This document shows, one piece after another, positions 1 through 64,000 of a stretch of DNA of 64,000 nt. Below the pieces are notes generated by a model. That model was not told the origin of the DNA. It ran no database searches and saw nothing but the letters and a program-made list of their open reading frames with translations. The first letter of the stretch is position 1; each line of letters opens with the position of its first letter. A program made the translations under genes and the position numbers. The stretch lies in assembly GCA_003156805.1 (NCBI GenBank), contig PMHV01000018.1:17022-81021 (forward strand), given 5' to 3'. This DNA comes from Acidobacteriaceae bacterium (GTDB lineage Bacteria; Acidobacteriota; Terriglobia; Terriglobales; Acidobacteriaceae).

Positions 1-858
1 CGCCCAGAACGTGGTGAACGGAATCAGCATGTAGAAGCCGATCGAGATCAGCATCACCGTCATCAGGAAACTGGTGCCGCAGCGGGGATGGTACGTGGAA
101 TACTTTTGCACCTCGGCGGTGGTGAGCGGATCGCCGTTCTCGAAGGCGAAAACAGTCTTGTGTTCGGCGCCGTGATATTCGTAGACACGGCGAATATCGG
201 GCCAGAGAGAGACACCCCAGATAAACAGCAGAAACAGGACGAGGCGGACTGCGCCATCAACTAGGTTGAACGTGACTTGGCCGCCGAGAGCCGGGTTGAG
301 CTTCTTGAGCTCGGTGGCTGCCAACAGGGGCAGATACTTGTACATGAAGATAAAGAAGGCGAGCGAGAAGATGACATTGCCGGCGGCCAGCCAGCCGCTG
401 ATGGCGGCGGCTTTCTCGCGGGTTTGGGAGGATGATTTCTGCGGTTGGACGGGTTCCACCGGGCTTCGCCCTGACGGGACAGGCGAGGAGGCTATCTCCA
501 CACCGTCCGTGGAGACAGACTGATCCGCCCCATTCTGCATCACGTCTTCGATGGCGACGTTGGCGGAGAAGCGCAGGGCGCGGTAGCCGAGAGTCATGGC
601 ATAGCCCAGAGTCATAACGCCGCGGACTATGGGCCAGGCCATCCATTTATGTTTTTCCGAAGGCCGCTCGAGCGGTTCGCTCATAGTGATGACTTCGCCC
701 GAAGGCTTGCGGCAGGCGATGGCCCAGGCGTGAGGAGAGCGCATCATAACGCCTTCGAGCACGGCCTGACCGCCGACCAGAGTCTCTTCGCCGCTTTCAA
801 GCGCAGGCAGAAGCTGTACGGCCACCAGAAAACGCACGAAATTTCGCAGAAAACGCAC
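1..858 (-). CDS. DUF1385 family membrane protein (3' end beyond window)
   Basis: The minus-strand frame stays open from a stop at 904-906 to the window edge, so the C-terminus is missing. The protein carries the DUF1385 (COG3872) hallmark GGQAVLEGVMMR near residue 30, followed by hydrophobic segments and a conserved PRCGTSFL-type stretch near the cut end. The family is of unknown biochemical function and is often called a predicted metal-dependent enzyme. No ATG precedes the conserved part. GTG at 858 was chosen because GGAG lies 12 bases upstream; TTG 894, GTG 837 and GTG 825 are alternatives. Roughly residues 107-142 form a low-complexity, Ser/Pro-rich insertion whose DNA resembles dispersed repeats elsewhere in the window. 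The gene is divergent from the DNA ligase. Confidence 0.8.
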   Translation of the reverse strand, partial: MRFLRNFVRFLVAVQLLPALESGEETLVGGQAVLEGVMMRSPHAWAIACRKPSGEVITMSEPLERPSEKHKWMAWPIVRGVMTLGYAMTLGYRALRFSANVAIEDVMQNGADQSVSTDGVEIASSPVPSGRSPVEPVQPQKSSSQTREKAAAISGWLAAGNVIFSLAFFIFMYKYLPLLAATELKKLNPALGGQVTFNLVDGAVRLVLFLLFIWGVSLWPDIRRVYEYHGAEHKTVFAFENGDPLTTAEVQKYSTYHPRCGTSFLMTVMLISIGFYMLIPFTTFWA

Positions 859-1017
859 GGGAATTAGATGCTCCAGACGCGAGAAATGTACCAAGACAGG
901 GTATCACAGTTATGGCCTAGAATCGCGGCTCGCCGAGGTGTCGCAAGTAATAGGAATGGCACGGCTTATTGCCGTGATCGGCAAAAGCCGGGGCGCTTCG
1001 TCTATGCTCTGAATGCC

Positions 1018-2850
1018 ATGCGCAGATTTGCCGAAGCTGCTGAGGCCATTGCTGCCACTACCAAGAAGCTACAGAAGACCGCCATCGTTGCGGAGTACCT
1101 GAAATCGCGGACGCCGGACGAGGCGGCGGTGTCGGCCATATTTTTCTCGGGGCGGGCGTTTGCCGCGTGGCAGGAAACGACGCTGCAAGTGGGCGGGAAA
1201 CTGTTGTGGAGAGCGGTGGCGGAGTTAACGGGGAAAGATGAAGCGGCACTGACGGCGGCGTACCGGAAGCACGGCGATCTGGGAGCGGTGGCCGGGGAAG
1301 TGCTTGCGGAAAAGACTGGGCAGGGCCTGGGATTGATGGAGGTCAGCGAAGGCTTCCGGAAGATTGCGGTAGCGCGCGGCCCGGCGGCGAAAACCGTGCT
1401 GGTGCGGGGGATGCTGATGCAAGCGACGCCGTCCGAGGCCAGGTACATCATCAAGATCATGACTGGCGATTTGCGGATTGGACTGAAGGAAAGCCTGGTG
1501 GAAGAGGCGATTGCCAAGGCTTATGGCGGCACGTTGGCGGAGGTGCAGCGGGCGAACATGCTCCTGGGAGATATTGGCGAGACAGCGCGACTGGCGGCGG
1601 AGGGCAGCCTGGCCGAGGCAAGGACGAAAATGCGGATGTTTCATCCTTTGGGGTTCATGCTGGCGAGTCCGATCGAATCGGCTGAAGAAGGGCTGAGTTA
1701 TTTTCCCGAAGCTGCGGTCGAGGACAAGTATGACGGCATTCGGGCGCAGGCGCATGTGGCGGACGGCGAGGCGAAATTCTTTTCACGCACGCGGGATGAG
1801 ATTACGGAGTCGTTTCCTGAGTTGCCGGAGGCGCTGGCGGGATTGGCGCAGGATGCGATTCTGGATGGCGAGATTGTGGCGTGGGAGCAGGTCCCTCAGG
1901 GGCTAAAGCCCGCATTTCTTGAGGCCTCAAACGGCACGGCTGAAGCCGTGCTCCTCCCGGAGCCGATGACTGAGGCAAGAGACAGTGCAACAATCGGCAA
2001 GGCGCGGCCTTTCAGTGTTTTGCAGCAACGGTTAGGGCGGAAAAAGGTCAGCGAGAAGATGCTGCGGGAGATTCCGGTGGCGTACCTGGTGTTCGATGTT
2101 TTGTATGCGGGTGGGGAGTTACTGATTGATCGTCCGCTGCGGGAGCGGGGGCGGGTGCTGGATGAGTTGCTGGCCGCAGAACGAAAAATCATTCACCACG
2201 GAGGCACAGAGGCACGGAGGGAAGCGAAAGCGTATCCCTTGGGCTCGCAGGCGCAACTGTCCTTTGGGCCGGAAGAAAGTGATGATGCGCGAGACAGGAT
2301 TATCCGCGCGCCGGTGTTTCGCGCAGCTTCGGCGGAGGAATTGGAGGAACTGTTCGCGGCGGCGCAGGAGCGGGGGAATGAGGGCTTGATGATCAAAGAC
2401 CTGGACTCGGCTTACACGCCGGGGAAGCGCGGAAAGTCGTGGCTGAAGATGAAACGCGAACTGGCCACGCTTGATGTGGTAGTGACTGCTGTCGAGTACG
2501 GACACGGCAAGCGCGTGGGCGTGCTCAGCGACTACACGTTTGGCGTGTGGGATACGAACAAAGAAAAGCTGGTGAATATTGGCAAGGCTTATTCAGGGCT
2601 GACCGACGCCGAGATTGCCGAGATGACGCAGTGGTTTCTGGAGCACACGATTGAAGATCAGGGCTTCCGGCGGGTGGTCGAGCCGAAGATCGTGCTGGAA
2701 GTGGCATTCAATAACATGATGCGGTCGGAGCGGCATGAGAGCGGGTATGCTTTGCGCTTTCCGAGGATCGTGCGCCTGCGGCCGGATAAATCTCCCGAGG
2801 AGGCGGACACAGTTGAGCGGGCGCGGGAGATTTTTGAGAAACAGCGTTAA
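1018..2850 (+). CDS. ATP-dependent DNA ligase
   Basis: Seals DNA nicks using ATP and probably acts in repair beside the NAD-dependent LigA expected elsewhere. From ATG 1018 the 610-residue protein has an N-terminal DNA-binding domain (about 1-190), an adenylation domain with motif EDKYDGIR (Lys237 is the adenylated residue), and a C-terminal OB domain with WLKMKR near its start. The frame is open from 868, but the extra 50 residues do not look like family sequence, while MRRFAEAAEAIA matches typical starts. Two segments interrupt the adenylation domain: residues about 292-315 and about 390-425. Their DNA looks like dispersed repeats (separate entries). The ligase is monocistronic. I am sure of the family, less of the exact start. 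Confidence 0.93.
   Translation: MRRFAEAAEAIAATTKKLQKTAIVAEYLKSRTPDEAAVSAIFFSGRAFAAWQETTLQVGGKLLWRAVAELTGKDEAALTAAYRKHGDLGAVAGEVLAEKTGQGLGLMEVSEGFRKIAVARGPAAKTVLVRGMLMQATPSEARYIIKIMTGDLRIGLKESLVEEAIAKAYGGTLAEVQRANMLLGDIGETARLAAEGSLAEARTKMRMFHPLGFMLASPIESAEEGLSYFPEAAVEDKYDGIRAQAHVADGEAKFFSRTRDEITESFPELPEALAGLAQDAILDGEIVAWEQVPQGLKPAFLEASNGTAEAVLLPEPMTEARDSATIGKARPFSVLQQRLGRKKVSEKMLREIPVAYLVFDVLYAGGELLIDRPLRERGRVLDELLAAERKIIHHGGTEARREAKAYPLGSQAQLSFGPEESDDARDRIIRAPVFRAASAEELEELFAAAQERGNEGLMIKDLDSAYTPGKRGKSWLKMKRELATLDVVVTAVEYGHGKRVGVLSDYTFGVWDTNKEKLVNIGKAYSGLTDAEIAEMTQWFLEHTIEDQGFRRVVEPKIVLEVAFNNMMRSERHESGYALRFPRIVRLRPDKSPEEADTVERAREIFEKQR
1891..1960 (+). repeat. Palindromic dispersed-repeat-like insertion inside the DNA ligase
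   Basis: An in-frame segment whose DNA has GGGGCTAAAGCCC-like and GCACGGCT-ga-AGCCGTGC inverted repeats (8-bp arms at 1934-1951). Similar GGCTAAAGCC / CACGGCT motifs are, from memory, common interspersed repeats in acidobacterial genomes. It adds about 24 residues to the adenylation domain without breaking the frame. Another GGCACGGCTTATTGCCGTG-like hairpin lies at about 958-976, upstream of the chosen start. Confidence 0.6.
2195..2226 (+). repeat. Second in-frame repeat-like segment in the DNA ligase (encodes HHGGTEARRE)
   Basis: The stretch reads ACCACGGAGGCACAGAGG followed by CACGGAGG, a direct-repeat-rich motif familiar as a dispersed repeat in many environmental genomes. Here it is translated as HHGGTEARRE. 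With flanking sequence it accounts for about 35 extra residues before the conserved APVFRA region of the ligase. Confidence 0.6.
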
Positions 2851-2897
2851 ACTGTTGACACCGTCCCTTCCTCTGCCTAGCGTTGTATGGTATAGAT

Positions 2898-3116
2898 GTG
2901 CCCCTCAATCCTGATTTGCAGGCGAAACTCAGGCGTCTGGCGGAGCAGCAAGGCCGTGCCAGTACAGCCCTCATCGTTGAGGCGGTGGAGCGCATGGTGA
3001 ACTACGACGAATGGTTTCTGCGCGAGGTTGATAAGGGTCTGGCTGCTGCGGAGAGCGGTCAGCTCGTGGATCACGCCGATGTCAGGAAGATGATCGACGA
3101 GCGGTATCCGAGCTAA
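2898..3116 (+). CDS. CopG/RHH-type antitoxin-like protein
   Basis: A 72-residue protein from GTG 2898 (MPLNPDLQAKLRRLAEQQGR...). Its N-terminal half looks like a ribbon-helix-helix DNA-binding unit, and its C-terminal tail (VDHADVRKMIDERYPS) is the kind that wraps the partner toxin in ParD/RelB-like antitoxins. The frame also opens at TTG 2883, but the protein-like part begins at the GTG. No strong ribosome-binding site is visible. The expected toxin gene begins in overlap (TAATG) yet stops after 15 codons, so this is probably an orphan or decaying antitoxin. It follows the ligase by 47 bases and may be unrelated to it. Confidence 0.75.
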   Translation: MPLNPDLQAKLRRLAEQQGRASTALIVEAVERMVNYDEWFLREVDKGLAAAESGQLVDHADVRKMIDERYPS

Positions 3117-3163
3117 TGCACATTCGCTGGACGGACTCCTCGCGGATACGCGGAGTCGATTAG
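3116..3163 (+). pseudogene. Possible stub of a ParE/RelE-type toxin
   Basis: ATG overlaps the antitoxin stop (TAATG), the usual toxin-antitoxin coupling. It encodes only MHIRWTDSSRIRGVD before a stop. MxIRWT is a common start of ParE/RelE toxins. No continuing toxin sequence was recognised in the other frames downstream. An imperfect inverted repeat (ACTCCTCGCG-gata-CGCGGAGT) lies at the break. Evidence is suggestive only. Confidence 0.3.
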
Positions 3164-3204
3164 ACGAGAAGGGGCTTTGCAATCAGCCTCCACGGTGGTC
3201 AGGA

Positions 3205-3552
3205 ATGAAGACGAGGTTAGCAGTTTGTTTAATCGCGTATGTGCTTCCCCTCCAAGGGCAGAAGGCGCCGATCCAACCAGTCCAGCCCATCCAGCACTCC
3301 GTTCCCGCCCGTTACCAGCTTGTGTCCCTTGAATTTGACGATCAAGGAGCAACGTCAAAGAAGGTATTCCTTTTGGATTCACAGACGGGCCGAGTGTGGC
3401 GGTATCAGCCGCTGACGGTCGTCAACGGGAAGATCGGCGGGCCGGAGATTTTCATCCCGATTGAAATTTGGGAGGCGAACGAGGGTTCAAAGGTTCTTCC
3501 CGGAGACAAAATAAACTTTGCCGCGCCTTCCGGGGACGAACTTCGACCCTAA
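3205..3552 (+). CDS. Small secreted hypothetical protein
   Basis: A 115-residue protein with an N-terminal signal-like segment (MKTRLAVCLIAYVLPLQG), a Gln/Pro-rich linker, then a beta-rich body containing VFLLDSQTGRVWRYQP, a pattern seen in many small bacterial proteins that report a value with a trailing Trp motif. It probably acts outside the cytoplasm. An AGGA sits directly before the ATG, closer than usual. Its 3' end overlaps by a few bases the end of the convergent minus-strand small gene. I do not recognise a family or function. Confidence 0.6.
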   Translation: MKTRLAVCLIAYVLPLQGQKAPIQPVQPIQHSVPARYQLVSLEFDDQGATSKKVFLLDSQTGRVWRYQPLTVVNGKIGGPEIFIPIEIWEANEGSKVLPGDKINFAAPSGDELRP

Positions 3553-3782
3553 ATTGACCCCTTCCCGCCAGGCTTCAGCATTCTTCTGCGCTTGGGCTTC
3601 CCGCAGGCGGGACTCTGGCGTATCAGATCATTCAGGTGATCAATAGCGTCGTCATTGTTATAGAACTCGTCATCGGCGTGCCGTCTCCTCACGTCCTGCG
3701 CATGCTTGTCAATTGCCGCGTGGCAACGGGAGCCGGGATGCTTCTCCTTTGCCTTAACGACCCAATCGTCAATGAAGTCCAT
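3549..3782 (-). CDS. Small hypothetical protein translationally coupled to the CDF exporter
   Basis: A 77-residue, highly charged protein (MDFIDDWVVKAKEKHPGSRC...) rich in Asp, His and Lys, with no signal peptide or membrane segment. The upstream exporter gene ends in TAA, and that stop is part of an AAGGG Shine-Dalgarno-like sequence 6 bases before ATG 3782, which argues for coupled translation. ATG 3788 is also in frame but sits directly on the AAGGG. The His/Asp-rich composition next to a metal exporter is noted only as context. No family is recognised. Confidence 0.5.
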   Translation of the reverse strand: MDFIDDWVVKAKEKHPGSRCHAAIDKHAQDVRRRHADDEFYNNDDAIDHLNDLIRQSPACGKPKRRRMLKPGGKGSI

Positions 3783-3791
3783 ACGCATCCC

Positions 3792-4745
3792 TTAGTGGCT
3801 GTGGTGGTGATGCTCCTCGCTCTCCGCTACGGGCATGACGCAGCCGTGCGCCACTTCGCATTCCACGCACTCGAACTGGATGGTGGTGTGATCGATGCGG
3901 AAGTTGTGGTGCAGGCAGTCTTTCACGTCGCGCAGGATGCGCTCGCTGACCGACGGCGGAATATCGGCAATGGAAATATGGCAGGAGAGCGCGCGAGTTT
4001 CCGAGCCGATGCTCCAGCAGTGAAGATCGTGCACGTCGTTGACGCCGTCGATGGAGCGGATGGCGGTCGCGACCAGTTCGAGTTTCACGCCGCGCGGCGT
4101 GCCTTCGAGCAAAATGTTCAGCGTCTCGCGCACGATGCCGAATCCTGACCAGAGAATGAGCGCGCCGATTCCGAACGAGAGCGCGGAGTCGATCCAGTAA
4201 TGTCCCGTGACCAGGATGGCCCAGCCTCCGGCGATGACGGCGGCAGTGGAAAGAGTGTCGCCGACTTCATGCAACAGCGCGCTGCGAATGTTGACGTCGC
4301 CGCCGGAGCGTCCAGCCGAGCGCCCCACCGAGCGATAGAGCAAAAACGCGATCACGCCGTTCATCACCACCCCACACGCGGCCACGCCCATCATCACTCC
4401 GGCTTGAACGTGCTCGGGGTGCTGCAGACGGCGGAAGGCTTCGTAAAAGATGAAGAACGAAACCGCAACCAGCGAAGTGGCGTTCACCAGCGCGGCCAGC
4501 ACTCCGGCGCGGTGATAGCCGTAGGTCTTGGTGGAGCTGGGCGGCCGCGATTGCAAATAGACCGCGACCAGGGAAAGCAAGAGCGCGAGGAAATCGGAAA
4601 GATTGTGTCCGGCTTCGGAAAGCAGAGCCAGCGAATGGGCACGGACGCCGGCCACCACCAGCAAGACGATATAGGCCAGGGTGACGGCCAGCGACACCTT
4701 CAGCACCCGCCCGGGACCACCGCCGCCATGGTTATGAATATGCAC
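3792..4745 (-). CDS. Cation diffusion facilitator (zinc/cadmium/cobalt exporter)
   Basis: Proton-coupled export of divalent metal (usually Zn2+) across the inner membrane. Six transmembrane helices are expected. The paired metal-site motifs are visible: HNLSD in TM2 (about residues 47-51) and HEVGD in TM5 (about 159-163), i.e. HxxxD plus HxxxD, typical of the zinc-transporting CDF group. The cytoplasmic C-terminal domain includes DGVNDVHDLHCW. The protein ends in a His-rich tail (EEHHHHSH), and an HIHNHG stretch lies at the N-terminus. The start is uncertain: GTG 4745 puts the His motif first, while TTG 4781 would add 12 residues, and neither has a clear ribosome-binding site. It forms an apparent operon with the small gene downstream. 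Confidence 0.92.
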   Translation of the reverse strand: MHIHNHGGGGPGRVLKVSLAVTLAYIVLLVVAGVRAHSLALLSEAGHNLSDFLALLLSLVAVYLQSRPPSSTKTYGYHRAGVLAALVNATSLVAVSFFIFYEAFRRLQHPEHVQAGVMMGVAACGVVMNGVIAFLLYRSVGRSAGRSGGDVNIRSALLHEVGDTLSTAAVIAGGWAILVTGHYWIDSALSFGIGALILWSGFGIVRETLNILLEGTPRGVKLELVATAIRSIDGVNDVHDLHCWSIGSETRALSCHISIADIPPSVSERILRDVKDCLHHNFRIDHTTIQFECVECEVAHGCVMPVAESEEHHHHSH

Positions 4746-4817
4746 TCTCTTCAGTGTACGAGCGGCGCGAGGGACCTTCAACTGGTAGACAGGAGCCGCG
4801 CGAAGCCAGAGTCAAAG

Positions 4818-4878
4818 GCGGCGGAGAGGAGGGTCCGCCCCACTCTTACCTCAAACTGCAGACGAGTGTCCACCCCAC
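4818..4878. repeat. Two GTGGGGYGGAC-type repeat copies between genes
   Basis: On the minus strand this gap holds GGGGTGGACACTC and, about 20 bases on, GTGGGGCGGACCCTC. These are variants of one GC-rich motif. A related GGGGCGGATCAGTCTG occurs inside the DUF1385 gene (about 520-536). It looks like an interspersed repeat; function unknown. Confidence 0.35.
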
Positions 4879-4883
4879 GACGT

Positions 4884-7646
4884 TCAGCGTTTGAGGAGAC
4901 CCTCCAGATAGCGGTCGTTGTAGAACGTGGTTGTGTTCTGGACGAATTCCAGAATGCGGTACATTTTCTCGCGTGAATCGCGATCCAGTTCCTTGAATTG
5001 CACGGCCACGCCGGAGCCCGGATGGATTCGCGCGACGCGCCCTTCAGCGTACAGACTGCTGTCGTCGATGGAGAAAAGCAGTCTGAGGTTGGTTTTGGGA
5101 CTGAGCATCGCGCTGGTTTCCACGTAGCAGCCTCCCATGCTGACGTCGATCAGATTGCCGAAGACCGGACCCTCACCGCTTTCCGGACGCAGTTCAATCG
5201 TGACCCGGCATTTCATTCGCGTGTTCAGACGCCGGTCCTGTTGCGACGGCTGCTTTTGTTTTTCGATGTACATGCGGCGGTCGGCCTCGGCCAGGAGCTG
5301 TTCGGCATCGTTGCCATCGTCCGGATACACCGCCAGTCCAGAGCTCAACGAGAGAATGTCTTCCCGGCAGACTTCGAAGCCGGCCTGGCGTGCGAGGGGC
5401 CGAAGCTGTTCGGCTTTCTTCAAGGCGGCTTCGGCGGGCAGGCCGGGAGCGATGACCACAAACTCGTCTCCGCCCATGCGGGCTACGTAGTCGTATTCCC
5501 GGCAGCTTTCCTTGAGAGCCGTGGCGAACAGGCGCAGCACGCGATTGCCTTCCAGATGGCCGAAGCGGTCATTGATCTTCTTGAAGCCGTCCATGTCGCA
5601 GACCATCACCGTAAGCGACTGCTTGTCGCGCTTGCAGCGAGCCAGTTCGCGGTCAAGTTGCAAAAACAATGACCGCGCATTGGGCAGTCCAGTGAGGAAA
5701 TCGGTGGTGGCCGAGTTTTCGGCCTGCTGGTATTTCAGGGCATTCTCAATGGACAGCGCCATTTTGCCACAGACGGCGAGAAGAATGCGCAAATGGTCTG
5801 AGGTGAACGCGTCGCGCTGGGCACGGTACAAGGCTAGAACCCCGATTACACCGGAAACGCCTTCCAGCGGCACGGCCAGCGCCGAACGCAAAGTGCTGAA
5901 CTTGGAGGGATCATTCAGATATCCCGGCTCAACTGAAGGATTTCCATTCACAATCGGCTTGCGGTTTTGCGCCACCCAGCCGGATAGTCCGTCACCCACG
6001 GGAATGTGCAAAGAAGCAAACAGCCGGTAATTGTCGCCGTTCACGTACTCAGGAATCAGCGTATCGTCGCGCTTGATGTAAATTGCGATCGCGTCATAAG
6101 GCACCATCGGCTTGAGTTTCACGGAGAAAACCGAGAGCGTTTCGCCGAGACTGAGAGATGCTCCCAGATCCTGGCTCAACTCAAACAGCGCCTGCGCCTC
6201 CTGGCGCGCAGCAGCGATGGAAGCGAGGAAGGTGGTCTCGCGCCCGGGCGACTCGTCGGCCGCTGCATTCTCGAATCCGGCGGCCGGTTCAGGACCGAGC
6301 TTAATCTTGACCTCGGTGGAAAGAGCGGAGTTGCCGTCCTCGGTCGACTTCGCCTGAGCCAGATTTTCCAGGGAGCGATACCGCTTCTTGAGGACGTCGA
6401 CGACTCTCGGATCAAACGACTTGCCCGATTCCGCGGAAAGCTGCTGCATTACCTGATCCAGAGGCATAGCCCTGCGGTATTGCCGGTCAGAGGCCAGCGC
6501 ATCCAGATAATCGACGGCAGAAAGAATCCGCGCGCCGATGGGAATCTCCGTCTCCTTCAGCCCATAGGGATATCCCGACCCGTCCCATTTTTCGTGGTGA
6601 GCGCGGACGATGGGCACCACGGGATAGGGAAAGCGAACCCGCTCCAGGATCTCGGCTCCCACAATGGTGTGAATCTTCATCTTCTCGAACTCTTCCGGCG
6701 TGAGCCGGCCCGGCTTCGAGATGATGTGCTCCGGCACGGCGAGCTTGCCAATATCGTGGAGCAAAGCGGCTGCGTGCAGAGCTTCCAGGTCAGGCCCGAC
6801 TACGCCGAGCTCCTTGCCCACCTCGATGGCATACACTCGAACCCGTTGCAAGTGCTCGTGGGTAGTCTGGTCTTTGGCTTCAATGGCGAGCGCGAGAGCC
6901 TCAATGGTTCGCAGATGCAGGTTGGCGATCTCCTCCACGTGCCGCTTTTCGTCTTCCAGCTTGCCCAAGTATAAACGGTAAGATCGATAGATGAGGTATA
7001 CGGAGGGCACGAACAGCAGCGAAGTCTCCCAGTTGAAGGCCTGGTTGAACCACGCAATTGCGCCTGCGATTCCCGCTCCCAGCAAGTAGTAAGGGAAGGA
7101 CCAGAGGTAGCAGTCGAGCAAAATCCTCCTCAGTCCTCTGCCTTCGGTAAACGAAACCACTGCGGCAGTGGAACCCGCGTGGGCGATGAAATAAGTGGAA
7201 GCCGCCACGCAGAGCAGCAGCGGACGATTGTCGATGAACCCCATGAGTGGCGCGCTATGGTAGACGACATAAGCCACGGCCGTCGCGAATGCGCCGGAAC
7301 AAACGTTGAACGTCAACTCAATGGCGTTCGGCCACTCCGGGAGAATGTATTGCGCCAGCATGGCCACCGCAGCCAGGGTAAGAGCTTCGGAAAAGCTCAA
7401 CTCGGCGATGGCCACCAGGATGAACAGATAGTTCACCGAGAGTGTGCCGGCAATGCCCGGCAGAGTGACTCGCATCCGGGAGGCCAGAAAGGCCATGCAC
7501 AGATAGCAGATGAACTCTGCGATGTCCCTGCTGCCTTGGTGGGTGGCAGCGTAGGCCAGGGGCGCCATGCCCGCAACGATGATGAGGCCGATTAAGACCT
7601 TGGCGCCGACGGGCAGACCTCTCCAATTATGCGGACGGTTGCGCAT
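4884..7646 (-). CDS. Membrane HD-GYP / GAF / GGDEF / PilZ c-di-GMP protein
   Basis: A 920-residue inner-membrane protein combining c-di-GMP hydrolysis, synthesis and binding modules. Residues about 13-225 hold seven or so hydrophobic segments (a MASE-like sensor). HD-GYP spans about 240-425, with LLHDIGK (H297, D298) and HHEKWDGSGYP (350-360), both intact. GAF spans about 485-640. GGDEF spans about 645-800, with CDMDG, GGDEF (725-729) and an RxxD inhibitory site five residues before it (R716-D719). The C-terminal PilZ domain (about 804-905) has RLNTR (RxxxR) and DVSMGG (DxSxxG). All catalytic and ligand motifs look functional, so the protein could make, degrade and sense the messenger. ATG 7646 has only a weak ribosome-binding site. 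It is a single gene. Confidence 0.95.
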   Translation of the reverse strand: MRNRPHNWRGLPVGAKVLIGLIIVAGMAPLAYAATHQGSRDIAEFICYLCMAFLASRMRVTLPGIAGTLSVNYLFILVAIAELSFSEALTLAAVAMLAQYILPEWPNAIELTFNVCSGAFATAVAYVVYHSAPLMGFIDNRPLLLCVAASTYFIAHAGSTAAVVSFTEGRGLRRILLDCYLWSFPYYLLGAGIAGAIAWFNQAFNWETSLLFVPSVYLIYRSYRLYLGKLEDEKRHVEEIANLHLRTIEALALAIEAKDQTTHEHLQRVRVYAIEVGKELGVVGPDLEALHAAALLHDIGKLAVPEHIISKPGRLTPEEFEKMKIHTIVGAEILERVRFPYPVVPIVRAHHEKWDGSGYPYGLKETEIPIGARILSAVDYLDALASDRQYRRAMPLDQVMQQLSAESGKSFDPRVVDVLKKRYRSLENLAQAKSTEDGNSALSTEVKIKLGPEPAAGFENAAADESPGRETTFLASIAAARQEAQALFELSQDLGASLSLGETLSVFSVKLKPMVPYDAIAIYIKRDDTLIPEYVNGDNYRLFASLHIPVGDGLSGWVAQNRKPIVNGNPSVEPGYLNDPSKFSTLRSALAVPLEGVSGVIGVLALYRAQRDAFTSDHLRILLAVCGKMALSIENALKYQQAENSATTDFLTGLPNARSLFLQLDRELARCKRDKQSLTVMVCDMDGFKKINDRFGHLEGNRVLRLFATALKESCREYDYVARMGGDEFVVIAPGLPAEAALKKAEQLRPLARQAGFEVCREDILSLSSGLAVYPDDGNDAEQLLAEADRRMYIEKQKQPSQQDRRLNTRMKCRVTIELRPESGEGPVFGNLIDVSMGGCYVETSAMLSPKTNLRLLFSIDDSSLYAEGRVARIHPGSGVAVQFKELDRDSREKMYRILEFVQNTTTFYNDRYLEGLLKR

Positions 7647-8051
7647 GGGCTTTGAGAGAGTTGGCGTGGGCCGGGGTGAACACGCACAACCCGAATTCAG
7701 GAATATCAGCTAAGCTGTTTAGAAACAATGATTTAATAGACATTTCTACAAACTTCGGTAACACGCCTAATTACCTTCGGCAAACTGCCGCAAATCACCA
7801 ACATGCCTCGCTCTCAGTTCGCGGGGAATCTGGTTCAAGGCGCTTCGCGCCTGCGCAGGTGTGTTTTCCGGTTTTCAGATCTCCAGCCCTTCGGTGTCAT
7901 CATAATTGAGGGCTACGCCTCGGGCCGCGAACTCGGGATTGGCGTCACGGCATACGACGTATTATCGCGAGGGCCGATAAGCGGTCATTGGTCGAACGTC
8001 CTGAGAAAGACGAAGATACAAAAGCACCTGCAGAAAGCTGATTGGAGCCGC
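7647..8051. other. Gene-free divergent region (405 bp)
   Basis: Lies between the divergent c-di-GMP protein and the exonuclease. An AT-rich patch at about 7710-7745 contrasts with GC-rich surroundings and is the likeliest promoter area. An open frame runs from 7803 into the exonuclease, but its first 83 residues do not look like protein of that family. No RNA, repeat or clear operator was seen. Confidence 0.5.
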
Positions 8052-8921
8052 ATGGATGTGCATTTGATTGACGGAACCTATGAATTGTTCCGGCACTTTT
8101 TCGCCGTGCCCCCTGCGGCAGACGTAAACGGCCGGGAAATCGGCGCAGTCCGTGGCGTCCTGGGTTCCGTTTTGTCCATGATCGGCCGCGGTGCAACCCA
8201 CATTGGGGTCGCAACCGATCACGTCGTAGAGTCGTTTCGGAACGATCTGTATCCCGGATACAAGACCAGCGAAGGTGTGCCTCAAGAGTTGCTCTCGCAG
8301 TTCCCGATTCTTGAGGAAGCGCTCGAAGCGATGGGAGTAGTGGTGTGGCCAATGGTCTACTATGAGGCGGATGATGCGCTCGCTTCTGCCGCCGGTAAAG
8401 CCGCGCGGGATGACCGCGTGAGGCAGGTGCTCATTTGTACGCCGGACAAAGATCTCAGCCAGTGTGTTGTAGGCACACGAGTCGTTCAACTGGACCGCAT
8501 GCGCGATATCCTGCGCGACGAAGCCGGCGTGGTGGCCAAGTTCGGTGTGGAGCCGCAATCGATTCCGGACTATCTGGCCGTGGTCGGCGACAGCGCAGAT
8601 GGCTTCCCAGGTTTGCCCGGATGGGGCCCCAAGGCTGCAGCTCTTACTTTGTCTCAGTACCCCCACCTTGAAGACATTCCCAGGGATTGGCGAGAATGGC
8701 ATCCCTCAATCCGAAGGGCACGCTTGCTGTCCGAATCGCTATTCAACGCATGGAACGATGCCCTGTTGTTCCGCACCCTCGCAACCCTGCGGCTGGATGT
8801 GCCCGTTTTTGATGGGGTCGAGGATATTCGTTGGAAAGGACCGCGTCCGAACTTTGAGGAACACTGCCAGCGAATGAAGGCGCCCGATCTGCTTGGTCGC
8901 GTTAGGTCGGCAAAAGTTTGA
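8052..8921 (+). CDS. Stand-alone 5'-3' exonuclease (FEN/PIN-like domain)
   Basis: A flap-endonuclease-type nuclease resembling the 5'-3' exonuclease domain of DNA polymerase I but without a polymerase (289 residues). Visible motifs: DGTYELFRHFF at the start (active-site Asp7), YEADDALAS (acidic metal ligands), CTPDKDLSQC (metal-binding Asp pair) and the helix-hairpin-helix GDSADGFPGLPGWG. ATG 8052 was chosen because family sequence starts there and GGAG lies 4 bases upstream; the frame itself opens at 7803. Probable role: removal of flaps or RNA primers in repair and replication. It has no operon partner. Confidence 0.88.
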   Translation: MDVHLIDGTYELFRHFFAVPPAADVNGREIGAVRGVLGSVLSMIGRGATHIGVATDHVVESFRNDLYPGYKTSEGVPQELLSQFPILEEALEAMGVVVWPMVYYEADDALASAAGKAARDDRVRQVLICTPDKDLSQCVVGTRVVQLDRMRDILRDEAGVVAKFGVEPQSIPDYLAVVGDSADGFPGLPGWGPKAAALTLSQYPHLEDIPRDWREWHPSIRRARLLSESLFNAWNDALLFRTLATLRLDVPVFDGVEDIRWKGPRPNFEEHCQRMKAPDLLGRVRSAKV

Positions 8922-9050
8922 GCCACAGCTTTTGCATCGTTCTCGCACTCGGACTTATTATGGGGGTGGTTTTACTGTACAGGTGCGAGTCCGATTCCCG
9001 AACATAAAGAATCGCGCACTCGACCTTAGCTCTACTTGAAAGGTGCTCCA

Positions 9051-9617
9051 GTGGTTCATACCTTGCTGCTCTGCGCGCTACTGTTCCAGGCCGGTCCGCA
9101 AACGGCGTTGAAGCCGGTGATCGAGAATGATCGCGTTGTCGTCTGGGATGTGACCGGCCCCGCAACTGCGCAGCCGTTGGATAGCATTATTGTGTCCTTG
9201 TCGGGTAGCGCGGCGTTCTTGCCTAAGGGCATGACGCCGAAGGTCGGCGGAGGGAAGACCGCGGCACGATCGATCATGATCAATCTGAAGGACCATCCAG
9301 TGGCTCCGATAGCCAATACGACCGGGTATCCGCTGGCGTTTCCGCGGCCCGGCTCGAAGAAAATCCTGGAGAACGCACGCGTGATCGTGTGGGATTACAC
9401 CTGGACGCCGGGCGTGCCCACCCCGATGCACTTCCATGATAAAGACGTCGTGGTGGTGTTCCTTGACGATGGCGACCTGAAGTCGACCACTCCGGACGGG
9501 CAAGTTGTCATGAATCCTTACCAGTTCGGTATGGTCAGGTTCAACCTCCGCGACCGCACGCACACCGAAACGCTGGTCCGCGGAAAACAGCGCGCAATCA
9601 TCACGGAGCTGAAGTAA
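9051..9617 (+). CDS. Secreted cupin-like protein
   Basis: A 188-residue protein with a signal-like N-terminus (VVHTLLLCALLFQAGPQ). The body contains two similar half-motifs, ENDRVVVWDVT and ENARVIVWDYTW, suggesting an internal duplication. The second half holds TPMHFHDKDVVVVFLDDG, the HxH...glycine pattern of a cupin barrel, so it may bind a metal in the periplasm. GTG 9051 was chosen over TTG 9036 because AAGGTG lies 5-6 bases upstream. The substrate and pathway are unknown. It is not obviously in an operon; the next gene is convergent. Confidence 0.65.
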   Translation: MVHTLLLCALLFQAGPQTALKPVIENDRVVVWDVTGPATAQPLDSIIVSLSGSAAFLPKGMTPKVGGGKTAARSIMINLKDHPVAPIANTTGYPLAFPRPGSKKILENARVIVWDYTWTPGVPTPMHFHDKDVVVVFLDDGDLKSTTPDGQVVMNPYQFGMVRFNLRDRTHTETLVRGKQRAIITELK

Positions 9618-9776
9618 ATGCCAGGGTTGGTCTGCAAAGATTTGGCAAAGTTACTCCAGCCAGTAGCAGGCGATGCCGGCCAAACTTATTTTCGTAACCA
9701 GAAGGCTCGCCTCACAGACCTTCGCTGCAAGCGAATCTCTCGGCTCTTCTGCCGCGCGGACTCTTCCGTTCGTGAC

Positions 9777-10436
9777 TCACTGGTCTGATCTGCGGCCTCG
9801 GGCGCGAAGTTTTCGGCCGGGACGCGCTCCGCCGAACACCAGTTCGCAAACACCGTCGACAAAGTTGGGCGTCAAATTGTCATGCCGTATCAGGAATCGC
9901 ATGTATATGGGCCCGTAAAGTGAATCCAGAAGCAGGTCCAGATCGACGTCTTTGCCCAGTTCGCCGCGTGCAATTCCGCGGCGGAGTGTGGCATAGGCAT
10001 CCTGTCGGCGCGGTTTCATGAAACGTTCGCGGAAAGCGGCGATGACATCTCTGTCGCTCTGACCGGCAGCAAGAATGGCAGAAAGAATGCGTCCGCGCCG
10101 GCTGCGAAAGATCTTGATGACTTGACGCATCTGTTGGCTCATGTCCGCGCGAACCGAGCCAGTATCGGGGAAGTGGAGCTTGCGGGTGGTGCTGCTGGCG
10201 AACGCGTCGGCAATAAGAGCGGCCTTGTTGGGCCACCAGCGGTATACCGTCGCCTTGCCAACGCTGGCGTGAGCTGCCACAGCTTCAATGGTCAGATCGG
10301 AGAAGCCATTCTCTCCCAGGAGTTTCAACGTGCTGCGCAGGATGGCCAGGCGGGCCTGTTCGCTGCGGGGACGGCCGGGGGCGCGCTTTCTGCCCCCATT
10401 GTCGCCATGTCGTTGAGCCGGAGACTTCTGGCGCAT
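9777..10436 (-). CDS. TetR family repressor, probable regulator of the RND efflux operon
   Basis: A 219-residue one-domain-plus-ligand-domain repressor. After a basic N-terminal tail (GRKRAPGRPRSEQAR), a TetR helix-turn-helix spans about residues 27-75, with ENGFSDLTIEAVAAHASVGK and ATVYRWWPNKAAL, the standard recognition helix. The remainder is the helical ligand-binding domain. It is transcribed divergently from the RND pump 145 bases away, the classic arrangement for local control of a multidrug pump. The C-terminus is strongly basic. The inducer cannot be inferred. Confidence 0.9.
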   Translation of the reverse strand: MRQKSPAQRHGDNGGRKRAPGRPRSEQARLAILRSTLKLLGENGFSDLTIEAVAAHASVGKATVYRWWPNKAALIADAFASSTTRKLHFPDTGSVRADMSQQMRQVIKIFRSRRGRILSAILAAGQSDRDVIAAFRERFMKPRRQDAYATLRRGIARGELGKDVDLDLLLDSLYGPIYMRFLIRHDNLTPNFVDGVCELVFGGARPGRKLRARGRRSDQ

Positions 10437-10480
10437 GGTCTCACCCTACCATATAATAATTAAGAAGGCTTTAGAATCCA

Positions 10481-10493
10481 ATACGATCAGTAT
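10481..10493. promoter_or_regulatory. Candidate TetR operator (ATAC-N5-GTAT)
   Basis: The AT-rich divergent intergenic region contains ATACGATCAGTAT, an inverted repeat of ATAC around five bases, flanked by partly symmetric GAATC-type sequence (10474-10499). A TATAAT hexamer lies at 10452-10457. The site sits about 45 bases from the TetR start and 89 from the pump start. TetR binding is inferred from position only. Confidence 0.4.
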
Positions 10494-10581
10494 CGAATCT
10501 AAAATCAAATCCGCGGGGTTCTCTTCTCAGTGCGGGCAACCCCTCTTAAATTTCTTCGAGCTTTGGAGTAGCGCCTAACCG

Positions 10582-13500
10582 ATGTGGATTGTTGCATTAG
10601 CTCTCCGACGTCCCTACACATTTGTGGTGATGGCGCTCGTCATCATTCTTCTGTTTGGGGTCACGGTCTTCCGCACCCCCACCGACATCTTCCCGGATAT
10701 CAACATTCCGGTGGTTTCCGTCGTTTGGTCTTATACCGGCATGTCGCCGCAGGATATAGCCGACCGTATCGTGACCAATTCCGAACGCGGCATCAACATC
10801 ACCGTAAACGACATCGAGCACATGGAGTCTCAGTCGGTAAACGGTTTGGGCGTCATCAAGGTTTTTTTTCGTCCGGGCACGAACGTACAGGGCGCCATCG
10901 CAGAAATCACCGCGATTGCCCAGACTACGTTGCGCGGCCTTCCCCCCGGTACGGTGCCGCCTCTGGTCATCTCTTATAGCGCCTCCACTACACCGATCAT
11001 TCAGCTCGGACTAAGCAGCAAGACCCTTCCTGAGCAGCAGCTCTTCGATCTGGGCCAGAACTTCCTGCGTAATTATCTGACCACGGTGCCGGGAGCCGCT
11101 ACGCCCTATCCCTACGGCGGCAAGATTCGTCAGGTTCAGGTAGACCTGGACTTGCCCAAGCTACAGGCTTACGGGCTTGCACCCAACGACATTGTCAACG
11201 CTGTCAACGCGCAGAATTTGATCCTCCCCAGCGGCACCATCAAGCTCGGCTCGGTGGAATACAACGTCGAAATGAACGGGACGCCGGGAACCATTGCGGA
11301 ATTGAACGACTTGCCCGTCAAAACCGTCAATGGCGCCACGCTCTATATGCGCGACGTCGCCCACATCCGCGACGGCTTCGCACCGCAGACCAACATCGTG
11401 CGCCAGGATGGCAACCGCGGCGCGCTGATGTCGATCTACAAAATCGGCAACGCCTCCACCCTGCAAATTGTCGCTGGAGTCAAGAGCATTGTGGTGCAGG
11501 CGGCCCAGTCTCTGCCGCCGGAGCTGAAGATCACCGCGCTGTTCGACCAGTCTCTTTTTGTGCGGGCTTCAGTCTATGGCGTGGTGCGCGAGGCCGGGAT
11601 CGCCGCGCTTCTTACCGCCCTCATGATTCTCATTTTCCTTGGCGACTGGCGTCCCACCATCGTCATCTCCATTTCGATCCCACTCTCCATCTTTTGCTCG
11701 ATCATCCTGCTGGGCGCCATCGGCGAAACCATCAACATCATGACCCTGGGCGGACTGGCGCTTGCCGTCGGCATCCTCGTCGATGACGCGACAGTGGAAA
11801 TCGAGAACATCGAGCGCAACCTTGCCATGGGCAAGGAAATGAGGCAGGCCATTCTCGACGGCGCGCAACAGATCGCGGTGCCTGCCTTCGTCTCCACGCT
11901 GAGCATCTGCATCGTGTTCGTGCCTATGTTTTTCCTGGCGGGCGTGGCGAAGTTCCTGTTCGTGCCGCTGGCGGAGGCCGTCAGCTTCGCCATGCTGGCC
12001 AGTTATCTCCTCTCACGCACCCTCATCCCCACGCTGGTGATGTTCATCATGCGCGGGCACGAGCACCGCGCGGAAGCGCCCAAGTCGTTCCTGGGCCGCT
12101 TCCAGCGCGGCTTCGAGCGCAAGTTTGAAGACTTCCGCCGCGGCTATGAGCAGTTGCTGGAAACCACCCTCGAGCATCGCGGCATCTTCGTGATTTTCTT
12201 CCTGGCCTTTTGCCTGCTCTCGCTCGGGCTGTTTACCTTCTTAGGACAGGACTTCTTTCCGCAAGTGGATGCGGGGCAGCTCCGCCTGCATGTACGCGGG
12301 CGTCCCGGCCTGCGCGTGGAAGAGACCGCGCGGCTCTGCGATGAAATCGAAGCCGTACTGCACCAGGAGATTCCCAAGGCAGAACTGCAGACGATGCTGG
12401 ACAACATCGGTTTGCCCAACTCCGGGATTAACCAGTCCTACAGCTCCAACGGAACCATCGGCACCAGCGACGCCGAGATCCTGATCGCTCTCAATCCCGA
12501 GCATCATCATCCCACGGCGGGGTACATACGCCATCTGCGCGAGGTGTTGCCGCAGCGCTTTCCAGGAGTGGAGTTTTTCTTCCAGCCCGCGGACATCGTC
12601 TCGCAGATTCTAAACTTCGGCCTGCCGGCGCCCATCGATGTGCAGATCGTGGGCGCGGACATGGGGAGCAGTTATCTGATTGCGCAGCAGATCGCGAACA
12701 AAATGCGGCACATACCCGGCGCCGCCGATGTACACGTGCAGCAGTTGCTCGCGCTGCCCACGCTGCGCATGGATATGGACCGCACGCGCGTGACGCAGGT
12801 TGGCCTCACCGCGCGCGATGTGGCCCAGAGCGTGCTCGTTTCACTCAGCGGCAGCTTCCAGACGTCGCCGAACTTCTGGCTCAACCCCAAAAACGAAGTC
12901 TCTTACATGATGGCGGTGCAGTCGCCGCAATACCGCATGACCAGCCTGCAAGACCTGATGGCCATACCGGTCACCTCGCAGCAGGGCACGCAGTTGCTCG
13001 GTAATCTGGCGCAGGTGTCCCCGGTTGCGCGGCCCGCTACGGTCAACCACTACGACGTGCAGCCGGTCATCGACGTTTACGCTAGCACGCAGGATCGCGA
13101 TCTGGGCGCCGTTGCGGCGGACACCGACAAAGTGCTCAAGACCTTCGACGGTCATTTGCCGCGCGGCACTCACATCGTGGTGCGCGGACAGGTGGTTACC
13201 ATGCGCTCTTCGTTTGTCGGATTAGGCCTGGGGCTAGTCGGAGCCATTCTTCTCGTCTACTTGCTGATCGTCATCAACTTTCAATCGTGGCTCGATCCAT
13301 TCATCATCATCGCCGCTTTGCCGGGAGCGCTCGCCGGAATCTGCTGGTTCCTTCTGCTCACCCGCACCACGTTGAGTGTGCCGTCGCTCACCGGAGCGGT
13401 GATGTGCATGGGCGTGGCCACCGCCAACTCCATTCTGATGGTCAGCTTCGCGCGCGAGCAGATCGACGAAGGCATTCCCGCCGTGCAGGCCGCCGTTGCC

Positions 13501-13728
13501 GCCGGATACACTCGCATGCGCCCGGTGCTGATGACCGCCCTCGCCATGATCATTGGGATGGTCCCCATGGCTCTGGGCTTTGGAGAAGGCGGCGAGCAGA
13601 ACGCGCCGCTGGGCCGCGCCGTGATCGGCGGCCTATTGTTTGCTACGGTGGCCACTTTGTTTTTTGTGCCGAGCGTTTTCGCCATCTTCCACGGCCGCCG
13701 GGAGGCCAAGCGTGCGCGTCAGGGTTAG
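10582..13728 (+). CDS. RND efflux pump inner-membrane subunit (HAE1-like)
   Basis: The proton-driven transporter of a tripartite pump (1048 residues). Its layout is standard: a first TM helix at about 10-30, a large periplasmic porter domain, a TM2-6 block at about 335-480, a second porter domain and a C-terminal TM block. The TM4 motif GILVDDATVEIEN carries the adjacent Asp401-Asp402 used for proton relay. The N-terminus keeps the FPDINIPVVSV region typical of AcrB/CzcA-type pumps. Substrate class (drugs, solvents or metal) cannot be fixed from sequence; the DD motif without the heavy-metal Glu favours the hydrophobe/drug group. First gene of a three-gene operon under the divergent TetR gene. 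Confidence 0.95.
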   Translation: MWIVALALRRPYTFVVMALVIILLFGVTVFRTPTDIFPDINIPVVSVVWSYTGMSPQDIADRIVTNSERGINITVNDIEHMESQSVNGLGVIKVFFRPGTNVQGAIAEITAIAQTTLRGLPPGTVPPLVISYSASTTPIIQLGLSSKTLPEQQLFDLGQNFLRNYLTTVPGAATPYPYGGKIRQVQVDLDLPKLQAYGLAPNDIVNAVNAQNLILPSGTIKLGSVEYNVEMNGTPGTIAELNDLPVKTVNGATLYMRDVAHIRDGFAPQTNIVRQDGNRGALMSIYKIGNASTLQIVAGVKSIVVQAAQSLPPELKITALFDQSLFVRASVYGVVREAGIAALLTALMILIFLGDWRPTIVISISIPLSIFCSIILLGAIGETINIMTLGGLALAVGILVDDATVEIENIERNLAMGKEMRQAILDGAQQIAVPAFVSTLSICIVFVPMFFLAGVAKFLFVPLAEAVSFAMLASYLLSRTLIPTLVMFIMRGHEHRAEAPKSFLGRFQRGFERKFEDFRRGYEQLLETTLEHRGIFVIFFLAFCLLSLGLFTFLGQDFFPQVDAGQLRLHVRGRPGLRVEETARLCDEIEAVLHQEIPKAELQTMLDNIGLPNSGINQSYSSNGTIGTSDAEILIALNPEHHHPTAGYIRHLREVLPQRFPGVEFFFQPADIVSQILNFGLPAPIDVQIVGADMGSSYLIAQQIANKMRHIPGAADVHVQQLLALPTLRMDMDRTRVTQVGLTARDVAQSVLVSLSGSFQTSPNFWLNPKNEVSYMMAVQSPQYRMTSLQDLMAIPVTSQQGTQLLGNLAQVSPVARPATVNHYDVQPVIDVYASTQDRDLGAVAADTDKVLKTFDGHLPRGTHIVVRGQVVTMRSSFVGLGLGLVGAILLVYLLIVINFQSWLDPFIIIAALPGALAGICWFLLLTRTTLSVPSLTGAVMCMGVATANSILMVSFAREQIDEGIPAVQAAVAAGYTRMRPVLMTALAMIIGMVPMALGFGEGGEQNAPLGRAVIGGLLFATVATLFFVPSVFAIFHGRREAKRARQG

Positions 13729-13789
13729 CCTAATTGAGAAACCGTAAGCACGAAGGCATGAACCGTCTTCGCAGGAATTGGAGTCAAGT

Positions 13790-15208
13790 ATGAGTGCAGA
13801 GAACGAACCTAAACAGACCTCAACTGGACAATCTGGAGATGCGCAGCGCTCCGAACAGGGCCGCGATGCGCAGCCGCCGCAGCAGAACGAGAAGGAACAG
13901 CGTCATGCACTGAGTGCTCAGGCCCAGCGTGACGAGGAAATCGAAGCCATCCAACAGCATTCCAAGCACCAGCCGCCGGGGATACAGAAACCGCCGGAGG
14001 TTCCGCCCGCGTCTCCGCGCACGGCTCTGATGATCGTGGCCGTGTTGTTGCTGGTGCTGATTGTTGCCGGGGGGCTCACTTTGTGGGCCCATGCCGACCA
14101 CAACCGCGCCCTGGCCAAGGAGACGCAGCGCGAAACCGTGCCAACTGTCGCTGTCGTTTACCCGTTGTCGGAAAAACCCGACGAAGACCTTGTGCTGCCC
14201 GGCTCTCTGCTGGCCTATGAGGAATCTCCAATCTACGCACGCACCAGCGGCTATCTTGTGCGCTGGTACAAGGACATTGGCAGCCGGGTGACCAAGGGCG
14301 AGTTGCTGGCAAAGATCGACACACCCGAGGTTGATCAAGAACTGAACCAGACTCGCGCGGCGCGCGAGCAAATCGTGGCGCAAATGGATCTGGCGAAAAT
14401 CAGCGCCGACCGCTGGGAGAACCTGCGCAAGACTGACTCCGTATCCGCGCAGGAAGCGGACCAGTACGAGAGTGGATACAAGCAAAGCCAAGCCAACCTG
14501 GCCGCGGCCGACGCCAACGTGCGGCGGCTCGAACAGCTTGAGGGCTTCAAGGACGTATATGCGCCGTTCTCCGGTGTGCTCACCCGCCGCAACGTCGATC
14601 CCGGCGCGCTTATCAACGCGGGCGCCGGCGCCGCCGGACGCGAGCTGTTTGACCTCGCCCGGGTCGATCCGCTGCGGGTTTACACCAGCGTGCCGCAGGC
14701 CTACGCGCCCTACATCAAGGTCGGCGCCAAGGCCCCCGTTACTTTACAGGAATTCCCCGGCCAGAGGTTTCCCGGCAAGGTGGTGCGCACAGCGGAAGCC
14801 ATCGATCCGGCCACGCGGACTTTGCTGACCGAGGTCGACGTGCCCAATAAGGACGGGCGTCTATTGCCCGGCTCGTTCGGCGAAGTGCATTTTGCGGTTG
14901 GTTCTGGCGTGAACAAGGTTACGGTTCCGGTGAACGCGATGCTCTTTCGTGCCCAGGGTGCGCAAGTTGCCGTCATCGGCCCCGGCGGCAAGATAGAGTT
15001 GCGGCCCATCAACATAGGACGCGACTACGGCGCCACGCTGGAGGTTCTCGGCGGCGTCTCGCCTACCGACCAGATTGTCATCAACCCGTCGGATTCGCTT
15101 GAGGACGGGCAGCAAGTGAACGTGGCGCAGGCGCCACCGAACGATCAGCAGCCGGGTCAACCGCCGGAGAGTCAGAATAAAGACCAGCAGAAAGGCAGTG
15201 CGCAGTGA
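13790..15208 (+). CDS. RND periplasmic adaptor (HlyD/MFP family)
   Basis: Bridges the inner-membrane pump and the outer-membrane channel. From ATG 13790 (GGAG 6 bases upstream) it has an unusually long Gln/Glu-rich cytoplasmic N-tail of about 75 residues, a TM anchor at about 78-100, a lipoyl/barrel domain beginning at SEKPDEDLVLPGSL, an alpha hairpin (about 190-245), and a beta barrel with membrane-proximal domain. A Gln/Pro-rich C-tail ends the protein. It lies 61 bases after the pump gene and overlaps the next gene by 4 bases (GTGA). An upstream in-frame TTG at 13778 is less likely. Confidence 0.93.
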   Translation: MSAENEPKQTSTGQSGDAQRSEQGRDAQPPQQNEKEQRHALSAQAQRDEEIEAIQQHSKHQPPGIQKPPEVPPASPRTALMIVAVLLLVLIVAGGLTLWAHADHNRALAKETQRETVPTVAVVYPLSEKPDEDLVLPGSLLAYEESPIYARTSGYLVRWYKDIGSRVTKGELLAKIDTPEVDQELNQTRAAREQIVAQMDLAKISADRWENLRKTDSVSAQEADQYESGYKQSQANLAAADANVRRLEQLEGFKDVYAPFSGVLTRRNVDPGALINAGAGAAGRELFDLARVDPLRVYTSVPQAYAPYIKVGAKAPVTLQEFPGQRFPGKVVRTAEAIDPATRTLLTEVDVPNKDGRLLPGSFGEVHFAVGSGVNKVTVPVNAMLFRAQGAQVAVIGPGGKIELRPINIGRDYGATLEVLGGVSPTDQIVINPSDSLEDGQQVNVAQAPPNDQQPGQPPESQNKDQQKGSAQ

Positions 15209-16704
15209 AGCGAGCCGCGATCTCGGCTGCTCTCGCGCTGCTCGCCCTGGCAGCCGGATGCACCGTGGGTCCGCGTTACAGCCGGCCCGCGGCTCCAGCG
15301 CCGGCACCTGATGCGTGGAAGACGCAACCGCCCTGGCAGCAGGCCGCGCCCAAGGATTCAATCCCGAAAGGCACGTGGTGGCAAATTTTCCACGATCCAG
15401 CGCTCGACGCCTACGAACAACAATTGCTCCAGGCGAATCAATCTCTGGTGGCCGCGCGCGATCGTTTGGACCAGGCGCGCTCGTTGGCGCGCGTCGCTAC
15501 CGCGGATATGTTTCCACAGCTTTCGGCCGATCCCAGCGCGGTGCGTGAGCGCGGCTCTGCTAATCGCCCTCTGAATGGCGAGGCCCCGACCATCGTGAAC
15601 GGCGTGGCGCAGCCCATCCCTCCGTATACGCAGAGCGTCTATACGGTTCCGTTTTCGCTGAGCTATGAAGTCGATCTCTTCGGACGAGTGCGGCACAACG
15701 TGGAAGCGGCCAATGCGTCATTGCAGTCCACCGCCGCGGACCTGCAGAACGTGCAGTTGGTACTGAGCGCTGAACTCGCCGCCGACTACTTTACGCTGCG
15801 CGAACTGGACGCTGAGTTTGAGGTGGTGCAGGAATCCGTGGGCTATCAGCGCAAGGGGCTCGATCTGGTGAACAACCGCCACCAAGGCGGCATTGCCAGC
15901 GGACTGGAAGTTGCGCAGCAGGCGGCGCTGCTCGACTCTACATTGTCGCAGCTTGCGCTGATACAACAGACGCGCGCCCAGTATGAGCACGCCATCGCGG
16001 TGCTGGTGGGCGAGGCAGCCTCCAGCCTCAGCGTGCCCGTGGCGCCCTTGCGGGCCACGCCGCCGCCCGTCCCGCTGGGAGTGCCGTCCGACGTGTTGGA
16101 GCGCCGTCCCGACATTTCCACGGCCGAACGCCTGATGGCTTACCAAAATGCGGAGGTCGGCATCGCGCGCACGGCTTTCTATCCGCACATCACTCTAAGC
16201 GGTTCCGGCGGATGGCAGAGCACCGACTTGGCTCCGCTCTTTAACGCCCCCAGCCTGTTCTGGTCGCTCGGTGCGGATGCCTTGCAGCCCATCTTCGAGG
16301 GTGGACGAAACCGCGCGAATCTGGCCGCGGCACGCTCCGCCTATGACCAGTCCGTGGCCAACTACCGCCAGGCCGTACTCACCGCGTTTCAGCAAGTCGA
16401 AGACGGCATCAGCAATCTGAGCACGCTCTCGCAGGCTCTTGCCACGCAAGGCGCGGCCGTCGAAGATGCGCGCCGCGCACTGGCGATCGCCAACAATCGT
16501 TATATCGGCGGAGTCACCAGCTACCTCGACGTCATCACTGCGCAGACCGTTCTGCTAACCAGCCAACGGCTGGAGACGCAGTTGCTCGGCCAGCAGATGG
16601 TCAGCTCCGTGTATCTTGTGAAAGCCCTCGGTGGTGGCTGGGACGCCGGCCAAATCAAGGATCAGCAGGTTCATCCGCAAGCTGGCCAGATTTTGCAGCC
16701 ATGA
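15205..16704 (+). CDS. Outer-membrane efflux lipoprotein (TolC/NodT family)
   Basis: The outer-membrane channel of the same pump (499 residues). A lipoprotein signal with lipobox LAAGC places the modified Cys at residue 19. The two repeated outer-membrane efflux protein domains follow, including SYEVDLFGRVRHNVEAAN, which is typical of NodT-type factors, and the late VTSYLDVITAQ motif. It starts at GTG, overlapping the adaptor's TGA, so translation is coupled. Last gene of the operon, convergent with the PEP-CTERM gene. Confidence 0.94.
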   Translation: MKRAAISAALALLALAAGCTVGPRYSRPAAPAPAPDAWKTQPPWQQAAPKDSIPKGTWWQIFHDPALDAYEQQLLQANQSLVAARDRLDQARSLARVATADMFPQLSADPSAVRERGSANRPLNGEAPTIVNGVAQPIPPYTQSVYTVPFSLSYEVDLFGRVRHNVEAANASLQSTAADLQNVQLVLSAELAADYFTLRELDAEFEVVQESVGYQRKGLDLVNNRHQGGIASGLEVAQQAALLDSTLSQLALIQQTRAQYEHAIAVLVGEAASSLSVPVAPLRATPPPVPLGVPSDVLERRPDISTAERLMAYQNAEVGIARTAFYPHITLSGSGGWQSTDLAPLFNAPSLFWSLGADALQPIFEGGRNRANLAAARSAYDQSVANYRQAVLTAFQQVEDGISNLSTLSQALATQGAAVEDARRALAIANNRYIGGVTSYLDVITAQTVLLTSQRLETQLLGQQMVSSVYLVKALGGGWDAGQIKDQQVHPQAGQILQP

Positions 16705-16831
16705 GCGCTAATCAAGAGCACTCATACTGTCCGCTTGCTATGGCTGATGTCATGCACGGGCTTGGGACAGTGGCACGCCGGGATCGCTTTCCAGTCTGAA
16801 TGGATAGTTGGGGCATCGATCATCGATGAGA

Positions 16832-16848
16832 AACCCCGCTGCGGGGTT
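16832..16848. terminator. Hairpin between convergent genes, possible bidirectional terminator
   Basis: AACCCCG-ctg-CGGGGTT forms a perfect 7-bp stem between the ends of the efflux operon and the PEP-CTERM gene. A short T-run follows only on the minus strand (GGGGTTTCTC). A second symmetric element, CATCGAT-c-ATCGATG, lies just before it (16815-16829). Termination is inferred from position and stem. Confidence 0.45.
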
Positions 16849-16893
16849 GGCCGCGCGGGGTTTGGGCGAACAGCGATTGGTGTGGCGTTTTCG

Positions 16894-17511
16894 CTAGGCT
16901 GACTTCAGCTTGCGCCGGACGATGCCGGCAATACCGATTAAGCCCGTGCCCAGAAGACCGAGGCTGCCGGGCTCTGGAACTGTGGTCGTGATGTTGGTGC
17001 TGCCGCTCGAAATGGCGACATGCCCGTTGAAGAACCCCATACCCGTGTTAATGGTTAACTGGATGGTGGCGCCATTGACGGTGGTGCCGTTGTACCACGT
17101 TCCCGTCAAAGAACCGGTCAGCGTGTAGTTGTGGGTTCCGTTGGCGAGAGTCACCAGGGTCCAGGTCACAGGTCCGGTGAAGGAGCCGTTGAAGATCACC
17201 GTATTGGGAATTCCGTTGGTGCCGTTGCCTGTGATGCTGAACGTGCCCCCTGCGGCCAATGTGCCGCCCATCTGCATACTGCCGCTGGTAAGCGCGCCTG
17301 TAGTAAAGCTCAACGCGCCCAGATCGCTCCCGGCAATCACCCCTCCGCCAAGACCGGTCACGGCGATCAACGTCGACCCCGTCAAGGTCAAGCCGCTGCT
17401 GCTGCCGGAGAGGGTGCCGCCATTATTGGTGAAGTCAACGCTGCTGCCGGCAAAGGCCGCAAGTGGAAGCGCCAGAGCCAGAATCGCGAGGAAAGCTGTT
17501 CTCTTGATCAT
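16894..17511 (-). CDS. PEP-CTERM sorting-signal secreted protein
   Basis: A 205-residue exported protein with a Sec signal peptide (residues 1-22, ending LAAFAG). The body is rich in Gly, Thr, Ser and Asn, beta-type and low in charge. At the C-terminus, VPEPGSLGLLGTGLIGIAGI followed by RRKLKSA is a complete PEP-CTERM signal (VPEP motif, TM helix, basic tail), recognised by exosortase. It is thus probably processed at the inner membrane and released or attached as part of an extracellular matrix. GGAGA lies 9 bases before ATG. The exosortase is not in this window. It is a single gene. Confidence 0.88.
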   Translation of the reverse strand: MIKRTAFLAILALALPLAAFAGSSVDFTNNGGTLSGSSSGLTLTGSTLIAVTGLGGGVIAGSDLGALSFTTGALTSGSMQMGGTLAAGGTFSITGNGTNGIPNTVIFNGSFTGPVTWTLVTLANGTHNYTLTGSLTGTWYNGTTVNGATIQLTINTGMGFFNGHVAISSGSTNITTTVPEPGSLGLLGTGLIGIAGIVRRKLKSA

Positions 17512-18034
17512 TGTCAGTAGTCTCCTGAATAAACTCGTTCCACGACGTAGTTAAGGCGAACGGTAGCCGGTTCTCTACAGTCCGTGATTTGAGAAAGAAA
17601 ACGTGACTGGGAGTGTCAGACTGAGCTGCTGCCTCAGGGCCCGGTTTTCGCTTTCATTTCCGTTTCTTTGACTGGTTTGTTCGCACGGCGACTGCCAGGA
17701 TGGCGAGTCAGGTCTAAGATTCTTCTCAGCAGGCGCGGGAGTTGTTGCCGTCGCAGGTGGAGCGGTGGTGCCCGCGCGCTTACAATCACGGTCTCTTCAG
17801 CGCCGGTGAAGGATCGGACTAAGAACCCCCTATGCTTCTGCGCGACAAGTTGCGGCAGACGCGACCCTGGTGCACAAATAGTCGCCAAATGGATTGTTTC
17901 CGAGCTGCCCGTCACAGGCAACCATCGCAGAGGAGGTCCCCTATCTTCGATTGGTAGTAGAATAGCTGCCCATCTCGCGTTATGCGGTAGGTTGTACTGG
18001 TTCAGTGGACGCATTCTCGAACGTGGAGGCAGCA
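17512..18034. other. Gene-free divergent region (523 bp)
   Basis: Separates the PEP-CTERM gene from the ABC operon. Open frames here are short, or run antisense to or out of frame into the ABC gene, and look artefactual. GGAGG at 18025-18029 serves the ABC gene. A weak TAGAAT just after 17955 could be a -10 box for the ABC operon. No RNA gene or repeat was seen. Confidence 0.45.
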
Positions 18035-18928
18035 ATGGCACTCATGATCGCAGGTCTTTCCAAGACTTACCCCAACGGTGTAAAGGCGCTCAAAAACCTG
18101 TCCCTCTCCATCGGCAACGGCCTGTTCGGCCTGGTGGGCCCCAATGGCGCCGGCAAGAGTTCCCTGATGCGTACTGTCGCCACGCTTCAGGACCCCGACT
18201 GCGGCTCCATCAATCTCGACGGCATCGACGTCCTGCGCCAGAAAGACGAGGTCCGCCGCATTCTCGGCTACCTTCCGCAGGAGTTCGGCGTTTATCCAAA
18301 GATCTCCGCGCTGGACATGCTCCACCACCTCGCCGTGATGAAGGGCATGACATCTTCGTCCGAGCGCAAGGCGACCGTCGACGCACTGCTGCAGCAGACC
18401 AATCTCTGGGACGTTCGCAAGAAAGCTCTCTCCACTTTTTCCGGCGGCATGAAACAGCGCTTCGGCATCGCCCAGGCACTGCTCGGCAATCCTCGCCTCA
18501 TCATCGTTGACGAGCCCACCGCCGGCCTCGACCCTGCCGAGCGCAATCGCTTCCTGAACCTGCTCTCGTCCCTTGGCAGCAACCGCACCGTCATCCTTTC
18601 TACCCACATCGTCGATGACGTCCGCCAGCTCTGCCCCCGCATGGCCATCATCGCCTCGGGCGAGCTGCTCCTGGAAGGCTCTCCGAGCGACGCCCTGGCC
18701 GCCCTCAACGGCAAGATCTGGTCGAAGGTGGTGGCTACGGACGGCGAGTTGCGTACTTTGGAAACTCAGCTCCACGTCATCTCTACTCACCTCGTCGGCG
18801 GACAGCACGAAGTTCGTGTATACGCCGACTCCTCTCCGGGCGGCGGTTTCCGCCCGGTCGATTCCGGACTTGAGGACGTCTATTTCCTCAACCTCTCGCA
18901 GCAGGCCAACGGCCAGCTTCCGAATTAA
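18035..18928 (+). CDS. ABC transporter ATP-binding protein
   Basis: The cytoplasmic ATPase of an ABC-2-type system (297 residues). Walker A is GPNGAGKSS (Lys41), the signature is FSGGMKQRFGIAQA, Walker B IIVDEPTAGLDP, and the H-loop STHIVDD. A C-terminal extension of about 90 residues follows. ATG 18035 has a strong GGAGG 5 bases upstream; an earlier in-frame start at 18005 lacks support. The partner permease/peptidase starts 23 bases downstream, so the two form an operon. Confidence 0.94.
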   Translation: MALMIAGLSKTYPNGVKALKNLSLSIGNGLFGLVGPNGAGKSSLMRTVATLQDPDCGSINLDGIDVLRQKDEVRRILGYLPQEFGVYPKISALDMLHHLAVMKGMTSSSERKATVDALLQQTNLWDVRKKALSTFSGGMKQRFGIAQALLGNPRLIIVDEPTAGLDPAERNRFLNLLSSLGSNRTVILSTHIVDDVRQLCPRMAIIASGELLLEGSPSDALAALNGKIWSKVVATDGELRTLETQLHVISTHLVGGQHEVRVYADSSPGGGFRPVDSGLEDVYFLNLSQQANGQLPN

Positions 18929-18951
18929 CCCTCGCACCTGGAGGATCTGAC

Positions 18952-21900
18952 ATGGCACTCTTTTTGGAATTCTTCACTTTCGAACTCAAGTATCGCTTCA
19001 AGAGCCTCTCGACCTACGTCTACTTCGTCCTCTGGCTCACGTTTTCCTTCCTCTGCGTTGCTTCCGAAAGCTTCGGCCCCATCGGCAGCGGCAATGGCAA
19101 GATTCTCCTGAATTCTGCGTACGCCAACACCCTCGACAATGTCCTCGCCGCGCTGTTCGGCATCATCGTCATCGCCGCCATCTTCGGGACCTCCATCCTC
19201 CGCGACTTCCAGCGCGACACCTACCAGATCCTGTTTACCCAGCCCATCTCCAAATTCGCCTACCTCGGCGGACGCTGGGCCGGCTCCTTCCTCACCACCG
19301 TCTTCGCTTTCTCCGGCATGATGCTAGGCACCTTCCTCGGCACCTTCGCGCCATGGGCAGACCACACCCGCATCGCTCCGAATCATTTCTGGACGTATCT
19401 CCAGCCCTTCCTCTCGATACTGGTTGTCCAGATCTTCTTCGTCGGTTCTGTCTTCTTTGCCGTCGCCGCCCTCTCCCGCAAGATCTTCATCGTCTATCTC
19501 CAGGGTGTGGCGCTGTTCATGTTCTACGTCATTGGAGTCACCGTCTTCTCCGCCACCCGCTCGCTCGAGCGCTTCTGGTCCGGCATTTTCGATCCCATCG
19601 GCCTCATCTTATTCAACGATGTCACCCGCTATTGGACGGTCATTGAAAAGAACGCGCTGTTCGTCACTTGGTCGCCCGCTCTCGTCAATGGCGTGTTCCT
19701 CTACAACCGTCTCCTCTGGATCGGCGTCGGTGTCCTATCGCTGGTCTCAGTCTGGGCGCTGTTTCCCATGTCCGTGGAGGCCCTCACCGCGCGCTCCCAG
19801 AGCCGCCGCGCCGCCAAAGCGAAGGAACATGAACTCGCGGAGGCTCTGCCCGTCCGCTCCCTCGTCGCCGCCGGCCTTCCCCTCGTCCATCAGGCCTTCA
19901 CTTCCGCCACCACCTTTGCTCAATACCTCTCGCTATCCCGTCTCCGCCTGCGCAACATTTTTCGCGACATACCGTTCTGGGCCATTGTCGCCCTCCTCGT
20001 CGCCTTCGGCATCAACAACGGCCATTTCGCCGGCCACGTCGCCGACCAGAACGTCTGGCCGGTCACCTACCTCATGGTCCAAGCCGTCGAGGGCAGCGCC
20101 CTCCTCTTTCTCTTCATCGTCGCAGCCCTCTATGCCGCAGAGCTGCTCTGGCGCGAGCGCGACACCCACTTCGACGGCATCCATGACGCTCTGCCCATGC
20201 GCGAGTCCACCGACTGGCTCTCTCGCCTCACCGCCATCGTCGTCGTCGAGCTCATCCTTCTTGCCGTCGCTATGCTCATCGGCATTCTCATGCAGACCAT
20301 CGGCGGTTACTACCATTACGAACTCCTCCAGTACTTCAAGGAGCTCTACGTCGTGACCTTCCCGCAGGTCCTCACCTTCATCCTTCTCGCACTCTTCATC
20401 CAGACCGTCGTCTCGAACAAGTTTGTGGGCCACGCCATTGTCATCGGCCTCTTCGTCCTGATGCCCATCCTCTTCAGCTTCGGATGGGAGAACACGCTTT
20501 ACCTCATCGGCCAGACCCCCGCCTACACCTACTCCGACATGAACGGCTACGGCCACTTCGTCCCCGCCCTGTTCTGGTCGATCACCTACTGGCTCGCGAT
20601 CATGGCCGTCCTGGGCGTGGTCTCCATTGCGCTGGCCCGGCGCGGAGCTGAGGACTCACTGCGCGCCCGCATCCGCCTGGCCCTTCGGCTGGCTCCCCGC
20701 CTCGCGCCCATCGCTATTGTTTTCGCCGTCATCGCAGCCGGCGCCGGCTCCTGGTACTTCTACAATGCCCATGTCCTCAACGAGTACCTCGACTCCAAGG
20801 CGCGCCGCGACATCCAGGCCGACTACGAACGCAAATTCAAACAATACGAAAACTTTCTCCCGCCTAAGGTCACCGCGGTCGATGCCGCTATCAATATCTA
20901 TCCCGATCGCCGCTCCTTCGACGGAAGCGTCCGCATCACCATGCAGAACAAGACCAACCAGCCCATCTCGCAGATCCATCTCACCGATCAGCGGCAGTCG
21001 GCAAGCAACGTCCAATTCGATCGTCCCTTTCACCTCGTCAGCTCGGCGCCCCGGAATATTTACTCCATTTACGCCCTCGATCAGCCCCTGGCGCCCGGTG
21101 AGACCATCACGCTGACTTGCAATATCGGCCATCAGAGCCATGGGTTCCGCGACGGCAACGAGTTGCCGGAACTCGCCTACAACGGCACTTTCTTCGACTC
21201 CGACTTCGTCCCCTATATCGGCTACAACCGCAACATCGAGCTCGACGACCCGCGGCGCCGGCGCGAAGAGCATCTTCCTCCTCTGGAAGAAATGGCTCAC
21301 CGCGGTGACCCGCTCCACTCCGTCAATAACGTATTTTTTCCTTTCGAATCCGACTGGATTACCTATCACACCGTGGTCAGCACATCAGCCGACCAGATCG
21401 CGCTCGCTCCTGGATATTTGCAGCGCCAATGGCAGGCCAATGGCCGCCACTTCTACGAATACAGCATGGGCTCTACCCACATCCTCGATTTTTTCGCCTA
21501 TATCTCCGCGCGCTACCAGATTCGAAAAGAAACCTATCGCGGGCCTGACGGGGACGTCGCCCTTGAGGTTTACTACGATCCGGCGCACACCTACGACCTC
21601 GACGACATGCTGGCGAGCTCGCGCGCGGGACTCGACTATTATCAGCGCGTCTACAGCCCTTACCAGTTCTCCCAGTTCCGCATCCTCGAGTTTCCGCGCT
21701 ACCGCACTTTTGCCCAGTCCTTCCCGAATACAGTCCCGTACTCTGAAGCCATCGGCTTCATCGAACGCGTTCGCAAGCCGACCGATATCGATTTCACCTA
21801 CTTCGTCACCGCCCACGAACTCGGCCATCAATGGTGGGCGCACCAGCTCATCGGAGCCGACGTCGAAGGCTCCAACATGTTGGCGGAAAGCCTGGCCGAG

Positions 21901-22656
21901 TATTCCGCGCTGCAGGTCATGGCTCACAAGTACGGCCGCGACCTCATGCATCGCTATCTTCGCCATGAACTCGATGGCTATCTGCGGGGCCGCGCCGGCG
22001 AGACCCGCCACGAGCCGCCGCTCGCTCTGGTCCAGCGCGAGCCCTACGTCTGGTATCAGAAGGGTGGCCAGATCCTCTACACCCTTGCCGACTACATCGG
22101 CGAAGACAAACTCAATCTCGCGCTCCACAACTTCCTCATGCAGTACCGCTACGCTAACGCCAACAACCAGGCCGACGCCAGCCCCAACAGGAACGACAAT
22201 CCCCACCCCTCCACCACTCTCGACGGTCCCTACCCCGATACCCGCATGTTGGTTGACGCCATCCGCGCGCAGACCCCGCCCGAACTCCAGTACCTGGTCG
22301 ACGACGGCTTCAACCGCATCGTTCTCTACGACAACAAGGCGGTCTCCGCCACTTCGCAAAAGACCCCCGACGGAAAATACAAGGTCACCCTTGAGGTCCA
22401 GGCTCGCAAGCTGCAGGCCGATGGCAATGGCGCGGAAACCCACGTGCCCCTCGCCGACTACATCGAGATCGGCGTCTTCAGCGGAAAGAAAGATGAGGAG
22501 AAGCCCCTCTATCTCAAGAAAGAAAAAATCACGGAAGAGCACAAGACTTTCGTGATCGTCGTCGACCAGCCGCCTACACTGGCGGGCATTGATCCCTACA
22601 ACAAGCTCATTGACCGGAATGCCGACGACAACATGATCGATGTTACCCGGCAATAA
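18952..22656 (+). CDS. ABC-2 permease fused to an M1-family (gluzincin) peptidase domain
   Basis: A 1234-residue fusion. Residues 1 to about 600 carry some twelve hydrophobic segments in two blocks (about 15-270 and 330-560), as in paired ABC-2 permease halves. After a further TM at about 580-602 comes an extracytoplasmic peptidase region with the zinc motif HELGH (955-959) and a downstream Glu at 979, in QWWAHQLIGAD...MLAES. I count 19 residues between motif and Glu, one more than classical M1 enzymes. The GAMEN substrate motif is not obvious. Homologous permease/M1 fusions are known in Bacteroidetes and Acidobacteria with unproven function. It pairs with the ATPase just upstream. Possible role: export coupled to periplasmic peptide trimming (inference). 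Confidence 0.92.
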   Translation: MALFLEFFTFELKYRFKSLSTYVYFVLWLTFSFLCVASESFGPIGSGNGKILLNSAYANTLDNVLAALFGIIVIAAIFGTSILRDFQRDTYQILFTQPISKFAYLGGRWAGSFLTTVFAFSGMMLGTFLGTFAPWADHTRIAPNHFWTYLQPFLSILVVQIFFVGSVFFAVAALSRKIFIVYLQGVALFMFYVIGVTVFSATRSLERFWSGIFDPIGLILFNDVTRYWTVIEKNALFVTWSPALVNGVFLYNRLLWIGVGVLSLVSVWALFPMSVEALTARSQSRRAAKAKEHELAEALPVRSLVAAGLPLVHQAFTSATTFAQYLSLSRLRLRNIFRDIPFWAIVALLVAFGINNGHFAGHVADQNVWPVTYLMVQAVEGSALLFLFIVAALYAAELLWRERDTHFDGIHDALPMRESTDWLSRLTAIVVVELILLAVAMLIGILMQTIGGYYHYELLQYFKELYVVTFPQVLTFILLALFIQTVVSNKFVGHAIVIGLFVLMPILFSFGWENTLYLIGQTPAYTYSDMNGYGHFVPALFWSITYWLAIMAVLGVVSIALARRGAEDSLRARIRLALRLAPRLAPIAIVFAVIAAGAGSWYFYNAHVLNEYLDSKARRDIQADYERKFKQYENFLPPKVTAVDAAINIYPDRRSFDGSVRITMQNKTNQPISQIHLTDQRQSASNVQFDRPFHLVSSAPRNIYSIYALDQPLAPGETITLTCNIGHQSHGFRDGNELPELAYNGTFFDSDFVPYIGYNRNIELDDPRRRREEHLPPLEEMAHRGDPLHSVNNVFFPFESDWITYHTVVSTSADQIALAPGYLQRQWQANGRHFYEYSMGSTHILDFFAYISARYQIRKETYRGPDGDVALEVYYDPAHTYDLDDMLASSRAGLDYYQRVYSPYQFSQFRILEFPRYRTFAQSFPNTVPYSEAIGFIERVRKPTDIDFTYFVTAHELGHQWWAHQLIGADVEGSNMLAESLAEYSALQVMAHKYGRDLMHRYLRHELDGYLRGRAGETRHEPPLALVQREPYVWYQKGGQILYTLADYIGEDKLNLALHNFLMQYRYANANNQADASPNRNDNPHPSTTLDGPYPDTRMLVDAIRAQTPPELQYLVDDGFNRIVLYDNKAVSATSQKTPDGKYKVTLEVQARKLQADGNGAETHVPLADYIEIGVFSGKKDEEKPLYLKKEKITEEHKTFVIVVDQPPTLAGIDPYNKLIDRNADDNMIDVTRQ

Positions 22657-23126
22657 ACAAGGCGAGGCGCTGTCGCACGGTTTCAGCTCTCAACCCGACA
22701 CCGCTGCGACAATCAGGCATCACGTCGGTCTTTCATTGCACTTGTGACATCCAACCTTGCAATCCACAGCCCTGCCGTCCGATCATCATGGCAGCAATAG
22801 GCGTGGCAATCTGAACGACGCGAGTGCTAAGGCATTTGTTTTCAATATTTTGCCTGTAACTTATTGATTCTAATAGATTAAATCGCATTTTCTCGCTAAC
22901 CTGATGATTCCAATATACTGGGGGGAGTACGGGTATACCCGGGAAGAGCTCAGCCCAATCCGGGACACGCCGCGAAACTTGTCCATCGCTGCCGAAACCC
23001 GCCATTTTCGCTTCCGCTCATTGATCCTCCATCCCGCCCAACACCCAATAGCGACCATTGCCTGTTTGGCCTCGAAGCGCCAGGTTTCGATCTTGCTAAA
23101 CTCATCTTCAGTAGAAACAATCACCG
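22657..23126. other. Gene-free region (470 bp) with a 12-bp perfect palindrome
   Basis: An AT-rich stretch at about 22835-22915 is followed by CGGGTATACCCG at 22929-22940, a perfect palindrome suitable for a dimeric regulator, then GC-rich leader to the hydrolase gene at 23127. The AT-rich part is the likeliest promoter. No convincing coding frame or RNA was seen. Confidence 0.45.
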
Positions 23127-24272
23127 ATGCCTTCACGCTACGCACAATGGATGTACGACTGGGAGCACAAGCTCACCTCGGTCGACAACAACCGTGTGGT
23201 GCGCCCGCTGGAGTGGGGCACGGAGTGGGCCCGCGACTGGCCTTGCCGCAACGGCTGGCAGCCTGGGCAAGAGGTCAGCGACCCGGCGAAATTTCTCATC
23301 GACTTCAACCGCCGCATCGTGGCCGCGAGCGACGATTTTTTTTCCTACCGCCGCCCCACGGATTATCGTCTCGAGCGCCGCGAGGTTCAGGTCTTCAGCA
23401 CGCGCCAAATACCCGATCTCAATCTCGAAGCGAAGGTCAAAGGCACATTCGCCGAATTTCTTCGCTTCACTTCTCCGGTGCGCACGCCGTATCCGGAAAA
23501 TAATCTGGCCAACGCCCGCTGGTTTCCCGCGCGCGGCCGGCGCGCCATCGTTCTGCTGCCGCACTGGAATGCCGACGCCATCGCCTACAACAGCTTTTGC
23601 CGCGTGCTCAACATGCTGGGCGTCGCGGTGTTGCGCCTCAGCATGCCCTATCACGATATCCGCATGCCGGGCGAAACCGGACGCGCCGATTACGCCGTCT
23701 CCGCCAACCTCGGCCGCACGCTCGACGCCGTGCGCCAGGGCGTGGCCGATGTCCGCTCCTGTTTCGATTGGCTCGAGCAGCAGGGATACAAGCAGCTGGG
23801 CATTCTCGGCACCAGCCTGGGCTCGTGTTATGCATTCATTGCGGCCGCGCACGATCCGCGAGTGCGCGTCGCGGTTTTCAATCATGCTTCCACTTACGTC
23901 GCCGATGTGGTTTGGCATGGACAGTCCACCCGCCACATCCGCGAGGGACTGGAACCGCAACTTGATCTGGAGCGTTTGCGGCAGGCGTGGCTCGCGGTCA
24001 GCCCCATGTCTTACTTCGACAAGTTCGCCCGCTGGCCGAAGAAATCGCTGATTATCTATGCGAAATACGATTTAACTTTTTTGCCGGAACTCTCCCGCGA
24101 TGCTGTAGCCGAATTCGCGCGGCATGAACTCGATCACAAGGTTGTGGTCCTGCCCTGCGGCCACTACACCATGGGCGAGACGCCGTTCAAATACATCGAC
24201 GGCTGGCAGATGGCTTCGTTCTTGCGGACGGCGTTTGCAGACGGAAGCACTCGGATCGGCCAGAAAGGTTGA
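23127..24272 (+). CDS. Alpha/beta hydrolase fold protein
   Basis: A 381-residue cytoplasmic-looking protein with a central alpha/beta hydrolase core. The nucleophile elbow GTSLGS places the catalytic Ser at about 230, and CGHYTMG near the C-terminus would supply the His. The N-terminal 130 residues (MYDWEHKLTS..., EWGTEWARDW) resemble the abhydrolase-18-type family of unknown substrate rather than lipases. No signal peptide is present. The gene overlaps the next one by 4 bases (TTGA), so the two are likely co-expressed. Substrate unknown. Confidence 0.8.
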   Translation: MPSRYAQWMYDWEHKLTSVDNNRVVRPLEWGTEWARDWPCRNGWQPGQEVSDPAKFLIDFNRRIVAASDDFFSYRRPTDYRLERREVQVFSTRQIPDLNLEAKVKGTFAEFLRFTSPVRTPYPENNLANARWFPARGRRAIVLLPHWNADAIAYNSFCRVLNMLGVAVLRLSMPYHDIRMPGETGRADYAVSANLGRTLDAVRQGVADVRSCFDWLEQQGYKQLGILGTSLGSCYAFIAAAHDPRVRVAVFNHASTYVADVVWHGQSTRHIREGLEPQLDLERLRQAWLAVSPMSYFDKFARWPKKSLIIYAKYDLTFLPELSRDAVAEFARHELDHKVVVLPCGHYTMGETPFKYIDGWQMASFLRTAFADGSTRIGQKG

Positions 24273-25264
24273 CGACCATTTCCAATTCAACCGCAATCGC
24301 CGCGTACTTCTGGGTCGGGCTTGCGATCTTGTTTGCGCTTCCCGCTCGCGCGCAATCGGCGCAGCCGGGCATTCCAGAAAAAGGCATTTCAGAAAAGACT
24401 CCGGAGAAGATCATCATCGACACCGATATCGGAGACGACGTGGACGACGCATTCGCGGTCGCGCTTGCTCTGCGCAGCCCGGAACTGGAGATTCTCGGCA
24501 TCACCACCACCTTCGGAGATACGGAGACTCGCGCCAGGCTCGCGGACCGGCTGCTCGGTGAGGCCGGACGCCAGGACATTCCAGTCGCCGTGGGCACGCC
24601 AACCGAAACTAACAATCGCTTCACCCAGCGCCGCTACGCTGAAGGCGGCCGCTTCGCTCGGGCATCGCACCCTAAAGCTGTGGATTTTATCCTTGAGCAA
24701 ATCCGCCGTTACCCAAACCAGATCACGTTGATCGCAATCGGCCCGCTCATGAATGTGGGAGCTGTGATCGACAAGGAGCCGGAAACTTTCCGCAAGCTGC
24801 GGCGGGTCGTGCTTATGGGCGGCTCGATTTATCGCGGCTACGGCGACATGGGATATTTTCCGCCGCATGGACCGCAAGCGGAGTGGAACATCGTAAACGA
24901 CATCCCCTCGGCGCAGAAACTTTTCGCCTCGGGTGTGCCGCTTTACGTGATGCCGCTCGACTCGACCCAACTGAAGCTGGACGAGGTGAAGAGATCGATT
25001 CTGTTTCAATCGGGCACGCCGCTTACCGATGCGTTGACGCTGCTCTACCACCAATGGGGACAGGAAACGCCGACTCTTTTCGATGTGATGACGGTCGCCT
25101 ACATTCTGAATCCGAAGCTTTGTCCGGTTCAGCCGATGCATATTCGAGTGGATGACAAGGGCTTTACGCGGCCTGAACCCGGAAGTCCGAATGCCCAAGT
25201 CTGTCTCGATTCGGATGCGGAGGCATTCTTCCGCCTTTACATCGGGCGGGTGGGCGCGCCGTAA
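24269..25264 (+). CDS. Exported inosine/uridine-preferring nucleoside hydrolase
   Basis: Hydrolyses the N-glycosidic bond of nucleosides, releasing ribose and base. The Ca2+-binding Asp cluster IDTDIGDDVDDAFA (residues about 50-63) is intact, and the ribose-binding EWNIVNDIPSA and later DVMTVAY regions are present. Unlike cytoplasmic RihA/B/C, it begins with a signal-like segment (FWVGLAILFALPARAQS), so it may salvage extracellular nucleosides in the periplasm. The start is TTG overlapping the previous gene's TGA, with AAAGG immediately before; no better start exists before the signal segment. 331 residues, near the family norm plus the signal. Confidence 0.9.
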   Translation: MTTISNSTAIAAYFWVGLAILFALPARAQSAQPGIPEKGISEKTPEKIIIDTDIGDDVDDAFAVALALRSPELEILGITTTFGDTETRARLADRLLGEAGRQDIPVAVGTPTETNNRFTQRRYAEGGRFARASHPKAVDFILEQIRRYPNQITLIAIGPLMNVGAVIDKEPETFRKLRRVVLMGGSIYRGYGDMGYFPPHGPQAEWNIVNDIPSAQKLFASGVPLYVMPLDSTQLKLDEVKRSILFQSGTPLTDALTLLYHQWGQETPTLFDVMTVAYILNPKLCPVQPMHIRVDDKGFTRPEPGSPNAQVCLDSDAEAFFRLYIGRVGAP

Positions 25265-25307
25265 CAGGGGCGTCTTCTCAACAGCTTGTGTTGAGCGGGG
25301 TTAGAAT

Positions 25308-25820
25308 GTGAATGTGGAATCCGCACGTGCCAGCCCCGAATCAGCGATCGCCAGGCCAGCGGTCACGGAATATCGGCGCGACGATTTTCTTATCAGCACC
25401 GACCGTGCGCGTCTGGATCTGGATGTGATTCACGGATTCTTAACGAATTGCTATTGGGCGAAAGGCATTCCGCGAGAAGTGGTCGCGCGCTCGATCGAGA
25501 ACTCGCTGTGCTTCGGCATTTATGATGGTAGCGGCGCGCAGGTTGGCTTCGCCCGCGTGATCAGCGATTTCGCCACCTATGCTTATCTCGGCGATGTATT
25601 TCTGATCGAATCCCATCGCGGGCGCGGATTGGGCAAGTGGCTCATGGAGTGCATCACGCGGCATCCCGCTCTGCAGGGCTTGCGGCGCTGGACGCTGCTC
25701 ACCCAAGACGCGCACGGGTTGTACGCGCAATTTGGTTTTACTCCGTTGAAAACGCCTGAGCGATACATGGAGCTTCACCGGTCCGAGATTTACCAGACTG
25801 AAGCTTATCGAACGCACTAG
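25308..25820 (+). CDS. GNAT family N-acetyltransferase
   Basis: Transfers an acetyl group from acetyl-CoA to an unknown amine. The 170-residue protein has a GNAT core with the acetyl-CoA-binding loop ESHRGRGLGKWLM (Q/RxxGxG/A type) at about residues 104-116 and the terminal LYAQFGFTPL motif. The best start is GTG 25308 (GTG 25314 is an alternative); no ATG occurs before the domain. It lies between the nucleoside hydrolase and glyA on the same strand. Confidence 0.88.
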   Translation: MNVESARASPESAIARPAVTEYRRDDFLISTDRARLDLDVIHGFLTNCYWAKGIPREVVARSIENSLCFGIYDGSGAQVGFARVISDFATYAYLGDVFLIESHRGRGLGKWLMECITRHPALQGLRRWTLLTQDAHGLYAQFGFTPLKTPERYMELHRSEIYQTEAYRTH

Positions 25821-25858
25821 ACGCTTAGGACGCTTTGGAAAGAAAAGGGATTTCGATC

Positions 25859-27148
25859 ATGAGGAACTCCACGATGTACGCCCCGCTGTACGAGTCCGAT
25901 CCTGAGATTTCGGCCGCGATTGACAATGAAACGCGACGCCAGCACGAAGGCCTTGAACTGATAGCGTCGGAGAATTTTGTCAGCGAGGCTGTACTCGAGG
26001 CTGCCGGCTCGGTGTTTACCAATAAGTATGCCGAGGGCTATCCCGGCAAGCGCTACTACGGCGGCTGCGAGTTTGCCGATGTGGTGGAAAACCTGGCCCG
26101 CGACCGCGCGAAGCAACTGTTCGGCGCCGAGTACGCCAACGTGCAGCCGCACGCCGGGTCGCAGGCCAACATGGAAGCCTATGCCGCGGTGCTGCAACCG
26201 GGCGACACGATTCTGGGCTTGAATCTGGCGCACGGCGGCCATCTCACGCACGGCCATCCTCTGAATTTTTCCGGCAAGACGTATCGCATTGTTCCCTACG
26301 GCGTGACCAAAGAAAACGAAACCATCGATTACGACGAGTTGGAAAAGCTGGCGGAAAAAGAAAAGCCAAAGCTGATCATCGGCGGCGGCAGCGCTTATCC
26401 GCGAATTATCGATTTTGTCCGCACGAGGCAGATTGCCGATAAAGTTGGCGCGCTCTATCTCGTTGACATGGCGCACTTCGCCGGGCTGGTGGCAGGCGGA
26501 GTTCATCCTTCGCCCGTGCCACATGCGCACATTGTGACCTCTACCACGCATAAGACTCTGCGCGGGCCACGCGCCGGAATGATTCTGGCTAAGGCTGAGT
26601 TCGGGCAAGCGATCGATAAAGTTGTTTTCCCCGGCATGCAGGGCGGACCGCTTATGCACATCATCGCGGCGAAAGCGATTTGCTTCCGCGAGGCGATGCA
26701 GCCCGAGTTCCGCGACTACGCGCGGCAAGTTGTGGCCAATGCGAAAGTGCTGGCGCAGACGCTGGCCGATGAGGGCTTCCGCGTTATTTCGGGAGGAACA
26801 GACACCCACGTCATGCTGGTGGATGTTTTTTCAAAAGGAATGTTGGGCAGCGATGCGGAAAAGTCGCTGGGCGAAGCGGGGATTACGGTGAACAAGAATG
26901 CGATTCCTTTCGACACGAATCCGCCGCTGAGGCCGAGCGGCATCCGGATTGGCACGCCCGCGCTGACAACGCGCGGCATGAAAGAAGCGGAGATGCAGCA
27001 GGTCGGGCGCTGGATTGCGGAAGCGCTGCTGCACCGGTCAGATGCGGCGGTGCTGGACAAGATCCGCAAGCAGGTGCTCGCGCTGTGCGAAGCGTTTCCG
27101 CTGTACGCGGAGCGCAGGGCCAAGGCACAGGCCGAAGCGCGGGCCTAA
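25859..27148 (+). CDS. glyA: Serine hydroxymethyltransferase
   Basis: Interconverts serine and glycine with tetrahydrofolate as one-carbon carrier; a central PLP enzyme in the cytoplasm. The 429-residue protein shows [10 protein letters not shown] near the start, [13 protein letters not shown], and the PLP-lysine region [13 protein letters not shown] (Lys232). Length matches the family. Two starts are plausible: ATG 25859, and ATG 25874, which has AGGA 8 bases upstream. It is a member of a plus-strand gene run but has no obvious folate neighbours. Confidence 0.97.
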
Positions 27149-27211
27149 CCGCGAGAAAGCAATTTCGATTCCACTGTATTGCTTCGTGGCGTCTGCGTTT
27201 AGAATGCCATC

Positions 27212-28414
27212 GTGAAGATCGCCATCGACATCCGGCGGATGACCGAGTTCGGCGTGGGCACTTATATCCGCAACGTGGTGCGGACGCTGGGACGGCTCGA
27301 CGGCGACAACCAATACCTTCTTGTGGGACCACCCGACAAGGTCAAGGAAATAGGACCTTTGCCGCCGAACTTCCGCACCGCTCCGCTGCCCAGTCCGGAG
27401 CGGTCGGTAAAAAGCTACCGCGAATTCCGCGCAGTGGTGAAGCGGTTCGAGTGCGATCTGGTTCACGTCCCCAATCTATTTTCGATCCCGCGGGCGCTGT
27501 CTTGTCCTTACGTGATGACAGTACACGACATGCTGGAGCATATGTCGAGAGCCCGCGAGCAGAGCGGCTTTTGGCGCTCACTGCACTTCCAGTTGACGCG
27601 ACGGGTTCTGAGCCAGGCGGCGCGAATTTTCGCAGTCTCGAATTTCACCAAGACCGAGATCGAGAAACTTTTTGGAATTCCCTCCGAACGCATTGACGTA
27701 GTTTACAACGCGATCGACGAGCGGTTTCTTCACGGGCACGCGAGTCCGGCCGATCGCGAACTGATTGCGAAGCGCTATCAAGTGACGTATCCGTTTCTCC
27801 TTTATGCGGGAAGCGTGAGCCCGCACAAGAATGTGGTCCGCATCATTGAGGCGTTTTCCGCGCTGAAAGCGGAACTGGAGAAGGACCAGGCGTTCCCGGA
27901 TTTGAAGCTCATTATCATTGGAGACGACCTGTCGGGCAATTTGGACTTGCGGCGGACCGTGATCCGGAGCGGCGTGCAGAACGACGTGCGCTTTCTGGGA
28001 TTTGTGCCGATTGAAGTGCTGCGCATTTTTTATGACGCGGCCAAGATTTTCGTTTTTCCGTCGCTGTATGAAGGGTTCGGATTGCCGCCTCTGGAGGCGA
28101 TGGCGCATGGAACGCCGGTGGTCACGTCCAACGTATCGTCACTGCCGGAAGTGGTGGGGAATGCGGCGGTGCTGGTGAACCCGGAAAATGTTTTCGAAAT
28201 CATGCGCGCTCTGCACCGGGTTCTGCTGGACCAGGTTTTGCGCGAGAAGATGAAGGAGCGCAGTTACCGGCAGGCCACGAAATTTTCCTGGGAGAAATCG
28301 GTGCGCCGCATGGTCGGCGCGTATCGCCAGGTTGCGGACGGGAATAGCGATCCGCTCTCTGGGCCGCCGCCATCTACGGAACAAGAGACCAAAGTGAGCA
28401 GCGGAGTCGCATAG
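27212..28414 (+). CDS. Glycosyltransferase, GT4 (group 1) family
   Basis: A 400-residue GT-B glycosyltransferase, probably using a nucleotide-sugar for polysaccharide or glycolipid assembly at the cytoplasmic membrane face. An N-terminal Rossmann lobe begins [10 protein letters not shown] and contains GVGTYIRNV. The C-terminal lobe holds [12 protein letters not shown] and the E-x7-E donor motif [16 protein letters not shown]. The start is GTG 27212. No sugar specificity can be read. Neighbours (glyA, a small DUF gene, pncB) give no pathway. Confidence 0.9.
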
Positions 28415-28522
28415 TCAATCGCATACAGCCGCGTTTCGCCGTTTGCCGATCACGCCAGGCTTCCGCGCGCACTCCCATCTTCATCTCGCCACTTCTGGAT
28501 CGTCACTTCTGGCTACTCGGCG

Positions 28523-28696
28523 CTATTTCAGCAGGGCCTGGCCTGGCGAACCGACGGAGAACTTGTGCAGCTTGGCGGTAAGGCGGTCGCGGTCGGCGTC
28601 GGTCTTGGCGGCGGTCAGGCGCTTGCGCAGCTGGACGATCTTTTCGTTGCGAGTGCGGCGCCGGCGAATCTCGGGCCGACGGCTGGGTGCGGACAT
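28523..28696 (-). CDS. Small basic protein (DUF6800-like)
   Basis: A 57-residue protein beginning MSAPSRRPEIRRRRTRNEKI, very rich in Arg and Lys, followed by a short helical KLHKF segment. The pattern (R-P-E-I-R-R-R-R near the start, then a predicted helix) resembles the small DUF6800-type family common in Acidobacteria and Planctomycetes; function unknown, possibly nucleic-acid or ribosome contact. A good AGGAG lies 6 bases upstream of ATG 28696. It is transcribed towards the glycosyltransferase end. Confidence 0.7.
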   Translation of the reverse strand: MSAPSRRPEIRRRRTRNEKIVQLRKRLTAAKTDADRDRLTAKLHKFSVGSPGQALLK

Positions 28697-28756
28697 GAGT
28701 TGCTCCTGGAAAAAGACTGAAAAATAAGTATAGCACCGGTCTCCGGGAGCGATGGC

Positions 28757-30142
28757 TCACGCGACCAGCGGAGAGTTCGCGACTCCAGCCGTACCGAACA
28801 CGCGCCGATAGCGTTCGATTTCGGAGGGTGGACCGAGGGCCTTGGCGTAGTTGTCGGAGAGCTTGACCGCCGGCTGTCCCTCGACGGTGGAGACCTTGCA
28901 GATCAGGCTGATGGGATCGAAATCGCTGCCGCCGCTGGGATCGCAGCCGCGGAAATCGTTGGTGAGCAGAGTGCCCCAGCCTGCGCTGAAGCGAATGCGC
29001 CGGCCCGGAATCCACTTTTGCGGATCGAGGAAGTCGGCTGCGCTGCGAAAATCGCCAGTGCCCGTGCCGGCCTGAGGCGCTCCGCCAAAATAAGCGTGAA
29101 GGCCGAGGATGTCGTCAACGTCGAGTGCGTCGGAGGCGATGATGAGTTTTTCCTGGGGTTCGCGGCCGCGCGCTTTCAGCCACTCGATATATTCGTCGCC
29201 GGCAACATAGGGATTCTTGCTGTCGATGCGCTGGCCAGTCCAATCTGCGGCCCAGGCGGGTGCGCCTTCCAGAAATTGGGTGGTGCCGAAAGTATCAGGC
29301 AGCATGATGCGGAGTTCGCCTTCGTAAGTGTTCTGCCACAGTTCGAGCACGCGGTATTGAGAAGCTTTCAGGGCCTGGTCATCTGGAGCGAGCGCCGCGA
29401 GAGCCATGGGGATCTCGTGCGCATTGGTGCCAATCGCCTCAAGGTCGTGTTTGTGGGCGAGGAATGCGTTGGAGGTTCCGATAAAGCGGAGGCCCAGATT
29501 CGAAGCCATGGCGTCAACTACATATTCCTGCCACAAGAAGCTGTGGCGACGCCGGGTTCCGAAATCGGCGACGCTGAGCCCGGGAACACCGCGCAGGCGC
29601 TCGATCTTGCTCCACAGCTTGGTCTTCGCCCGGGCGTACAAGATGTCGAGACGAAACTCGCTCAGCCTCTTCAGATTGGCCCGGGTTCTGAGCTCGTCGA
29701 GAATGGAGAGTGCATAGAGTTCCCACATCGTGGTCTCGGTCCACAAGCCGTCGAAAGAAAGTTGGAACTGACCGTCCTTGACCGACAGAGCATAGTCCGA
29801 GAGTTTGAAATCCCGTTCCAGCCATTCCAGGAATGCGGGTTCAAAAATTCCGCGGCGCCCATAGAAAGTGTTGCCCGCCAGCCAGACCAGTTCAGATTTT
29901 CGAAAACGGAGTTTGCGGACGTGCTCCATCTGCGCGGTAAGATCCTGGACGGCAAACAGGTCCGCGAGACGCACCGACGAGGAGCGGTTGAAAAGCGAGA
30001 AGGACACGCGGGTTTTCGGAAAATGCTTCCAGACAAACTGCAGCATCAGAAGCTTGTAGAAATCTGTATCGAGCAACGAGCGGGTAACGGGGTCGAGTTC
30101 CCAGTTGTGATTGTGCGCCCGCTCAGCGAAGTTGACGATCAT
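28757..30142 (-). CDS. pncB: Nicotinate phosphoribosyltransferase
   Basis: Converts nicotinate plus PRPP to nicotinate mononucleotide in NAD salvage (Preiss-Handler pathway), cytoplasmic. The 461-residue protein shows SLLDTDFYKLLM at the start, FGTRRRHS, and GTNAHEIPMA with the catalytic, autophosphorylated His at 242, then a phosphate-binding loop region ending in FSAGWGTLLTND. Motifs and length match the PncB family rather than nicotinamide or quinolinate enzymes. It is a single gene. Confidence 0.95.
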   Translation of the reverse strand: MIVNFAERAHNHNWELDPVTRSLLDTDFYKLLMLQFVWKHFPKTRVSFSLFNRSSSVRLADLFAVQDLTAQMEHVRKLRFRKSELVWLAGNTFYGRRGIFEPAFLEWLERDFKLSDYALSVKDGQFQLSFDGLWTETTMWELYALSILDELRTRANLKRLSEFRLDILYARAKTKLWSKIERLRGVPGLSVADFGTRRRHSFLWQEYVVDAMASNLGLRFIGTSNAFLAHKHDLEAIGTNAHEIPMALAALAPDDQALKASQYRVLELWQNTYEGELRIMLPDTFGTTQFLEGAPAWAADWTGQRIDSKNPYVAGDEYIEWLKARGREPQEKLIIASDALDVDDILGLHAYFGGAPQAGTGTGDFRSAADFLDPQKWIPGRRIRFSAGWGTLLTNDFRGCDPSGGSDFDPISLICKVSTVEGQPAVKLSDNYAKALGPPSEIERYRRVFGTAGVANSPLVA

Positions 30143-30245
30143 CGGGCGGATCGTGTCTTTCGAATCAGCAGTCGGAGGAGGGAGCCGAATTCGGGCGATC
30201 GCGTTGCAGGCACGTAGTTATTGAAACGGAGACGGCGGGAACTGT

Positions 30246-30301
30246 CAATGATCTGCAATCAATGATCGGCAATCAATGATCGGCGATCAATGGTCGGCGA
30301 T
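30246..30301. repeat. Four-copy 14-bp tandem array (alternating 7-mers)
   Basis: Four consecutive 14-base units of the form CAATGATCKGCRAT (last copy CAATGGTCGGCGAT). Each unit is two 7-mers, CAATGAT and CGGCAAT. The last base coincides with the end of the stop codon of the Moco-fold gene (minus strand). It belongs to the class of short arrays seen at several places in the window. Confidence 0.85.
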
Positions 30302-30789
30302 CACTTGAGGACAGCAATTTTCAAGTCGGTAACCTGGCGGACCCATCGCGCCAGCCTTTTATCGCCCGGCGCCACGATGCGGAACGGGCCTTCCTTCGTG
30401 TCCAGCGGCTTGCCGTCCCGCTTGTCTGCGAGGATGATGTCGCGTACGGCAAATGCAGGATCAACCTCCGCGAGGGCAAAGACCACGCTGTAACCGTCGG
30501 CTGCCCCTACCAGAAGCACCTCAGTCATTCGCAATCCATGAAGGGTTTCACCCAGTTGAATGCCCGCGGCCGAAAGCAGAGCGGACAATGAAACTCCATC
30601 AAACCGAGCGTCGGAGTCATGATCGCGCACTTTCATCGTTATGTGCGGCGAGTTCGCAATCTGTGTCGCAGTGAGGGTGGTGGAGTGACCTTCCGTGTCG
30701 ATTATCTGCAGTGTTTGTGCCGACAGTCCGGGAACGAAGATCAGGAAACGGCAAACTATGGAGATCAGCAGACAGCGTCGTTGAGACAT
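30301..30789 (-). CDS. Secreted molybdopterin-oxidoreductase-fold protein
   Basis: A 162-residue exported protein: ATG 30789 (GGGAGGA 6 bases upstream), then a signal-like segment ending LSAQ, then a compact domain similar to the Moco-binding SUOX fold (FDGVSLSALLSAAGI; VGAADGYSVVFALAEVDP; PFRIVAPGDKRLARWVRQV). It is about half the length of true sulfite-oxidase-type subunits and lacks a clear cofactor-binding Cys, so it may be a binding or scaffold relative. An upstream in-frame start at 30900 would bury the signal and is unlikely. Confidence 0.75.
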   Translation of the reverse strand: MSQRRCLLISIVCRFLIFVPGLSAQTLQIIDTEGHSTTLTATQIANSPHITMKVRDHDSDARFDGVSLSALLSAAGIQLGETLHGLRMTEVLLVGAADGYSVVFALAEVDPAFAVRDIILADKRDGKPLDTKEGPFRIVAPGDKRLARWVRQVTDLKIAVLK

Positions 30790-30866
30790 TCGGTCCTCCC
30801 GAAAATTGCCCCGCGATGAAGGTGTGAGGGCTACCCAATCAGCGATTCCTCTGGGCTGCGCATCGA

Positions 30867-31163
30867 TCACTTGGCCGCGTTTCCCTCGGTAAGAATACAA
30901 CGATAGTCTCCCCCCTGGAAGCGGTGCTCACATGCGGCCTGATAGGCTGGACTGTGATACCAAGCTTTGGCCTCTTCGTAGCTGGAGAACTCGAGGATGA
31001 TGATGTCCTCGATAGCGGCCCCTTCCAGCACTTCATGACGGCCGTGAATGGCGCGAAAAATAACCGGGTATTGCTGAAAACTGGCCGGGGCCAGACGTTT
31101 GTACTGTTCCAACTGGGCTGGGTTGCGAGTCTTTTCACGGGTAACGACAACGTAAGCGGCCAT
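30867..31163 (-). CDS. DUF1330 domain protein
   Basis: A 98-residue dimeric alpha/beta-barrel-like protein. MAAYVVVTREKTRNPAQLEQY opens the domain, and EGAAIEDIIILEFSSYEEAK followed by AWYHSPAYQ is the signature DUF1330 segment. The family is functionally undefined and probably binds or modifies a small molecule in the cytoplasm. It lies just downstream of, and on the same strand as, the polytopic membrane gene; the gap is 32 bases. Confidence 0.88.
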   Translation of the reverse strand: MAAYVVVTREKTRNPAQLEQYKRLAPASFQQYPVIFRAIHGRHEVLEGAAIEDIIILEFSSYEEAKAWYHSPAYQAACEHRFQGGDYRCILTEGNAAK

Positions 31164-31195
31164 TTTGCTTCTCCTTTGCGAACCTAAAATCGCAG

Positions 31196-32167
31196 CTAAC
31201 CAACATCCGCCGCGGTTCGCCGACCGGCAATTACAAGCAGAACAATCAAAGAAGCGGCAAATACGGCGTTGCCAATCCTGTCTACTCGCCCACCACTACC
31301 AACCGCCGGATTCTGTATAAAGGCGTGCCACGCATATGCCAGTGCGGCACCGCCGGCCAGCGCCAGCCGATGCTGTCTGCCCCAACCTGCACGGTGGGAC
31401 AACATTAAAACGGTTGCAATTACGGCAAAATCAAGAACCAGATACGCAACTACAGCCCGCCAGCCCCACGCCTTCGGGATCAACAAAAAAACTGAACCCG
31501 CCGCCAGCGCTCCGGCGCCGACCAGCCACCGGCTGGGAATCCATCCGGGCGCGCGCACGGCCAGTCTCGTTGGCAGCCAAAACGCTGCAACGACTATTAC
31601 GGCGCACACAATGGCAGCCACCGCAAACTGCGGGATCGACGCCACAAAACCGTCCTGCTTTATCTCAAACGCCGTCGACGCTGCGGCGGCGAGAGCAAAC
31701 AATACACCGGTCACTACCAGCCCGATCCGTCCCAGCCAGGGGGTGGTCGCGCGGTCCGGCACCAGCGCTTCCACCAGCCCGATCGAGACCGAGATACTCC
31801 AAACCGTGTGCAAGGTGAGCACAAATATGGTCCACCAAATGCCGATACCCAGAGCAGGAATGTATGCGGGGTCAAGAAGGTGCAAGTTTAAGTGCAGGTA
31901 ATTCGGATTGAACAGAGTCTGGGTGGTGAATGCCTCCTCGAAGATGGCATAGGCAAATGCCAGGACGAAAATGCTCGGCCAGCCTTTACCAGTGCGTCGC
32001 ACAGCCTCACGGATGAGCAATGCGCCGCCGCCATACAGGGGCGCCAAAATCACCAGCGTGCCGACCAGATTGATGGGCAGGTCGCCGAGCAGAAACTCCG
32101 CAACCAGAGGAGCAATGAAAAATAATCCAATCGCCGGCGCCGCGCGCCTTACCCAAGGCTTGGCCAC
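31196..32167 (-). CDS. Polytopic membrane protein of unknown function
   Basis: A 323-residue protein with about nine hydrophobic segments spread over the full length and short charged loops. A YAIFEEAFTT segment at about residues 73-82 carries an EE pair inside or beside a membrane helix. That recalls CPBP-type intramembrane metalloproteases, but I do not see their other His motifs, so I leave it unassigned. It may be co-transcribed with the DUF1330 gene. It starts at the ATG 76 bases from the 3' end of rnpB. Confidence 0.65.
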   Translation of the reverse strand: MAKPWVRRAAPAIGLFFIAPLVAEFLLGDLPINLVGTLVILAPLYGGGALLIREAVRRTGKGWPSIFVLAFAYAIFEEAFTTQTLFNPNYLHLNLHLLDPAYIPALGIGIWWTIFVLTLHTVWSISVSIGLVEALVPDRATTPWLGRIGLVVTGVLFALAAAASTAFEIKQDGFVASIPQFAVAAIVCAVIVVAAFWLPTRLAVRAPGWIPSRWLVGAGALAAGSVFLLIPKAWGWRAVVAYLVLDFAVIATVLMLSHRAGWGRQHRLALAGGAALAYAWHAFIQNPAVGSGGRVDRIGNAVFAASLIVLLVIAGRRTAADVG

Positions 32168-32243
32168 GGCGTAATCTTAGCAGGGTGCTGAAAGAGCTGG
32201 GAACAGCCTCGTTGCAGAAGTCTTTCAAAACAAAATCAAAAAT

Positions 32244-32686
32244 GGCAGCCGGACCTGTAAGCCGAATTCTGTCCGCCGGATTGCTCCGGTGGGACGGCCA
32301 TTCCTCTGGGCCGCGCATCGCTGCGCGGCTCTAGCGACCTACCCGGAGGTTGGACGCACCGAGCCGGCACGTGCCCGAAACCGAGGTTTCGGGCTCCCTC
32401 CCTATTTGGTCTTGCTCCGTGTGGGGTTTGCCCTGCCCGCCACATTACTGGGGCGGCGGTGCGCTCTTACCGCACCTTTTCACCCTTACCTCGCCGCCGT
32501 TGTCATTACTCGCGCCGATTCCGAGGAATCACAACGGCGGCAGGGCGGTATGTTTTCTGTGGCACTTTCCGTCGACCGGGCTTGAACCCGGCCTCCCGGA
32601 CGTTATCCGGCACACTGCTCTGCGGAGTTCGGACTTTCCTCCCGCAACCTCCGAAGAGGTGCGAGCGGCCGTCCGGTCCGGCTGCC
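32244..32686 (-). ncRNA. rnpB: RNase P RNA (bacterial class A)
   Basis: The catalytic RNA that trims tRNA 5' ends. Read on the minus strand it has the invariant GAGGAAAGTCCGAAC near the 5' end, ACAGAA, GGTAAGGGTGAAAAGG, AGACCAAATAGGG, and AGAGGAATGGCC/ACAGAATTCGGCTTAC near the 3' end. The ends were set by the P1 pairing GGCAGCCGGACC with GGTCCGGCTGCC, giving about 443 nt. A T-rich run (ATTTTTGATTTTG) follows the 3' end. Confidence 0.97.
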
Positions 32687-32695
32687 AACTTGTTC

Positions 32696-32701
32696 ATTAT
32701 A
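32696..32701 (-). promoter_or_regulatory. -10 box of the RNase P RNA promoter
   Basis: TATAAT on the minus strand, 9 bases before the predicted RNA 5' end. No good -35 consensus is visible at 16-18 bases upstream. Confidence 0.65.
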
Positions 32702-32729
32702 TGCGACGGCCTCACGCTGCGGGGTATCG

Positions 32730-32757
32730 GGTCTTAGGTCTTGGGTGTTAGGCTTGC
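32730..32757. repeat. Degenerate 7-bp tandem array
   Basis: Four 7-base units (GGTCTTA, GGTCTTG, GGTGTTA, GGCTTGC) just upstream of the RNase P RNA promoter. A reverse-complement relative of the TGTTAGG unit (CCTAACA) occurs at 34222-34228. Confidence 0.75.
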
Positions 32758-32893
32758 AGGCCGGTAGAGCTTTCAGCGAGGGTCGATTGGGCTGATAGAC
32801 TTGTAGCGGCAAGACCAAAAAATCCTGGGGACTAGATCCGAAGACCTTACACCAAGACCCCTTTGTACACCAGAGACAGGAGTCCGTGACGCT

Positions 32894-34153
32894 ATGCGCA
32901 AATGGTTTCTTCTCTCCTGCCTACTCTGCTTGCTTCCGGCGTCCGCTCAGCAAAACAACTCGCTTGCAGTAACCCACGTAACCGTCATCGACTGCACGGG
33001 CGCTCCACCTAGGCCGAATTCAACGGTTGTGATCGCCAGCGGCCATATCACCGCCGTCGGACCGAGCGACAGGGTCTCAATTCCGGCTGGTGCTCACGTA
33101 GTCGATGGGAGCGGTAAGTTTCTGATCCCGGGACTCTGGGACATGCACGGTCACCTGACCGATGCGACGGAAGACGCTTTCCCATTGTTGATCATGAACG
33201 GCGTCACTGGCGTGCGCGATATGGGTGGAGATCTCGCTCAAATCGACGGCTGGCGTTCGGAGATTGAAAAGGGTACGCGCATTGGGCCTTACATTATCCG
33301 CGCCGGTCCTTTCGTGGACGGCCCCAAAGAAGGAGTGACGAACCGGCTCACTGTACGTACGCCTGAAGAGGCGCGGCGGGCGGTTCACGACCTTAAGGTG
33401 AAGGGTGTGGATTTTATCAAGGTCCACAATGCGCTTCCGCCCGATGCGTTCTTTGCGCTGATGGATGAGGCTCGGAAAGAACACATACCTGTTGCCGTTC
33501 ACTTGCCCCAGGGCGTGAGCTCCGCCGAAGCATCAGACGCCGGAGTCGCGAGTCTTGAACATGTTGAAACCGTGAATGAGAGCGCCCTCTGGCGGAAGGG
33601 TGCAACTGCCAAAACGGTCGAACAAGCCGTAGATGAAAATCTGGGTCCGGCGGGGCAGCAACTGTTTGAGCGTTTCGCCAGGAACGGTACTTGGTTTGTG
33701 CCGACTCTTGTTGCCTATGAGCGCGGATTCGTGCTTTGGAGTAACGATCCGGCATCGCTGGGACCGCGACTGGATGTGGAGAGAAAGCAAATGGAACTGG
33801 TTGCGATGATGCACAAAGCCGGCGTTCAAATCATGGCAGGGTCGGACTTCTCCGACTGGGGCATGGTGCCGGGCATCGATCTGCACAATGAGTTGGCACT
33901 GCTCGTGGAATGTGGCTTCACTCCCCTCGAGGCGTTGCAGGCCGCTACGCTGAACCCGGCGAAGTTCCTGGGCAAGACAGAGACCTTCGGAACGATACAG
34001 GTGGGGCGCGTGGCCGACCTGGTACTGCTAGACATGAACCCGCTCGAAGATATCAGCCACACCCGGAAGATCAACGCAGTCGTGCTTGGTGGGAAGTTCT
34101 ACCCGCTTGCATCGATCAGAGCGCAGGCGCTGCAAAATGCAGGTAAGCCATGA
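32894..34153 (+). CDS. Secreted metal-dependent amidohydrolase
   Basis: A 419-residue exported hydrolase of the amidohydrolase superfamily (imidazolonepropionase-like / Xaa-Pro dipeptidase-like group). Signal peptide 1-18 (LLCLLPASAQ). Metal-site residues are visible in order: HGH (H85, H87), Lys176 in DFIKVHN (probable carboxylated Lys), H203 in AVHLPQG, H223 in SLEHVE, and D318 in AGSDFSDW. The C-terminal beta domain carries ADLVLLDMNP. AGGAG lies 10 bases upstream of the ATG. Substrate unknown; likely peptide- or cyclic-amide-like in the periplasm. Confidence 0.9.
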   Translation: MRKWFLLSCLLCLLPASAQQNNSLAVTHVTVIDCTGAPPRPNSTVVIASGHITAVGPSDRVSIPAGAHVVDGSGKFLIPGLWDMHGHLTDATEDAFPLLIMNGVTGVRDMGGDLAQIDGWRSEIEKGTRIGPYIIRAGPFVDGPKEGVTNRLTVRTPEEARRAVHDLKVKGVDFIKVHNALPPDAFFALMDEARKEHIPVAVHLPQGVSSAEASDAGVASLEHVETVNESALWRKGATAKTVEQAVDENLGPAGQQLFERFARNGTWFVPTLVAYERGFVLWSNDPASLGPRLDVERKQMELVAMMHKAGVQIMAGSDFSDWGMVPGIDLHNELALLVECGFTPLEALQAATLNPAKFLGKTETFGTIQVGRVADLVLLDMNPLEDISHTRKINAVVLGGKFYPLASIRAQALQNAGKP

Positions 34154-34207
34154 TCATGGTGCCCGTTGGACTGGTAGACTTGTGATTGGAAGTTTAGACT
34201 GCTTGAA

Positions 34208-34242
34208 CTTAAGACCTAGGGCCTAACACCCAAAGATCCTAA
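34208..34242. repeat. Degenerate 7-bp tandem array before a MacB-type permease
   Basis: Five 7-base units (CTTAAGA, CCTAGGG, CCTAACA, CCCAAAG, ATCCTAA) ending 11 bases before the permease ATG. It is roughly the reverse complement of the array at 32730. Confidence 0.65.
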
Positions 34243-34253
34243 AAGCCCGCGCC

Positions 34254-35483
34254 ATGAATATCGCCGAAGCCATCCGAATCGCCTTCCAGTCACTGTGGGC
34301 GAACAAGCTGCGCTCGGTGCTGACGCTGCTCGGCGTGGTGATTGGAGTGGCGGCGGTGATTGCCGTGGTCACGTTTGTCTCGGGCATCAACGATTATGTG
34401 GCGCAGAAGATTTTCAATCTGGGTGCGGATGTTTTCATCATTTCAAAAATGTCCGCTGTCGAGACCAATGTGGAACACTTCCTGGCGGCCGAAAAACGCA
34501 AGAACTTAATCATGGAGGATTATGAAGCAGTGCGGGAAGACTGCCGGCACTGCGAACAGGTGGGAGCGATACAGAGCGGCAGCGGCAAGGTAAAAAATGG
34601 CGAGCAGTCGATCAGCGATACGACCATTCAGGGCATTACGCCGTCCATGGCGGAAATCCTGGACACGGACCTGACCTCCGGGCGCATGCTGAACGAAACT
34701 GACTTGAACAGCCGGTCTGCCGTAGCCGTGGTGGGCACCGATATTGTGGAGCATCTGCTGGCGGGCGCCGACCCGCTGGGCAAGGAGATTCACATCGACG
34801 GCCAGCCGTTTCAGGTGATCGGCGTGGGCAAGAAGAAGGGTAAGACATTGGGGCAGAGCGCCGACAACTATGCGCTGATTCCCATCACCGTGTACCTGAA
34901 GCAGTACGGAGCCCACAACAGCAGCATCGGTATCTGGGGCAAGGCGCTGGCCACCGGAGTCCCGCTGGACGAGGCCATGGATGAAGCTCGCGTGGCTTTG
35001 CGCTCGCAGCGCCATGACCGCCCAGGCGAAGACGACAGTTTCGAAATTGAAACCAATGCCAGCCTGCTCGGCATCTGGTCCGGCCTGAGCAATACGTTTT
35101 TTATGGCTACGATCGGGATCGCCGGCGTCTCGCTGGTGGTCGGCGGCATTGTGATCATGAACATTATGCTGGTCTCGGTGACCGAGCGCACGCGCGAGAT
35201 CGGCATTCGGAAGGCTCTGGGGGCGCGGCGCGAGGATGTGTTGCTTCAGTTTCTGATCGAGTCGGTTGCCCTGGCACTCACCGGCGGCGCCTTGGGCGTG
35301 TTGCTGGGAGTAGCGGTCGCCTTCGCAGTTACAGCACTGATCGGAATGCCCTCGTCGATCAAGCTCTGGGCGGTGGCGGCCGGACTGATGGTGTCGGCGA
35401 GCGTGGGAGTGTTCTTCGGAGTCTATCCCGCGCGAAAAGCGGCGCAGCTCGATCCGATTGTGGCCTTGCGGTTCGAGACGTAA
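34254..35483 (+). CDS. MacB/FtsX-type ABC transporter permease
   Basis: A 409-residue permease of the MacB (type VII ABC) fold: one TM helix near the N-terminus (MNIAEAIRIAFQSLWANKLR; TM at about 18-40), a large periplasmic MacB_PCD domain (about 45-260), then three C-terminal FtsX TM helices (about 280-400) with [20 protein letters not shown]. No ATP-binding domain is present. The related permease follows 113 bases on. MacB-type proteins couple ATP hydrolysis to periplasmic movement; no ATPase or adaptor is adjacent here. Confidence 0.92.
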   Translation: MNIAEAIRIAFQSLWANKLRSVLTLLGVVIGVAAVIAVVTFVSGINDYVAQKIFNLGADVFIISKMSAVETNVEHFLAAEKRKNLIMEDYEAVREDCRHCEQVGAIQSGSGKVKNGEQSISDTTIQGITPSMAEILDTDLTSGRMLNETDLNSRSAVAVVGTDIVEHLLAGADPLGKEIHIDGQPFQVIGVGKKKGKTLGQSADNYALIPITVYLKQYGAHNSSIGIWGKALATGVPLDEAMDEARVALRSQRHDRPGEDDSFEIETNASLLGIWSGLSNTFFMATIGIAGVSLVVGGIVIMNIMLVSVTERTREIGIRKALGARREDVLLQFLIESVALALTGGALGVLLGVAVAFAVTALIGMPSSIKLWAVAAGLMVSASVGVFFGVYPARKAAQLDPIVALRFET

Positions 35484-35490
35484 GAAGAAT

Positions 35491-35587
35491 TTGTAATCTT
35501 GTAATCGGGTAATTTTGTAATTCGAAAACCTCAGCGCTACTCCGACGTTGCGGTTAAATTACCAAGTTACAAGGTTACCGGATTACT
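35491..35587. repeat. Two opposed 8-bp tandem arrays forming an inverted pair
   Basis: 35491-35522: four 8-base units (TTGTAATC twice, GGGTAATT, TTGTAATT). 35556-35587: four 8-base units of the opposite sense (AAATTACC, AAGTTACA, AGGTTACC, GGATTACT). A 33-base spacer separates them. The two arms could fold on each other as an imperfect hairpin between two permease genes. Confidence 0.8.
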
Positions 35588-35596
35588 AAATCCTGC

Positions 35597-36859
35597 ATGA
35601 TTCGCAAAGACGAATTCGGCGAGATCGTCCAGATGGCGACCGATACTATCCGCGGGAACAAGATGCGGTCGTCGCTGACAGTGCTGGGAATCGTGATCGG
35701 CGTCGCCATGGTAATCGGCGTCTCTTCCATCGGACGCGGACTCGATGACAACGTGCGCGGCGTGGTCGCCAGCATCGGTTCCGATGTCATCTTTTGTTAT
35801 CATCTCGAGCCCTTCACGTTTGGACGCATCACCGAAGAAATGCGCACGCGCAAGAAACTGACCTTCGAGGATGCGGAAGCGATCAGTCATCTGCCGCATG
35901 TGAAGGCTGCATCCGCGGGAATTCGTTTCTTCCGTCCCGAACTCGGCATCGGTTCTTTCGTGGTGAAATATCAGGATCGCAAGGTCAAGAACACAATTCT
36001 TGAGGGGGATACAGCTTCCGTCAAGGACGTGGTTGATCTGGCGATGTCCTCGGGAAGATGGTTCACCGAAAGCGACGACGAGCGGCGGGCTACGGTCATC
36101 GTTCTCGGCCATGACACGGCGGAAGAACTGTTCCCCGTCGAGAACCCCCTGGGCAAGGAAATCAACATCGAGGGGCGGTTGTTCGAGGTGATTGGCGTTA
36201 TGGCAAAACTCAAGTCGGTGTTTGGCGGCGGAAAAAACCCCAGCGACAACCGCGTCATTTTCCCGCTGACTACTTTCAGGACGCTTCACCCCGAATTGAA
36301 AGATCATTGGATCAGCGCTAAGGCCACGTCCCACGACGCCATGCCGAAGGCCATCGACGAAATTCGGGAACTTCTGCGGCGGCGGCGGAAAGTTCCCTTC
36401 GACAAGCCGGATAATTTTGCCGTCTTCACCTCAGACTCGATCTCGGACGTTTGGAATCAGCTTACCGGCGCTCTTTTCGTGGGGATGTTTGCGATCTCGA
36501 GCGTTGGGTTGATCGTCGGGGGCGTGGGTGTGATGAACATTATGCTGGTGAGCGTCACGGAAAGGACGCGTGAAATCGGAGTGCGCAAAGCGATCGGCGC
36601 GCGCAAACGGGACATTCTCTTGCAGTTCACTCTGGAGGCGATCATTCTCACTGCCGTCGGGGGCGTCATGGGAATCTTGATTGGCGCCGTCATCGTCGGG
36701 GTGATTCCGGTGCTCTGGCCTTCCCTGCCCGCCCGCATGTCGATGTTCTGGACGATCTTCGGCTTTGTCTCTGCCGCGGGAGTTGGACTGGTCTTCGGCA
36801 TTTATCCGGCGTGGAAAGCGGCGAACCTGGATCCGATCGAAGCGCTGCGGTACGAATAG
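35597..36859 (+). CDS. MacB/FtsX-type ABC transporter permease (paralogue)
   Basis: 420 residues, same architecture as the preceding permease: an N-terminal TM after a short tail ([20 protein letters not shown]), a MacB_PCD domain, three C-terminal TM segments and the conserved loop [20 protein letters not shown]. It is about as long as a MacB permease without the ATPase. It starts 10 bases after the inverted repeat arrays and precedes hpnI by 15 bases, so it may be co-transcribed with hpnI. Confidence 0.92.
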
Positions 36860-36874
36860 AGTTCTCGCCCGCGC

Positions 36875-38065
36875 ATGATTCATACAGCCAGCAGAATTGT
36901 CGAGATGGTTGCGTTTTTCGGCACCGTGTCGAGTTCGATCTACTATTTGATCTGTCTGTGGGGCGCGGCGGTCTTCTTGCGCGAGAGGAAAGCCACGGGC
37001 AAGATTGCACGCAGCCCGCAGACCCTGCCGCCGGTTTCCATTCTTAAGCCGCTCAAAGGGACGGACCCCGAGGCCTACGAGAGCTTCCGCAGTCATTGCC
37101 TGCAGGACTATCCCGAGTACGAAATCATTTTTGGCGTCGGCGATTCCGGTGATCCGGCGGTGGCCAGCGTGCGGCAACTGCAGCGGGAATTTCCGAAGCA
37201 CAGGATTGAGTTAATGGTATGCCAGGAAGTGTTGGGTGCAAATGTGAAGGTCAGCAACCTGGCGCAGATGCTGACGGAAGCGCGCCATGACCACCTGGTT
37301 GTCAACGACAGCGACATCCGCGTAGAGCGCGACTATCTTAGGCGAGTGATTGCGCCCCTGGCGGATGCGCGAGTGGGAGCAGTCACTTGCATGTACCGCG
37401 GAGCGGCTGCAGAGACGCTGGGGTCGCGGCTGGAATCGCTGGGGATCAGCACGGATTTTTGCGCCGGCGTACTGGCGGCGCAGCGAGTGGAAGGCGGCAT
37501 CCGGTTTGGGCTGGGTTCGACGCTGGCGTTTCGGCGCGCAGATTTGGAGAGAATTGGCGGGTTCGAGTCGTTTGCCGACTATCTGGCGGACGATTACGAA
37601 TTGGGGCGACGGATTGCCGGTCTCGGGTTGGAAGTCAAACTCTCTGACGTAGTGGTGGAAACTTATCTTCCGGCTTATCGCTTGCGAGAATTCGTCGCCC
37701 ATCAACTGCGATGGGCGCGTGGGGTGCGCGATGCGCGACGGGGTGGATACATTGGCTTGATCTTTACCTTCGGATTGATGTGGGCGCTGCTGACGGTAAT
37801 GGCGAGCGGCGGGGCGTTCTGGGTGTGGAACACGCTGGGGCTTACGTTGTTACTTCGGTTTGCGGTGGCAATGGTGGTGGGCAGCCGGGTACTGGGAGAT
37901 CGCCACGTGGCTGGGAATTTGTGGCTGATTCCGGTGCGCGACCTGGTTTGGGTCGGGGTTTGGATTGCGGGACTGGCCGGCCATGCGGTGACGTGGAGGG
38001 GAGACAAGTTTCAACTGAGGGATGGGAAGCTTATCCGGGATGACAGCCGTACCGTCGGCAGCTAG
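36875..38065 (+). CDS. hpnI: HpnI-like GT21 glycosyltransferase (hopanoid side-chain)
   Basis: A membrane-bound processive-type GT2/GT21 enzyme resembling ceramide glucosyltransferase and HpnI, which adds N-acetylglucosamine to bacteriohopanetetrol. 396 residues: N-terminal TM (about 10-34), catalytic domain with VNDSD (D145, D147), ADDYELG (D239, D240) and the QLRWARG motif (277-283, (Q/R)xxRW type), then three C-terminal TM helices. Hopanoid genes are not adjacent, so the acceptor is inferred from family only. The gene follows a MacB permease by 15 bases. Confidence 0.85.
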   Translation: MIHTASRIVEMVAFFGTVSSSIYYLICLWGAAVFLRERKATGKIARSPQTLPPVSILKPLKGTDPEAYESFRSHCLQDYPEYEIIFGVGDSGDPAVASVRQLQREFPKHRIELMVCQEVLGANVKVSNLAQMLTEARHDHLVVNDSDIRVERDYLRRVIAPLADARVGAVTCMYRGAAAETLGSRLESLGISTDFCAGVLAAQRVEGGIRFGLGSTLAFRRADLERIGGFESFADYLADDYELGRRIAGLGLEVKLSDVVVETYLPAYRLREFVAHQLRWARGVRDARRGGYIGLIFTFGLMWALLTVMASGGAFWVWNTLGLTLLLRFAVAMVVGSRVLGDRHVAGNLWLIPVRDLVWVGVWIAGLAGHAVTWRGDKFQLRDGKLIRDDSRTVGS

Positions 38066-38132
38066 TAAGTGACGGCTAGGCACGCATTGGTGGCGGCCGC
38101 GGCGGTTTCTCTATCCGCCTCTCTGATGCGGC

Positions 38133-38912
38133 CTAGCGGCGCGAGCGTCCGGCGTATCGAGCACCGACGGGCACCGCCTCTGCCGCGGGTTGCAGCGAGT
38201 ACCCGGACTTGACGGCGTCGTTGTAAAACATCAGGACGGTCTCCAGAGAAAACTCGTGCAGATCTTTTCCGATCAGCGGAAGCTTATCGAGGATGTCCCG
38301 GGTGGCAGTTATCACGTGGCAGCCAAGTTCTTCCGCCTGGAAAATGTTGAGCAATTCACGCGGACTGGCCCACATAAGCTCGGTGTCGCCGGCGTCGCCA
38401 ATCATCTCAAGCGCGGTGCGCATCACGGGAATCGGGTCGCGGCCGGTATCTGCGATTCGCCCGGCAAAAATAGAAAGATACGACGGAGCGCCGCCACGCA
38501 GCGCCTGGCAGACGCGCCCAACGTGATCGAGCGCGAGCACCGCAGTGACGTTGAGCCGCGCCCCGTCGGCGCTGAGGCGATGGATCAAATCGTACATGGG
38601 CTCGCCTCGCGTGTTAGTCACGGGAATTTTGACGTAGACATTCTCGGCCCAGCCAGCGATTTGCCAAGCCTGGCGCTCCATTTCAACTTCATCGTCGGCG
38701 AGGACTTCGAAGGAAATGGGACGGTCGGGAATGTGTTGCAAAACATCGAGCGCGAAGGCTTCGTAGTCTTTGACTCCGGCCTTGCGCATGAGCGTGGGAT
38801 TGGTGGTAAAGCCCTTGATGTAGGGCCGCCGGGCGTATTCGAGGATGGTAGCTTTATCGGCGCCATCGGCAAAAATCTTGACCTGGAGATCGGTCAGCGA
38901 CTTCGTCTTCAT
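38133..38912 (-). CDS. Transaldolase family protein
   Basis: A 259-residue TIM-barrel aldolase of the transaldolase/fructose-6-phosphate aldolase group. FADGADKATILEYA supplies the early Asp, GFTTNPTLM is the signature, and VYVKIPVT carries the Schiff-base Lys. The start ATG 38912 overlaps the stop of the SIS-HAD gene (ATGA), indicating coupling. In this context it may make or consume sedoheptulose 7-phosphate, the substrate of the first heptose enzyme (inference). An in-frame earlier start exists at 38948. Last gene of the four-gene operon. Confidence 0.88.
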   Translation of the reverse strand: MKTKSLTDLQVKIFADGADKATILEYARRPYIKGFTTNPTLMRKAGVKDYEAFALDVLQHIPDRPISFEVLADDEVEMERQAWQIAGWAENVYVKIPVTNTRGEPMYDLIHRLSADGARLNVTAVLALDHVGRVCQALRGGAPSYLSIFAGRIADTGRDPIPVMRTALEMIGDAGDTELMWASPRELLNIFQAEELGCHVITATRDILDKLPLIGKDLHEFSLETVLMFYNDAVKSGYSLQPAAEAVPVGARYAGRSRR

Positions 38913-40081
38913 CAAGGGGCTCCTTCGGACTGGGAATGGAGGATCCAATCGGCCGCTTCGCGCAACGAGACTACGCTCGCCTCGGGCGGTTGCGCCGGTG
39001 ACTGCTCGTGGTAGCCGTAATTAATCAAAATGGTTTTGCAGCCGGCGCTGTGGCCGGCGTCAATGTCGCGCCAGCGATCGCCTACGACGAAACTTGAGGC
39101 CAGATCGATGTTGCGCTCGCGGGCGGCATCCAGCAGCATCCCCGCTTTTGGCTTGCGGCAAGCGCAGTCGTCGCTGTCTTGATGATAGCAGACGAAGACT
39201 CCGTCGAGTGGCAGCGAGGAGGCCAGAGCGCGATTGATGCCCTCGACTGCGTCGCGCGTTTGAGCGCCGCGAGCTACGTCGGGCTGGTTGCTGACTACCA
39301 GAAGTTCGAATCCACGGGCTTTCAGATCGCGGAGCGCTGTGTCGACGCCGGGCAGCACTTCGAGGTCTCTCAAGCTGGAGGGCGGAAACGGTTTTCCGTT
39401 GCGCAGCACGGTGCGGTTCAGAACGCCGTCACGGTCGAGAAAGACGGCGCGGCGCCGGCCGTTCGGCGAGACCGAGGCTGAAGATTCCCACTTGGTTGCG
39501 TTTTGCTTCACGGCAGGATGCGTCACTAGCAGATGCCACACCACGGCCTGCAATGCTTCCGTGTGAGGAGTGATGTGAGCAGAATTTACGACGGGAATCA
39601 AAATGCAAACATCCGCTACTTTGGCAGTGTAACCGCCGTCGCGGCCCACGACGCCAACAATCTTCGCACCGGCGGATTTCGCGAACTGCAACGCTGAAAC
39701 AAGATTGGGGCTGATATTTCTCTCCAGATCGCCGCCGCCGACGGAGAACACCAGAACCGTGTCGCCTGCGCGCAAGCGGCTTACCCGCAACCAGGCCTCG
39801 AACACGGTGCTCCAGCCTTCGTCGTTGACCCGGGCTGTGAGTTCCGCCACGTTGTCGGTGGGCGCGTAAGCTTCGATGCCGGCGAGTTTGCGAAAGTCGT
39901 TCACGGCGTGGGACGCGTTGGCCGCGCTTCCACCAACACCCAGGATGAACAGGCGTCCGCCGGAAGCACGAGTCGCGCCGAGAAGCGATGCGGCTTTCTC
40001 AATATGGGCCGCGCTCAGTTGCGCGATCGCTGCGCCCGCTTCCGCAAGAAACTGCTGCGCGAAATTATTTTCGGATGTCAT
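38912..40081 (-). CDS. SIS (phosphoheptose isomerase-like) - HAD heptose bisphosphatase fusion
   Basis: A 389-residue bifunctional protein. Residues 1 to about 200 form a SIS domain (ILGVGGSAANASHA at 47-59) like GmhA, which turns sedoheptulose 7-phosphate into heptose 7-phosphate. Residues 211-385 are a GmhB-like HAD phosphatase with FLDRDGVLN (Asp216, Asp218), SNQPDVARG, the zinc loop Cys298-His300-Cys306-Cys308, RKPKAGML and GDRWRDIDAG. The two normally separate enzymes catalyse steps 1 and 3 of heptose activation; the kinase for step 2 is the neighbour hddA. The SIS half differs enough from classic GmhA that its substrate is inferred from context. 32 bases follow the nucleotidyltransferase. 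Confidence 0.88.
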   Translation of the reverse strand: MTSENNFAQQFLAEAGAAIAQLSAAHIEKAASLLGATRASGGRLFILGVGGSAANASHAVNDFRKLAGIEAYAPTDNVAELTARVNDEGWSTVFEAWLRVSRLRAGDTVLVFSVGGGDLERNISPNLVSALQFAKSAGAKIVGVVGRDGGYTAKVADVCILIPVVNSAHITPHTEALQAVVWHLLVTHPAVKQNATKWESSASVSPNGRRRAVFLDRDGVLNRTVLRNGKPFPPSSLRDLEVLPGVDTALRDLKARGFELLVVSNQPDVARGAQTRDAVEGINRALASSLPLDGVFVCYHQDSDDCACRKPKAGMLLDAARERNIDLASSFVVGDRWRDIDAGHSAGCKTILINYGYHEQSPAQPPEASVVSLREAADWILHSQSEGAP

Positions 40082-40113
40082 CTACTCTCCGGAACTTCTT
40101 ACCCCGGAACCCT

Positions 40114-40821
40114 TTAGCTCTGAAAGTCGCGCCTGGCCAGAAACGCGGCCGTTTCCTCCAGTCCCGCGAGAGAGCCGATTTCATAGAAACGTTCCTGCAC
40201 TTCAAAACCCGCGAGCTGATCGTGCTGCAGTAAATCCTGGTACAAATCGGCCAGGTCGAACGGCTTTCCCGCAGGTACGCGGTCAAAGGCCTGAGCGCGA
40301 AAGACTCCCAAGCCATAGTCTATGTGATGCATGCGAGGAGTGCGATGCTTCTTGCTATACGCAAGGATGCTTCCGGATTCGAATTCGACGTTGCTGCTAT
40401 CCCACTTTCCGGCGTTGCGGAATACCGTCATGGCGGCCGGAGCGTCTGCGGATTCAAACTTCCGGGCGATGGCGGCGTAGTCGCAAGGCAGATATGAGTC
40501 GCCATACAGGACGAAAAAAACGTCTCCCAACATCGGCAGGGCCTTTCTTACCGCTCCGGCAGTGCCCAACAGAATGGGCCCGTCGAAGGAGTAAGCGAGA
40601 TCCAGGCCCAGACCTGTGCCATCGCCCAGAACACCCTGGATCATCTCGCCAAGATGGCCCACACAAAGAACAGCGCGTGAGATTCCACTTACGCGTAACA
40701 ATCGCAATTGGTGCACAGCAAACGGCTCGCCGTTAATTTCGAGTAGGGATTTGGGCGCCTTCTCGGTTGCGGGCTGCAGGCGAGTAGCAAGGCCGCCGGC
40801 AAGTATAGCTACAGGCAACAA
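40114..40821 (-). CDS. hddC: Heptose-1-phosphate guanylyltransferase-like nucleotidyltransferase
   Basis: A 235-residue nucleotidyltransferase with the glycine-rich signature LAGGLATRLQPATEKAPKSL and a later YGDSYLPCDY metal-binding Asp. Its neighbours (heptose 7-phosphate kinase and bisphosphatase) point to D-glycero-alpha-D-manno-heptose 1-phosphate guanylyltransferase, producing GDP-heptose. Sequence alone could equally suit another sugar-1-phosphate. It starts 8 bases after the hddA stop. Confidence 0.85.
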   Translation of the reverse strand: MLPVAILAGGLATRLQPATEKAPKSLLEINGEPFAVHQLRLLRVSGISRAVLCVGHLGEMIQGVLGDGTGLGLDLAYSFDGPILLGTAGAVRKALPMLGDVFFVLYGDSYLPCDYAAIARKFESADAPAAMTVFRNAGKWDSSNVEFESGSILAYSKKHRTPRMHHIDYGLGVFRAQAFDRVPAGKPFDLADLYQDLLQHDQLAGFEVQERFYEIGSLAGLEETAAFLARRDFQS

Positions 40822-40829
40822 GGGATCTC

Positions 40830-41813
40830 CTAGGAATGTACCATAACCGTGGTGCCAGCGAAATCGAAATGGGCCCGGACTTCGCGCAATCCGGCCTTCC
40901 GCATGACCTGCCGCAGGCGGGTTTTCTGCTCGGTATAGAGCATGAGGAATCCGCCGCCGCCGGCTCCGATCAGCTTGCCGCCCAGAGCCCCGTTGGCGCG
41001 CGCAAGTTCATACCATCGGTCGATCGAATCGCTGCTGACGCCCGGCGAACGTTTCTTCTTGTGCTCCCAGTGTACGTGCATCAAGTCGGCAAATTTGCGG
41101 AGCTCGCCAGCGAGCAGGGCGTCGCGGCTCTCCATGCCCAACTGTTTGGTGAAGTGAAGATTCTCGAGCATTTCGCGGCTGCTTTGTCTGGTGCGGTTGT
41201 CCTGATCGCGAAGAATCTCGGATGCCGAGCGAGAGCTGCCGGTGAAGAAAAGCAGCAGGTTATCTTCGAGGTTGGCCAAAGCTTCCGCGGGCATTTTCAG
41301 CGGTTCGACCACAACCTGACCATCGGGCAGAAACTGAAAACAGGTGATCCCACCAAACGCGGAAATGTATTGGTCCTGTTTGCCGATCGGTTCCTTCAGT
41401 AGATTGAGCTCGATGTGACAAGCCTGTTCGGCCAGATCTCGCGGGGGCACGAACTCTTTCTTGAATGTGTGCAATGCGGCGAGCAGAGCGGTGGTGAAGC
41501 TGCCAGAGGATCCAAGGCCGGTGCCGGCGGGAATGTCAGAAAGGCTGACAATTTCCAGATTGGGGCCGGTAACGCCCGTCAGTTTCAAAGCCTCGCGAAA
41601 GATCGGATGCTCGATCTGATCGACATGTGCTACATCCTCCAGCTTTGAGTACTTGAGAATGATCCGCGGACGAAACGCCTCATTGACCGTGATGTAGACG
41701 TAGCGGCTGATCGCTGCCGAGATGACGAAGCCGGTATGCTCGCGGTAGTAGGACGGGAGGTCGGTGCCGCCGCCACCCAGAGAAATCCTGAGCGGACTTC
41801 GGGTGATGATCAT
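40830..41813 (-). CDS. hddA: D-glycero-alpha-D-manno-heptose 7-phosphate kinase-like GHMP kinase
   Basis: A 327-residue GHMP kinase: RSPLRISLGGGGTDLPSYY opens the substrate domain, PAGTGLGSSGSFTTALL is the ATP-binding P-loop-like motif, and KLIGAGGGGFLMLY is the third GHMP motif. HddA phosphorylates heptose 7-phosphate at C1 in the GDP-heptose route. First gene of the minus-strand operon hddA-hddC-SIS/HAD-transaldolase. A GHMP kinase for another sugar (fucose-like) is the main alternative, but the neighbours favour heptose. Confidence 0.88.
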   Translation of the reverse strand: MIITRSPLRISLGGGGTDLPSYYREHTGFVISAAISRYVYITVNEAFRPRIILKYSKLEDVAHVDQIEHPIFREALKLTGVTGPNLEIVSLSDIPAGTGLGSSGSFTTALLAALHTFKKEFVPPRDLAEQACHIELNLLKEPIGKQDQYISAFGGITCFQFLPDGQVVVEPLKMPAEALANLEDNLLLFFTGSSRSASEILRDQDNRTRQSSREMLENLHFTKQLGMESRDALLAGELRKFADLMHVHWEHKKKRSPGVSSDSIDRWYELARANGALGGKLIGAGGGGFLMLYTEQKTRLRQVMRKAGLREVRAHFDFAGTTVMVHS

Positions 41814-41896
41814 GGAGTGGGCCCACCGTGGGGCAGGCCGGGAGAGTTGAACAACGCGCGAGCAGCTCCGCGGGCAAGCCAGGGCCGGGCACTTTC

Positions 41897-41926
41897 GTCG
41901 GGCACGTTGGCGTCAGGCACGTTGGC
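41897..41926. repeat. Tandem 15-bp duplication upstream of hddA
   Basis: GTCGGGCACGTTGGC followed directly by GTCAGGCACGTTGGC (one mismatch), 84 bases before the hddA start in the divergent or leader region. It might be a small recent duplication or a pair of regulator sites; no evidence decides. Confidence 0.7.
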
Positions 41927-42018
41927 ATGATAGTGCAAAGGTTCGAGGCGGTCGAGCACAAGCTGCTAAAGAGAACCCACTGATGGCACTGGAACGGCCT
42001 GCCGCGTTCGCCGGTTTC

Positions 42019-44031
42019 TCATGCTAATAAGGTACGGGCGCCGCGTTCCAGGACAGTGCGGACTTTGTCGGAGAGCTGCTTCAGGGTAAAAGGCTTCTGC
42101 AGGAAGTTGGTTTCGAGGTCGATGACCGCGTGATCGGAAAGAGTTTTCCCGGCGTAGCCGGAGACGAACAGCACCTTCACGTTGGGACGGAGCACCTCCA
42201 ACTCTTTAGCCAACTGGCCTCCACTCATGTGCGGCATCACCACATCGGTGACGACGATGTGGATGGGCGAACCATAGTTCGCGGATACGGCGAGAGCGTG
42301 CAATCCATCCCTGGCTTCAAGAACGGTATAGCCGCGGGAATTGAGAAATTCCGCAGAGGCTCGCCGGACAGAATCTTCATCCTCGACCAAAAGGATGGTT
42401 TCATCGCCGTGCAACAAAGGCTCTGTCTTTGGTTCTGGAGGCTCGACAGCCGCACTACGCTGCTGCACGCAGGGCAGGTAGATCTTGAATATGGTGCCCA
42501 TGCCGGGTTCGCTGTAGGCCCAAACGAAACCACGGTTCTGCTTGACGATGCCGTACACGGTGGCCAAGCCGAGGCCGGTGCCCTTGCCGGCGGGTTTCGT
42601 AGTGTAGAACGGCTCGAAGATGTGAGACAGGTCACCGGGTGGAATGCCCATGCCGCTATCGCTGACGGTGACGAGCGCGTAGGGACCGATAGGAATGATG
42701 GCTCGTTTGTGCTGGATGTACTGATCGTCGAGTACGGCATGGGAAGTTTCAATGGTGACCTGGCCGCCACGGGGCATAGCATCGCGCGAATTGGCGGCAA
42801 GATTCATGAGAATCTGTTCGATTTGCACGGGATCGACACAGACCCGGCCGACGGCCAGGCCGGGAGCAAAGGTCAGTTCGATGTCTTCCCCGATCAGACG
42901 GTGCAGCGTTTTGACGATTCCGCCCACCACCGGGTTCAGCTCAACCACCCGCAGAGCTTGCGGTTGCTTGCGGCTGAAGGCGAGCAACTGGCGCGTCAGC
43001 TCTGCGGCGCGGCGGGCGGCGGAGAGAATTTCCTGAATCTTGTCGCGCAGCGGGGTTCCGGGAATCACAGAGTCGAGAGCAAGTTCGGAGTAGCTGGTGA
43101 TGATGGTGAGGAGGTTATTGAAATCGTGCGCGACGCCGCCCGCCAGGCGGCCGATAGCATCCATTTTTTGCGCCTGCAGGAGTTGCTCCTCCAGACGCAG
43201 GCGCTCGGTGAGGTCGCGGCCGTTGTAAATAATATGGGTAATGCAGCCGGCGGCGTCGCGGATGGGACTGACACTTTCTTCCACCTGAAAGCACTCTCCA
43301 TTTTTCTTCTGGTGAGCGAGAATACTGCGGTAGACGTTGCCGGAAAGAACGGTTTGCCATAACGCGCGATAGGCCTGCGGTTCCGGCTCGCCGGAATCGA
43401 GAACGCGCGGCGTTTTGCCGACGACCTCCTGCGGGGAATATCCGGTGAGTGCTTCAAATGCTGGGTTCACGTATTCGATGAGGCCTTCGCGATCGGTAAT
43501 AAATACGATGTCCGCCGATTGCTCGACTGCGCGCGAAAGCTTGCGCACCGACTCCTCCGCTAGCTGGCGTTCCTGCTGAATGGAGTGCAGATTGAGGGTT
43601 GAGCGGATGGCGCGCACCAGACTAGGACCATCGAGGCGCGACTTCTCCATGGAGTCCCATGCCCCTGCTTGGATGATTTCGGCGACGGTTCTTTCGTCGG
43701 CCTGTTCGGTGAGCAGGATGAAAGGCACGGTCGCTCCGCAGTGGAGGAATTCGGTGAGAAGGCGGAGTCCGGGGACGTCCCCGGTTTCATGCTCGAAGAG
43801 AACCAGGCCGTAGATGGTTTGCCGCAGCATGGCCTTGGCTTCGTCCAGGGAATGCGCGTGGTCGAGTTCAGCCGGGAGAAAGCTGCGATTCCGGGCCAAA
43901 ATCTCACGGATCTGGAAGAAGTCTTCTTCGCGTTCTCCGATCAGCAGCACGCGCAGGGTCTTCGCCGAAAACTCGAGTTTTGTGGCAGTTGGGGGTGCCG
44001 CCATGTTTCTTTCATCGGATAGTCTGGGCAT
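42019..44031 (-). CDS. Hybrid histidine kinase: pseudo-receiver, PAS, kinase, receiver
   Basis: A 670-residue soluble sensor kinase. Residues about 26-145 form a receiver-like domain in which the phospho-acceptor Asp is replaced by Glu80 (LVLFEHE). PAS spans about 165-285. The dimerisation/phospho-acceptor H-box [11 protein letters not shown] has His302. The HATPase spans about 400-520, with [18 protein letters not shown] and GKGTGLGLA. The C-terminal receiver (about 545-665) is intact, with EDED, Asp596 in VVTDVVMP and Lys646. So phosphate should pass from His302 to Asp596 in cis or trans, while the N-terminal domain would only sense. No TM segments and no adjacent response regulator. Confidence 0.93.
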
Positions 44032-44397
44032 TCCCTTCAGGGATAGGAGGCTGATCGTCAGCCATCGCTGCAGAATCCCGAATTGGAAAGCAGTTCGGAT
44101 ACGGGAGGAAGCGGGGTGCGATCAAGCGGGGTTGGCGGCACGGCGCCCAAGCGTTGGCGATTTCTCTTCAGTGACGAATTCCTGGACTGCTCGACGACGT
44201 TCAGTGGTGCGACTGTCCCAATTGGACTTTTGTCGCGAGCGATTTCCGCGGTTAACCAACTCTGATTTCACCCGTCTAATAAAACAAGTTCGGGCCCGAA
44301 AGATGGGAACACTAACACTGCTTCCCGCGTATCAGTTAACGAGCGGAGTGCGCCAAGAAAGCGCGTTCCCGACGCGCAGATCGACCACGGAGGTCCC
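44032..44397. other. Gene-free divergent region (366 bp)
   Basis: Between the divergent histidine kinase and the coiled-coil/HTH gene. Base composition is mixed, with a moderately AT-rich patch at about 44255-44290 that is the likeliest promoter area. No RNA, clear operator or coding frame was seen. Confidence 0.45.
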
Positions 44398-44937
44398 ATG
44401 GAGAACCACGAGAACGCAAGCTTGCGGAAGAGCACCACGACGAACGGGAACGGGCACGTAGAGGAGGTGGTGCGCCAGGCCCATGAGGAATTGCGCCAGC
44501 TACTGCAACAGCGCGCCGAAGTGATGCGGCGCATCGGGACGGTCAAACAAACCATTGCCGGTCTGGCCAACCTTTTTGGCGACAGCGTGTTGAGCGACGA
44601 GTTGCTGGAACTGGTGGATCGCAAGAGCAACGGCCGCCAGCCCGGTTTCACCAAGGCTTGCCGTATGGTCCTGATGGAAGCCAACCGGGCTTTGAGCGCG
44701 CGAGACGTGTGCGACCAGATTCAGCAGAGAATGCCGCCCATGCTGGCGCGGCACAAGGATCCCATCGCTTCCGTCACTACGGTGCTGAATCGCCTCGTGG
44801 AATATGGCGAGGCGCGGCCCGTGGTATTGGACAATGGCAGGCGCGCGTGGCTGTGGGCAGCGGAAGCCCAATCGGAGTTGCCACAGATCTCTCTGCCACG
44901 GATCTCTGAGGCAAGCCTCAAGGCGAAGGTCAGCTAG
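44398..44937 (+). CDS. Coiled-coil plus winged-helix-like protein, unknown function
   Basis: A 179-residue protein. After a hydrophilic tail, residues about 22-55 are predicted coiled coil (AHEELRQLLQQRAEVMRRIG). A second part (about 83-155: FTKACRMVLMEANRALSARD followed by VCDQIQQRM...) has the helix-turn-helix pattern of HARE-HTH/winged-helix proteins and ends with RAWLWA, the beta-wing strand. Related proteins are frequent in Acidobacteria. Probably a DNA-binding or protein-binding regulator in the cytoplasm. GGAGG lies 4 bases upstream of ATG. No operon partner. Confidence 0.6.
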   Translation: MENHENASLRKSTTTNGNGHVEEVVRQAHEELRQLLQQRAEVMRRIGTVKQTIAGLANLFGDSVLSDELLELVDRKSNGRQPGFTKACRMVLMEANRALSARDVCDQIQQRMPPMLARHKDPIASVTTVLNRLVEYGEARPVVLDNGRRAWLWAAEAQSELPQISLPRISEASLKAKVS

Positions 44938-45028
44938 GCTTCCGGCAAGAGACATTCCTGAGATAGGCAGTTTCGTCCCGTTGCGCGCATGGCTGAGCCC
45001 AGCGTGATCCCTGTAGGCCATGGGCGAA

Positions 45029-45049
45029 TCGTCTATCGTCTATCACCTA
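45029..45049. repeat. Degenerate 7-bp tandem array at the 3' end of an ABC gene
   Basis: Three 7-base units (TCGTCTA, TCGTCTA, TCACCTA) directly next to the stop codon of the minus-strand ABC ATPase at 45047. Same class as the other 7-base arrays in the window. Confidence 0.7.
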
Positions 45050-45760
45050 TCCCGGCGGCAGCAACATTCCTTTTTCCAGATGCCGCGTCACATGCGCGTA
45101 AGAAGCTGCGTGCGGATCGTGCGTCACCATCACGACGGTCTTGTGGAAGTCTTCATTCAACCGCTTCAGGATTTCCAGAACTTCCGTGGCCGAGTGGCTG
45201 TCCAGGTCTCCGGTAGGCTCGTCCGCAAGGAGCAGCGTAGGGTCGCTGACGATGGCGCGGGCGATGGCGACGCGCTGTTCCTGTCCGCCAGAAAGCTGCT
45301 TGGGCAGATGGTTGACGCGGTCTTCCAATCCCACCAGCCTGAGCGCGGTGATCACGTGATCCCGCCTTTGGTTGGGCTTGAGACGGGTGAGCAGCAGAGG
45401 CAGTTCCACGTTCTCAAACGCGGTGAGTACGGGGATCAGGTTGAAGGTTTGAAACACGTAGCCAATGTGCTCGTTGCGCCAGTGCGCGGCCTGTGCGTCA
45501 CTGAAGCCGAAAACGTTCTTGCCCTGCACCAGCAACTCGCCGGCGGTGGGCTTGTCGATGGCAGCGATCATGTTCAGCAGCGTGGTCTTGCCCGAGCCGG
45601 ACGGTCCCATGAGGGCGAGGAATTCGCCGGTGGCGATGTCAATGGAGACATCGTCGAGAGCTTTCACTTCAAAAGCATCGCGCTTGAAAATCTTGCTGAC
45701 ATTGCGAGCTTGCACCACCTTGGTGCCAGTGGCAACGTTGGTTTCAGCGACTGGACTCAT
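45047..45760 (-). CDS. ABC transporter ATP-binding protein (MacB/LolD-like)
   Basis: A 237-residue ATPase of the MacB/LolD family: Walker [10 protein letters not shown]-loop FQTFNL, signature [14 protein letters not shown], Walker [14 protein letters not shown]-loop VTHDP. The ATG overlaps the adaptor stop (ATGA). It is the sole ATPase for the adaptor and three FtsX-type permeases transcribed before it, so it probably powers a MacB-type export or lipoprotein-release machine at the inner membrane. Confidence 0.95.
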
Positions 45761-47130
45761 GATTGCCCCTTAATCTTGATTTTGTCTCCATCTTTCAAAG
45801 TCTGTGGCCCGTTGGTGACCACATTTTCGCCTCCGACCAGACCGTCGACCAGAAACCCATCGCTGCGCTGGCTCACGACGTGAACCCCGCGCATGTGCGC
45901 TTTTCCGTCGAAGGCTACGAACACAACTTTCTTGCCCTCATAGTCGCGCACGGCACCGGTGGGAACCACCGCACCTGCAGGCTGCGTGGTCGTGGTCTTC
46001 TGTTCATTGGCCAGGAACTTGACGGTCGCGTTCATCTCCGGGCGAAGATACTCGTCCGGGTTCAGAACTTGCACCTTCACCTGCACCGTCGCCTTCTGCC
46101 GGTTTGCTTCCGGAGAAATCTGAGCGATTTCGCCGTTATATTTGCGGTCCGGGTAAGCGTCCACGGTGACGACGCCTTTCTGCTTTGGACCGAGACGGGC
46201 AAAATCGGCTTGCGCGATGTCGAGCTCGACCTGAAGATCGTTCAGGTCCGCCAGCGAAACAACCGATCCCTGCGGACCACCCGCGGCCGCGCTGGCGAAC
46301 TGGGCCGTGATCAGTTCGCCTTTTTCGGCCGTGCGATCGAGAATCGTTCCGGTCACAGGTGCGCGGATAACAGTGGCATCGAGCTGCGACTTGGCATAAT
46401 CCAGTTGCCCCTGGGCCTGGCTCAAGGCTCCGCGGGCGCGCGCAATCTCTTCCTGCCGCGGGCCAATCTTCATTAATTGAAATGCTTTGTCGAGAGAATT
46501 TACCCGTTGCTGGTCGGAATCGAACTTGGCCGTGGCATCGTCAAGAGCTTGCCGTGAAACTACTCCCGCGCCGGCCAGTTCTTTGGTGCGGTCGAGCGTG
46601 AGCTTGTCATTTACCAGCGTGGCGCGGGCCTCGTCCAGATTATGCTGCGCCTCCTGAATCTCTTCCGGGCGCGAGCCGTGCTCAAGTTCATCGAGATAAG
46701 CGCGAGCATTGTCCAGCGCCCCTTGTGCTTGCTCTTCGGAAGCGCGGAACTCCTGATCTTCCAAACGCACCAGCACCTGGCCTTCCTTGACCTTATCGCC
46801 TTTTTCCACGCCAATCCACGCCAGACGGCCGGTGACCTTGGAATTCACATTGATCGTGTGATGCGCAACGATGTAACCCGTGGCGGAGAGAACGATGTCA
46901 CCGGTGTCGCTGGCCTGAGCGGCGGCGCGCGCGACTTCTACTTCGGGCACATCGGCCGAGAGCAGGCGATACGCCAGCGCCGAAACGCTCAGCAGACAAA
47001 CCACGGCGATTCCAATGATGATATAGCGGCGCGCCCAAGCGGGGGTTTCTCCTGTCCCGCCGCTATCCCCCCGCGGCGCGCGGTCGATGCGCAAGCTCTG
47101 CAAGTCGTCGTGTTTGGCATCAATCGGCAT
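45757..47130 (-). CDS. HlyD-family periplasmic adaptor protein
   Basis: A 457-residue membrane-fusion protein. After ATG 47130 a TM anchor (about 31-52: [18 protein letters not shown]) precedes the barrel-sandwich half-motif [19 protein letters not shown], a long coiled-coil hairpin (about 115-235) and the barrel and membrane-proximal domains, typical of MacA-like adaptors. It overlaps the downstream ATPase by 4 bases. An upstream in-frame start at 47190 is possible but adds non-family residues. Confidence 0.92.
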
Positions 47131-47214
47131 AATGATTACTGTCTGTACGTGTAACTCTTCATCCCGGTTCCTTCGTTCCGGCCCCAGCATCCGTTTGCAC
47201 CGCGTTGCGGCCGA

Positions 47215-48378
47215 TCAGCCGCGCAGGGCGTTTAGAATGTTCTGCCGCGCCGCATGCCAGGCCGGGGCAAAACCGCCTACCAAGCCCATGATCAGAGCGA
47301 ACGCAATGGCAGCACCAGCCACTTCCCAAGTGATGCGCAAGCTGAAGACGACTTCACTAAATGTGACTGCATTCGAGGTCCCGGTCTGCATTCCGTTGAA
47401 GGGCAGCATCAGAAGAATTCCCGCCAACGCGCCCAGCAGGGCCAGCATAAGCGATTCGAGCACAAAGCAAGTCAAGATCGCCGGCCGCGAAAAGCCGATG
47501 ACGCGCAACGTCGCTATTTCCCGCCCGCGATATGCCACTGCGGCGTACATCGTATTCATCGCCGCGAAACTCGATCCAATCGCCATAATCACCGCGACTA
47601 CAATTCCGATGTACTCGATGGGCGCTCCCGAACTGGTTTGCTTGGCGTAGTAATCGGTTTCCAGCATGCCTTCGAGCTTCAGCCGTTGATCGTCGCTAAC
47701 GCGATTCTTCAGCGCGTCGGCCGCGATGGGATCGGTTGCGCGCAAATAGGCCGAAGCATAACCTCCCTGGCGGTCGAAATCCGCCGCCATTTGATTCACG
47801 TCGGACCAGATTTCGGATTCGTAGGCCGAACCTCCGGCGTCGAAGACTCCAACCACTTTCCACTGGCCTTTGCCGAAGTCCATGCTGTCGCCGATGTTGG
47901 CGTGAGAAAAGCGGTCGCGAATGGATTTGCTGACCACCACCTCACGCTGGCCGGTTTGGAACCATCGTCCTTCAATCAGCTTCGCGCTGGGGCGAAGTTC
48001 CAGGCCGTCGGGCATCATGCCGCGGACGGTAACGTTCACTTCGCCGGTGCCGTCTTTGCGCGGCAGCACCACCACCACCACCCACTCGCCCGAAGTCAGG
48101 GGTTGCCCCCGGCTATCTTTCGCGATGCCGGGCAGAGTCGTAAGAGTGGGGTAGAGCGCCGCATCGAAACCGCCGGAAAGCTCGGCTTCCGATCCCTTGC
48201 GCAGCACCAACACGTTCAGCGAATTGCCACTCGAAACGAAAGCGCGACGCAGGCCCGCCAGCAGCGCCATCAGGAAAATAGCGGTGGTAACCGTGAGCGC
48301 AATGCCCAGCGCGGTCATGATGGTAAGGCCTTTTCGCAGCCTGAGATTGCGAATGTTGTAGCTGATCGGTATCGCCAT
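47215..48378 (-). CDS. FtsX-like ABC permease (third in operon)
   Basis: 387 residues with MacB topology: N-terminal TM in RKGLTIMTALGIALTVTTAI, a periplasmic domain and three C-terminal TM segments with REIATLRVIGFSRPAI. It differs from the two preceding permeases, which are near-copies of each other, and so may be the partner half of a heterodimer. It lies 41 bases after the second permease; the adaptor starts 84 bases on. Confidence 0.92.
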   Translation of the reverse strand: MAIPISYNIRNLRLRKGLTIMTALGIALTVTTAIFLMALLAGLRRAFVSSGNSLNVLVLRKGSEAELSGGFDAALYPTLTTLPGIAKDSRGQPLTSGEWVVVVVLPRKDGTGEVNVTVRGMMPDGLELRPSAKLIEGRWFQTGQREVVVSKSIRDRFSHANIGDSMDFGKGQWKVVGVFDAGGSAYESEIWSDVNQMAADFDRQGGYASAYLRATDPIAADALKNRVSDDQRLKLEGMLETDYYAKQTSSGAPIEYIGIVVAVIMAIGSSFAAMNTMYAAVAYRGREIATLRVIGFSRPAILTCFVLESLMLALLGALAGILLMLPFNGMQTGTSNAVTFSEVVFSLRITWEVAGAAIAFALIMGLVGGFAPAWHAARQNILNALRG

Positions 48379-48419
48379 AGAATTTACTCGTTATGCCTTG
48401 CTCTTTAGCTCTTCATAAC

Positions 48420-49571
48420 TCAGCCGATGTGGCGCAGTCCTTCCACAATATTCATACGCGACGCGTTGTGGGCGGGTAAATAGCCGCTCAAAAAGCCCAC
48501 CGTTGCGGCCACCAGCAATGACAGCGCCATGGTGGGCGCGGTGACCTTCATGTCGAGGGGAATGCCAATGGCGATCGGAGAATGGGTCAAGAATTCGATC
48601 AATACGGCCGCCCCCAGGATACCGAACAATCCACCAACGGCCGCCAGCGCGACCGCCTCCCCAACAAACAGCGAAAGCACGCGCTGCCTGGTAAACCCCA
48701 ACGTCTTTAGAACTGCCACCTCCCGCGTCCGGCTGCGAACTGACATTGCCATCGTGTTCGCCGAAACCAGCAGCGTAGTAAACACAACCGCGCCGCAAAT
48801 CCCGAGGATAAAGGCCTTCACGTTGCCCAACGTCGCGACAAAAGAGAGCTGAAAGGCTTTTTCGCTCTCGGTTTTCGTTTGCAGCGGCGCATTGCGGAAC
48901 ATGTCGTCGATTTCTTTTGAAACTCTCGCCACGTCGTCCGCTGACGCCACTTGCGTGGAGTACCATCCCGCCTGTCCCTTGAACCAGTTCACGGATTCTT
49001 CGACATACTTGGTGTTGAAGTACAGCGAGTTCTGCGGCGGATCGCGATGGTAGATGGCGCGGATCGTCAACTCGGGGTTCACGGGAAAAATCGTGCCCAG
49101 CAGAGTGATGCGATCGCCAATCTTCCAGCCGTATTTTTTCGCCAGCGTGATATCGACCAGCGCGCCGGCGCGGTCGCGCTGCCAGGCCGCCACTTGATCG
49201 GCCGGCACAATCTTGTCAGACGCAACCTTCAGGTACTCATCGGGGTCGGTCGCTATCTGCGCAAAGAAGTTCTCAGGACGGTCATCCTTGTAGCGGCCGC
49301 CAAACCAGGTCATGGGCGCAACCGCGGTTACTCCAGGAACGGCGCGAATCTTGTCCCGGTAATACCCGGGAAGAAGAAAAGACAGAGAAACACGATCGCG
49401 AGTAATCACGCGCCTTGCCGCTTCGGGAGCCGCTTGATCGATGTAAAACGTCCGCCAGATCGACATCATCAGCGTAAGCAGAAGCAGCGAGAAGCTGATG
49501 CTCAGCAATGTCAGCAGGCTGCGCCGCTTATTGCGGAACGTGTTGCGCAAAATGAAACTGCTCAGCGTCAT
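48420..49571 (-). CDS. FtsX-like ABC permease (second copy of a tandem pair)
   Basis: 383 residues: N-terminal TM after RNTFRNKRRSLLTLLSIS, a periplasmic MacB-like domain and three C-terminal TM helices with VRSRTREVAVLKTLGFTRQ. It shares long stretches of near-identity with the permease just upstream, for example AFQLSFVA...LGNVKAFIL and VVFTTLLVSANTMAMS. ATG 49571 was chosen because family sequence starts there; an earlier frame start at 49619 would overlap the preceding gene's end. Confidence 0.9.
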   Translation of the reverse strand: MTLSSFILRNTFRNKRRSLLTLLSISFSLLLLTLMMSIWRTFYIDQAAPEAARRVITRDRVSLSFLLPGYYRDKIRAVPGVTAVAPMTWFGGRYKDDRPENFFAQIATDPDEYLKVASDKIVPADQVAAWQRDRAGALVDITLAKKYGWKIGDRITLLGTIFPVNPELTIRAIYHRDPPQNSLYFNTKYVEESVNWFKGQAGWYSTQVASADDVARVSKEIDDMFRNAPLQTKTESEKAFQLSFVATLGNVKAFILGICGAVVFTTLLVSANTMAMSVRSRTREVAVLKTLGFTRQRVLSLFVGEAVALAAVGGLFGILGAAVLIEFLTHSPIAIGIPLDMKVTAPTMALSLLVAATVGFLSGYLPAHNASRMNIVEGLRHIG

Positions 49572-49590
49572 AATCTCAACCAGGTTTGTC

Positions 49591-50739
49591 TCAACCAATG
49601 TGCCGCAGACCCTCGACAATCCCTATCCGCGATGCGTTATAAGAGGGGATTAACGAACTCAGAAATCCAACGACCGCCGCTACCAATAAGGCCACGACCA
49701 TGGTCTGCCAGGTAATCGCCATGCTGCCCAGGAAAAAGCCCACGGGCGATTGCTTGGCCATGAACAGCAGGAGCCACGCAAAGGCCGCTCCGAATAATCC
49801 GCCAGCCAGCGACAGCGAAACAGCTTCGCCGACGAACAGGCCCAGGATGGTTTGCCGCCCAAAGCCCAGAGTTTTCAGCACCGCGACTTCACGCGTGCGC
49901 TCGCGAATGGACATCGCCATGGTGTTCGCCGAAACCAGCAAGGTGGTAAACACAACCGCACCGCAAATGACGAGAATGAACGCCTTAACATTGCCCAGCA
50001 TGGCCACAAAGCTCAACTGAAACGCTTTTTCGCTCTCGGTTTTGGTGGGCTGCGGCGAGTTGCGAAACGTATCATCCACGGCGCTCGCCACTTTGCTTAC
50101 ATCTTCGGCCGTGTCGGCCATAATGCTGAAAGTACCAGCCTGGCCTTTGAAAAAAGCCACCGCTTCCTCGACATACTTCGTGTTGAAATAAACAGTTTGG
50201 TTTTGCGTGGGAAACGAATAGATCCCGCGGATGGTAAGTTCCAGGTTGACGGGATAGATCGTTCCCAGAAGAACAATGCGATCGCCCAGCTTCCAGCCGT
50301 GCTTTTTGGCCAGCTCGTCATTCACGATGGCGCCGGCGCGGTCGCGCTGCCACGCCGCAGCCTGATCGGGTGGAAGGCTCACATCCGGAAACACTTTGAA
50401 AAATTCGTCGGGATCCACTCCGAATTGCGCGAAGAAATTTTCCGGCTTGTCATCTTTGTAGAGACCGCCGAACCAACTCACAGGGACAACCGCAACCACC
50501 CCGGGAATGGCTCGAATTTTCTCCCGATAAAAGCTGGGGAGCGAGTTTGTCAGAGAAACCCGGTGCCGGGTTACCAGCCGGCGCGCCGAGTCCGGGCTTC
50601 CTTTGTCCATGTAGAAGCCGCGCCACAGAGTCATCATGAACGTCAGCAGGAGCAGCGAAACGCCGATGCTGGCGACGGTCAGGATGCTGCGCCGCTTGTT
50701 GCGGAAGGCGTTCTTGGTGACAAACCGGGTCAGAGTCAT
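49591..50739 (-). CDS. FtsX-like ABC permease (first copy of a tandem pair)
   Basis: 382 residues from ATG 50739 (GGGA about 7 bases upstream). Topology as in MacB permeases: a TM after KNAFRNKRRSILTVASIG, a periplasmic domain with VPVSWFGGLYKDDKPENFFA, and three C-terminal TM helices. It is the first gene of the operon: three permeases, adaptor, ATPase. The frame stays open to 50949, but that extension is not family-like. It appears to be a paralogue by tandem duplication of its downstream neighbour. Confidence 0.9.
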   Translation of the reverse strand: MTLTRFVTKNAFRNKRRSILTVASIGVSLLLLTFMMTLWRGFYMDKGSPDSARRLVTRHRVSLTNSLPSFYREKIRAIPGVVAVVPVSWFGGLYKDDKPENFFAQFGVDPDEFFKVFPDVSLPPDQAAAWQRDRAGAIVNDELAKKHGWKLGDRIVLLGTIYPVNLELTIRGIYSFPTQNQTVYFNTKYVEEAVAFFKGQAGTFSIMADTAEDVSKVASAVDDTFRNSPQPTKTESEKAFQLSFVAMLGNVKAFILVICGAVVFTTLLVSANTMAMSIRERTREVAVLKTLGFGRQTILGLFVGEAVSLSLAGGLFGAAFAWLLLFMAKQSPVGFFLGSMAITWQTMVVALLVAAVVGFLSSLIPSYNASRIGIVEGLRHIG

Positions 50740-51334
50740 TGGTGAATCCCTGGGAAGCCGGAGTGGGTGGAACGAGGGCGCGCGCCCCACGCGACGCTCA
50801 AGAATAAATGAATTCGCGTCCCACCGACAACCCACCGCCACGCCGAGATGTGAAAACAGTCCCTCAGCACGCCGGAAGAACCTCTTCTGAATCATCCGTC
50901 TGCGAGATTCGGCTCGCCAGTGGAGATCGTCATCCGGGCTGCATGACAAATGTCACAATGCTGAGTTCTAACCCAGTACAACTCTCCGCAGCCTGGAAAA
51001 GTTACGGCGCTCTCGCGATGACGCTTTTGGGTTGGGTCAGGCTGAACCTTGCCCGAATCTATCCCGTCCCTCAGCGTGGAGAAAAACGCCGGAAGAGAAA
51101 CATCAAGCCCGGCGGCCCGGGCGTTACTGGGCCCGCGCGATGCCCTCTGTCTGCGGCTTCAGTGGTTCTCTGATACCCAGAAATCGACGATTCCCGCGAG
51201 TACCTTGGTAACTCGAAGCTCTGTCCTGTGGGAGATATCCTAGCCTTACTCTGCCCCGGAATTCGACCCGAGCGGCATTGCTTGAGGAAGCACGTCACGG
51301 GTCTTTCCAATGACGAGGCTAGGTAGCAACGTCC
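50740..51334. other. Gene-free divergent region (595 bp) with an inverted repeat
   Basis: Upstream of both the ABC operon (minus) and the kinase-like gene (plus). TGACA-aa-TGTCA at 50944-50955 is a compact inverted repeat about 205 bases upstream of the first permease and could be an operator. AT-rich patches are small. The open frame at 50808-51173 lacks protein-like features and is not called. Confidence 0.45.
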
Positions 51335-53884
51335 ATGAAAATCGGCCACTTCGAAATACTGAGTGAACTGGCGAAGTCTGCCACCGGCGCGGTCTATAAG
51401 GTCAGCGATCCGCAGAACGGCCAAACGGTCGCGCTGAAGGCGATTCAATTGTCTGCCTTTGGCGAATATTCTGCGGAATTGGAAAAGTGTCTTCTGGAAG
51501 AGGCCGAGAACACCAAACAGCTGAATCAGCCCAACATCACCACCGTTTACGGCGCCAGTGCGATCGAAGGACAACTCTGCGCCGCCATGGAATACATCCA
51601 GGGCAACAGCATCGCCACGATGCTGGCGCGCAAGGAAGGATTCTCCATCTGGGACTTGCTCGATATCGGCAGGCAAGTGTGCAGCGGACTGGACCACGCA
51701 CATAACCACAAAGTTTTCCACTATGGTCTGGAACCGGCCAAAATTATGTGCGGGTGGGATGGAACGGTCAGAATTCTTGGATTCGGCATGTCTAGCGTGG
51801 GACGGTTCACGAGGCACATGCCGAGCGGCGTTCCCGCGCTTCTGCACTATATGTCTCCGGAGCAGGTTCATGGTGAAGCGATCGATGCGCGGTCGAACCT
51901 GTTCAGTCTGGGCGCCATTTTCTATGAGATGGTGACCGATCAAAAAGCATTCGATGGCGAGGATTCCGACTCCTTGCGTCAAAGCATCACGGAGAGCGAG
52001 CCTCCGCCGCCGCTGTCGCTGAATCCTAAGCTGCATCCTTTGCTGAGCGATCTGGTCATGAAGGCTCTGGCCAAGGATCCAGAGCAGCGCTACCAAAGCG
52101 GAAGAGAACTGCTGGACGATCTGGAGAGCTGCAAGGAATCGAAGGCGCAAGCGGCGAAAAAAGCAGTAGAGGCGCCGAAGGCCTCCGCCGTTCCAGACCA
52201 GGTCAAAGCCGCGGCCCAGGCAAAGTTCATTGCTTCCGCTGCTCCGCAGCCGAGTCCGGCGAAACCCGCAAGCGCGGTCGCCGCTCAGGTCCGTCCCGCA
52301 GCAGCACGGGCCTCATCAGCCCCGCCGCCCGAAAAACGGTTTGTCTCTCCTGCCTCAAGCAAAGCGCCTGCACAAGCGGCGACACCGGAGCCCACTCGCG
52401 TGCCGAAGGCGGCTGCAGCGGCCGCTGCGCGAGTCGCTGGCGCAGCGCCAGCGTCTGCTACCGATACTCCGGAACTCGACATATCAAACCAGTTCGTTTC
52501 CTCTTGCGTCAAAGCCACAATTGGCGCCGCGGGCTTGCCTGTATCTTCCATGTCGGCCGCAACTCTCGAGCCGGCGGTGGAAGCTCCGGAGGCCGAGAAA
52601 CAAGGACCAACCATCGCATTCGATCCCATGATGGCTGCAGGCGGTCCGACCCGCGGCAGCAGCGTGAGCTTTTCTGAGATCAGCGAACTGCCCCCGCTCA
52701 AGAAAGAAGTCTTCGTCGCGCCGCCTCCACCGCCTCCGCCACCCTTCGAGCCGGAAGTTCCCTTAATGGCCGCGCTCAAGTCTGGCCGCGAGCCGGAAAA
52801 GCCAAAGATCCAGCCGCGCGAAGTCGCCGGCAAAGCGATTAAAGAAATAAAGAACGTACCGCCGCGCCTGATGATGTACTCAATTGCGGGCGCGGCTGTC
52901 TTGATTCTCATTATTGCCGTTGGACTGTTCGTTCACATTCACGATTTGAACAGCGATGACGATTCGGCGCGCTCCTCGGTCGTGGCGGCGCCACAGGCTG
53001 CCACTCAAACGGCTGCGCAGCTGGCGCCCGTGCATTCCCAACCTCAGTCCGCAGCCACAACTGAAACTCAGCCTCCTGCTGCGCCTGACGTAGCTGAACC
53101 AGTGCCAACCCGGGCAGCATCGGGAGCCAGAAACTCCCGCAAGAAGCCGGTGGTGCCGGTGGCGCCCGTAATCGTGCCGGGGCAGATGGCGATCGATTCG
53201 ACCCCGCAAGGCGCACAAGTACAGGTCGATGGAAAGACCGACCCCACCTGGATTACACCTTTCACTCTATCGGGTGTAAATCCTGGACAGCATGCGGTCG
53301 CAGTCAGCAAGGCCGGTTATTCTACCGACACACGCACCATCGAAGTGGCCTCGGGAACCAAGCTGTTTGTTGTGACCCATCTGGCCCAGTTGCTGGCGAC
53401 GCTCGCCGTTTCCAGCAACCCGGCAGGTGCGAACGTCTATGTGGATGGCAAAGACACGGGCAAGACGACGCCCGCGCAAGTCAGCGTGGACAAAGGCCAA
53501 CACGTCGTCGTCGTGCGTAAGTCCGGTTACATCGACGAGACTACCAGCGCACCGTTTGTCCTGGGACAAACCGTCAGCTTCTCGCCGAGTTTGCGGCAGT
53601 TGGGCAACGTCGACGACATCAAGACGGTCGGGAAGATGAAGAAGCTCTTTGGCGGCGGCGCGGCCCAGGGGATGGGACAGGTCAGCGTTAAGACTGAGCC
53701 CAAAGGCGCACAAATCGCGGTCAACCAACATATGCTGGAGAAGAACTCGCCGGTCGAGTTCATGCTCGATCCCGGCAATTACGTCGTCGACATTACCCTC
53801 AGCGGCTACGCGCCGGTTCACAAAATCATCACGGTGGACAAGGGCGGCAAGGTTGTTGTCGACGAAAGCCTGCAAAGGCAGTAG
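51335..53884 (+). CDS. Pseudokinase-like membrane protein with three PEGA repeats
   Basis: 849 residues. Residues about 5-265 have the bacterial Ser/Thr kinase fold, with Lys35 in VALKAI and a YMSPEQ (172-177) activation-loop end. The catalytic HRD loop reads HYGLEP (129-134), so the base Asp is missing. The DFG motif reads GFG (149-151), so the Mg-binding Asp is missing too. The glycine-rich loop (LAKSATGAVY) is also weak. A long Ala/Pro-rich linker (about 270-500) leads to a TM helix (about 512-534) and three PEGA domains (about 616-685, 688-750 and 781-847) that would lie outside the membrane. Phosphotransfer therefore looks lost; the fold may act as a binding scaffold. Convergent with the receiver-TonB gene. 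Confidence 0.88.
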   Translation: MKIGHFEILSELAKSATGAVYKVSDPQNGQTVALKAIQLSAFGEYSAELEKCLLEEAENTKQLNQPNITTVYGASAIEGQLCAAMEYIQGNSIATMLARKEGFSIWDLLDIGRQVCSGLDHAHNHKVFHYGLEPAKIMCGWDGTVRILGFGMSSVGRFTRHMPSGVPALLHYMSPEQVHGEAIDARSNLFSLGAIFYEMVTDQKAFDGEDSDSLRQSITESEPPPPLSLNPKLHPLLSDLVMKALAKDPEQRYQSGRELLDDLESCKESKAQAAKKAVEAPKASAVPDQVKAAAQAKFIASAAPQPSPAKPASAVAAQVRPAAARASSAPPPEKRFVSPASSKAPAQAATPEPTRVPKAAAAAAARVAGAAPASATDTPELDISNQFVSSCVKATIGAAGLPVSSMSAATLEPAVEAPEAEKQGPTIAFDPMMAAGGPTRGSSVSFSEISELPPLKKEVFVAPPPPPPPPFEPEVPLMAALKSGREPEKPKIQPREVAGKAIKEIKNVPPRLMMYSIAGAAVLILIIAVGLFVHIHDLNSDDDSARSSVVAAPQAATQTAAQLAPVHSQPQSAATTETQPPAAPDVAEPVPTRAASGARNSRKKPVVPVAPVIVPGQMAIDSTPQGAQVQVDGKTDPTWITPFTLSGVNPGQHAVAVSKAGYSTDTRTIEVASGTKLFVVTHLAQLLATLAVSSNPAGANVYVDGKDTGKTTPAQVSVDKGQHVVVVRKSGYIDETTSAPFVLGQTVSFSPSLRQLGNVDDIKTVGKMKKLFGGGAAQGMGQVSVKTEPKGAQIAVNQHMLEKNSPVEFMLDPGNYVVDITLSGYAPVHKIITVDKGGKVVVDESLQRQ

Positions 53885-54093
53885 CTCAGGGTGTACCGTG
53901 CTGCCGCGCTTCCACCTTCGAGTCGTCCGATCCACGTCCGTTTCGCGTTCGTGCAGTCTTCGCGAAATAAAATGCTCTTCATGGGTAGAGCGCTGCAGGA
54001 AGCTGAGGATTGCGAAGCAAAGATGGAGCGCCAAGATCGCTTCCGGGTTCAGCGTGGCCCTTCTATTTAGCCGAACGCAGAACTGTCGCAGGT

Positions 54094-55866
54094 TTATTGA
54101 GGTAATTTGAAGTTGACCGTGATCTGCGTCTCAATCTCCACAGGTTCGCCGCTCAGGCGATAGGGTCTGTACTTCCACTTTTTCACGGCATCTACCGCGG
54201 CCTGCGCCAGAAGCGGCTGGCCGCTCAGAACTTTCACTGCCGTGATGTTTCCCCTCTCGGAGATCGTGGCCAAGAGCTGCACCGCACCTTCCAGGCGCAT
54301 GTGCAAAGCCGTTGCCGGATAGATCGGCTGCACTCTCTTCAGCAGCAATCCCTGCGAGACGCCTTGCGAGACATTCATCGCTTGCAGCACGGGTGGAGGA
54401 GCGCTTCCCGAATCGCCTACCAGGCTGGGCAGCGCACTGGCAGCAACGGCGACGCTCGGCGCGGAAGTGTCGGTGATAGATAAGCGATTGTCGGCGGATT
54501 GGTTCGGACTCTTCTTGACGACAATGGTTTGCGGCGAAGACTTGCCGGTAGGCTTTCCGCCCGATGCCGGCGAGGTCGCAGATCGCGTTGATTTCGATGC
54601 TATCGCTGGCGCCGCCTTGCCATTTGGTGAAGCTGTCTCGTCCTCGGACGAGGTCGTGGCCGGCTGAGCCGCTATACTGTCCACGCGTGTCGCAGCCAGC
54701 GGTGCCGGCGGCGTCGAAGGAATCTTGGCGGCCGCCTTCGGCGGCGAGCCGCCCCCACTAACCGGCTGAGCCGCGGACTGAAGGGGCCCACTCGCTTTGC
54801 CCATCCACTGCGTCCACGTCATATAGGCCAGAGCGGGAAGCAACGCGATGGCGGTGATTGCCAGCAGCAGCTTCTTGTTTTGACCACCGGCAGACTCGGT
54901 TCCTGCGCTCACTGTACCGCCGAACATCAACGGTGGCGCGGGCGAAATCGCTTCATAGTGGGAATCGTGTTCGTGTGGAGCGTTTTTCTCGTCTTCACCT
55001 TCCGTTTGAGCGTCAACGTGAGGTTGTGTCTCCACAGTTGGAGCGCTTGGTAACGGTTCGCGAGCCGGGGCTGGAGCGCTGGCGGCACCTGTCCCGAATG
55101 CAGAAGTGGCCGTTGACGAGAATCCATCGCTTGAAACAGGAGTTGCGGTGGATACGATCTTCTCCGTTTCAACATTCGCGGATGACGCCGATTCGGGTGC
55201 GGAAGCACCCACAGGTAATGTTTCCCCTGTTGCAGCCGAAAGTGAAGGCTGAGCAGGTTCGTCCAGCTTCGCCTCAGGAGAAGTGGTTTTGGATGCCGCA
55301 GCGGGAGCAAGACGCTCCGGGAGCAGTTTCGAGGGTTGGTTCTGAGGTTTGGTTGCAGCGGCGGCCAGCCGGGCTTCTGGGCGCGTTGTCGCACCGGTTG
55401 CAGCGGAGGCTTGCGGGACTGAGATTTGAGCGCCCGGCGCTAAGCTGGCGGGCTTGGCGGTTGCCGTCGCAGCCGCGGCAGCGGGCTTTGCCATCTCCCC
55501 CTTGCGAAGCAGTCCACGCGCAACTCGCAGCGTACCTTTCGCCTGCTCCACATTGATGGGCTTGGTCAGAACCAGGTTTGCGCCGATGCGAAAAGCCTTT
55601 GCCACTCCGGCTTGCCCTTCCACAATGGCCACGGCCAGGGACGATTGGTTGTTCGGCGAATTGCGGGCACTCTTGAACAGCAGCGTGGCGTTCTGCTCGT
55701 TATCGCAGGTCACCACCACTGCGTCGAAGTGCTCGCCCACCAGCTTCTTGACGGCAGCAAAAGGTTCAGAGCAGGGCACAACCGTGAAATCGAGTTCGCT
55801 GAGCACCTGAGTGACGGTGCGTGCGGTTTTCTCGTCGGGACAAAACAGGAGCGCTTGATAGCCCAT
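54094..55866 (-). CDS. Receiver-like domain - TM - TonB C-terminal protein
   Basis: 590 residues. Residues 1 to about 120 form a response-regulator receiver fold with Lys102 in VLTKPI intact, but at the phospho-acceptor position (VVVTCD) Thr53 replaces Asp, so phosphorylation is unlikely. A long Ala/Ser/Pro-rich linker follows, then a TM helix (about 331-349), a second Pro/Ser-rich spacer (periplasmic) and a TonB C-terminal domain (about 510-590: VQPIYPATALHMRLEGAVQL and AAVDAVKKWKYRPY). TonB ends couple inner-membrane energy to outer-membrane receptors, but no ExbBD is nearby. Acidobacteria often attach TonB_C to other domains. Confidence 0.85.
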   Translation of the reverse strand: MGYQALLFCPDEKTARTVTQVLSELDFTVVPCSEPFAAVKKLVGEHFDAVVVTCDNEQNATLLFKSARNSPNNQSSLAVAIVEGQAGVAKAFRIGANLVLTKPINVEQAKGTLRVARGLLRKGEMAKPAAAAATATAKPASLAPGAQISVPQASAATGATTRPEARLAAAATKPQNQPSKLLPERLAPAAASKTTSPEAKLDEPAQPSLSAATGETLPVGASAPESASSANVETEKIVSTATPVSSDGFSSTATSAFGTGAASAPAPAREPLPSAPTVETQPHVDAQTEGEDEKNAPHEHDSHYEAISPAPPLMFGGTVSAGTESAGGQNKKLLLAITAIALLPALAYMTWTQWMGKASGPLQSAAQPVSGGGSPPKAAAKIPSTPPAPLAATRVDSIAAQPATTSSEDETASPNGKAAPAIASKSTRSATSPASGGKPTGKSSPQTIVVKKSPNQSADNRLSITDTSAPSVAVAASALPSLVGDSGSAPPPVLQAMNVSQGVSQGLLLKRVQPIYPATALHMRLEGAVQLLATISERGNITAVKVLSGQPLLAQAAVDAVKKWKYRPYRLSGEPVEIETQITVNFKLPQ

Positions 55867-56001
55867 ACCAAGCCAATGCTAGGTACAGCCGTAAGGCCCA
55901 TCAAGTTACCGAGGTAATTCTTGGTACCGCGCCAGCCCTTGCCAGAAGCCCCTTTCCGAGGATGCCAAGCCTTACCCGTTTGCAGCATACAATGCCGGAT
56001 C

Positions 56002-56610
56002 ATGCGCATCCCTCTCTGGCTGAAGATTTGCTGGACGGCCGGCGTGGCCGTATGGCTGCCGCTCTATTGGCGTCACTACGGCCTGCAGAATTTTCTATTC
56101 TTCTGCGACCTGGGCAATCTCTTTATCATGCTCAGCCTTTGGCTGGAAAGCTCTCTGCTGTTTTCCTGGCAGGCGGTGAGCCTGCTCCTGTTTCAGACAT
56201 TGTTCTGTATCGATCTGCTGGGCGCGGTGCTGACCGGACGGCACCTCGTCGGCGGGACGGAATTCATGTTCGACCCGCAGGTTCCGTTGGCAATTCGCTT
56301 ACTGAGTCTGTTTCACCTGATCGCGCCGCCGCTGTTGCTGTGGGCGGTCTGGCGCCTGGGTTACGACCGCCGCGCCTGGAAGTTTTCCACGCTCACTGCC
56401 TGGATTGTGATTCCCATCAATTACTTCTGGCATCCGGAGTTCGATGTCAACTGGGCCCGCGGCCCGTTTTTCCGCGAGCAAACTTTCATGCCGGGATGGG
56501 CCTACTTGCTCGCATATCTGTTGGCCGTGCCGGCTTTCGTGTATTTCCCGACGCATCGGTTTCTCCTATGGCTGAGCCGCCGATGGCATCCAAGTCCATA
56601 TATCCGCTAA
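56002..56610 (+). CDS. Small polytopic membrane protein
   Basis: A 202-residue integral membrane protein with about six hydrophobic segments from ATG 56002 (MRIPLWLKICWTAGVAVW...). The loop FDPQVPLAIRLLSLFHL and the segment YFWHPEFDVNWARGP resemble a conserved but uncharacterised membrane family. The frame opens at 55921, but the first 27 residues are not hydrophobic or family-like. It overlaps the convergent methyltransferase end by 4 bases. Function unknown. Confidence 0.65.
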   Translation: MRIPLWLKICWTAGVAVWLPLYWRHYGLQNFLFFCDLGNLFIMLSLWLESSLLFSWQAVSLLLFQTLFCIDLLGAVLTGRHLVGGTEFMFDPQVPLAIRLLSLFHLIAPPLLLWAVWRLGYDRRAWKFSTLTAWIVIPINYFWHPEFDVNWARGPFFREQTFMPGWAYLLAYLLAVPAFVYFPTHRFLLWLSRRWHPSPYIR

Positions 56611-57164
56611 CTCCCGAATAGCAGCATCTTGACCACTAGCGCCGTCGTTATAGCTGCGGCTCCAAGAAGAGCGTTGTACTCACGGTGCTTCAGATAGAGC
56701 GCCCACGAAAATTCCTCATGATGGCCGTCCGCAAGACCGGATCGCGGTGCAAGTCTCGGCACCAGTCTTGGCACTCGCTTCGCGTAGTCGCTGAACTCGA
56801 CAAACTTCTGCCGCAGAAATTCCTCTTCGCTGCGGATCACGGGAACGTAGATGGCGAGAAACATCACGACCAGCATGAATCCGATCCACCAACTGCGCGC
56901 TGCGACCGCAAAGCCTACGCCGATCAGCACCGAACCAAGGTAAAGCGGATTGCGTGTGTAGGCATACGGCCCCGAAGTCGCCAGAGCTTCGTTCTTCTGC
57001 ACGTGGCCCGAAGCCAGCGCGCGAATCAGGAGTCCGGGCACGATCGCAATCGCTCCCAGCGCCAAGAAGTGCCACGTGGGCCGAGCCAGCCACAAATAGA
57101 GCACGGTAAGAGCGAAGCCCAGCGGCACGCGAATGCGGCGCGCGATGTGCCGCCACTCAGCCAT
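56607..57164 (-). CDS. Isoprenylcysteine/phospholipid-type membrane methyltransferase
   Basis: 185 residues. Several hydrophobic segments surround the PEMT/ICMT-type motif SGPYAYTRNPLYLGSVLI (about 64-81) and the later SEEEFLRQKFVEFSDYAKRV, which form the SAM and active site of this membrane methyltransferase family. A lipid or prenyl acceptor is likely, but the substrate is unknown. It lies 27 bases after the heptosyltransferase stop and is the last gene of the LPS core run. Confidence 0.88.
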   Translation of the reverse strand: MAEWRHIARRIRVPLGFALTVLYLWLARPTWHFLALGAIAIVPGLLIRALASGHVQKNEALATSGPYAYTRNPLYLGSVLIGVGFAVAARSWWIGFMLVVMFLAIYVPVIRSEEEFLRQKFVEFSDYAKRVPRLVPRLAPRSGLADGHHEEFSWALYLKHREYNALLGAAAITTALVVKMLLFGS

Positions 57165-57191
57165 GGGTGTGATTCATTCGAACGTTACTCA

Positions 57192-58271
57192 TCATGAGGA
57201 ACTTTCCACAAGTAACCTGCGCGCTGCCGCAACCACATCGCCGGCGCTTATCTCGAGCAAACCCGCGTCCGGCGCAGCGCGGCGCGCGTGCGTGGTAGAG
57301 CTTGCCCGGTTGCGCAGCACGCTGCTTCGAGTGGCAAAAGGGCCGTTGCGCGCGGGATCTGTCGGGCCAAAAATCGCGACCACCGGCACTCGCAGCGCTG
57401 CGGCAAGATGCATGGGGCCGGTATCTCCGCCAATGAAGAGCCGCGCCCGGCGCGTCAGTGCTATCAGTTCGGTAATCGTGCCGCTCCACGGCTGCGCCGC
57501 GCCGCCACTCGCGACCTCGGCCACGCGCGCTAACTCCTCCTCGCCCGGACCGTAATTCAAAATCGAGCGCACACCGTCTTCGCCCAGCTTGCGCGCCACT
57601 TCGCCGTAACGCTCCGCCGGCCAGCGCTTTGCTCCCCAACCCGCACCCGGATTCAGCATCGCGAAGCTGCCGACGCCCCTTTCGCGCAGCCGCTGATCGA
57701 TTCGCGCCTCAGTCTCCGGATCGCGGGGAAGTTCTACACCCGGCATTACCATTCTCGCTTGCGACACGGCTTCCGCGATAGACAAATTCTGCTCGACCAC
57801 GTGCGCTCCGCGCGCGATCACCTCCCGCGTGTACCACAAGCTGGCGGGAGATTCTCGGGCCTCGGCTGCGCCATAGACCATTCGAGCCCCGGACCAATGC
57901 GCCAGAAGCGCCGAGCGTATCGCCCCCTGCAGGTCAATGGCAACATCGTAGCGTGCGGCGCGCATGTCGTTCCAAACCTTCGCAGCCTGCTGCAACGTGT
58001 GAATGGAATACAGCGACTTCCTCCACCCCGCCAGGTTGATGGCGTGTACTTCATTCACCACGGGCCGCTGCGCCGATCGCGGCCCACGCCGGGGCGCCCG
58101 TGCGGCGCACAGAAGCTCGGCCCAGCGCTCTTCGACAATCCAACCGATGGTCGAGTCCGGGAACGCCGCTCGCAACGCGGCAACCGCAGGCAGCGTATGA
58201 ATCACGTCGCCCATCGCGCTCAGGCGCACGATCAGCAGGCGCTCGATTTGTGGACGATTTGCTTTTGACAA
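57192..58271 (-). CDS. waaC: LPS heptosyltransferase I-like (GT9)
   Basis: Transfers heptose from ADP-heptose to the Kdo of the LPS inner core. 359 residues from TTG 58271. The GT9 N-terminal motif IVRLSAMGDVIHTLPA is at about residues 13-28, and the C-terminal donor-binding part includes LFIGGDTGPMHLAAAL and IFGPTDP. A start with AAGG about 8 bases upstream gives family-like length; TTG 58367 (overlapping the rfaE2 stop) would add 32 non-family residues. Symbol given by context with rfaE1/E2 and kdtA. A 92-base gap separates it from rfaE2. Confidence 0.88.
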   Translation of the reverse strand: MSKANRPQIERLLIVRLSAMGDVIHTLPAVAALRAAFPDSTIGWIVEERWAELLCAARAPRRGPRSAQRPVVNEVHAINLAGWRKSLYSIHTLQQAAKVWNDMRAARYDVAIDLQGAIRSALLAHWSGARMVYGAAEARESPASLWYTREVIARGAHVVEQNLSIAEAVSQARMVMPGVELPRDPETEARIDQRLRERGVGSFAMLNPGAGWGAKRWPAERYGEVARKLGEDGVRSILNYGPGEEELARVAEVASGGAAQPWSGTITELIALTRRARLFIGGDTGPMHLAAALRVPVVAIFGPTDPARNGPFATRSSVLRNRASSTTHARRAAPDAGLLEISAGDVVAAARRLLVESSS

Positions 58272-58363
58272 CTGATCAACCTTCTGCGCCGTAACGCCGG
58301 TCACGCCTGCGGGTCCGCTCAGGGATAGAAATTGGTGCTTTGTCCTCCAGCGCTCCTGTGGCC

Positions 58364-58852
58364 TCAACCATGTTTCCCCGGGAGCCGTGCGCGGATGATT
58401 TCAGTCGTAGAATGATTTTTCGCGTCGCCCACAATCTCGACGCGTCCTCCACAGGCGATGACCGCGTCCCGCTCAGGAACCGAATCTCTTGCGTAGTCCG
58501 TTCCTTTGGCCTGTATGTCGGGACGGATCTCGTGAATGAGCGCGCGTACATCGAGTTCGGAAAAAATCACAACCGCATCCACGTCTTCCAGTGCGGCAAC
58601 AATTTCCGCGCGCTCCGCCGCGGGCATAATCGGCCGGCCTTCCCCTTTCAGTGCGCGCACCGAGTCGTCGGAGTTGACGGCGACCACCAGCTTTCCACCC
58701 AGTTGTTTCGCTCCGCGCAAATAGCGCACGTGGCCCACATGCAGCAAATCAAAGCCCCCGTTGGCCAGAATGATGCGCTCGCCGGCGCTGCGCCATTCTT
58801 CTATGCGCGGGCGCAATGTGCTGCGTTCCAGGATTTTCTTACTGTCGCTCAA
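58364..58852 (-). CDS. rfaE2: D-glycero-beta-D-manno-heptose 1-phosphate adenylyltransferase
   Basis: 162 residues. The nucleotidyltransferase signature ANGGFDLLHVGHVRYL (HxGH) is at about residues 30-45, and KGTDYA and the late GDAKNHSTTEII occur as in the C-terminal half of HldE. It makes ADP-D-glycero-beta-D-manno-heptose. Here it is a separate gene, split from the kinase gene, and overlaps the kinase stop by 4 bases (ATGA), preserving coupling. Confidence 0.93.
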   Translation of the reverse strand: MSDSKKILERSTLRPRIEEWRSAGERIILANGGFDLLHVGHVRYLRGAKQLGGKLVVAVNSDDSVRALKGEGRPIMPAAERAEIVAALEDVDAVVIFSELDVRALIHEIRPDIQAKGTDYARDSVPERDAVIACGGRVEIVGDAKNHSTTEIIRARLPGKHG

Positions 58853-59880
58853 TGAGATCTTGTGGCCGGCGGTGCTTGCTCCAGAGCGTCCAACAATTCC
58901 TGCCGCGAAACTGTGGCCGTGCCCCGCTTCATCACCACGATTCCACCGGCATAGTTGGCAATGTGCGCCGCTTCCTGTGTACTGGCGCCGGCGGCCAGCG
59001 CGGCCGTAAATGCCGCAATCACGGTATCGCCCGCGCCGGTAACGTCGGCCACTTCGTCGGAACCATAAATCGGAATGTCCACCGGTTTGTGCCGCTGGTC
59101 GAAAGCCACCATTCCATCGCGGCCGCGCGTGATCACCAGCGACTGCAGCTTCATCCGGCCCATCACTTGTTTGCTCGCCGCAATCAGCTTGTCCCAGTTG
59201 TGCCCGATGCGAACGCCCAGCGCTTCCTCCACTTCCGGCTCGTTCGGCGTTGCCGCGGTGACTCCGGCGTATTGCAGCAGCCGGTAACGCGAATCGAGAA
59301 CAATGGGCACCGGCGTCCGAGTCTTGACGTTTAGCGCATTCACCAGCGCCGGAGTCGCCGAGCCGTAGCCGTAGTCCGACACCAGCAGCGCGTCCGACGC
59401 GCGCAAATACTCTCGCGCGGCCAAAAACAATTCGCGCGTCAGATGCGCGTTGGGCGCTTCGGCAGGCTCACGATCGATGCGCACCACCTGCTGGCGCGAC
59501 GTGTGCGCCATGCCGGCGAGGATGCGCGTCTTGGTCACAGTGGTGTAGCTCTTGTCCTTGAGCACTCCACTGATCGGAATTTGTTTGTGACGAAAATATT
59601 TCAGCAGCAATCGCCCGGGCTCGTCGTCTCCAACCACGCCCACCGGCAGCACTTTCACTCCCAGGTCAGCCAGATTGTTCACCGCGTTGGCGCCGCCTCC
59701 AGGGGCGACCGTGCGTTCGCGGTGCTTGAGAATCAGCACCGGCGCCTCGCGCGACACCCGCGAAATTTCGCCGAAAACAAATTCGTCGGCCACCAGATCT
59801 CCCAGCAATGTGATGGTGACCTGGGGAAACGCCTCAATGATTCTCTTCAGGCGCTCGGCTTCTTTGAAATGTTTCGTCAT
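58849..59880 (-). CDS. rfaE1: D-glycero-beta-D-manno-heptose 7-phosphate kinase (HldE N-terminal type)
   Basis: 343 residues of the PfkB/ribokinase family from ATG 59880 (MTKHFKEAERLKRII...). ERTVAPGGGANAVNNLADLG is the sugar-binding signature and VTGAGDTVIA carries the catalytic Asp of the second PfkB signature. It phosphorylates heptose 7-phosphate at O1 in the ADP-heptose branch. Frame extensions upstream (59922, 60063) are not family-like. It lies 46 bases after lpxK. Confidence 0.94.
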   Translation of the reverse strand: MTKHFKEAERLKRIIEAFPQVTITLLGDLVADEFVFGEISRVSREAPVLILKHRERTVAPGGGANAVNNLADLGVKVLPVGVVGDDEPGRLLLKYFRHKQIPISGVLKDKSYTTVTKTRILAGMAHTSRQQVVRIDREPAEAPNAHLTRELFLAAREYLRASDALLVSDYGYGSATPALVNALNVKTRTPVPIVLDSRYRLLQYAGVTAATPNEPEVEEALGVRIGHNWDKLIAASKQVMGRMKLQSLVITRGRDGMVAFDQRHKPVDIPIYGSDEVADVTGAGDTVIAAFTAALAAGASTQEAAHIANYAGGIVVMKRGTATVSRQELLDALEQAPPATRSH

Positions 59881-59926
59881 GCGATATGGCGCTGGATTGT
59901 CAGACTCGCCCGCCTGTCGCATTTTC

Positions 59927-60877
59927 TCATGCCTTGCCACGCCGCTCCGCGAGCATGCGCAGCATGGAATCCACGGCGTTAGCTGCGCTGGCAAGCTCCA
60001 TTGTGACCCGAACCACCGACAACGGCTTGAGCGCGGAAACATATCCCCCCAGGTTGACCGCATCTTTTTCGGTGGTCACAAACCCTCCGGCTTCGCTGTG
60101 CTGCTTGAGTTGCACGAGTTCGCTTACGTCTTTTTCCGTGTAGGCATGATGATCGCGATAGAAAGCCTCCGCCACCGGCTCAACATTTGCCGCGCGCAAC
60201 TGCAGCAAGAAGTTCCGCGGACGCGCGATGCCGCAGAATACCACCGGCTTCGGTGGAACATTTTCCAGGGCAATTCCCCGCCGCACGCGCCACATCAGTT
60301 TGCCCCCCAGCGGAAATGAATCCGCCGACGCTCCGCCCACCAGCGCAACCGCATCCGCTCGCCGCAACGATTTCAGCGGCTCACGCAATCGCCCGGCCGG
60401 AAGCAGACGGTCGCGCGCATCCTCGGGCGTCACCAGCACAATCTCGAAATCGCGGGCCAGCGCGCGATGTTGAAATCCATCGTCCAATAAATGCATCTGC
60501 GACGCGAACCTCGACTCGGCAAACTGTCCAGCCGCGAAGCGATCTTCCCCAACCACGACCGGAACCTGCAGCCGCCGCGCCAACAGCAGAGGCTCGTCCC
60601 CGAACTCCTGCGGCAGCCCGTTCGGGTCCACAGAAAGTACGCCACGAGTCTTGCGCCCGTAGCCGCGGGAAAGAATGTCGAATGCAACGCCGCGCGCCTT
60701 CAGCAATTCACCCAGCAGAATCACGAACGGCGTTTTGCCTGCGCCCCCGGCGGAAACATTGCCAATGCTGACCACTGGTTTTTTCAACTGTCGTGCCGGC
60801 AATATTCCGTGGTCGTAGAGCGCGTTACGCGCCGCCACCGCCGTTCCGTAAATTGCCGGCAGAGGATTCACATTCAT
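59927..60877 (-). CDS. lpxK: Tetraacyldisaccharide 4'-kinase
   Basis: Phosphorylates the 4' position of the lipid A precursor at the inner membrane. 316 residues from ATG 60877. The nucleotide-binding loop is SIGNVSAGGAGKTPF (about 36-50), preceded by a hydrophobic N-terminal helix, and LDDGFQHRALARD is the catalytic Asp region. Length matches LpxK. Upstream frame sequence comes from the end of kdtA read out of frame and the 15-bp repeats, so it is excluded. Second gene of the operon. Confidence 0.95.
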   Translation of the reverse strand: MNVNPLPAIYGTAVAARNALYDHGILPARQLKKPVVSIGNVSAGGAGKTPFVILLGELLKARGVAFDILSRGYGRKTRGVLSVDPNGLPQEFGDEPLLLARRLQVPVVVGEDRFAAGQFAESRFASQMHLLDDGFQHRALARDFEIVLVTPEDARDRLLPAGRLREPLKSLRRADAVALVGGASADSFPLGGKLMWRVRRGIALENVPPKPVVFCGIARPRNFLLQLRAANVEPVAEAFYRDHHAYTEKDVSELVQLKQHSEAGGFVTTEKDAVNLGGYVSALKPLSVVRVTMELASAANAVDSMLRMLAERRGKA

Positions 60878-60883
60878 AGCATG

Positions 60884-60919
60884 ACCGTCATAGCCTGGAC
60901 CGTCATAGCCTGGACCGTC
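60884..60919. repeat. Tandem 15-bp repeat at the kdtA/lpxK junction
   Basis: ACCGTCATAGCCTGG occurs twice in direct tandem (60884-60898, 60899-60913), with a partial third copy to 60919. It spans the end of kdtA and the space before the lpxK ATG, so copy-number change would alter the spacing and the kdtA C-terminus. Confidence 0.8.
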
Positions 60920-62297
60920 GAGCGCCTTGATCCCAAGAAACCTGCGCCCGGTCTTGCTCGAGCAATTTCTGCAACTCGTCCGCGGTGCGCGCCGTCGCTC
61001 CGGTCTGCGATCGCATGGTCTCGGCCGCGCGCTGGCCCAATGCCTTGCGTTCCGCATCGTTGGCCAGCAGTTCCAGCAGCACCAGCGGCAGTTCCGCGGG
61101 ACCGGCTACCCTTATTGCCTTTCGGCTTTGAAACAGGCTCACGATGTCGCGAAAATTTTCCGTGTGATTGCCGACAACAATGGCGACCCCATGTTGCGCC
61201 GGCTCGATGATGTTGTGGCCGCCGCGCGGCACCAGGCTGCCGCCCACAAAGGCGATGTCGGCCAGGGCGTACAGCGCGGCCAACTCACCGAGGCCATCCA
61301 CCAGCAGCACCCCTCCCGCCAGTGGCTGTCCATTCCACACCGAACGCCGCCAGAAACGAATCGACATATTCTCGAGCAAAGCAGCGACACTCTCGAAACG
61401 TTCGGGGTGTCGCGGCGCCAAAATCATCACCGCCCGCGGATGGGCAACCAGCACACTTTCAAGAGCCTTTAGCAATAGTGGCTCTTCGCCCTCAACCGTG
61501 CTGCCGCATACCAGCGCCGGCCCCGCTGCCGTCGCAGCCAGCGAATTGCGCAGGCTCTCCACAATCGGGGGCGCTGCGGCCGCAACCTGATCGAACTTCA
61601 GATTGCCCGTGACTCGAATGCGTTCCCCGCGCGCGCCGATCTCGCCCAGCCTCAAAGCGTCTTCTTGCGTCTGCGCCAGGAACAAGTCCACCTGCGCCAG
61701 CATCTTCCGCAACAGCCAGCGCAACCGGCGGTAGTTCGGCCGCGAGCGGTCGGAGATGCGCGCATTCACAATGGCGATTCGCGCCCCGTGAGTGTGGGCT
61801 AAGCGCAAAAAATTCGGCCACAGCTCCGTCTCCGCGATAACAATCAGTTGCGGCCGCAGCGCCCGCAGATAGGGCCGGATGGCGAACGCGAAGTCAATGG
61901 GAAAGTAGAAGACATTCTTCTCGCCAAACCGCTTGCGCGCCAGTACCTGGCCCGTATCGGTCGTGGTGGAGACAACGATCCGGTGCCCGGAAAAACGCCT
62001 CTGCAGTTCCGCCACTAATCCGCTCACCGCCAGAACTTCGCCGACGGAAACGGCGTGAACCCAAATCACCTCGTCGCGGCGAAACGGCTCACGCTGGGGC
62101 TGAGGCGGAGGTTCAGGCCTCACCGTCCATCGCAGCCGGTCGGCCACCCTGCCCATTCGCTCCGCAAACCCTTTGCGGTACTTGCCGTAGCGCATCATCT
62201 GGAATAGCCAGTAAGGCAGGCTCAACAGCATTCCTGCCGCCAGCAGTGCGCTGTAAAGGAGGTAGATCAATTCCAGCCATTCTAAACGCACACTCAC
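60903..62297 (-). CDS. kdtA: 3-deoxy-D-manno-octulosonic acid transferase
   Basis: Adds Kdo residues to lipid IVA at the inner membrane. 464 residues. An N-terminal TM anchor (ELIYLLYSALLAAGMLLSLP) precedes the glycosyltransferase lobe with WVHAVSVGEVLA (catalytic Glu region), DFAFAIRPYLRALRPQLIV and AETELWPNF, all KdtA landmarks. The C-terminal lobe has GGSLVPRGGHNIIEPAQHG. The start is GTG at 62297 (another GTG 6 bases on); no ATG precedes the anchor. First gene of the LPS operon. Confidence 0.95.
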   Translation of the reverse strand: MSVRLEWLELIYLLYSALLAAGMLLSLPYWLFQMMRYGKYRKGFAERMGRVADRLRWTVRPEPPPQPQREPFRRDEVIWVHAVSVGEVLAVSGLVAELQRRFSGHRIVVSTTTDTGQVLARKRFGEKNVFYFPIDFAFAIRPYLRALRPQLIVIAETELWPNFLRLAHTHGARIAIVNARISDRSRPNYRRLRWLLRKMLAQVDLFLAQTQEDALRLGEIGARGERIRVTGNLKFDQVAAAAPPIVESLRNSLAATAAGPALVCGSTVEGEEPLLLKALESVLVAHPRAVMILAPRHPERFESVAALLENMSIRFWRRSVWNGQPLAGGVLLVDGLGELAALYALADIAFVGGSLVPRGGHNIIEPAQHGVAIVVGNHTENFRDIVSLFQSRKAIRVAGPAELPLVLLELLANDAERKALGQRAAETMRSQTGATARTADELQKLLEQDRAQVSWDQGARRSRL

Positions 62298-62343
62298 CGC
62301 TAAGCAGTGATTTGCAAGGTAGTCAGTTGCAACCCGTAATCAA

Positions 62344-62399
62344 AGTCCGAAGCGTGAAGTCCGAAGTCTGAGATCTGAGGTCCGAGGTCTGAGGTCCGC
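62344..62399. repeat. Eight-unit degenerate 7-bp tandem array
   Basis: Eight consecutive 7-base units of the form RGTCYGA (AGTCCGA, AGCGTGA, AGTCCGA, AGTCTGA, GATCTGA, GGTCCGA, GGTCTGA, GGTCCGC) in the intergenic region upstream of kdtA and the secreted hypothetical gene. The cleanest array in the window. Confidence 0.85.
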
Positions 62400-62413
62400 A
62401 AGCCCCCGCCCGC

Positions 62414-62419
62414 TATAAT
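62414..62419 (+). promoter_or_regulatory. -10 box before the secreted hypothetical gene
   Basis: TATAAT lies 20 bases before ATG 62440, so any leader would be short. No clear -35 was found because the 7-bp array occupies the upstream bases. Confidence 0.5.
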
Positions 62420-62439
62420 CAAAGTCAGTAGCCATCTCC

Positions 62440-63105
62440 ATGCCAGAAAGCAGTTTCACGGTCCGGCTGCGTCCCCTACGGGCGACCCTCTGTGTGGTTT
62501 GTTTCCTCACGCTCATCGTCGCGGCCAAGGATTTCGTCAAGCCCACGCCGCGATCGGCCCAAGCCTATCCCGCACACGACGAGCATCCCACCGAGAAGAT
62601 CGCCATCGCCGCCGATCCTTACGACACTCCCGACAAGGCAAAGATTTTCTCCATCAACTTTCAAGAGCACGGATTTCTGCCGGTTTTCTTTCTCGTCACC
62701 AACAACAGCGAACAGCCCATCTCTATCGCCAATATGGACGTGCAGTTCGTCACCAAGAATAATTCTAAGCTCACGCCCACTGCGTCCGAAGACATCTATC
62801 GCCGCCTGGTGAATCCGCAAGCCAACACCAATTCGCCCATCCCGTTTCCAATTCCGCACAAGAAGGTTAAGGGCACGCTCAGCCAGAAAGAACGTGACGA
62901 AATTGACACGTCTCAATTTGCCGCGAAAGCTATCGAGCCGCACACCACGCAATCGGGATTTTTCTTCTTCGACGTCGGCGGAATCGCCACGCCGCTCGCA
63001 GGCGCACACATCTACGTAACCGGCGTCGACGACGCCAAAGGTACTGAACTGATGTATTTCGAAATCTCAATGGACAAATACCTGAACGCACCGCAGAAAC
63101 CCTAA
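62440..63105 (+). CDS. Secreted or anchored hypothetical protein
   Basis: 221 residues. A signal-anchor-like segment (RATLCVVCFLTLIVAAKDF, about 14-31) precedes a proline-rich spacer and a beta-rich body (FSINFQEHGFLPVFFLVTN..., MDVQFVTKN, GFFFFDVGG). The body resembles an immunoglobulin-like or FxLYD-type fold in which a ligand-independent surface domain is held outside the membrane. No family is recognised. Promoter-like TATAAT is at 62414. Confidence 0.65.
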   Translation: MPESSFTVRLRPLRATLCVVCFLTLIVAAKDFVKPTPRSAQAYPAHDEHPTEKIAIAADPYDTPDKAKIFSINFQEHGFLPVFFLVTNNSEQPISIANMDVQFVTKNNSKLTPTASEDIYRRLVNPQANTNSPIPFPIPHKKVKGTLSQKERDEIDTSQFAAKAIEPHTTQSGFFFFDVGGIATPLAGAHIYVTGVDDAKGTELMYFEISMDKYLNAPQKP

Positions 63106-63133
63106 GAGCCGTTTTTGTCGGGCCACGCCGGTG

Positions 63134-63180
63134 TTCTTCGCGCACTCTGCGGACGTCTTCGCGTCCTTCGCGGTCGAGAG
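63134..63180 (+). repeat. Dispersed GTCTTCGCGTCCTTCGCGG-type repeat
   Basis: TTCTTCGCGCACTCTGCGG followed by GTCTTCGCGTCCTTCGCGG is a variant pair of the 'ttcgcg...tgcgg' motif, known to me from many environmental genomes. It lies between the secreted gene and gatB. Confidence 0.5.
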
Positions 63181-63243
63181 TTTCCGTGCGCCGCCCCAAG
63201 AAGCGGCGAAGTCTTCGCAACGCAGCCGGAATACGCGGGGCTT

Positions 63244-63249
63244 TATAAT
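63244..63249 (+). promoter_or_regulatory. -10 box of gatB
   Basis: TATAAT, 8 bases before the gatB ATG, implying a near-leaderless transcript. No -35 consensus is clear. Confidence 0.45.
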
Positions 63250-63257
63250 CATCCGAC

Positions 63258-64000
63258 ATGTCAGCTTCCGTGGATACGTCTGTCATCGTCTACGAGCCAG
63301 TCGTCGGTCTAGAGGTTCATGTCCAGCTTCTTACCGCCACGAAGATTTTCTGCTCCTGCTCAACGCGCTTCGGCGCTCCGCCCAATTCAAATGTCTGTCC
63401 CGTCTGCCTCGGAATGCCCGGCGCGCTGCCCGTGCTGAATCGCAAAGCGGTCGAGTTCGCCACACTGGCCGCGATGGCGCTGAATTGCCGCATCAACGAA
63501 ACGTCCATTTTTGCGCGCAAGAACTATTTCTATCCCGACCTACCCAAGGGCTACCAGATTTCGCAATACGACAAACCGCTCGCCGAGTGCGGCTTCATCG
63601 AGATCCTCGCCGGTCGAGGTACCAAGGACGAAGGCACGACCGCCACAACTCGCGCCCCGAGAGCCGGCGACGAAAACCAGGAACTGAGAACTGAGAACAC
63701 AGAACAGAGAACAGTCAACAAAATCGGCATCATCCGCGTGCATCTCGAAGAAGACGCGGGCAAGAGCCTACACGGCTTCGGCGAAGTGTTTGGCGTCGGT
63801 TTCGACACCACTGCCATCGATCTCAATCGCACCGGCGTGCCCCTGATCGAAATTGTCAGCGAGCCCGAGATCGCCACGCCCGACGAAGCTTACGAATACC
63901 TCACCCGGCTGAAAGAGATCATCCTCTACACCGGCGTCAGCGACTGCAACATGGAGGAAGGTTCTCTCCGCTGCGATGCCAACGTCAGCGTGCGCCCGCG
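63258..64000 (+). CDS. gatB: Asp-tRNA(Asn)/Glu-tRNA(Gln) amidotransferase subunit B (3' end beyond window)
   Basis: Subunit of GatCAB, which converts misacylated Glu-tRNA(Gln) and Asp-tRNA(Asn) to the amidated form. The start [20 protein letters not shown] fits the family; the zinc-binding Cys pairs are CSCS and CPVC (about 32-54). [16 protein letters not shown] and [15 protein letters not shown] are conserved. The frame stays open to the window edge (247 codons). Residues 124-154 are an extra in-frame segment between GRGTK and IGIIRVH, where E. coli-type GatB has none. It includes the 7-bp array at 63681-63715. Confidence 0.96.
63681..63715 (+). repeat. In-frame 7-bp tandem array inside gatB
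   Basis: Five 7-base units (GAACTGA, GAACTGA, GAACACA, GAACAGA, GAACAGT) lie inside the extra gatB segment. They are translated as part of [13 protein letters not shown], so the array changes the protein without breaking the frame. Confidence 0.85.

Follow-up and report, generated by a model that had tools for sequence, protein, structure and literature searches.

Does a bacterial membrane protein whose kinase domain has lost its catalytic aspartates still transfer phosphate, and if not, what is the domain for? The question is raised by one gene in the 64,000-nucleotide stretch of Acidobacteriaceae DNA analysed here (the window). As far as sequences can tell, this gene encodes a real, conserved pseudokinase of a group of soil bacteria, which is under purifying selection and lost its catalytic residues long ago. 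On balance, we consider it somewhat more likely than not that this ancient, catalytically dead, membrane-anchored protein acts as a docking scaffold. The features discussed below are collected in Table 1.

Table 1 Features of the pseudokinase gene and its neighbours (window positions)
Feature	Position	Strand	Remark
PEGA pseudokinase gene, 849 aa	51335..53884	+	ORF, Pfam
Pseudokinase domain, residues 1-270	51335..52144	+	Pfam Pkinase, AF2, Foldseek
Lys35 (beta3)	51437..51439	+	retained in 60/60
Glu56 (alphaC)	51500..51502	+	retained in 60/60
alphaD-alphaE patch, residues 87-114 (YIQGNSIATMLARKEGFSIWDLLDIGRQ)	51593..51676	+	conserved in pseudokinase clade, variable in active PEGA kinases
Degenerate catalytic loop HYGLEPAKI	51719..51745	+	active kinases: HRDxKPxNI
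Trp141-Asp142, beta7-beta8 turn	51755..51760	+	60/60 in clade
GFG replacing DFG	51779..51787	+	metal-binding Asp absent in 59/60
Disordered cytoplasmic linker, residues about 278-489	52166..52801	+	AF2 pLDDT mostly <50
Linker motif DPMM	52622..52633	+	44/59 proteins
Linker motif SFSEISELPPLKKE	52667..52708	+	(S/T)FS(E/D)xx(E/Q)(L/M)PP(L/M), 58/59 proteins
Transmembrane helix, residues about 510-540	52862..52954	+	AF2
Three periplasmic PEGA domains, residues about 614-849	53174..53881	+	Pfam; AF2 pLDDT >90 in most blocks
Convergent neighbour: receiver-like domain (weak evidence), TM (by eye), TonB_C	54094..55866	-	TonB_C E 4.1e-19
Divergent MacB/FtsX-type permease	49591..50949	-	true start probably further in
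Second permease, divergent cluster	48420..49619	-	
Third permease, divergent cluster	47215..48378	-	
HlyD/RND_mfp periplasmic adaptor	45757..47190	-	
ABC transporter ATPase, next gene of divergent cluster	45047..45760	-	ABC_tran E 1.8e-37

Domain layout

A first-pass annotation had read the gene as a kinase fold followed by one transmembrane (TM) helix and three PEGA domains, and Pfam and AF2 confirm this layout. Pkinase is matched by residues 9-254 (E 5.5e-33) and PEGA (PF08308) by three stretches (E 1.2e-40), the latter with 137.7 bits against a curated cut-off of 20.8, which makes the product a PEGA-domain protein. PEGA was also matched in 58/58 clade members. The fold prediction that had been proposed for residues 1-270 returned a kinase fold: the AF2 model has a pLDDT of 91.5 and a pTM of 0.88, and its best structural match in Foldseek is PknB (6b2p, TMq 0.75). 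Pfam profile, AF2 model and Foldseek agree in placing the domain in the Hanks-type kinase fold. The full-length model reached a pTM of only 0.47 and puts the first PEGA strand at about residue 616. The residues flanking the TM helix are basic on the N-terminal and acidic on the C-terminal side; the kinase-like domain probably lies inside and the PEGA domains outside.

Loss of catalytic residues

In the translation, HYG stands at residues 129-131 (51719-51727) and GFG at residues 149-151 (51779-51787), while Lys35 and YMSPEQ (172-177) are present, as had been described. HRD and DFG are gone, but the loss had been understated: the catalytic-loop Lys is replaced by Glu133 and the metal-binding Asn by Lys136, and the Gly loop reads KSATG, in which the first two glycines are missing.

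Sequencing or assembly error was rejected as very unlikely because all four residues (HRD-Asp, loop Lys, Asn, and DFG-Asp) are missing in 36/36 sequences of the genus, which come from 36 assemblies. Across 60 aligned domains of the clade, HRD-Asp is found in none and DFG-Asp in one; the loop Lys is Glu in 59, and the Asn is Lys in 59 and kept in one. By these residues, the domain stands outside the active Ser/Thr kinases. The 60-row tallies omit L035 (5' cut), L075 (partial), L078 (split over frames), G116 (contig without the kinase part), and the duplicates L058-L060. The inactive state is conserved across the clade, but the HYG triplet is peculiar to the window, since Ser occupies the Asp position (HYS) in 35/36 genus sequences and in 56/60 of the wider set. 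Since the catalytic set is missing throughout a clade that evolves under purifying selection, the alignments strongly support the suggested loss of phosphotransfer. Positions taken to be those of the spine, hinge and gatekeeper are kept in most of the 60 domains (V20 in 54, A33 in 59, M138 in 58, E86 in 58, and M85 in 52).

Occurrence and selection

An orthologue was found in 36/37 genomes of the window's genus (Candidatus Sulfotelmatobacter), two of the copies running off the end of a contig, and in 30/100 sampled genomes of the family, 3 of the 30 belonging to that genus. In a profile search covering 200 genomes of the class and 199 of the phylum, the two genomes from the window's genus scored 514 and 528 bits and no genome outside it exceeded 292 bits; as these samples hold few genomes of the relevant genera, they bound the range rather than settle it. 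The dN/dS of the domain was 0.042-0.146 in 11 of 12 chosen pairs and 0.352 in the twelfth (dS 0.06), with several dS values above 1 among the pairs. For linker residues 269-438 it was 0.122-0.529. The motif region (residues 439-466, 25-27 codons) is not uniformly low, with 0.624 and 0.291 in two of the 12 pairs.

Active and divergent PEGA kinases of the family

The view that PEGA kinases are usually active turned out to be half right, as the family holds active and inactive lineages and both are common. The pseudokinase rows (49, including L075, which is cut before HRD) form one side of a branch with an SH-aLRT of 95, which rises to 100 for 45 rows once the long rows L089, L096, L102, and L109 are omitted; 13/36 genus rows are included in this tree. 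HRD-Asp is lost in all pseudokinase rows, and decay then took separate courses: in the window's clade the metal ligands disappeared and the beta3 Lys stayed, while nine divergent members kept the DFG Asp and mostly have Arg in place of the Lys. The decay of a pseudokinase can thus be traced on one tree. One family genome (L078) has the gene split over frames.

The active rows (19 from 18 genomes, defined as HRD-intact with more than 190 bits against the clade's own profile) lie on the opposite side of the branch, and their kinase-domain matches are mostly 33-41% identical. They likewise combine a kinase domain with three PEGA domains, as in L098. Unlike the window's protein, they keep GxGxxG, HRD, Lys, Asn, DFG, and mostly GTPxYMSPEQ, and no linker motif was found in them. 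The best other match in the window's genus scores 159 bits; the active PEGA kinases of other genomes mostly reach 190-235. An active PEGA kinase is likely, but not certainly, absent from this genus because two other genomes, G091 and G154, score as low as 166 and 162 bits.

Shifted constraint and linker motif

The alphaD-alphaE patch is 79.7% identical among 25 pseudokinases (whole domain 59.7%) and 43.3% identical among 17 active PEGA kinases (whole domain 68.0%). This comparison comprises the window and 24 others, with L073 omitted, and 17 of the 19 active rows, with L108 and L117 omitted. The 20-residue stretch that gained most conservation is 94-113, a gain which was reached in 0/2000 shuffles. 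Together with the beta7-beta8 turn, the patch is the most conserved of the regions compared in the clade, and these parts are variable in the active PEGA kinases of the family. The Gly loop shows the reverse (47.6% identity in pseudokinases versus 84.3% in active kinases), and the activation segment is present but variable in the pseudokinase clade. Judged from these alignments, constraint has left the Gly loop and the activation segment and now falls on alphaD-alphaE and the beta7-beta8 turn. The patch is probably exposed at the surface, and its conservation could instead serve the stability of the fold. A constraint that moves from the active site to one surface singles out residues for mutation and leads to a concrete binding experiment.

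W106: This residue is Trp in 60/60 pseudokinases of the clade versus 0/19 active kinases, which have Glu, Asp, or Gln.

W141: This residue is Trp in 60/60 clade members, 7/9 divergent pseudokinases, and 0/19 active kinases. The clade's features did not all arise together because the seven divergent proteins have W141 without W106 and without the linker motif.

L33, D76, and R10 equivalents: L33 and D76 of PknB matter for its back-to-back dimerisation, and we take the interface of this type to consist of the equivalents of R10, L33, and D76. The L33 and D76 columns were aligned to PknB directly and the R10 column via an active kinase. Active PEGA kinases have Ile in the L33 column (18/19) and Asp in the D76 column (19/19). 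In 60 clade sequences, the L33 column holds Ser, Thr, Gly, Asn, Ala, or Asp and no large hydrophobic residue, the D76 column has Asp in 0/60, and the R10 column has Arg in 24/60. The clade thus appears to have lost the PknB-type interface. A literature search on PknB L33D or Leu33/Asp76 found nothing; titles of PDB entries among the PknB structural matches include L33D, L33E, and D76A mutants.

Linker motif: The linker differs in length among orthologues, and the motif starts at residues 349-479. It was not found in the 34 other sequences scanned (25 HRD-intact and 9 divergent); of these, L085 contains a bare LPPL, and the sequence of L089 is truncated upstream of the linker. In the whole genome it matches once, in the pseudokinase gene itself, and in the ORFs of loci L001 and L038 onward each of its 44 matches was assigned to the pseudokinase gene. 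AF2 left most of the motif disordered, and its full-length model gave no support for docking of the motif onto the kinase domain of the same molecule, which we rejected.

Neighbouring genes

The pseudokinase gene is flanked by a convergent TonB_C gene and a divergent exporter cluster (Table 1). The receiver-like domain of the former is suggested by a sub-cutoff RssB match (E 0.0064) and by eye; no Response_reg match was obtained at 0.01 (Pfam), and a virus collection held nothing matching this neighbour. Neighbours were counted at 39 loci from 38 genomes, with loci that had only 1.5 kb of flank left out. Of 31 loci with 3 kb or more of flank, 21 have the divergent exporter gene beside the pseudokinase and 10 showed none within the fetched flanks; of 32 loci, 12 have the receiver-like TonB gene beside it and 20 showed none. 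The latter gene is carried by 28/30 genomes with the pseudokinase and 1/70 without it, a co-occurrence that is confounded by shared ancestry.

Proposed function and alternatives

The clade-specific patch and linker motif lend indirect support to the earlier suggestion that the protein is a scaffold with a binding partner on the cytoplasmic face; that it reports from there to the PEGA repeats outside, as also suggested, is conceivable. In such a scaffold, patch and motif may bind cytoplasmic partners, or one may bind the other in trans, while the three PEGA domains would serve as an anchor or sensor in the periplasm or cell wall. The protein could thereby link the state of the envelope to a complex formed at the cytoplasmic face. 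As clients, the products of the co-inherited neighbours would be the best candidates: the receiver-like TonB_C protein and an ABC exporter made up of three permeases, an adaptor, and an ATPase. A more specific form is conceivable, though we hold it only tentatively: this Acidobacteriota family would be a peptide-docking receptor in which the back-side groove (alphaD-alphaE and the beta7-beta8 turn, with the older W141 and with W106, new in the window's clade) and the clade-confined SFS(E/D)xxELPPLKE recognise one another in trans or bind a common partner, and PEGA-anchored molecules would assemble at the membrane and gate the exporter or the TonB-linked receiver-like protein.

Lys35 and Glu56 in every clade domain and largely kept adenine-pocket residues would also suit a domain that takes up a ligand without metal, be it ATP, a different nucleotide, or a small molecule, and passes its bound state to the PEGA side; the variable Gly loop and the loss of both metal ligands (Asn 1/60, DFG-Asp 1/60) make such a ligand switch doubtful. 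We think it unlikely that the protein activates or inhibits an active Ser/Thr kinase allosterically through the canonical back-to-back N-lobe dimer, as PknB-type kinases do. The genome is rich in other kinase genes (29 matches, including the pseudokinase itself and PEGA-only ones), and an intact-motif kinase gene adjoins the pseudokinase gene in L066, L085, and L090, the first of which belongs to the window's clade. However, the L33 and D76 dimer positions, nearly uniform in the active PEGA kinases, are changed in this clade. Six family genomes (G085, G097, G109, G134, G137, and G139) hold an active PEGA kinase and a PEGA pseudokinase, but in all six the latter is of the divergent type, the 18 genomes with active rows do not overlap with the 30 that carry the window's type, and no clear counterpart is seen in the window's genus; the active PEGA paralogue was therefore rejected as the partner.

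Unusual transferase chemistry in a kinase fold has precedents in the SidJ polyglutamase and SelO, both named in a review that was available in part (PMC12599244), and Glu133 and Lys136 are nearly invariant (59/60 each). A cryptic enzyme of this kind is nevertheless very improbable, as the general base and both metal ligands are gone, the activation segment is variable, and the clade's Ser131 is Gly in the window itself. Least credible is a decaying relic whose PEGA part alone functions: the lost catalytic residues and the split gene of L078 would fit it, but the low dN/dS of the kinase-like domain, the presence of the gene in 36/37 genomes, and a patch that is more conserved than in active kinases contradict it, and it was rejected.

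Comparison with known pseudokinases and docking systems

Bacterial pseudokinases are little studied, and a 2025 review names seven families (PMC12599244, available in part). The window's pseudokinase fits none of them, set apart by the descriptions which that source gives; neither PEGA nor Acidobacter occurs in its main text. The family descriptions below are from the same source (PMC12599244).

ActPs1: All three catalytic residues are substituted, and the proteins are often without a G-helix and often have a PQQ domain. The window's protein keeps Lys35, has a helix (211-220) assigned to the alphaG position (AF2), and has no PQQ domain (Pfam).

ActPs2: In this family the beta3 Lys has become Arg and the HRD-Asp has become Asn, DFG is mostly deleted, and large insertions occur. 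The window's clade keeps the Lys, has Ser or Gly at the Asp position, and has GFG or SFG without a deletion.

ActPs3 (MviN): The motifs are fully degraded, the activation loop has a deletion, and the back-to-back dimer interface is constrained. A scaffold role is reported for the MviN domain, which recruits FhaA after phosphorylation by PknB. Like the window's protein, MviN is a bacterial membrane-protein pseudokinase, but in the window's protein the outer part is PEGA, Lys35, Glu56, and an activation segment are present, and the PknB-type interface positions are changed.

GLW: HRD is replaced by GLW and the beta3 Lys by Leu or Trp, whereas the window's clade has HYS or HYG and the Lys.

CP1: These lack a TM helix and have a COG3899 domain. 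The window's protein has a predicted TM helix and no extra ATPase domain among its Pfam matches.

DYD and DLHK: The beta3 Lys is replaced (by Arg in DYD), and DLHK keeps HRD-Asp and lacks a TM helix. In the window's protein, the Lys is kept, HRD-Asp is lost, and a TM helix is predicted.

EssB/YukC: These proteins have a pseudokinase inside, a TM helix, and an outer part. The pseudokinase works within type VII secretion (PMC9600267, available in part; also named in PMC12599244). No T7SS gene is among the annotated neighbours in the window, and the outer part of the window's protein is PEGA.

MAPK: If the peptide-docking reading is true, bacteria would have in this family an equivalent of MAPK-type docking that works without a kinase. 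The window's protein is not a MAPK, but the MAPK docking groove is formed by alphaD, alphaE, and the beta7-beta8 turn, and the conserved patch of the window's protein, as located by AF2 secondary structure only, sits in the same fold elements.

Domain architecture and predicted fold

The pseudokinase gene encodes a protein of 849 aa with one protein kinase match and three stretches of PEGA matches in Pfam. The full-length AlphaFold2 model (alignment of 58 sequences; mean pLDDT 73.9, pTM 0.47) gives the layout listed below. Modelled alone, the kinase-like domain is predicted with confidence (alignment of 60 sequences; pLDDT 91.5, pTM 0.88), and Foldseek matches it to M. tuberculosis PknB (6b2p; E 2.9e-21, TMq 0.75). 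Because basic residues (KAIKEIKNVPPR) precede the TM helix and acidic ones (NSDDD) follow it, the kinase-like part is probably inside and the PEGA part outside.

Features of the pseudokinase protein and of genes in the window
Feature	Position	Basis
Pseudokinase gene	51335–53884 (+)	ORF
Protein kinase domain match	residues 9–254	Pfam
Kinase domain	to residue ~270	AlphaFold2 full-length model
Linker, mostly disordered, ~210 residues	after kinase domain	AlphaFold2 full-length model
Short helix	residues 494–506	AlphaFold2 full-length model
TM helix	residues 510–540	AlphaFold2 full-length model
Second disordered stretch	between TM helix and PEGA part	AlphaFold2 full-length model
Beta-rich PEGA part	from residue ~616	AlphaFold2 full-length model
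TonB gene	54094–55866 (−)	
Apparent lipid A/LPS genes	56607–62297 (−)	
SIS/HAD-type phosphatase ORF	38912–40081 (−)	

Loss of the catalytic residues

The first-pass annotation had read HRD as HYG and DFG as GFG, and the sequence bears this out. Moreover, Glu133 stands in place of the loop Lys and Lys136 in place of the Asn, and the Gly loop lacks its first two Gly. The gene is present in 36 of 37 genomes of the genus, including the window's own (5.03 Mb assembly), and absent from G028; the G013 copy ends at a contig edge and that of G021 is divided between two contigs. The HRD-Asp, loop Lys, Asn, and DFG-Asp are missing from all 36 sequences. The check suggested in that annotation, whether orthologues conserve the HYG/GFG state, comes out positive for the four-residue loss, but HYG itself is confined to the window, as the HRD-Asp column has Ser in 35 of 36 sequences and Gly in the window alone.

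An orthologue occurs in 30 of 100 genomes sampled from the family, three of the 30 belonging to the window's genus; G116, G132, and G135, also among the 30, have no kinase part or one that is incomplete or split. The G135 gene (locus L078) runs over several frames, through an assembly error or as a broken copy, and G108 carries two copies on separate contigs (L110, L064). An alignment of 60 kinase domains, to which the genus contributes 35 and 24 other genomes the remaining 25, has Lys35 and Glu56 in every row, whereas the HRD-Asp is absent throughout (Ser in 56; Gly, Ala, Thr, and Arg once each). The loop Lys is replaced by Glu and the Asn by Lys in 59 domains each, and the DFG-Asp is kept in one.

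Nine divergent PEGA pseudokinases outside this clade (L085, L087, L089, L090, L092, L094, L096, L102, L109) all lack the HRD-Asp; they have the DFG Asp in 9/9, the Asn in 8/9, and Arg at the Lys35 position in 7/9. A tree built without the catalytic columns, limited by a quick search method and long branches, separates 49 rows without visible HRD-Asp from 30 HRD rows by one branch (SH-aLRT 95); when four long rows (L089, L096, L102, L109) are omitted, the 45 remaining rows split off with support of 100. The simplest reading would be one loss followed by divergent routes of decay, provided that the root lies on the active side.

Selection and shifted constraint

In 12 chosen pairs of genus orthologues (NG86; several dS values above 1 make the ratios approximate), dN/dS of the pseudokinase domain is 0.042–0.146 in 11 pairs and 0.352 in the remaining one (dS 0.06), which rules out that the domain is a relic. 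Linker residues 269–438 give 0.122–0.529.

We compared 25 pseudokinases (the window and 24 from outside the genus) with 17 active, HRD-intact PEGA kinases from the family. On average, pairs within the first and the second set are 59.7% vs 68.0% identical over the whole domain, 47.6% vs 84.3% in the Gly loop, 34.3% vs 68.6% in the activation segment, and 72.0% vs 86.7% in the catalytic loop with DFG, whereas the values for alphaD–alphaE with beta7–beta8 are 79.7% vs 43.3%. The largest conservation gain, at residues 94–113, is matched by 0 of 2000 position shuffles, a rough guide since shuffling destroys the correlation of adjacent columns. These alignments indicate with confidence that constraint has moved within the domain to alphaD–alphaE and beta7–beta8, elements that adjoin in the kinase fold and, in MAP kinases, make up the docking groove. 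Column 106 is Trp in the whole clade (60/60) and Glu, Asp, or Gln in 19/19 active kinases; because of these charged or amide residues, W106 is probably exposed at the surface. Column 103 is Phe in 60/60 of the clade, 3/9 divergent, and 0/19 active sequences, and column 141 is Trp in 60/60, 7/9, and 0/19.

The linker carries the motif (S/T)FS(E/D)xx(E/Q)(L/M)PP(L/M) in 58 of 59 proteins, L080 being the exception (SFSAVTELPPL). Linker length varies, with the motif starting at residue 349–479, and DPMM is present in 44/59 linkers. A scan of what follows the kinase domain in 34 other sequences (25 HRD-intact, 9 divergent) did not find the longer motif, and the single match of its DNA pattern in the genome is the pseudokinase gene. 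In the full-length model it is mostly disordered.

Neighbouring genes

The divergent transporter cluster encodes three MacB/FtsX permeases, an HlyD/RND adaptor, and an ABC ATPase, and the convergent TonB gene encodes a TonB_C protein with a receiver-like domain at its N-terminus. That domain was assigned by a sub-cutoff RssB match (E 0.0064) and alignment inspection; Pfam gives no Response_reg match to this protein. The putative receiver domain is far better conserved than the rest of the protein, and at its putative phosphoacceptor position all 17 other readable rows, of which three are second copies, have Asp where the window has Thr.

Of the 39 loci examined, 31 have 3 kb or more of upstream flank, and 21 of these show a divergent transporter-cluster gene within it; 32 have 3 kb or more of downstream flank, and 12 of these show a convergent TonB gene within it. 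The G014 TonB gene lies ~23 kb off on the same contig. Both neighbours accompany L079, the least similar clade member (kinase domain 47%). The TonB gene (at least 191 bits, next score 167, a line set after the list was seen) occurs in 28/30 genomes with the pseudokinase vs 1/70 without, and the permease (at least 470 bits, next score 282) in 28/30 vs 6/70. As Fisher values presume independence and the genomes are related, we take this linkage to reflect co-inheritance, which does not prove function.

The TonB_C gene is doubled in tandem beside the pseudokinase gene at L061, L067, L071, and L112. In three genomes, an intact HRD/DFG kinase gene adjoins a pseudokinase gene on the same strand (L066:7130-9721, L085:2371-5019, and L090:2149-5097). 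Past the TonB gene lie genes for a methyltransferase, GT9, a cytidylyltransferase, a PfkB kinase, LpxK, and KdtA, apparently for lipid A/LPS. Elsewhere, one ORF combines a SIS domain with a HAD-type phosphatase, which may make it a heptose-phosphate isomerase–phosphatase fusion.

Possible role and known pseudokinase families

We lean slightly towards a docking scaffold as the role of this dead, membrane-anchored pseudokinase. The kinase fold would serve as a docking platform at the inner face, the outside PEGA domains would anchor the protein or sense the envelope, and the clients would probably be encoded by the adjoining genes; binding, partner, and signalling direction are what we infer. 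Against the scaffold count W141 in 7/9 divergent pseudokinases, which have no linker motif, the weakly supported receiver domain of the neighbour, and dN/dS around the motif (residues 439–466), which is not uniformly low (nine pairs at 0–0.18, two at 0.291 and 0.624, one without a value). These points also lower the odds of a more specific reading, which seems rather improbable: that the patch groove and the linker motif bind in trans or share a partner, so that a peptide-docking receptor assembles at the membrane and gates the exporter or the TonB protein.

Alternatively, the pseudokinase could be the allosteric partner of an active kinase. The columns of PknB L33 and D76, identified by alignment, and of Arg10 presumably belong to the back-to-back dimer interface. 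Active PEGA kinases have Ile (18/19) and Asp (19/19) at the first two, vs Ser 29, Thr 20, Gly 5, Asn 3, Ala 2, and Asp 1 at L33 and no Asp (Gly 52) at D76 among the 60 pseudokinases; Arg10 is kept in 24/60. If the interface role holds, the pseudokinase is unlikely to form the classical back-to-back dimer, and the allosteric idea loses weight. The adenine pocket is largely retained (V20 54/60, A33 59/60, M138 58/60, E86 58/60), suggesting that the domain may bind nucleotide.

Neither PEGA nor Acidobacter occurs in the main text of the review PMC12599244, and in the accessible open literature on bacterial pseudokinases with a PEGA domain, PEGA kinases (titles), and acidobacterial pseudokinases, no description of a PEGA pseudokinase was found. 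The window's group may be hidden elsewhere in the 42-family classification underlying that paper. As far as its accessible part describes the bacterial families ActPs1, ActPs2, ActPs3, GLW, CP1, DYD, and DLHK, the window pseudokinase differs from all seven, missing a defining feature of each.
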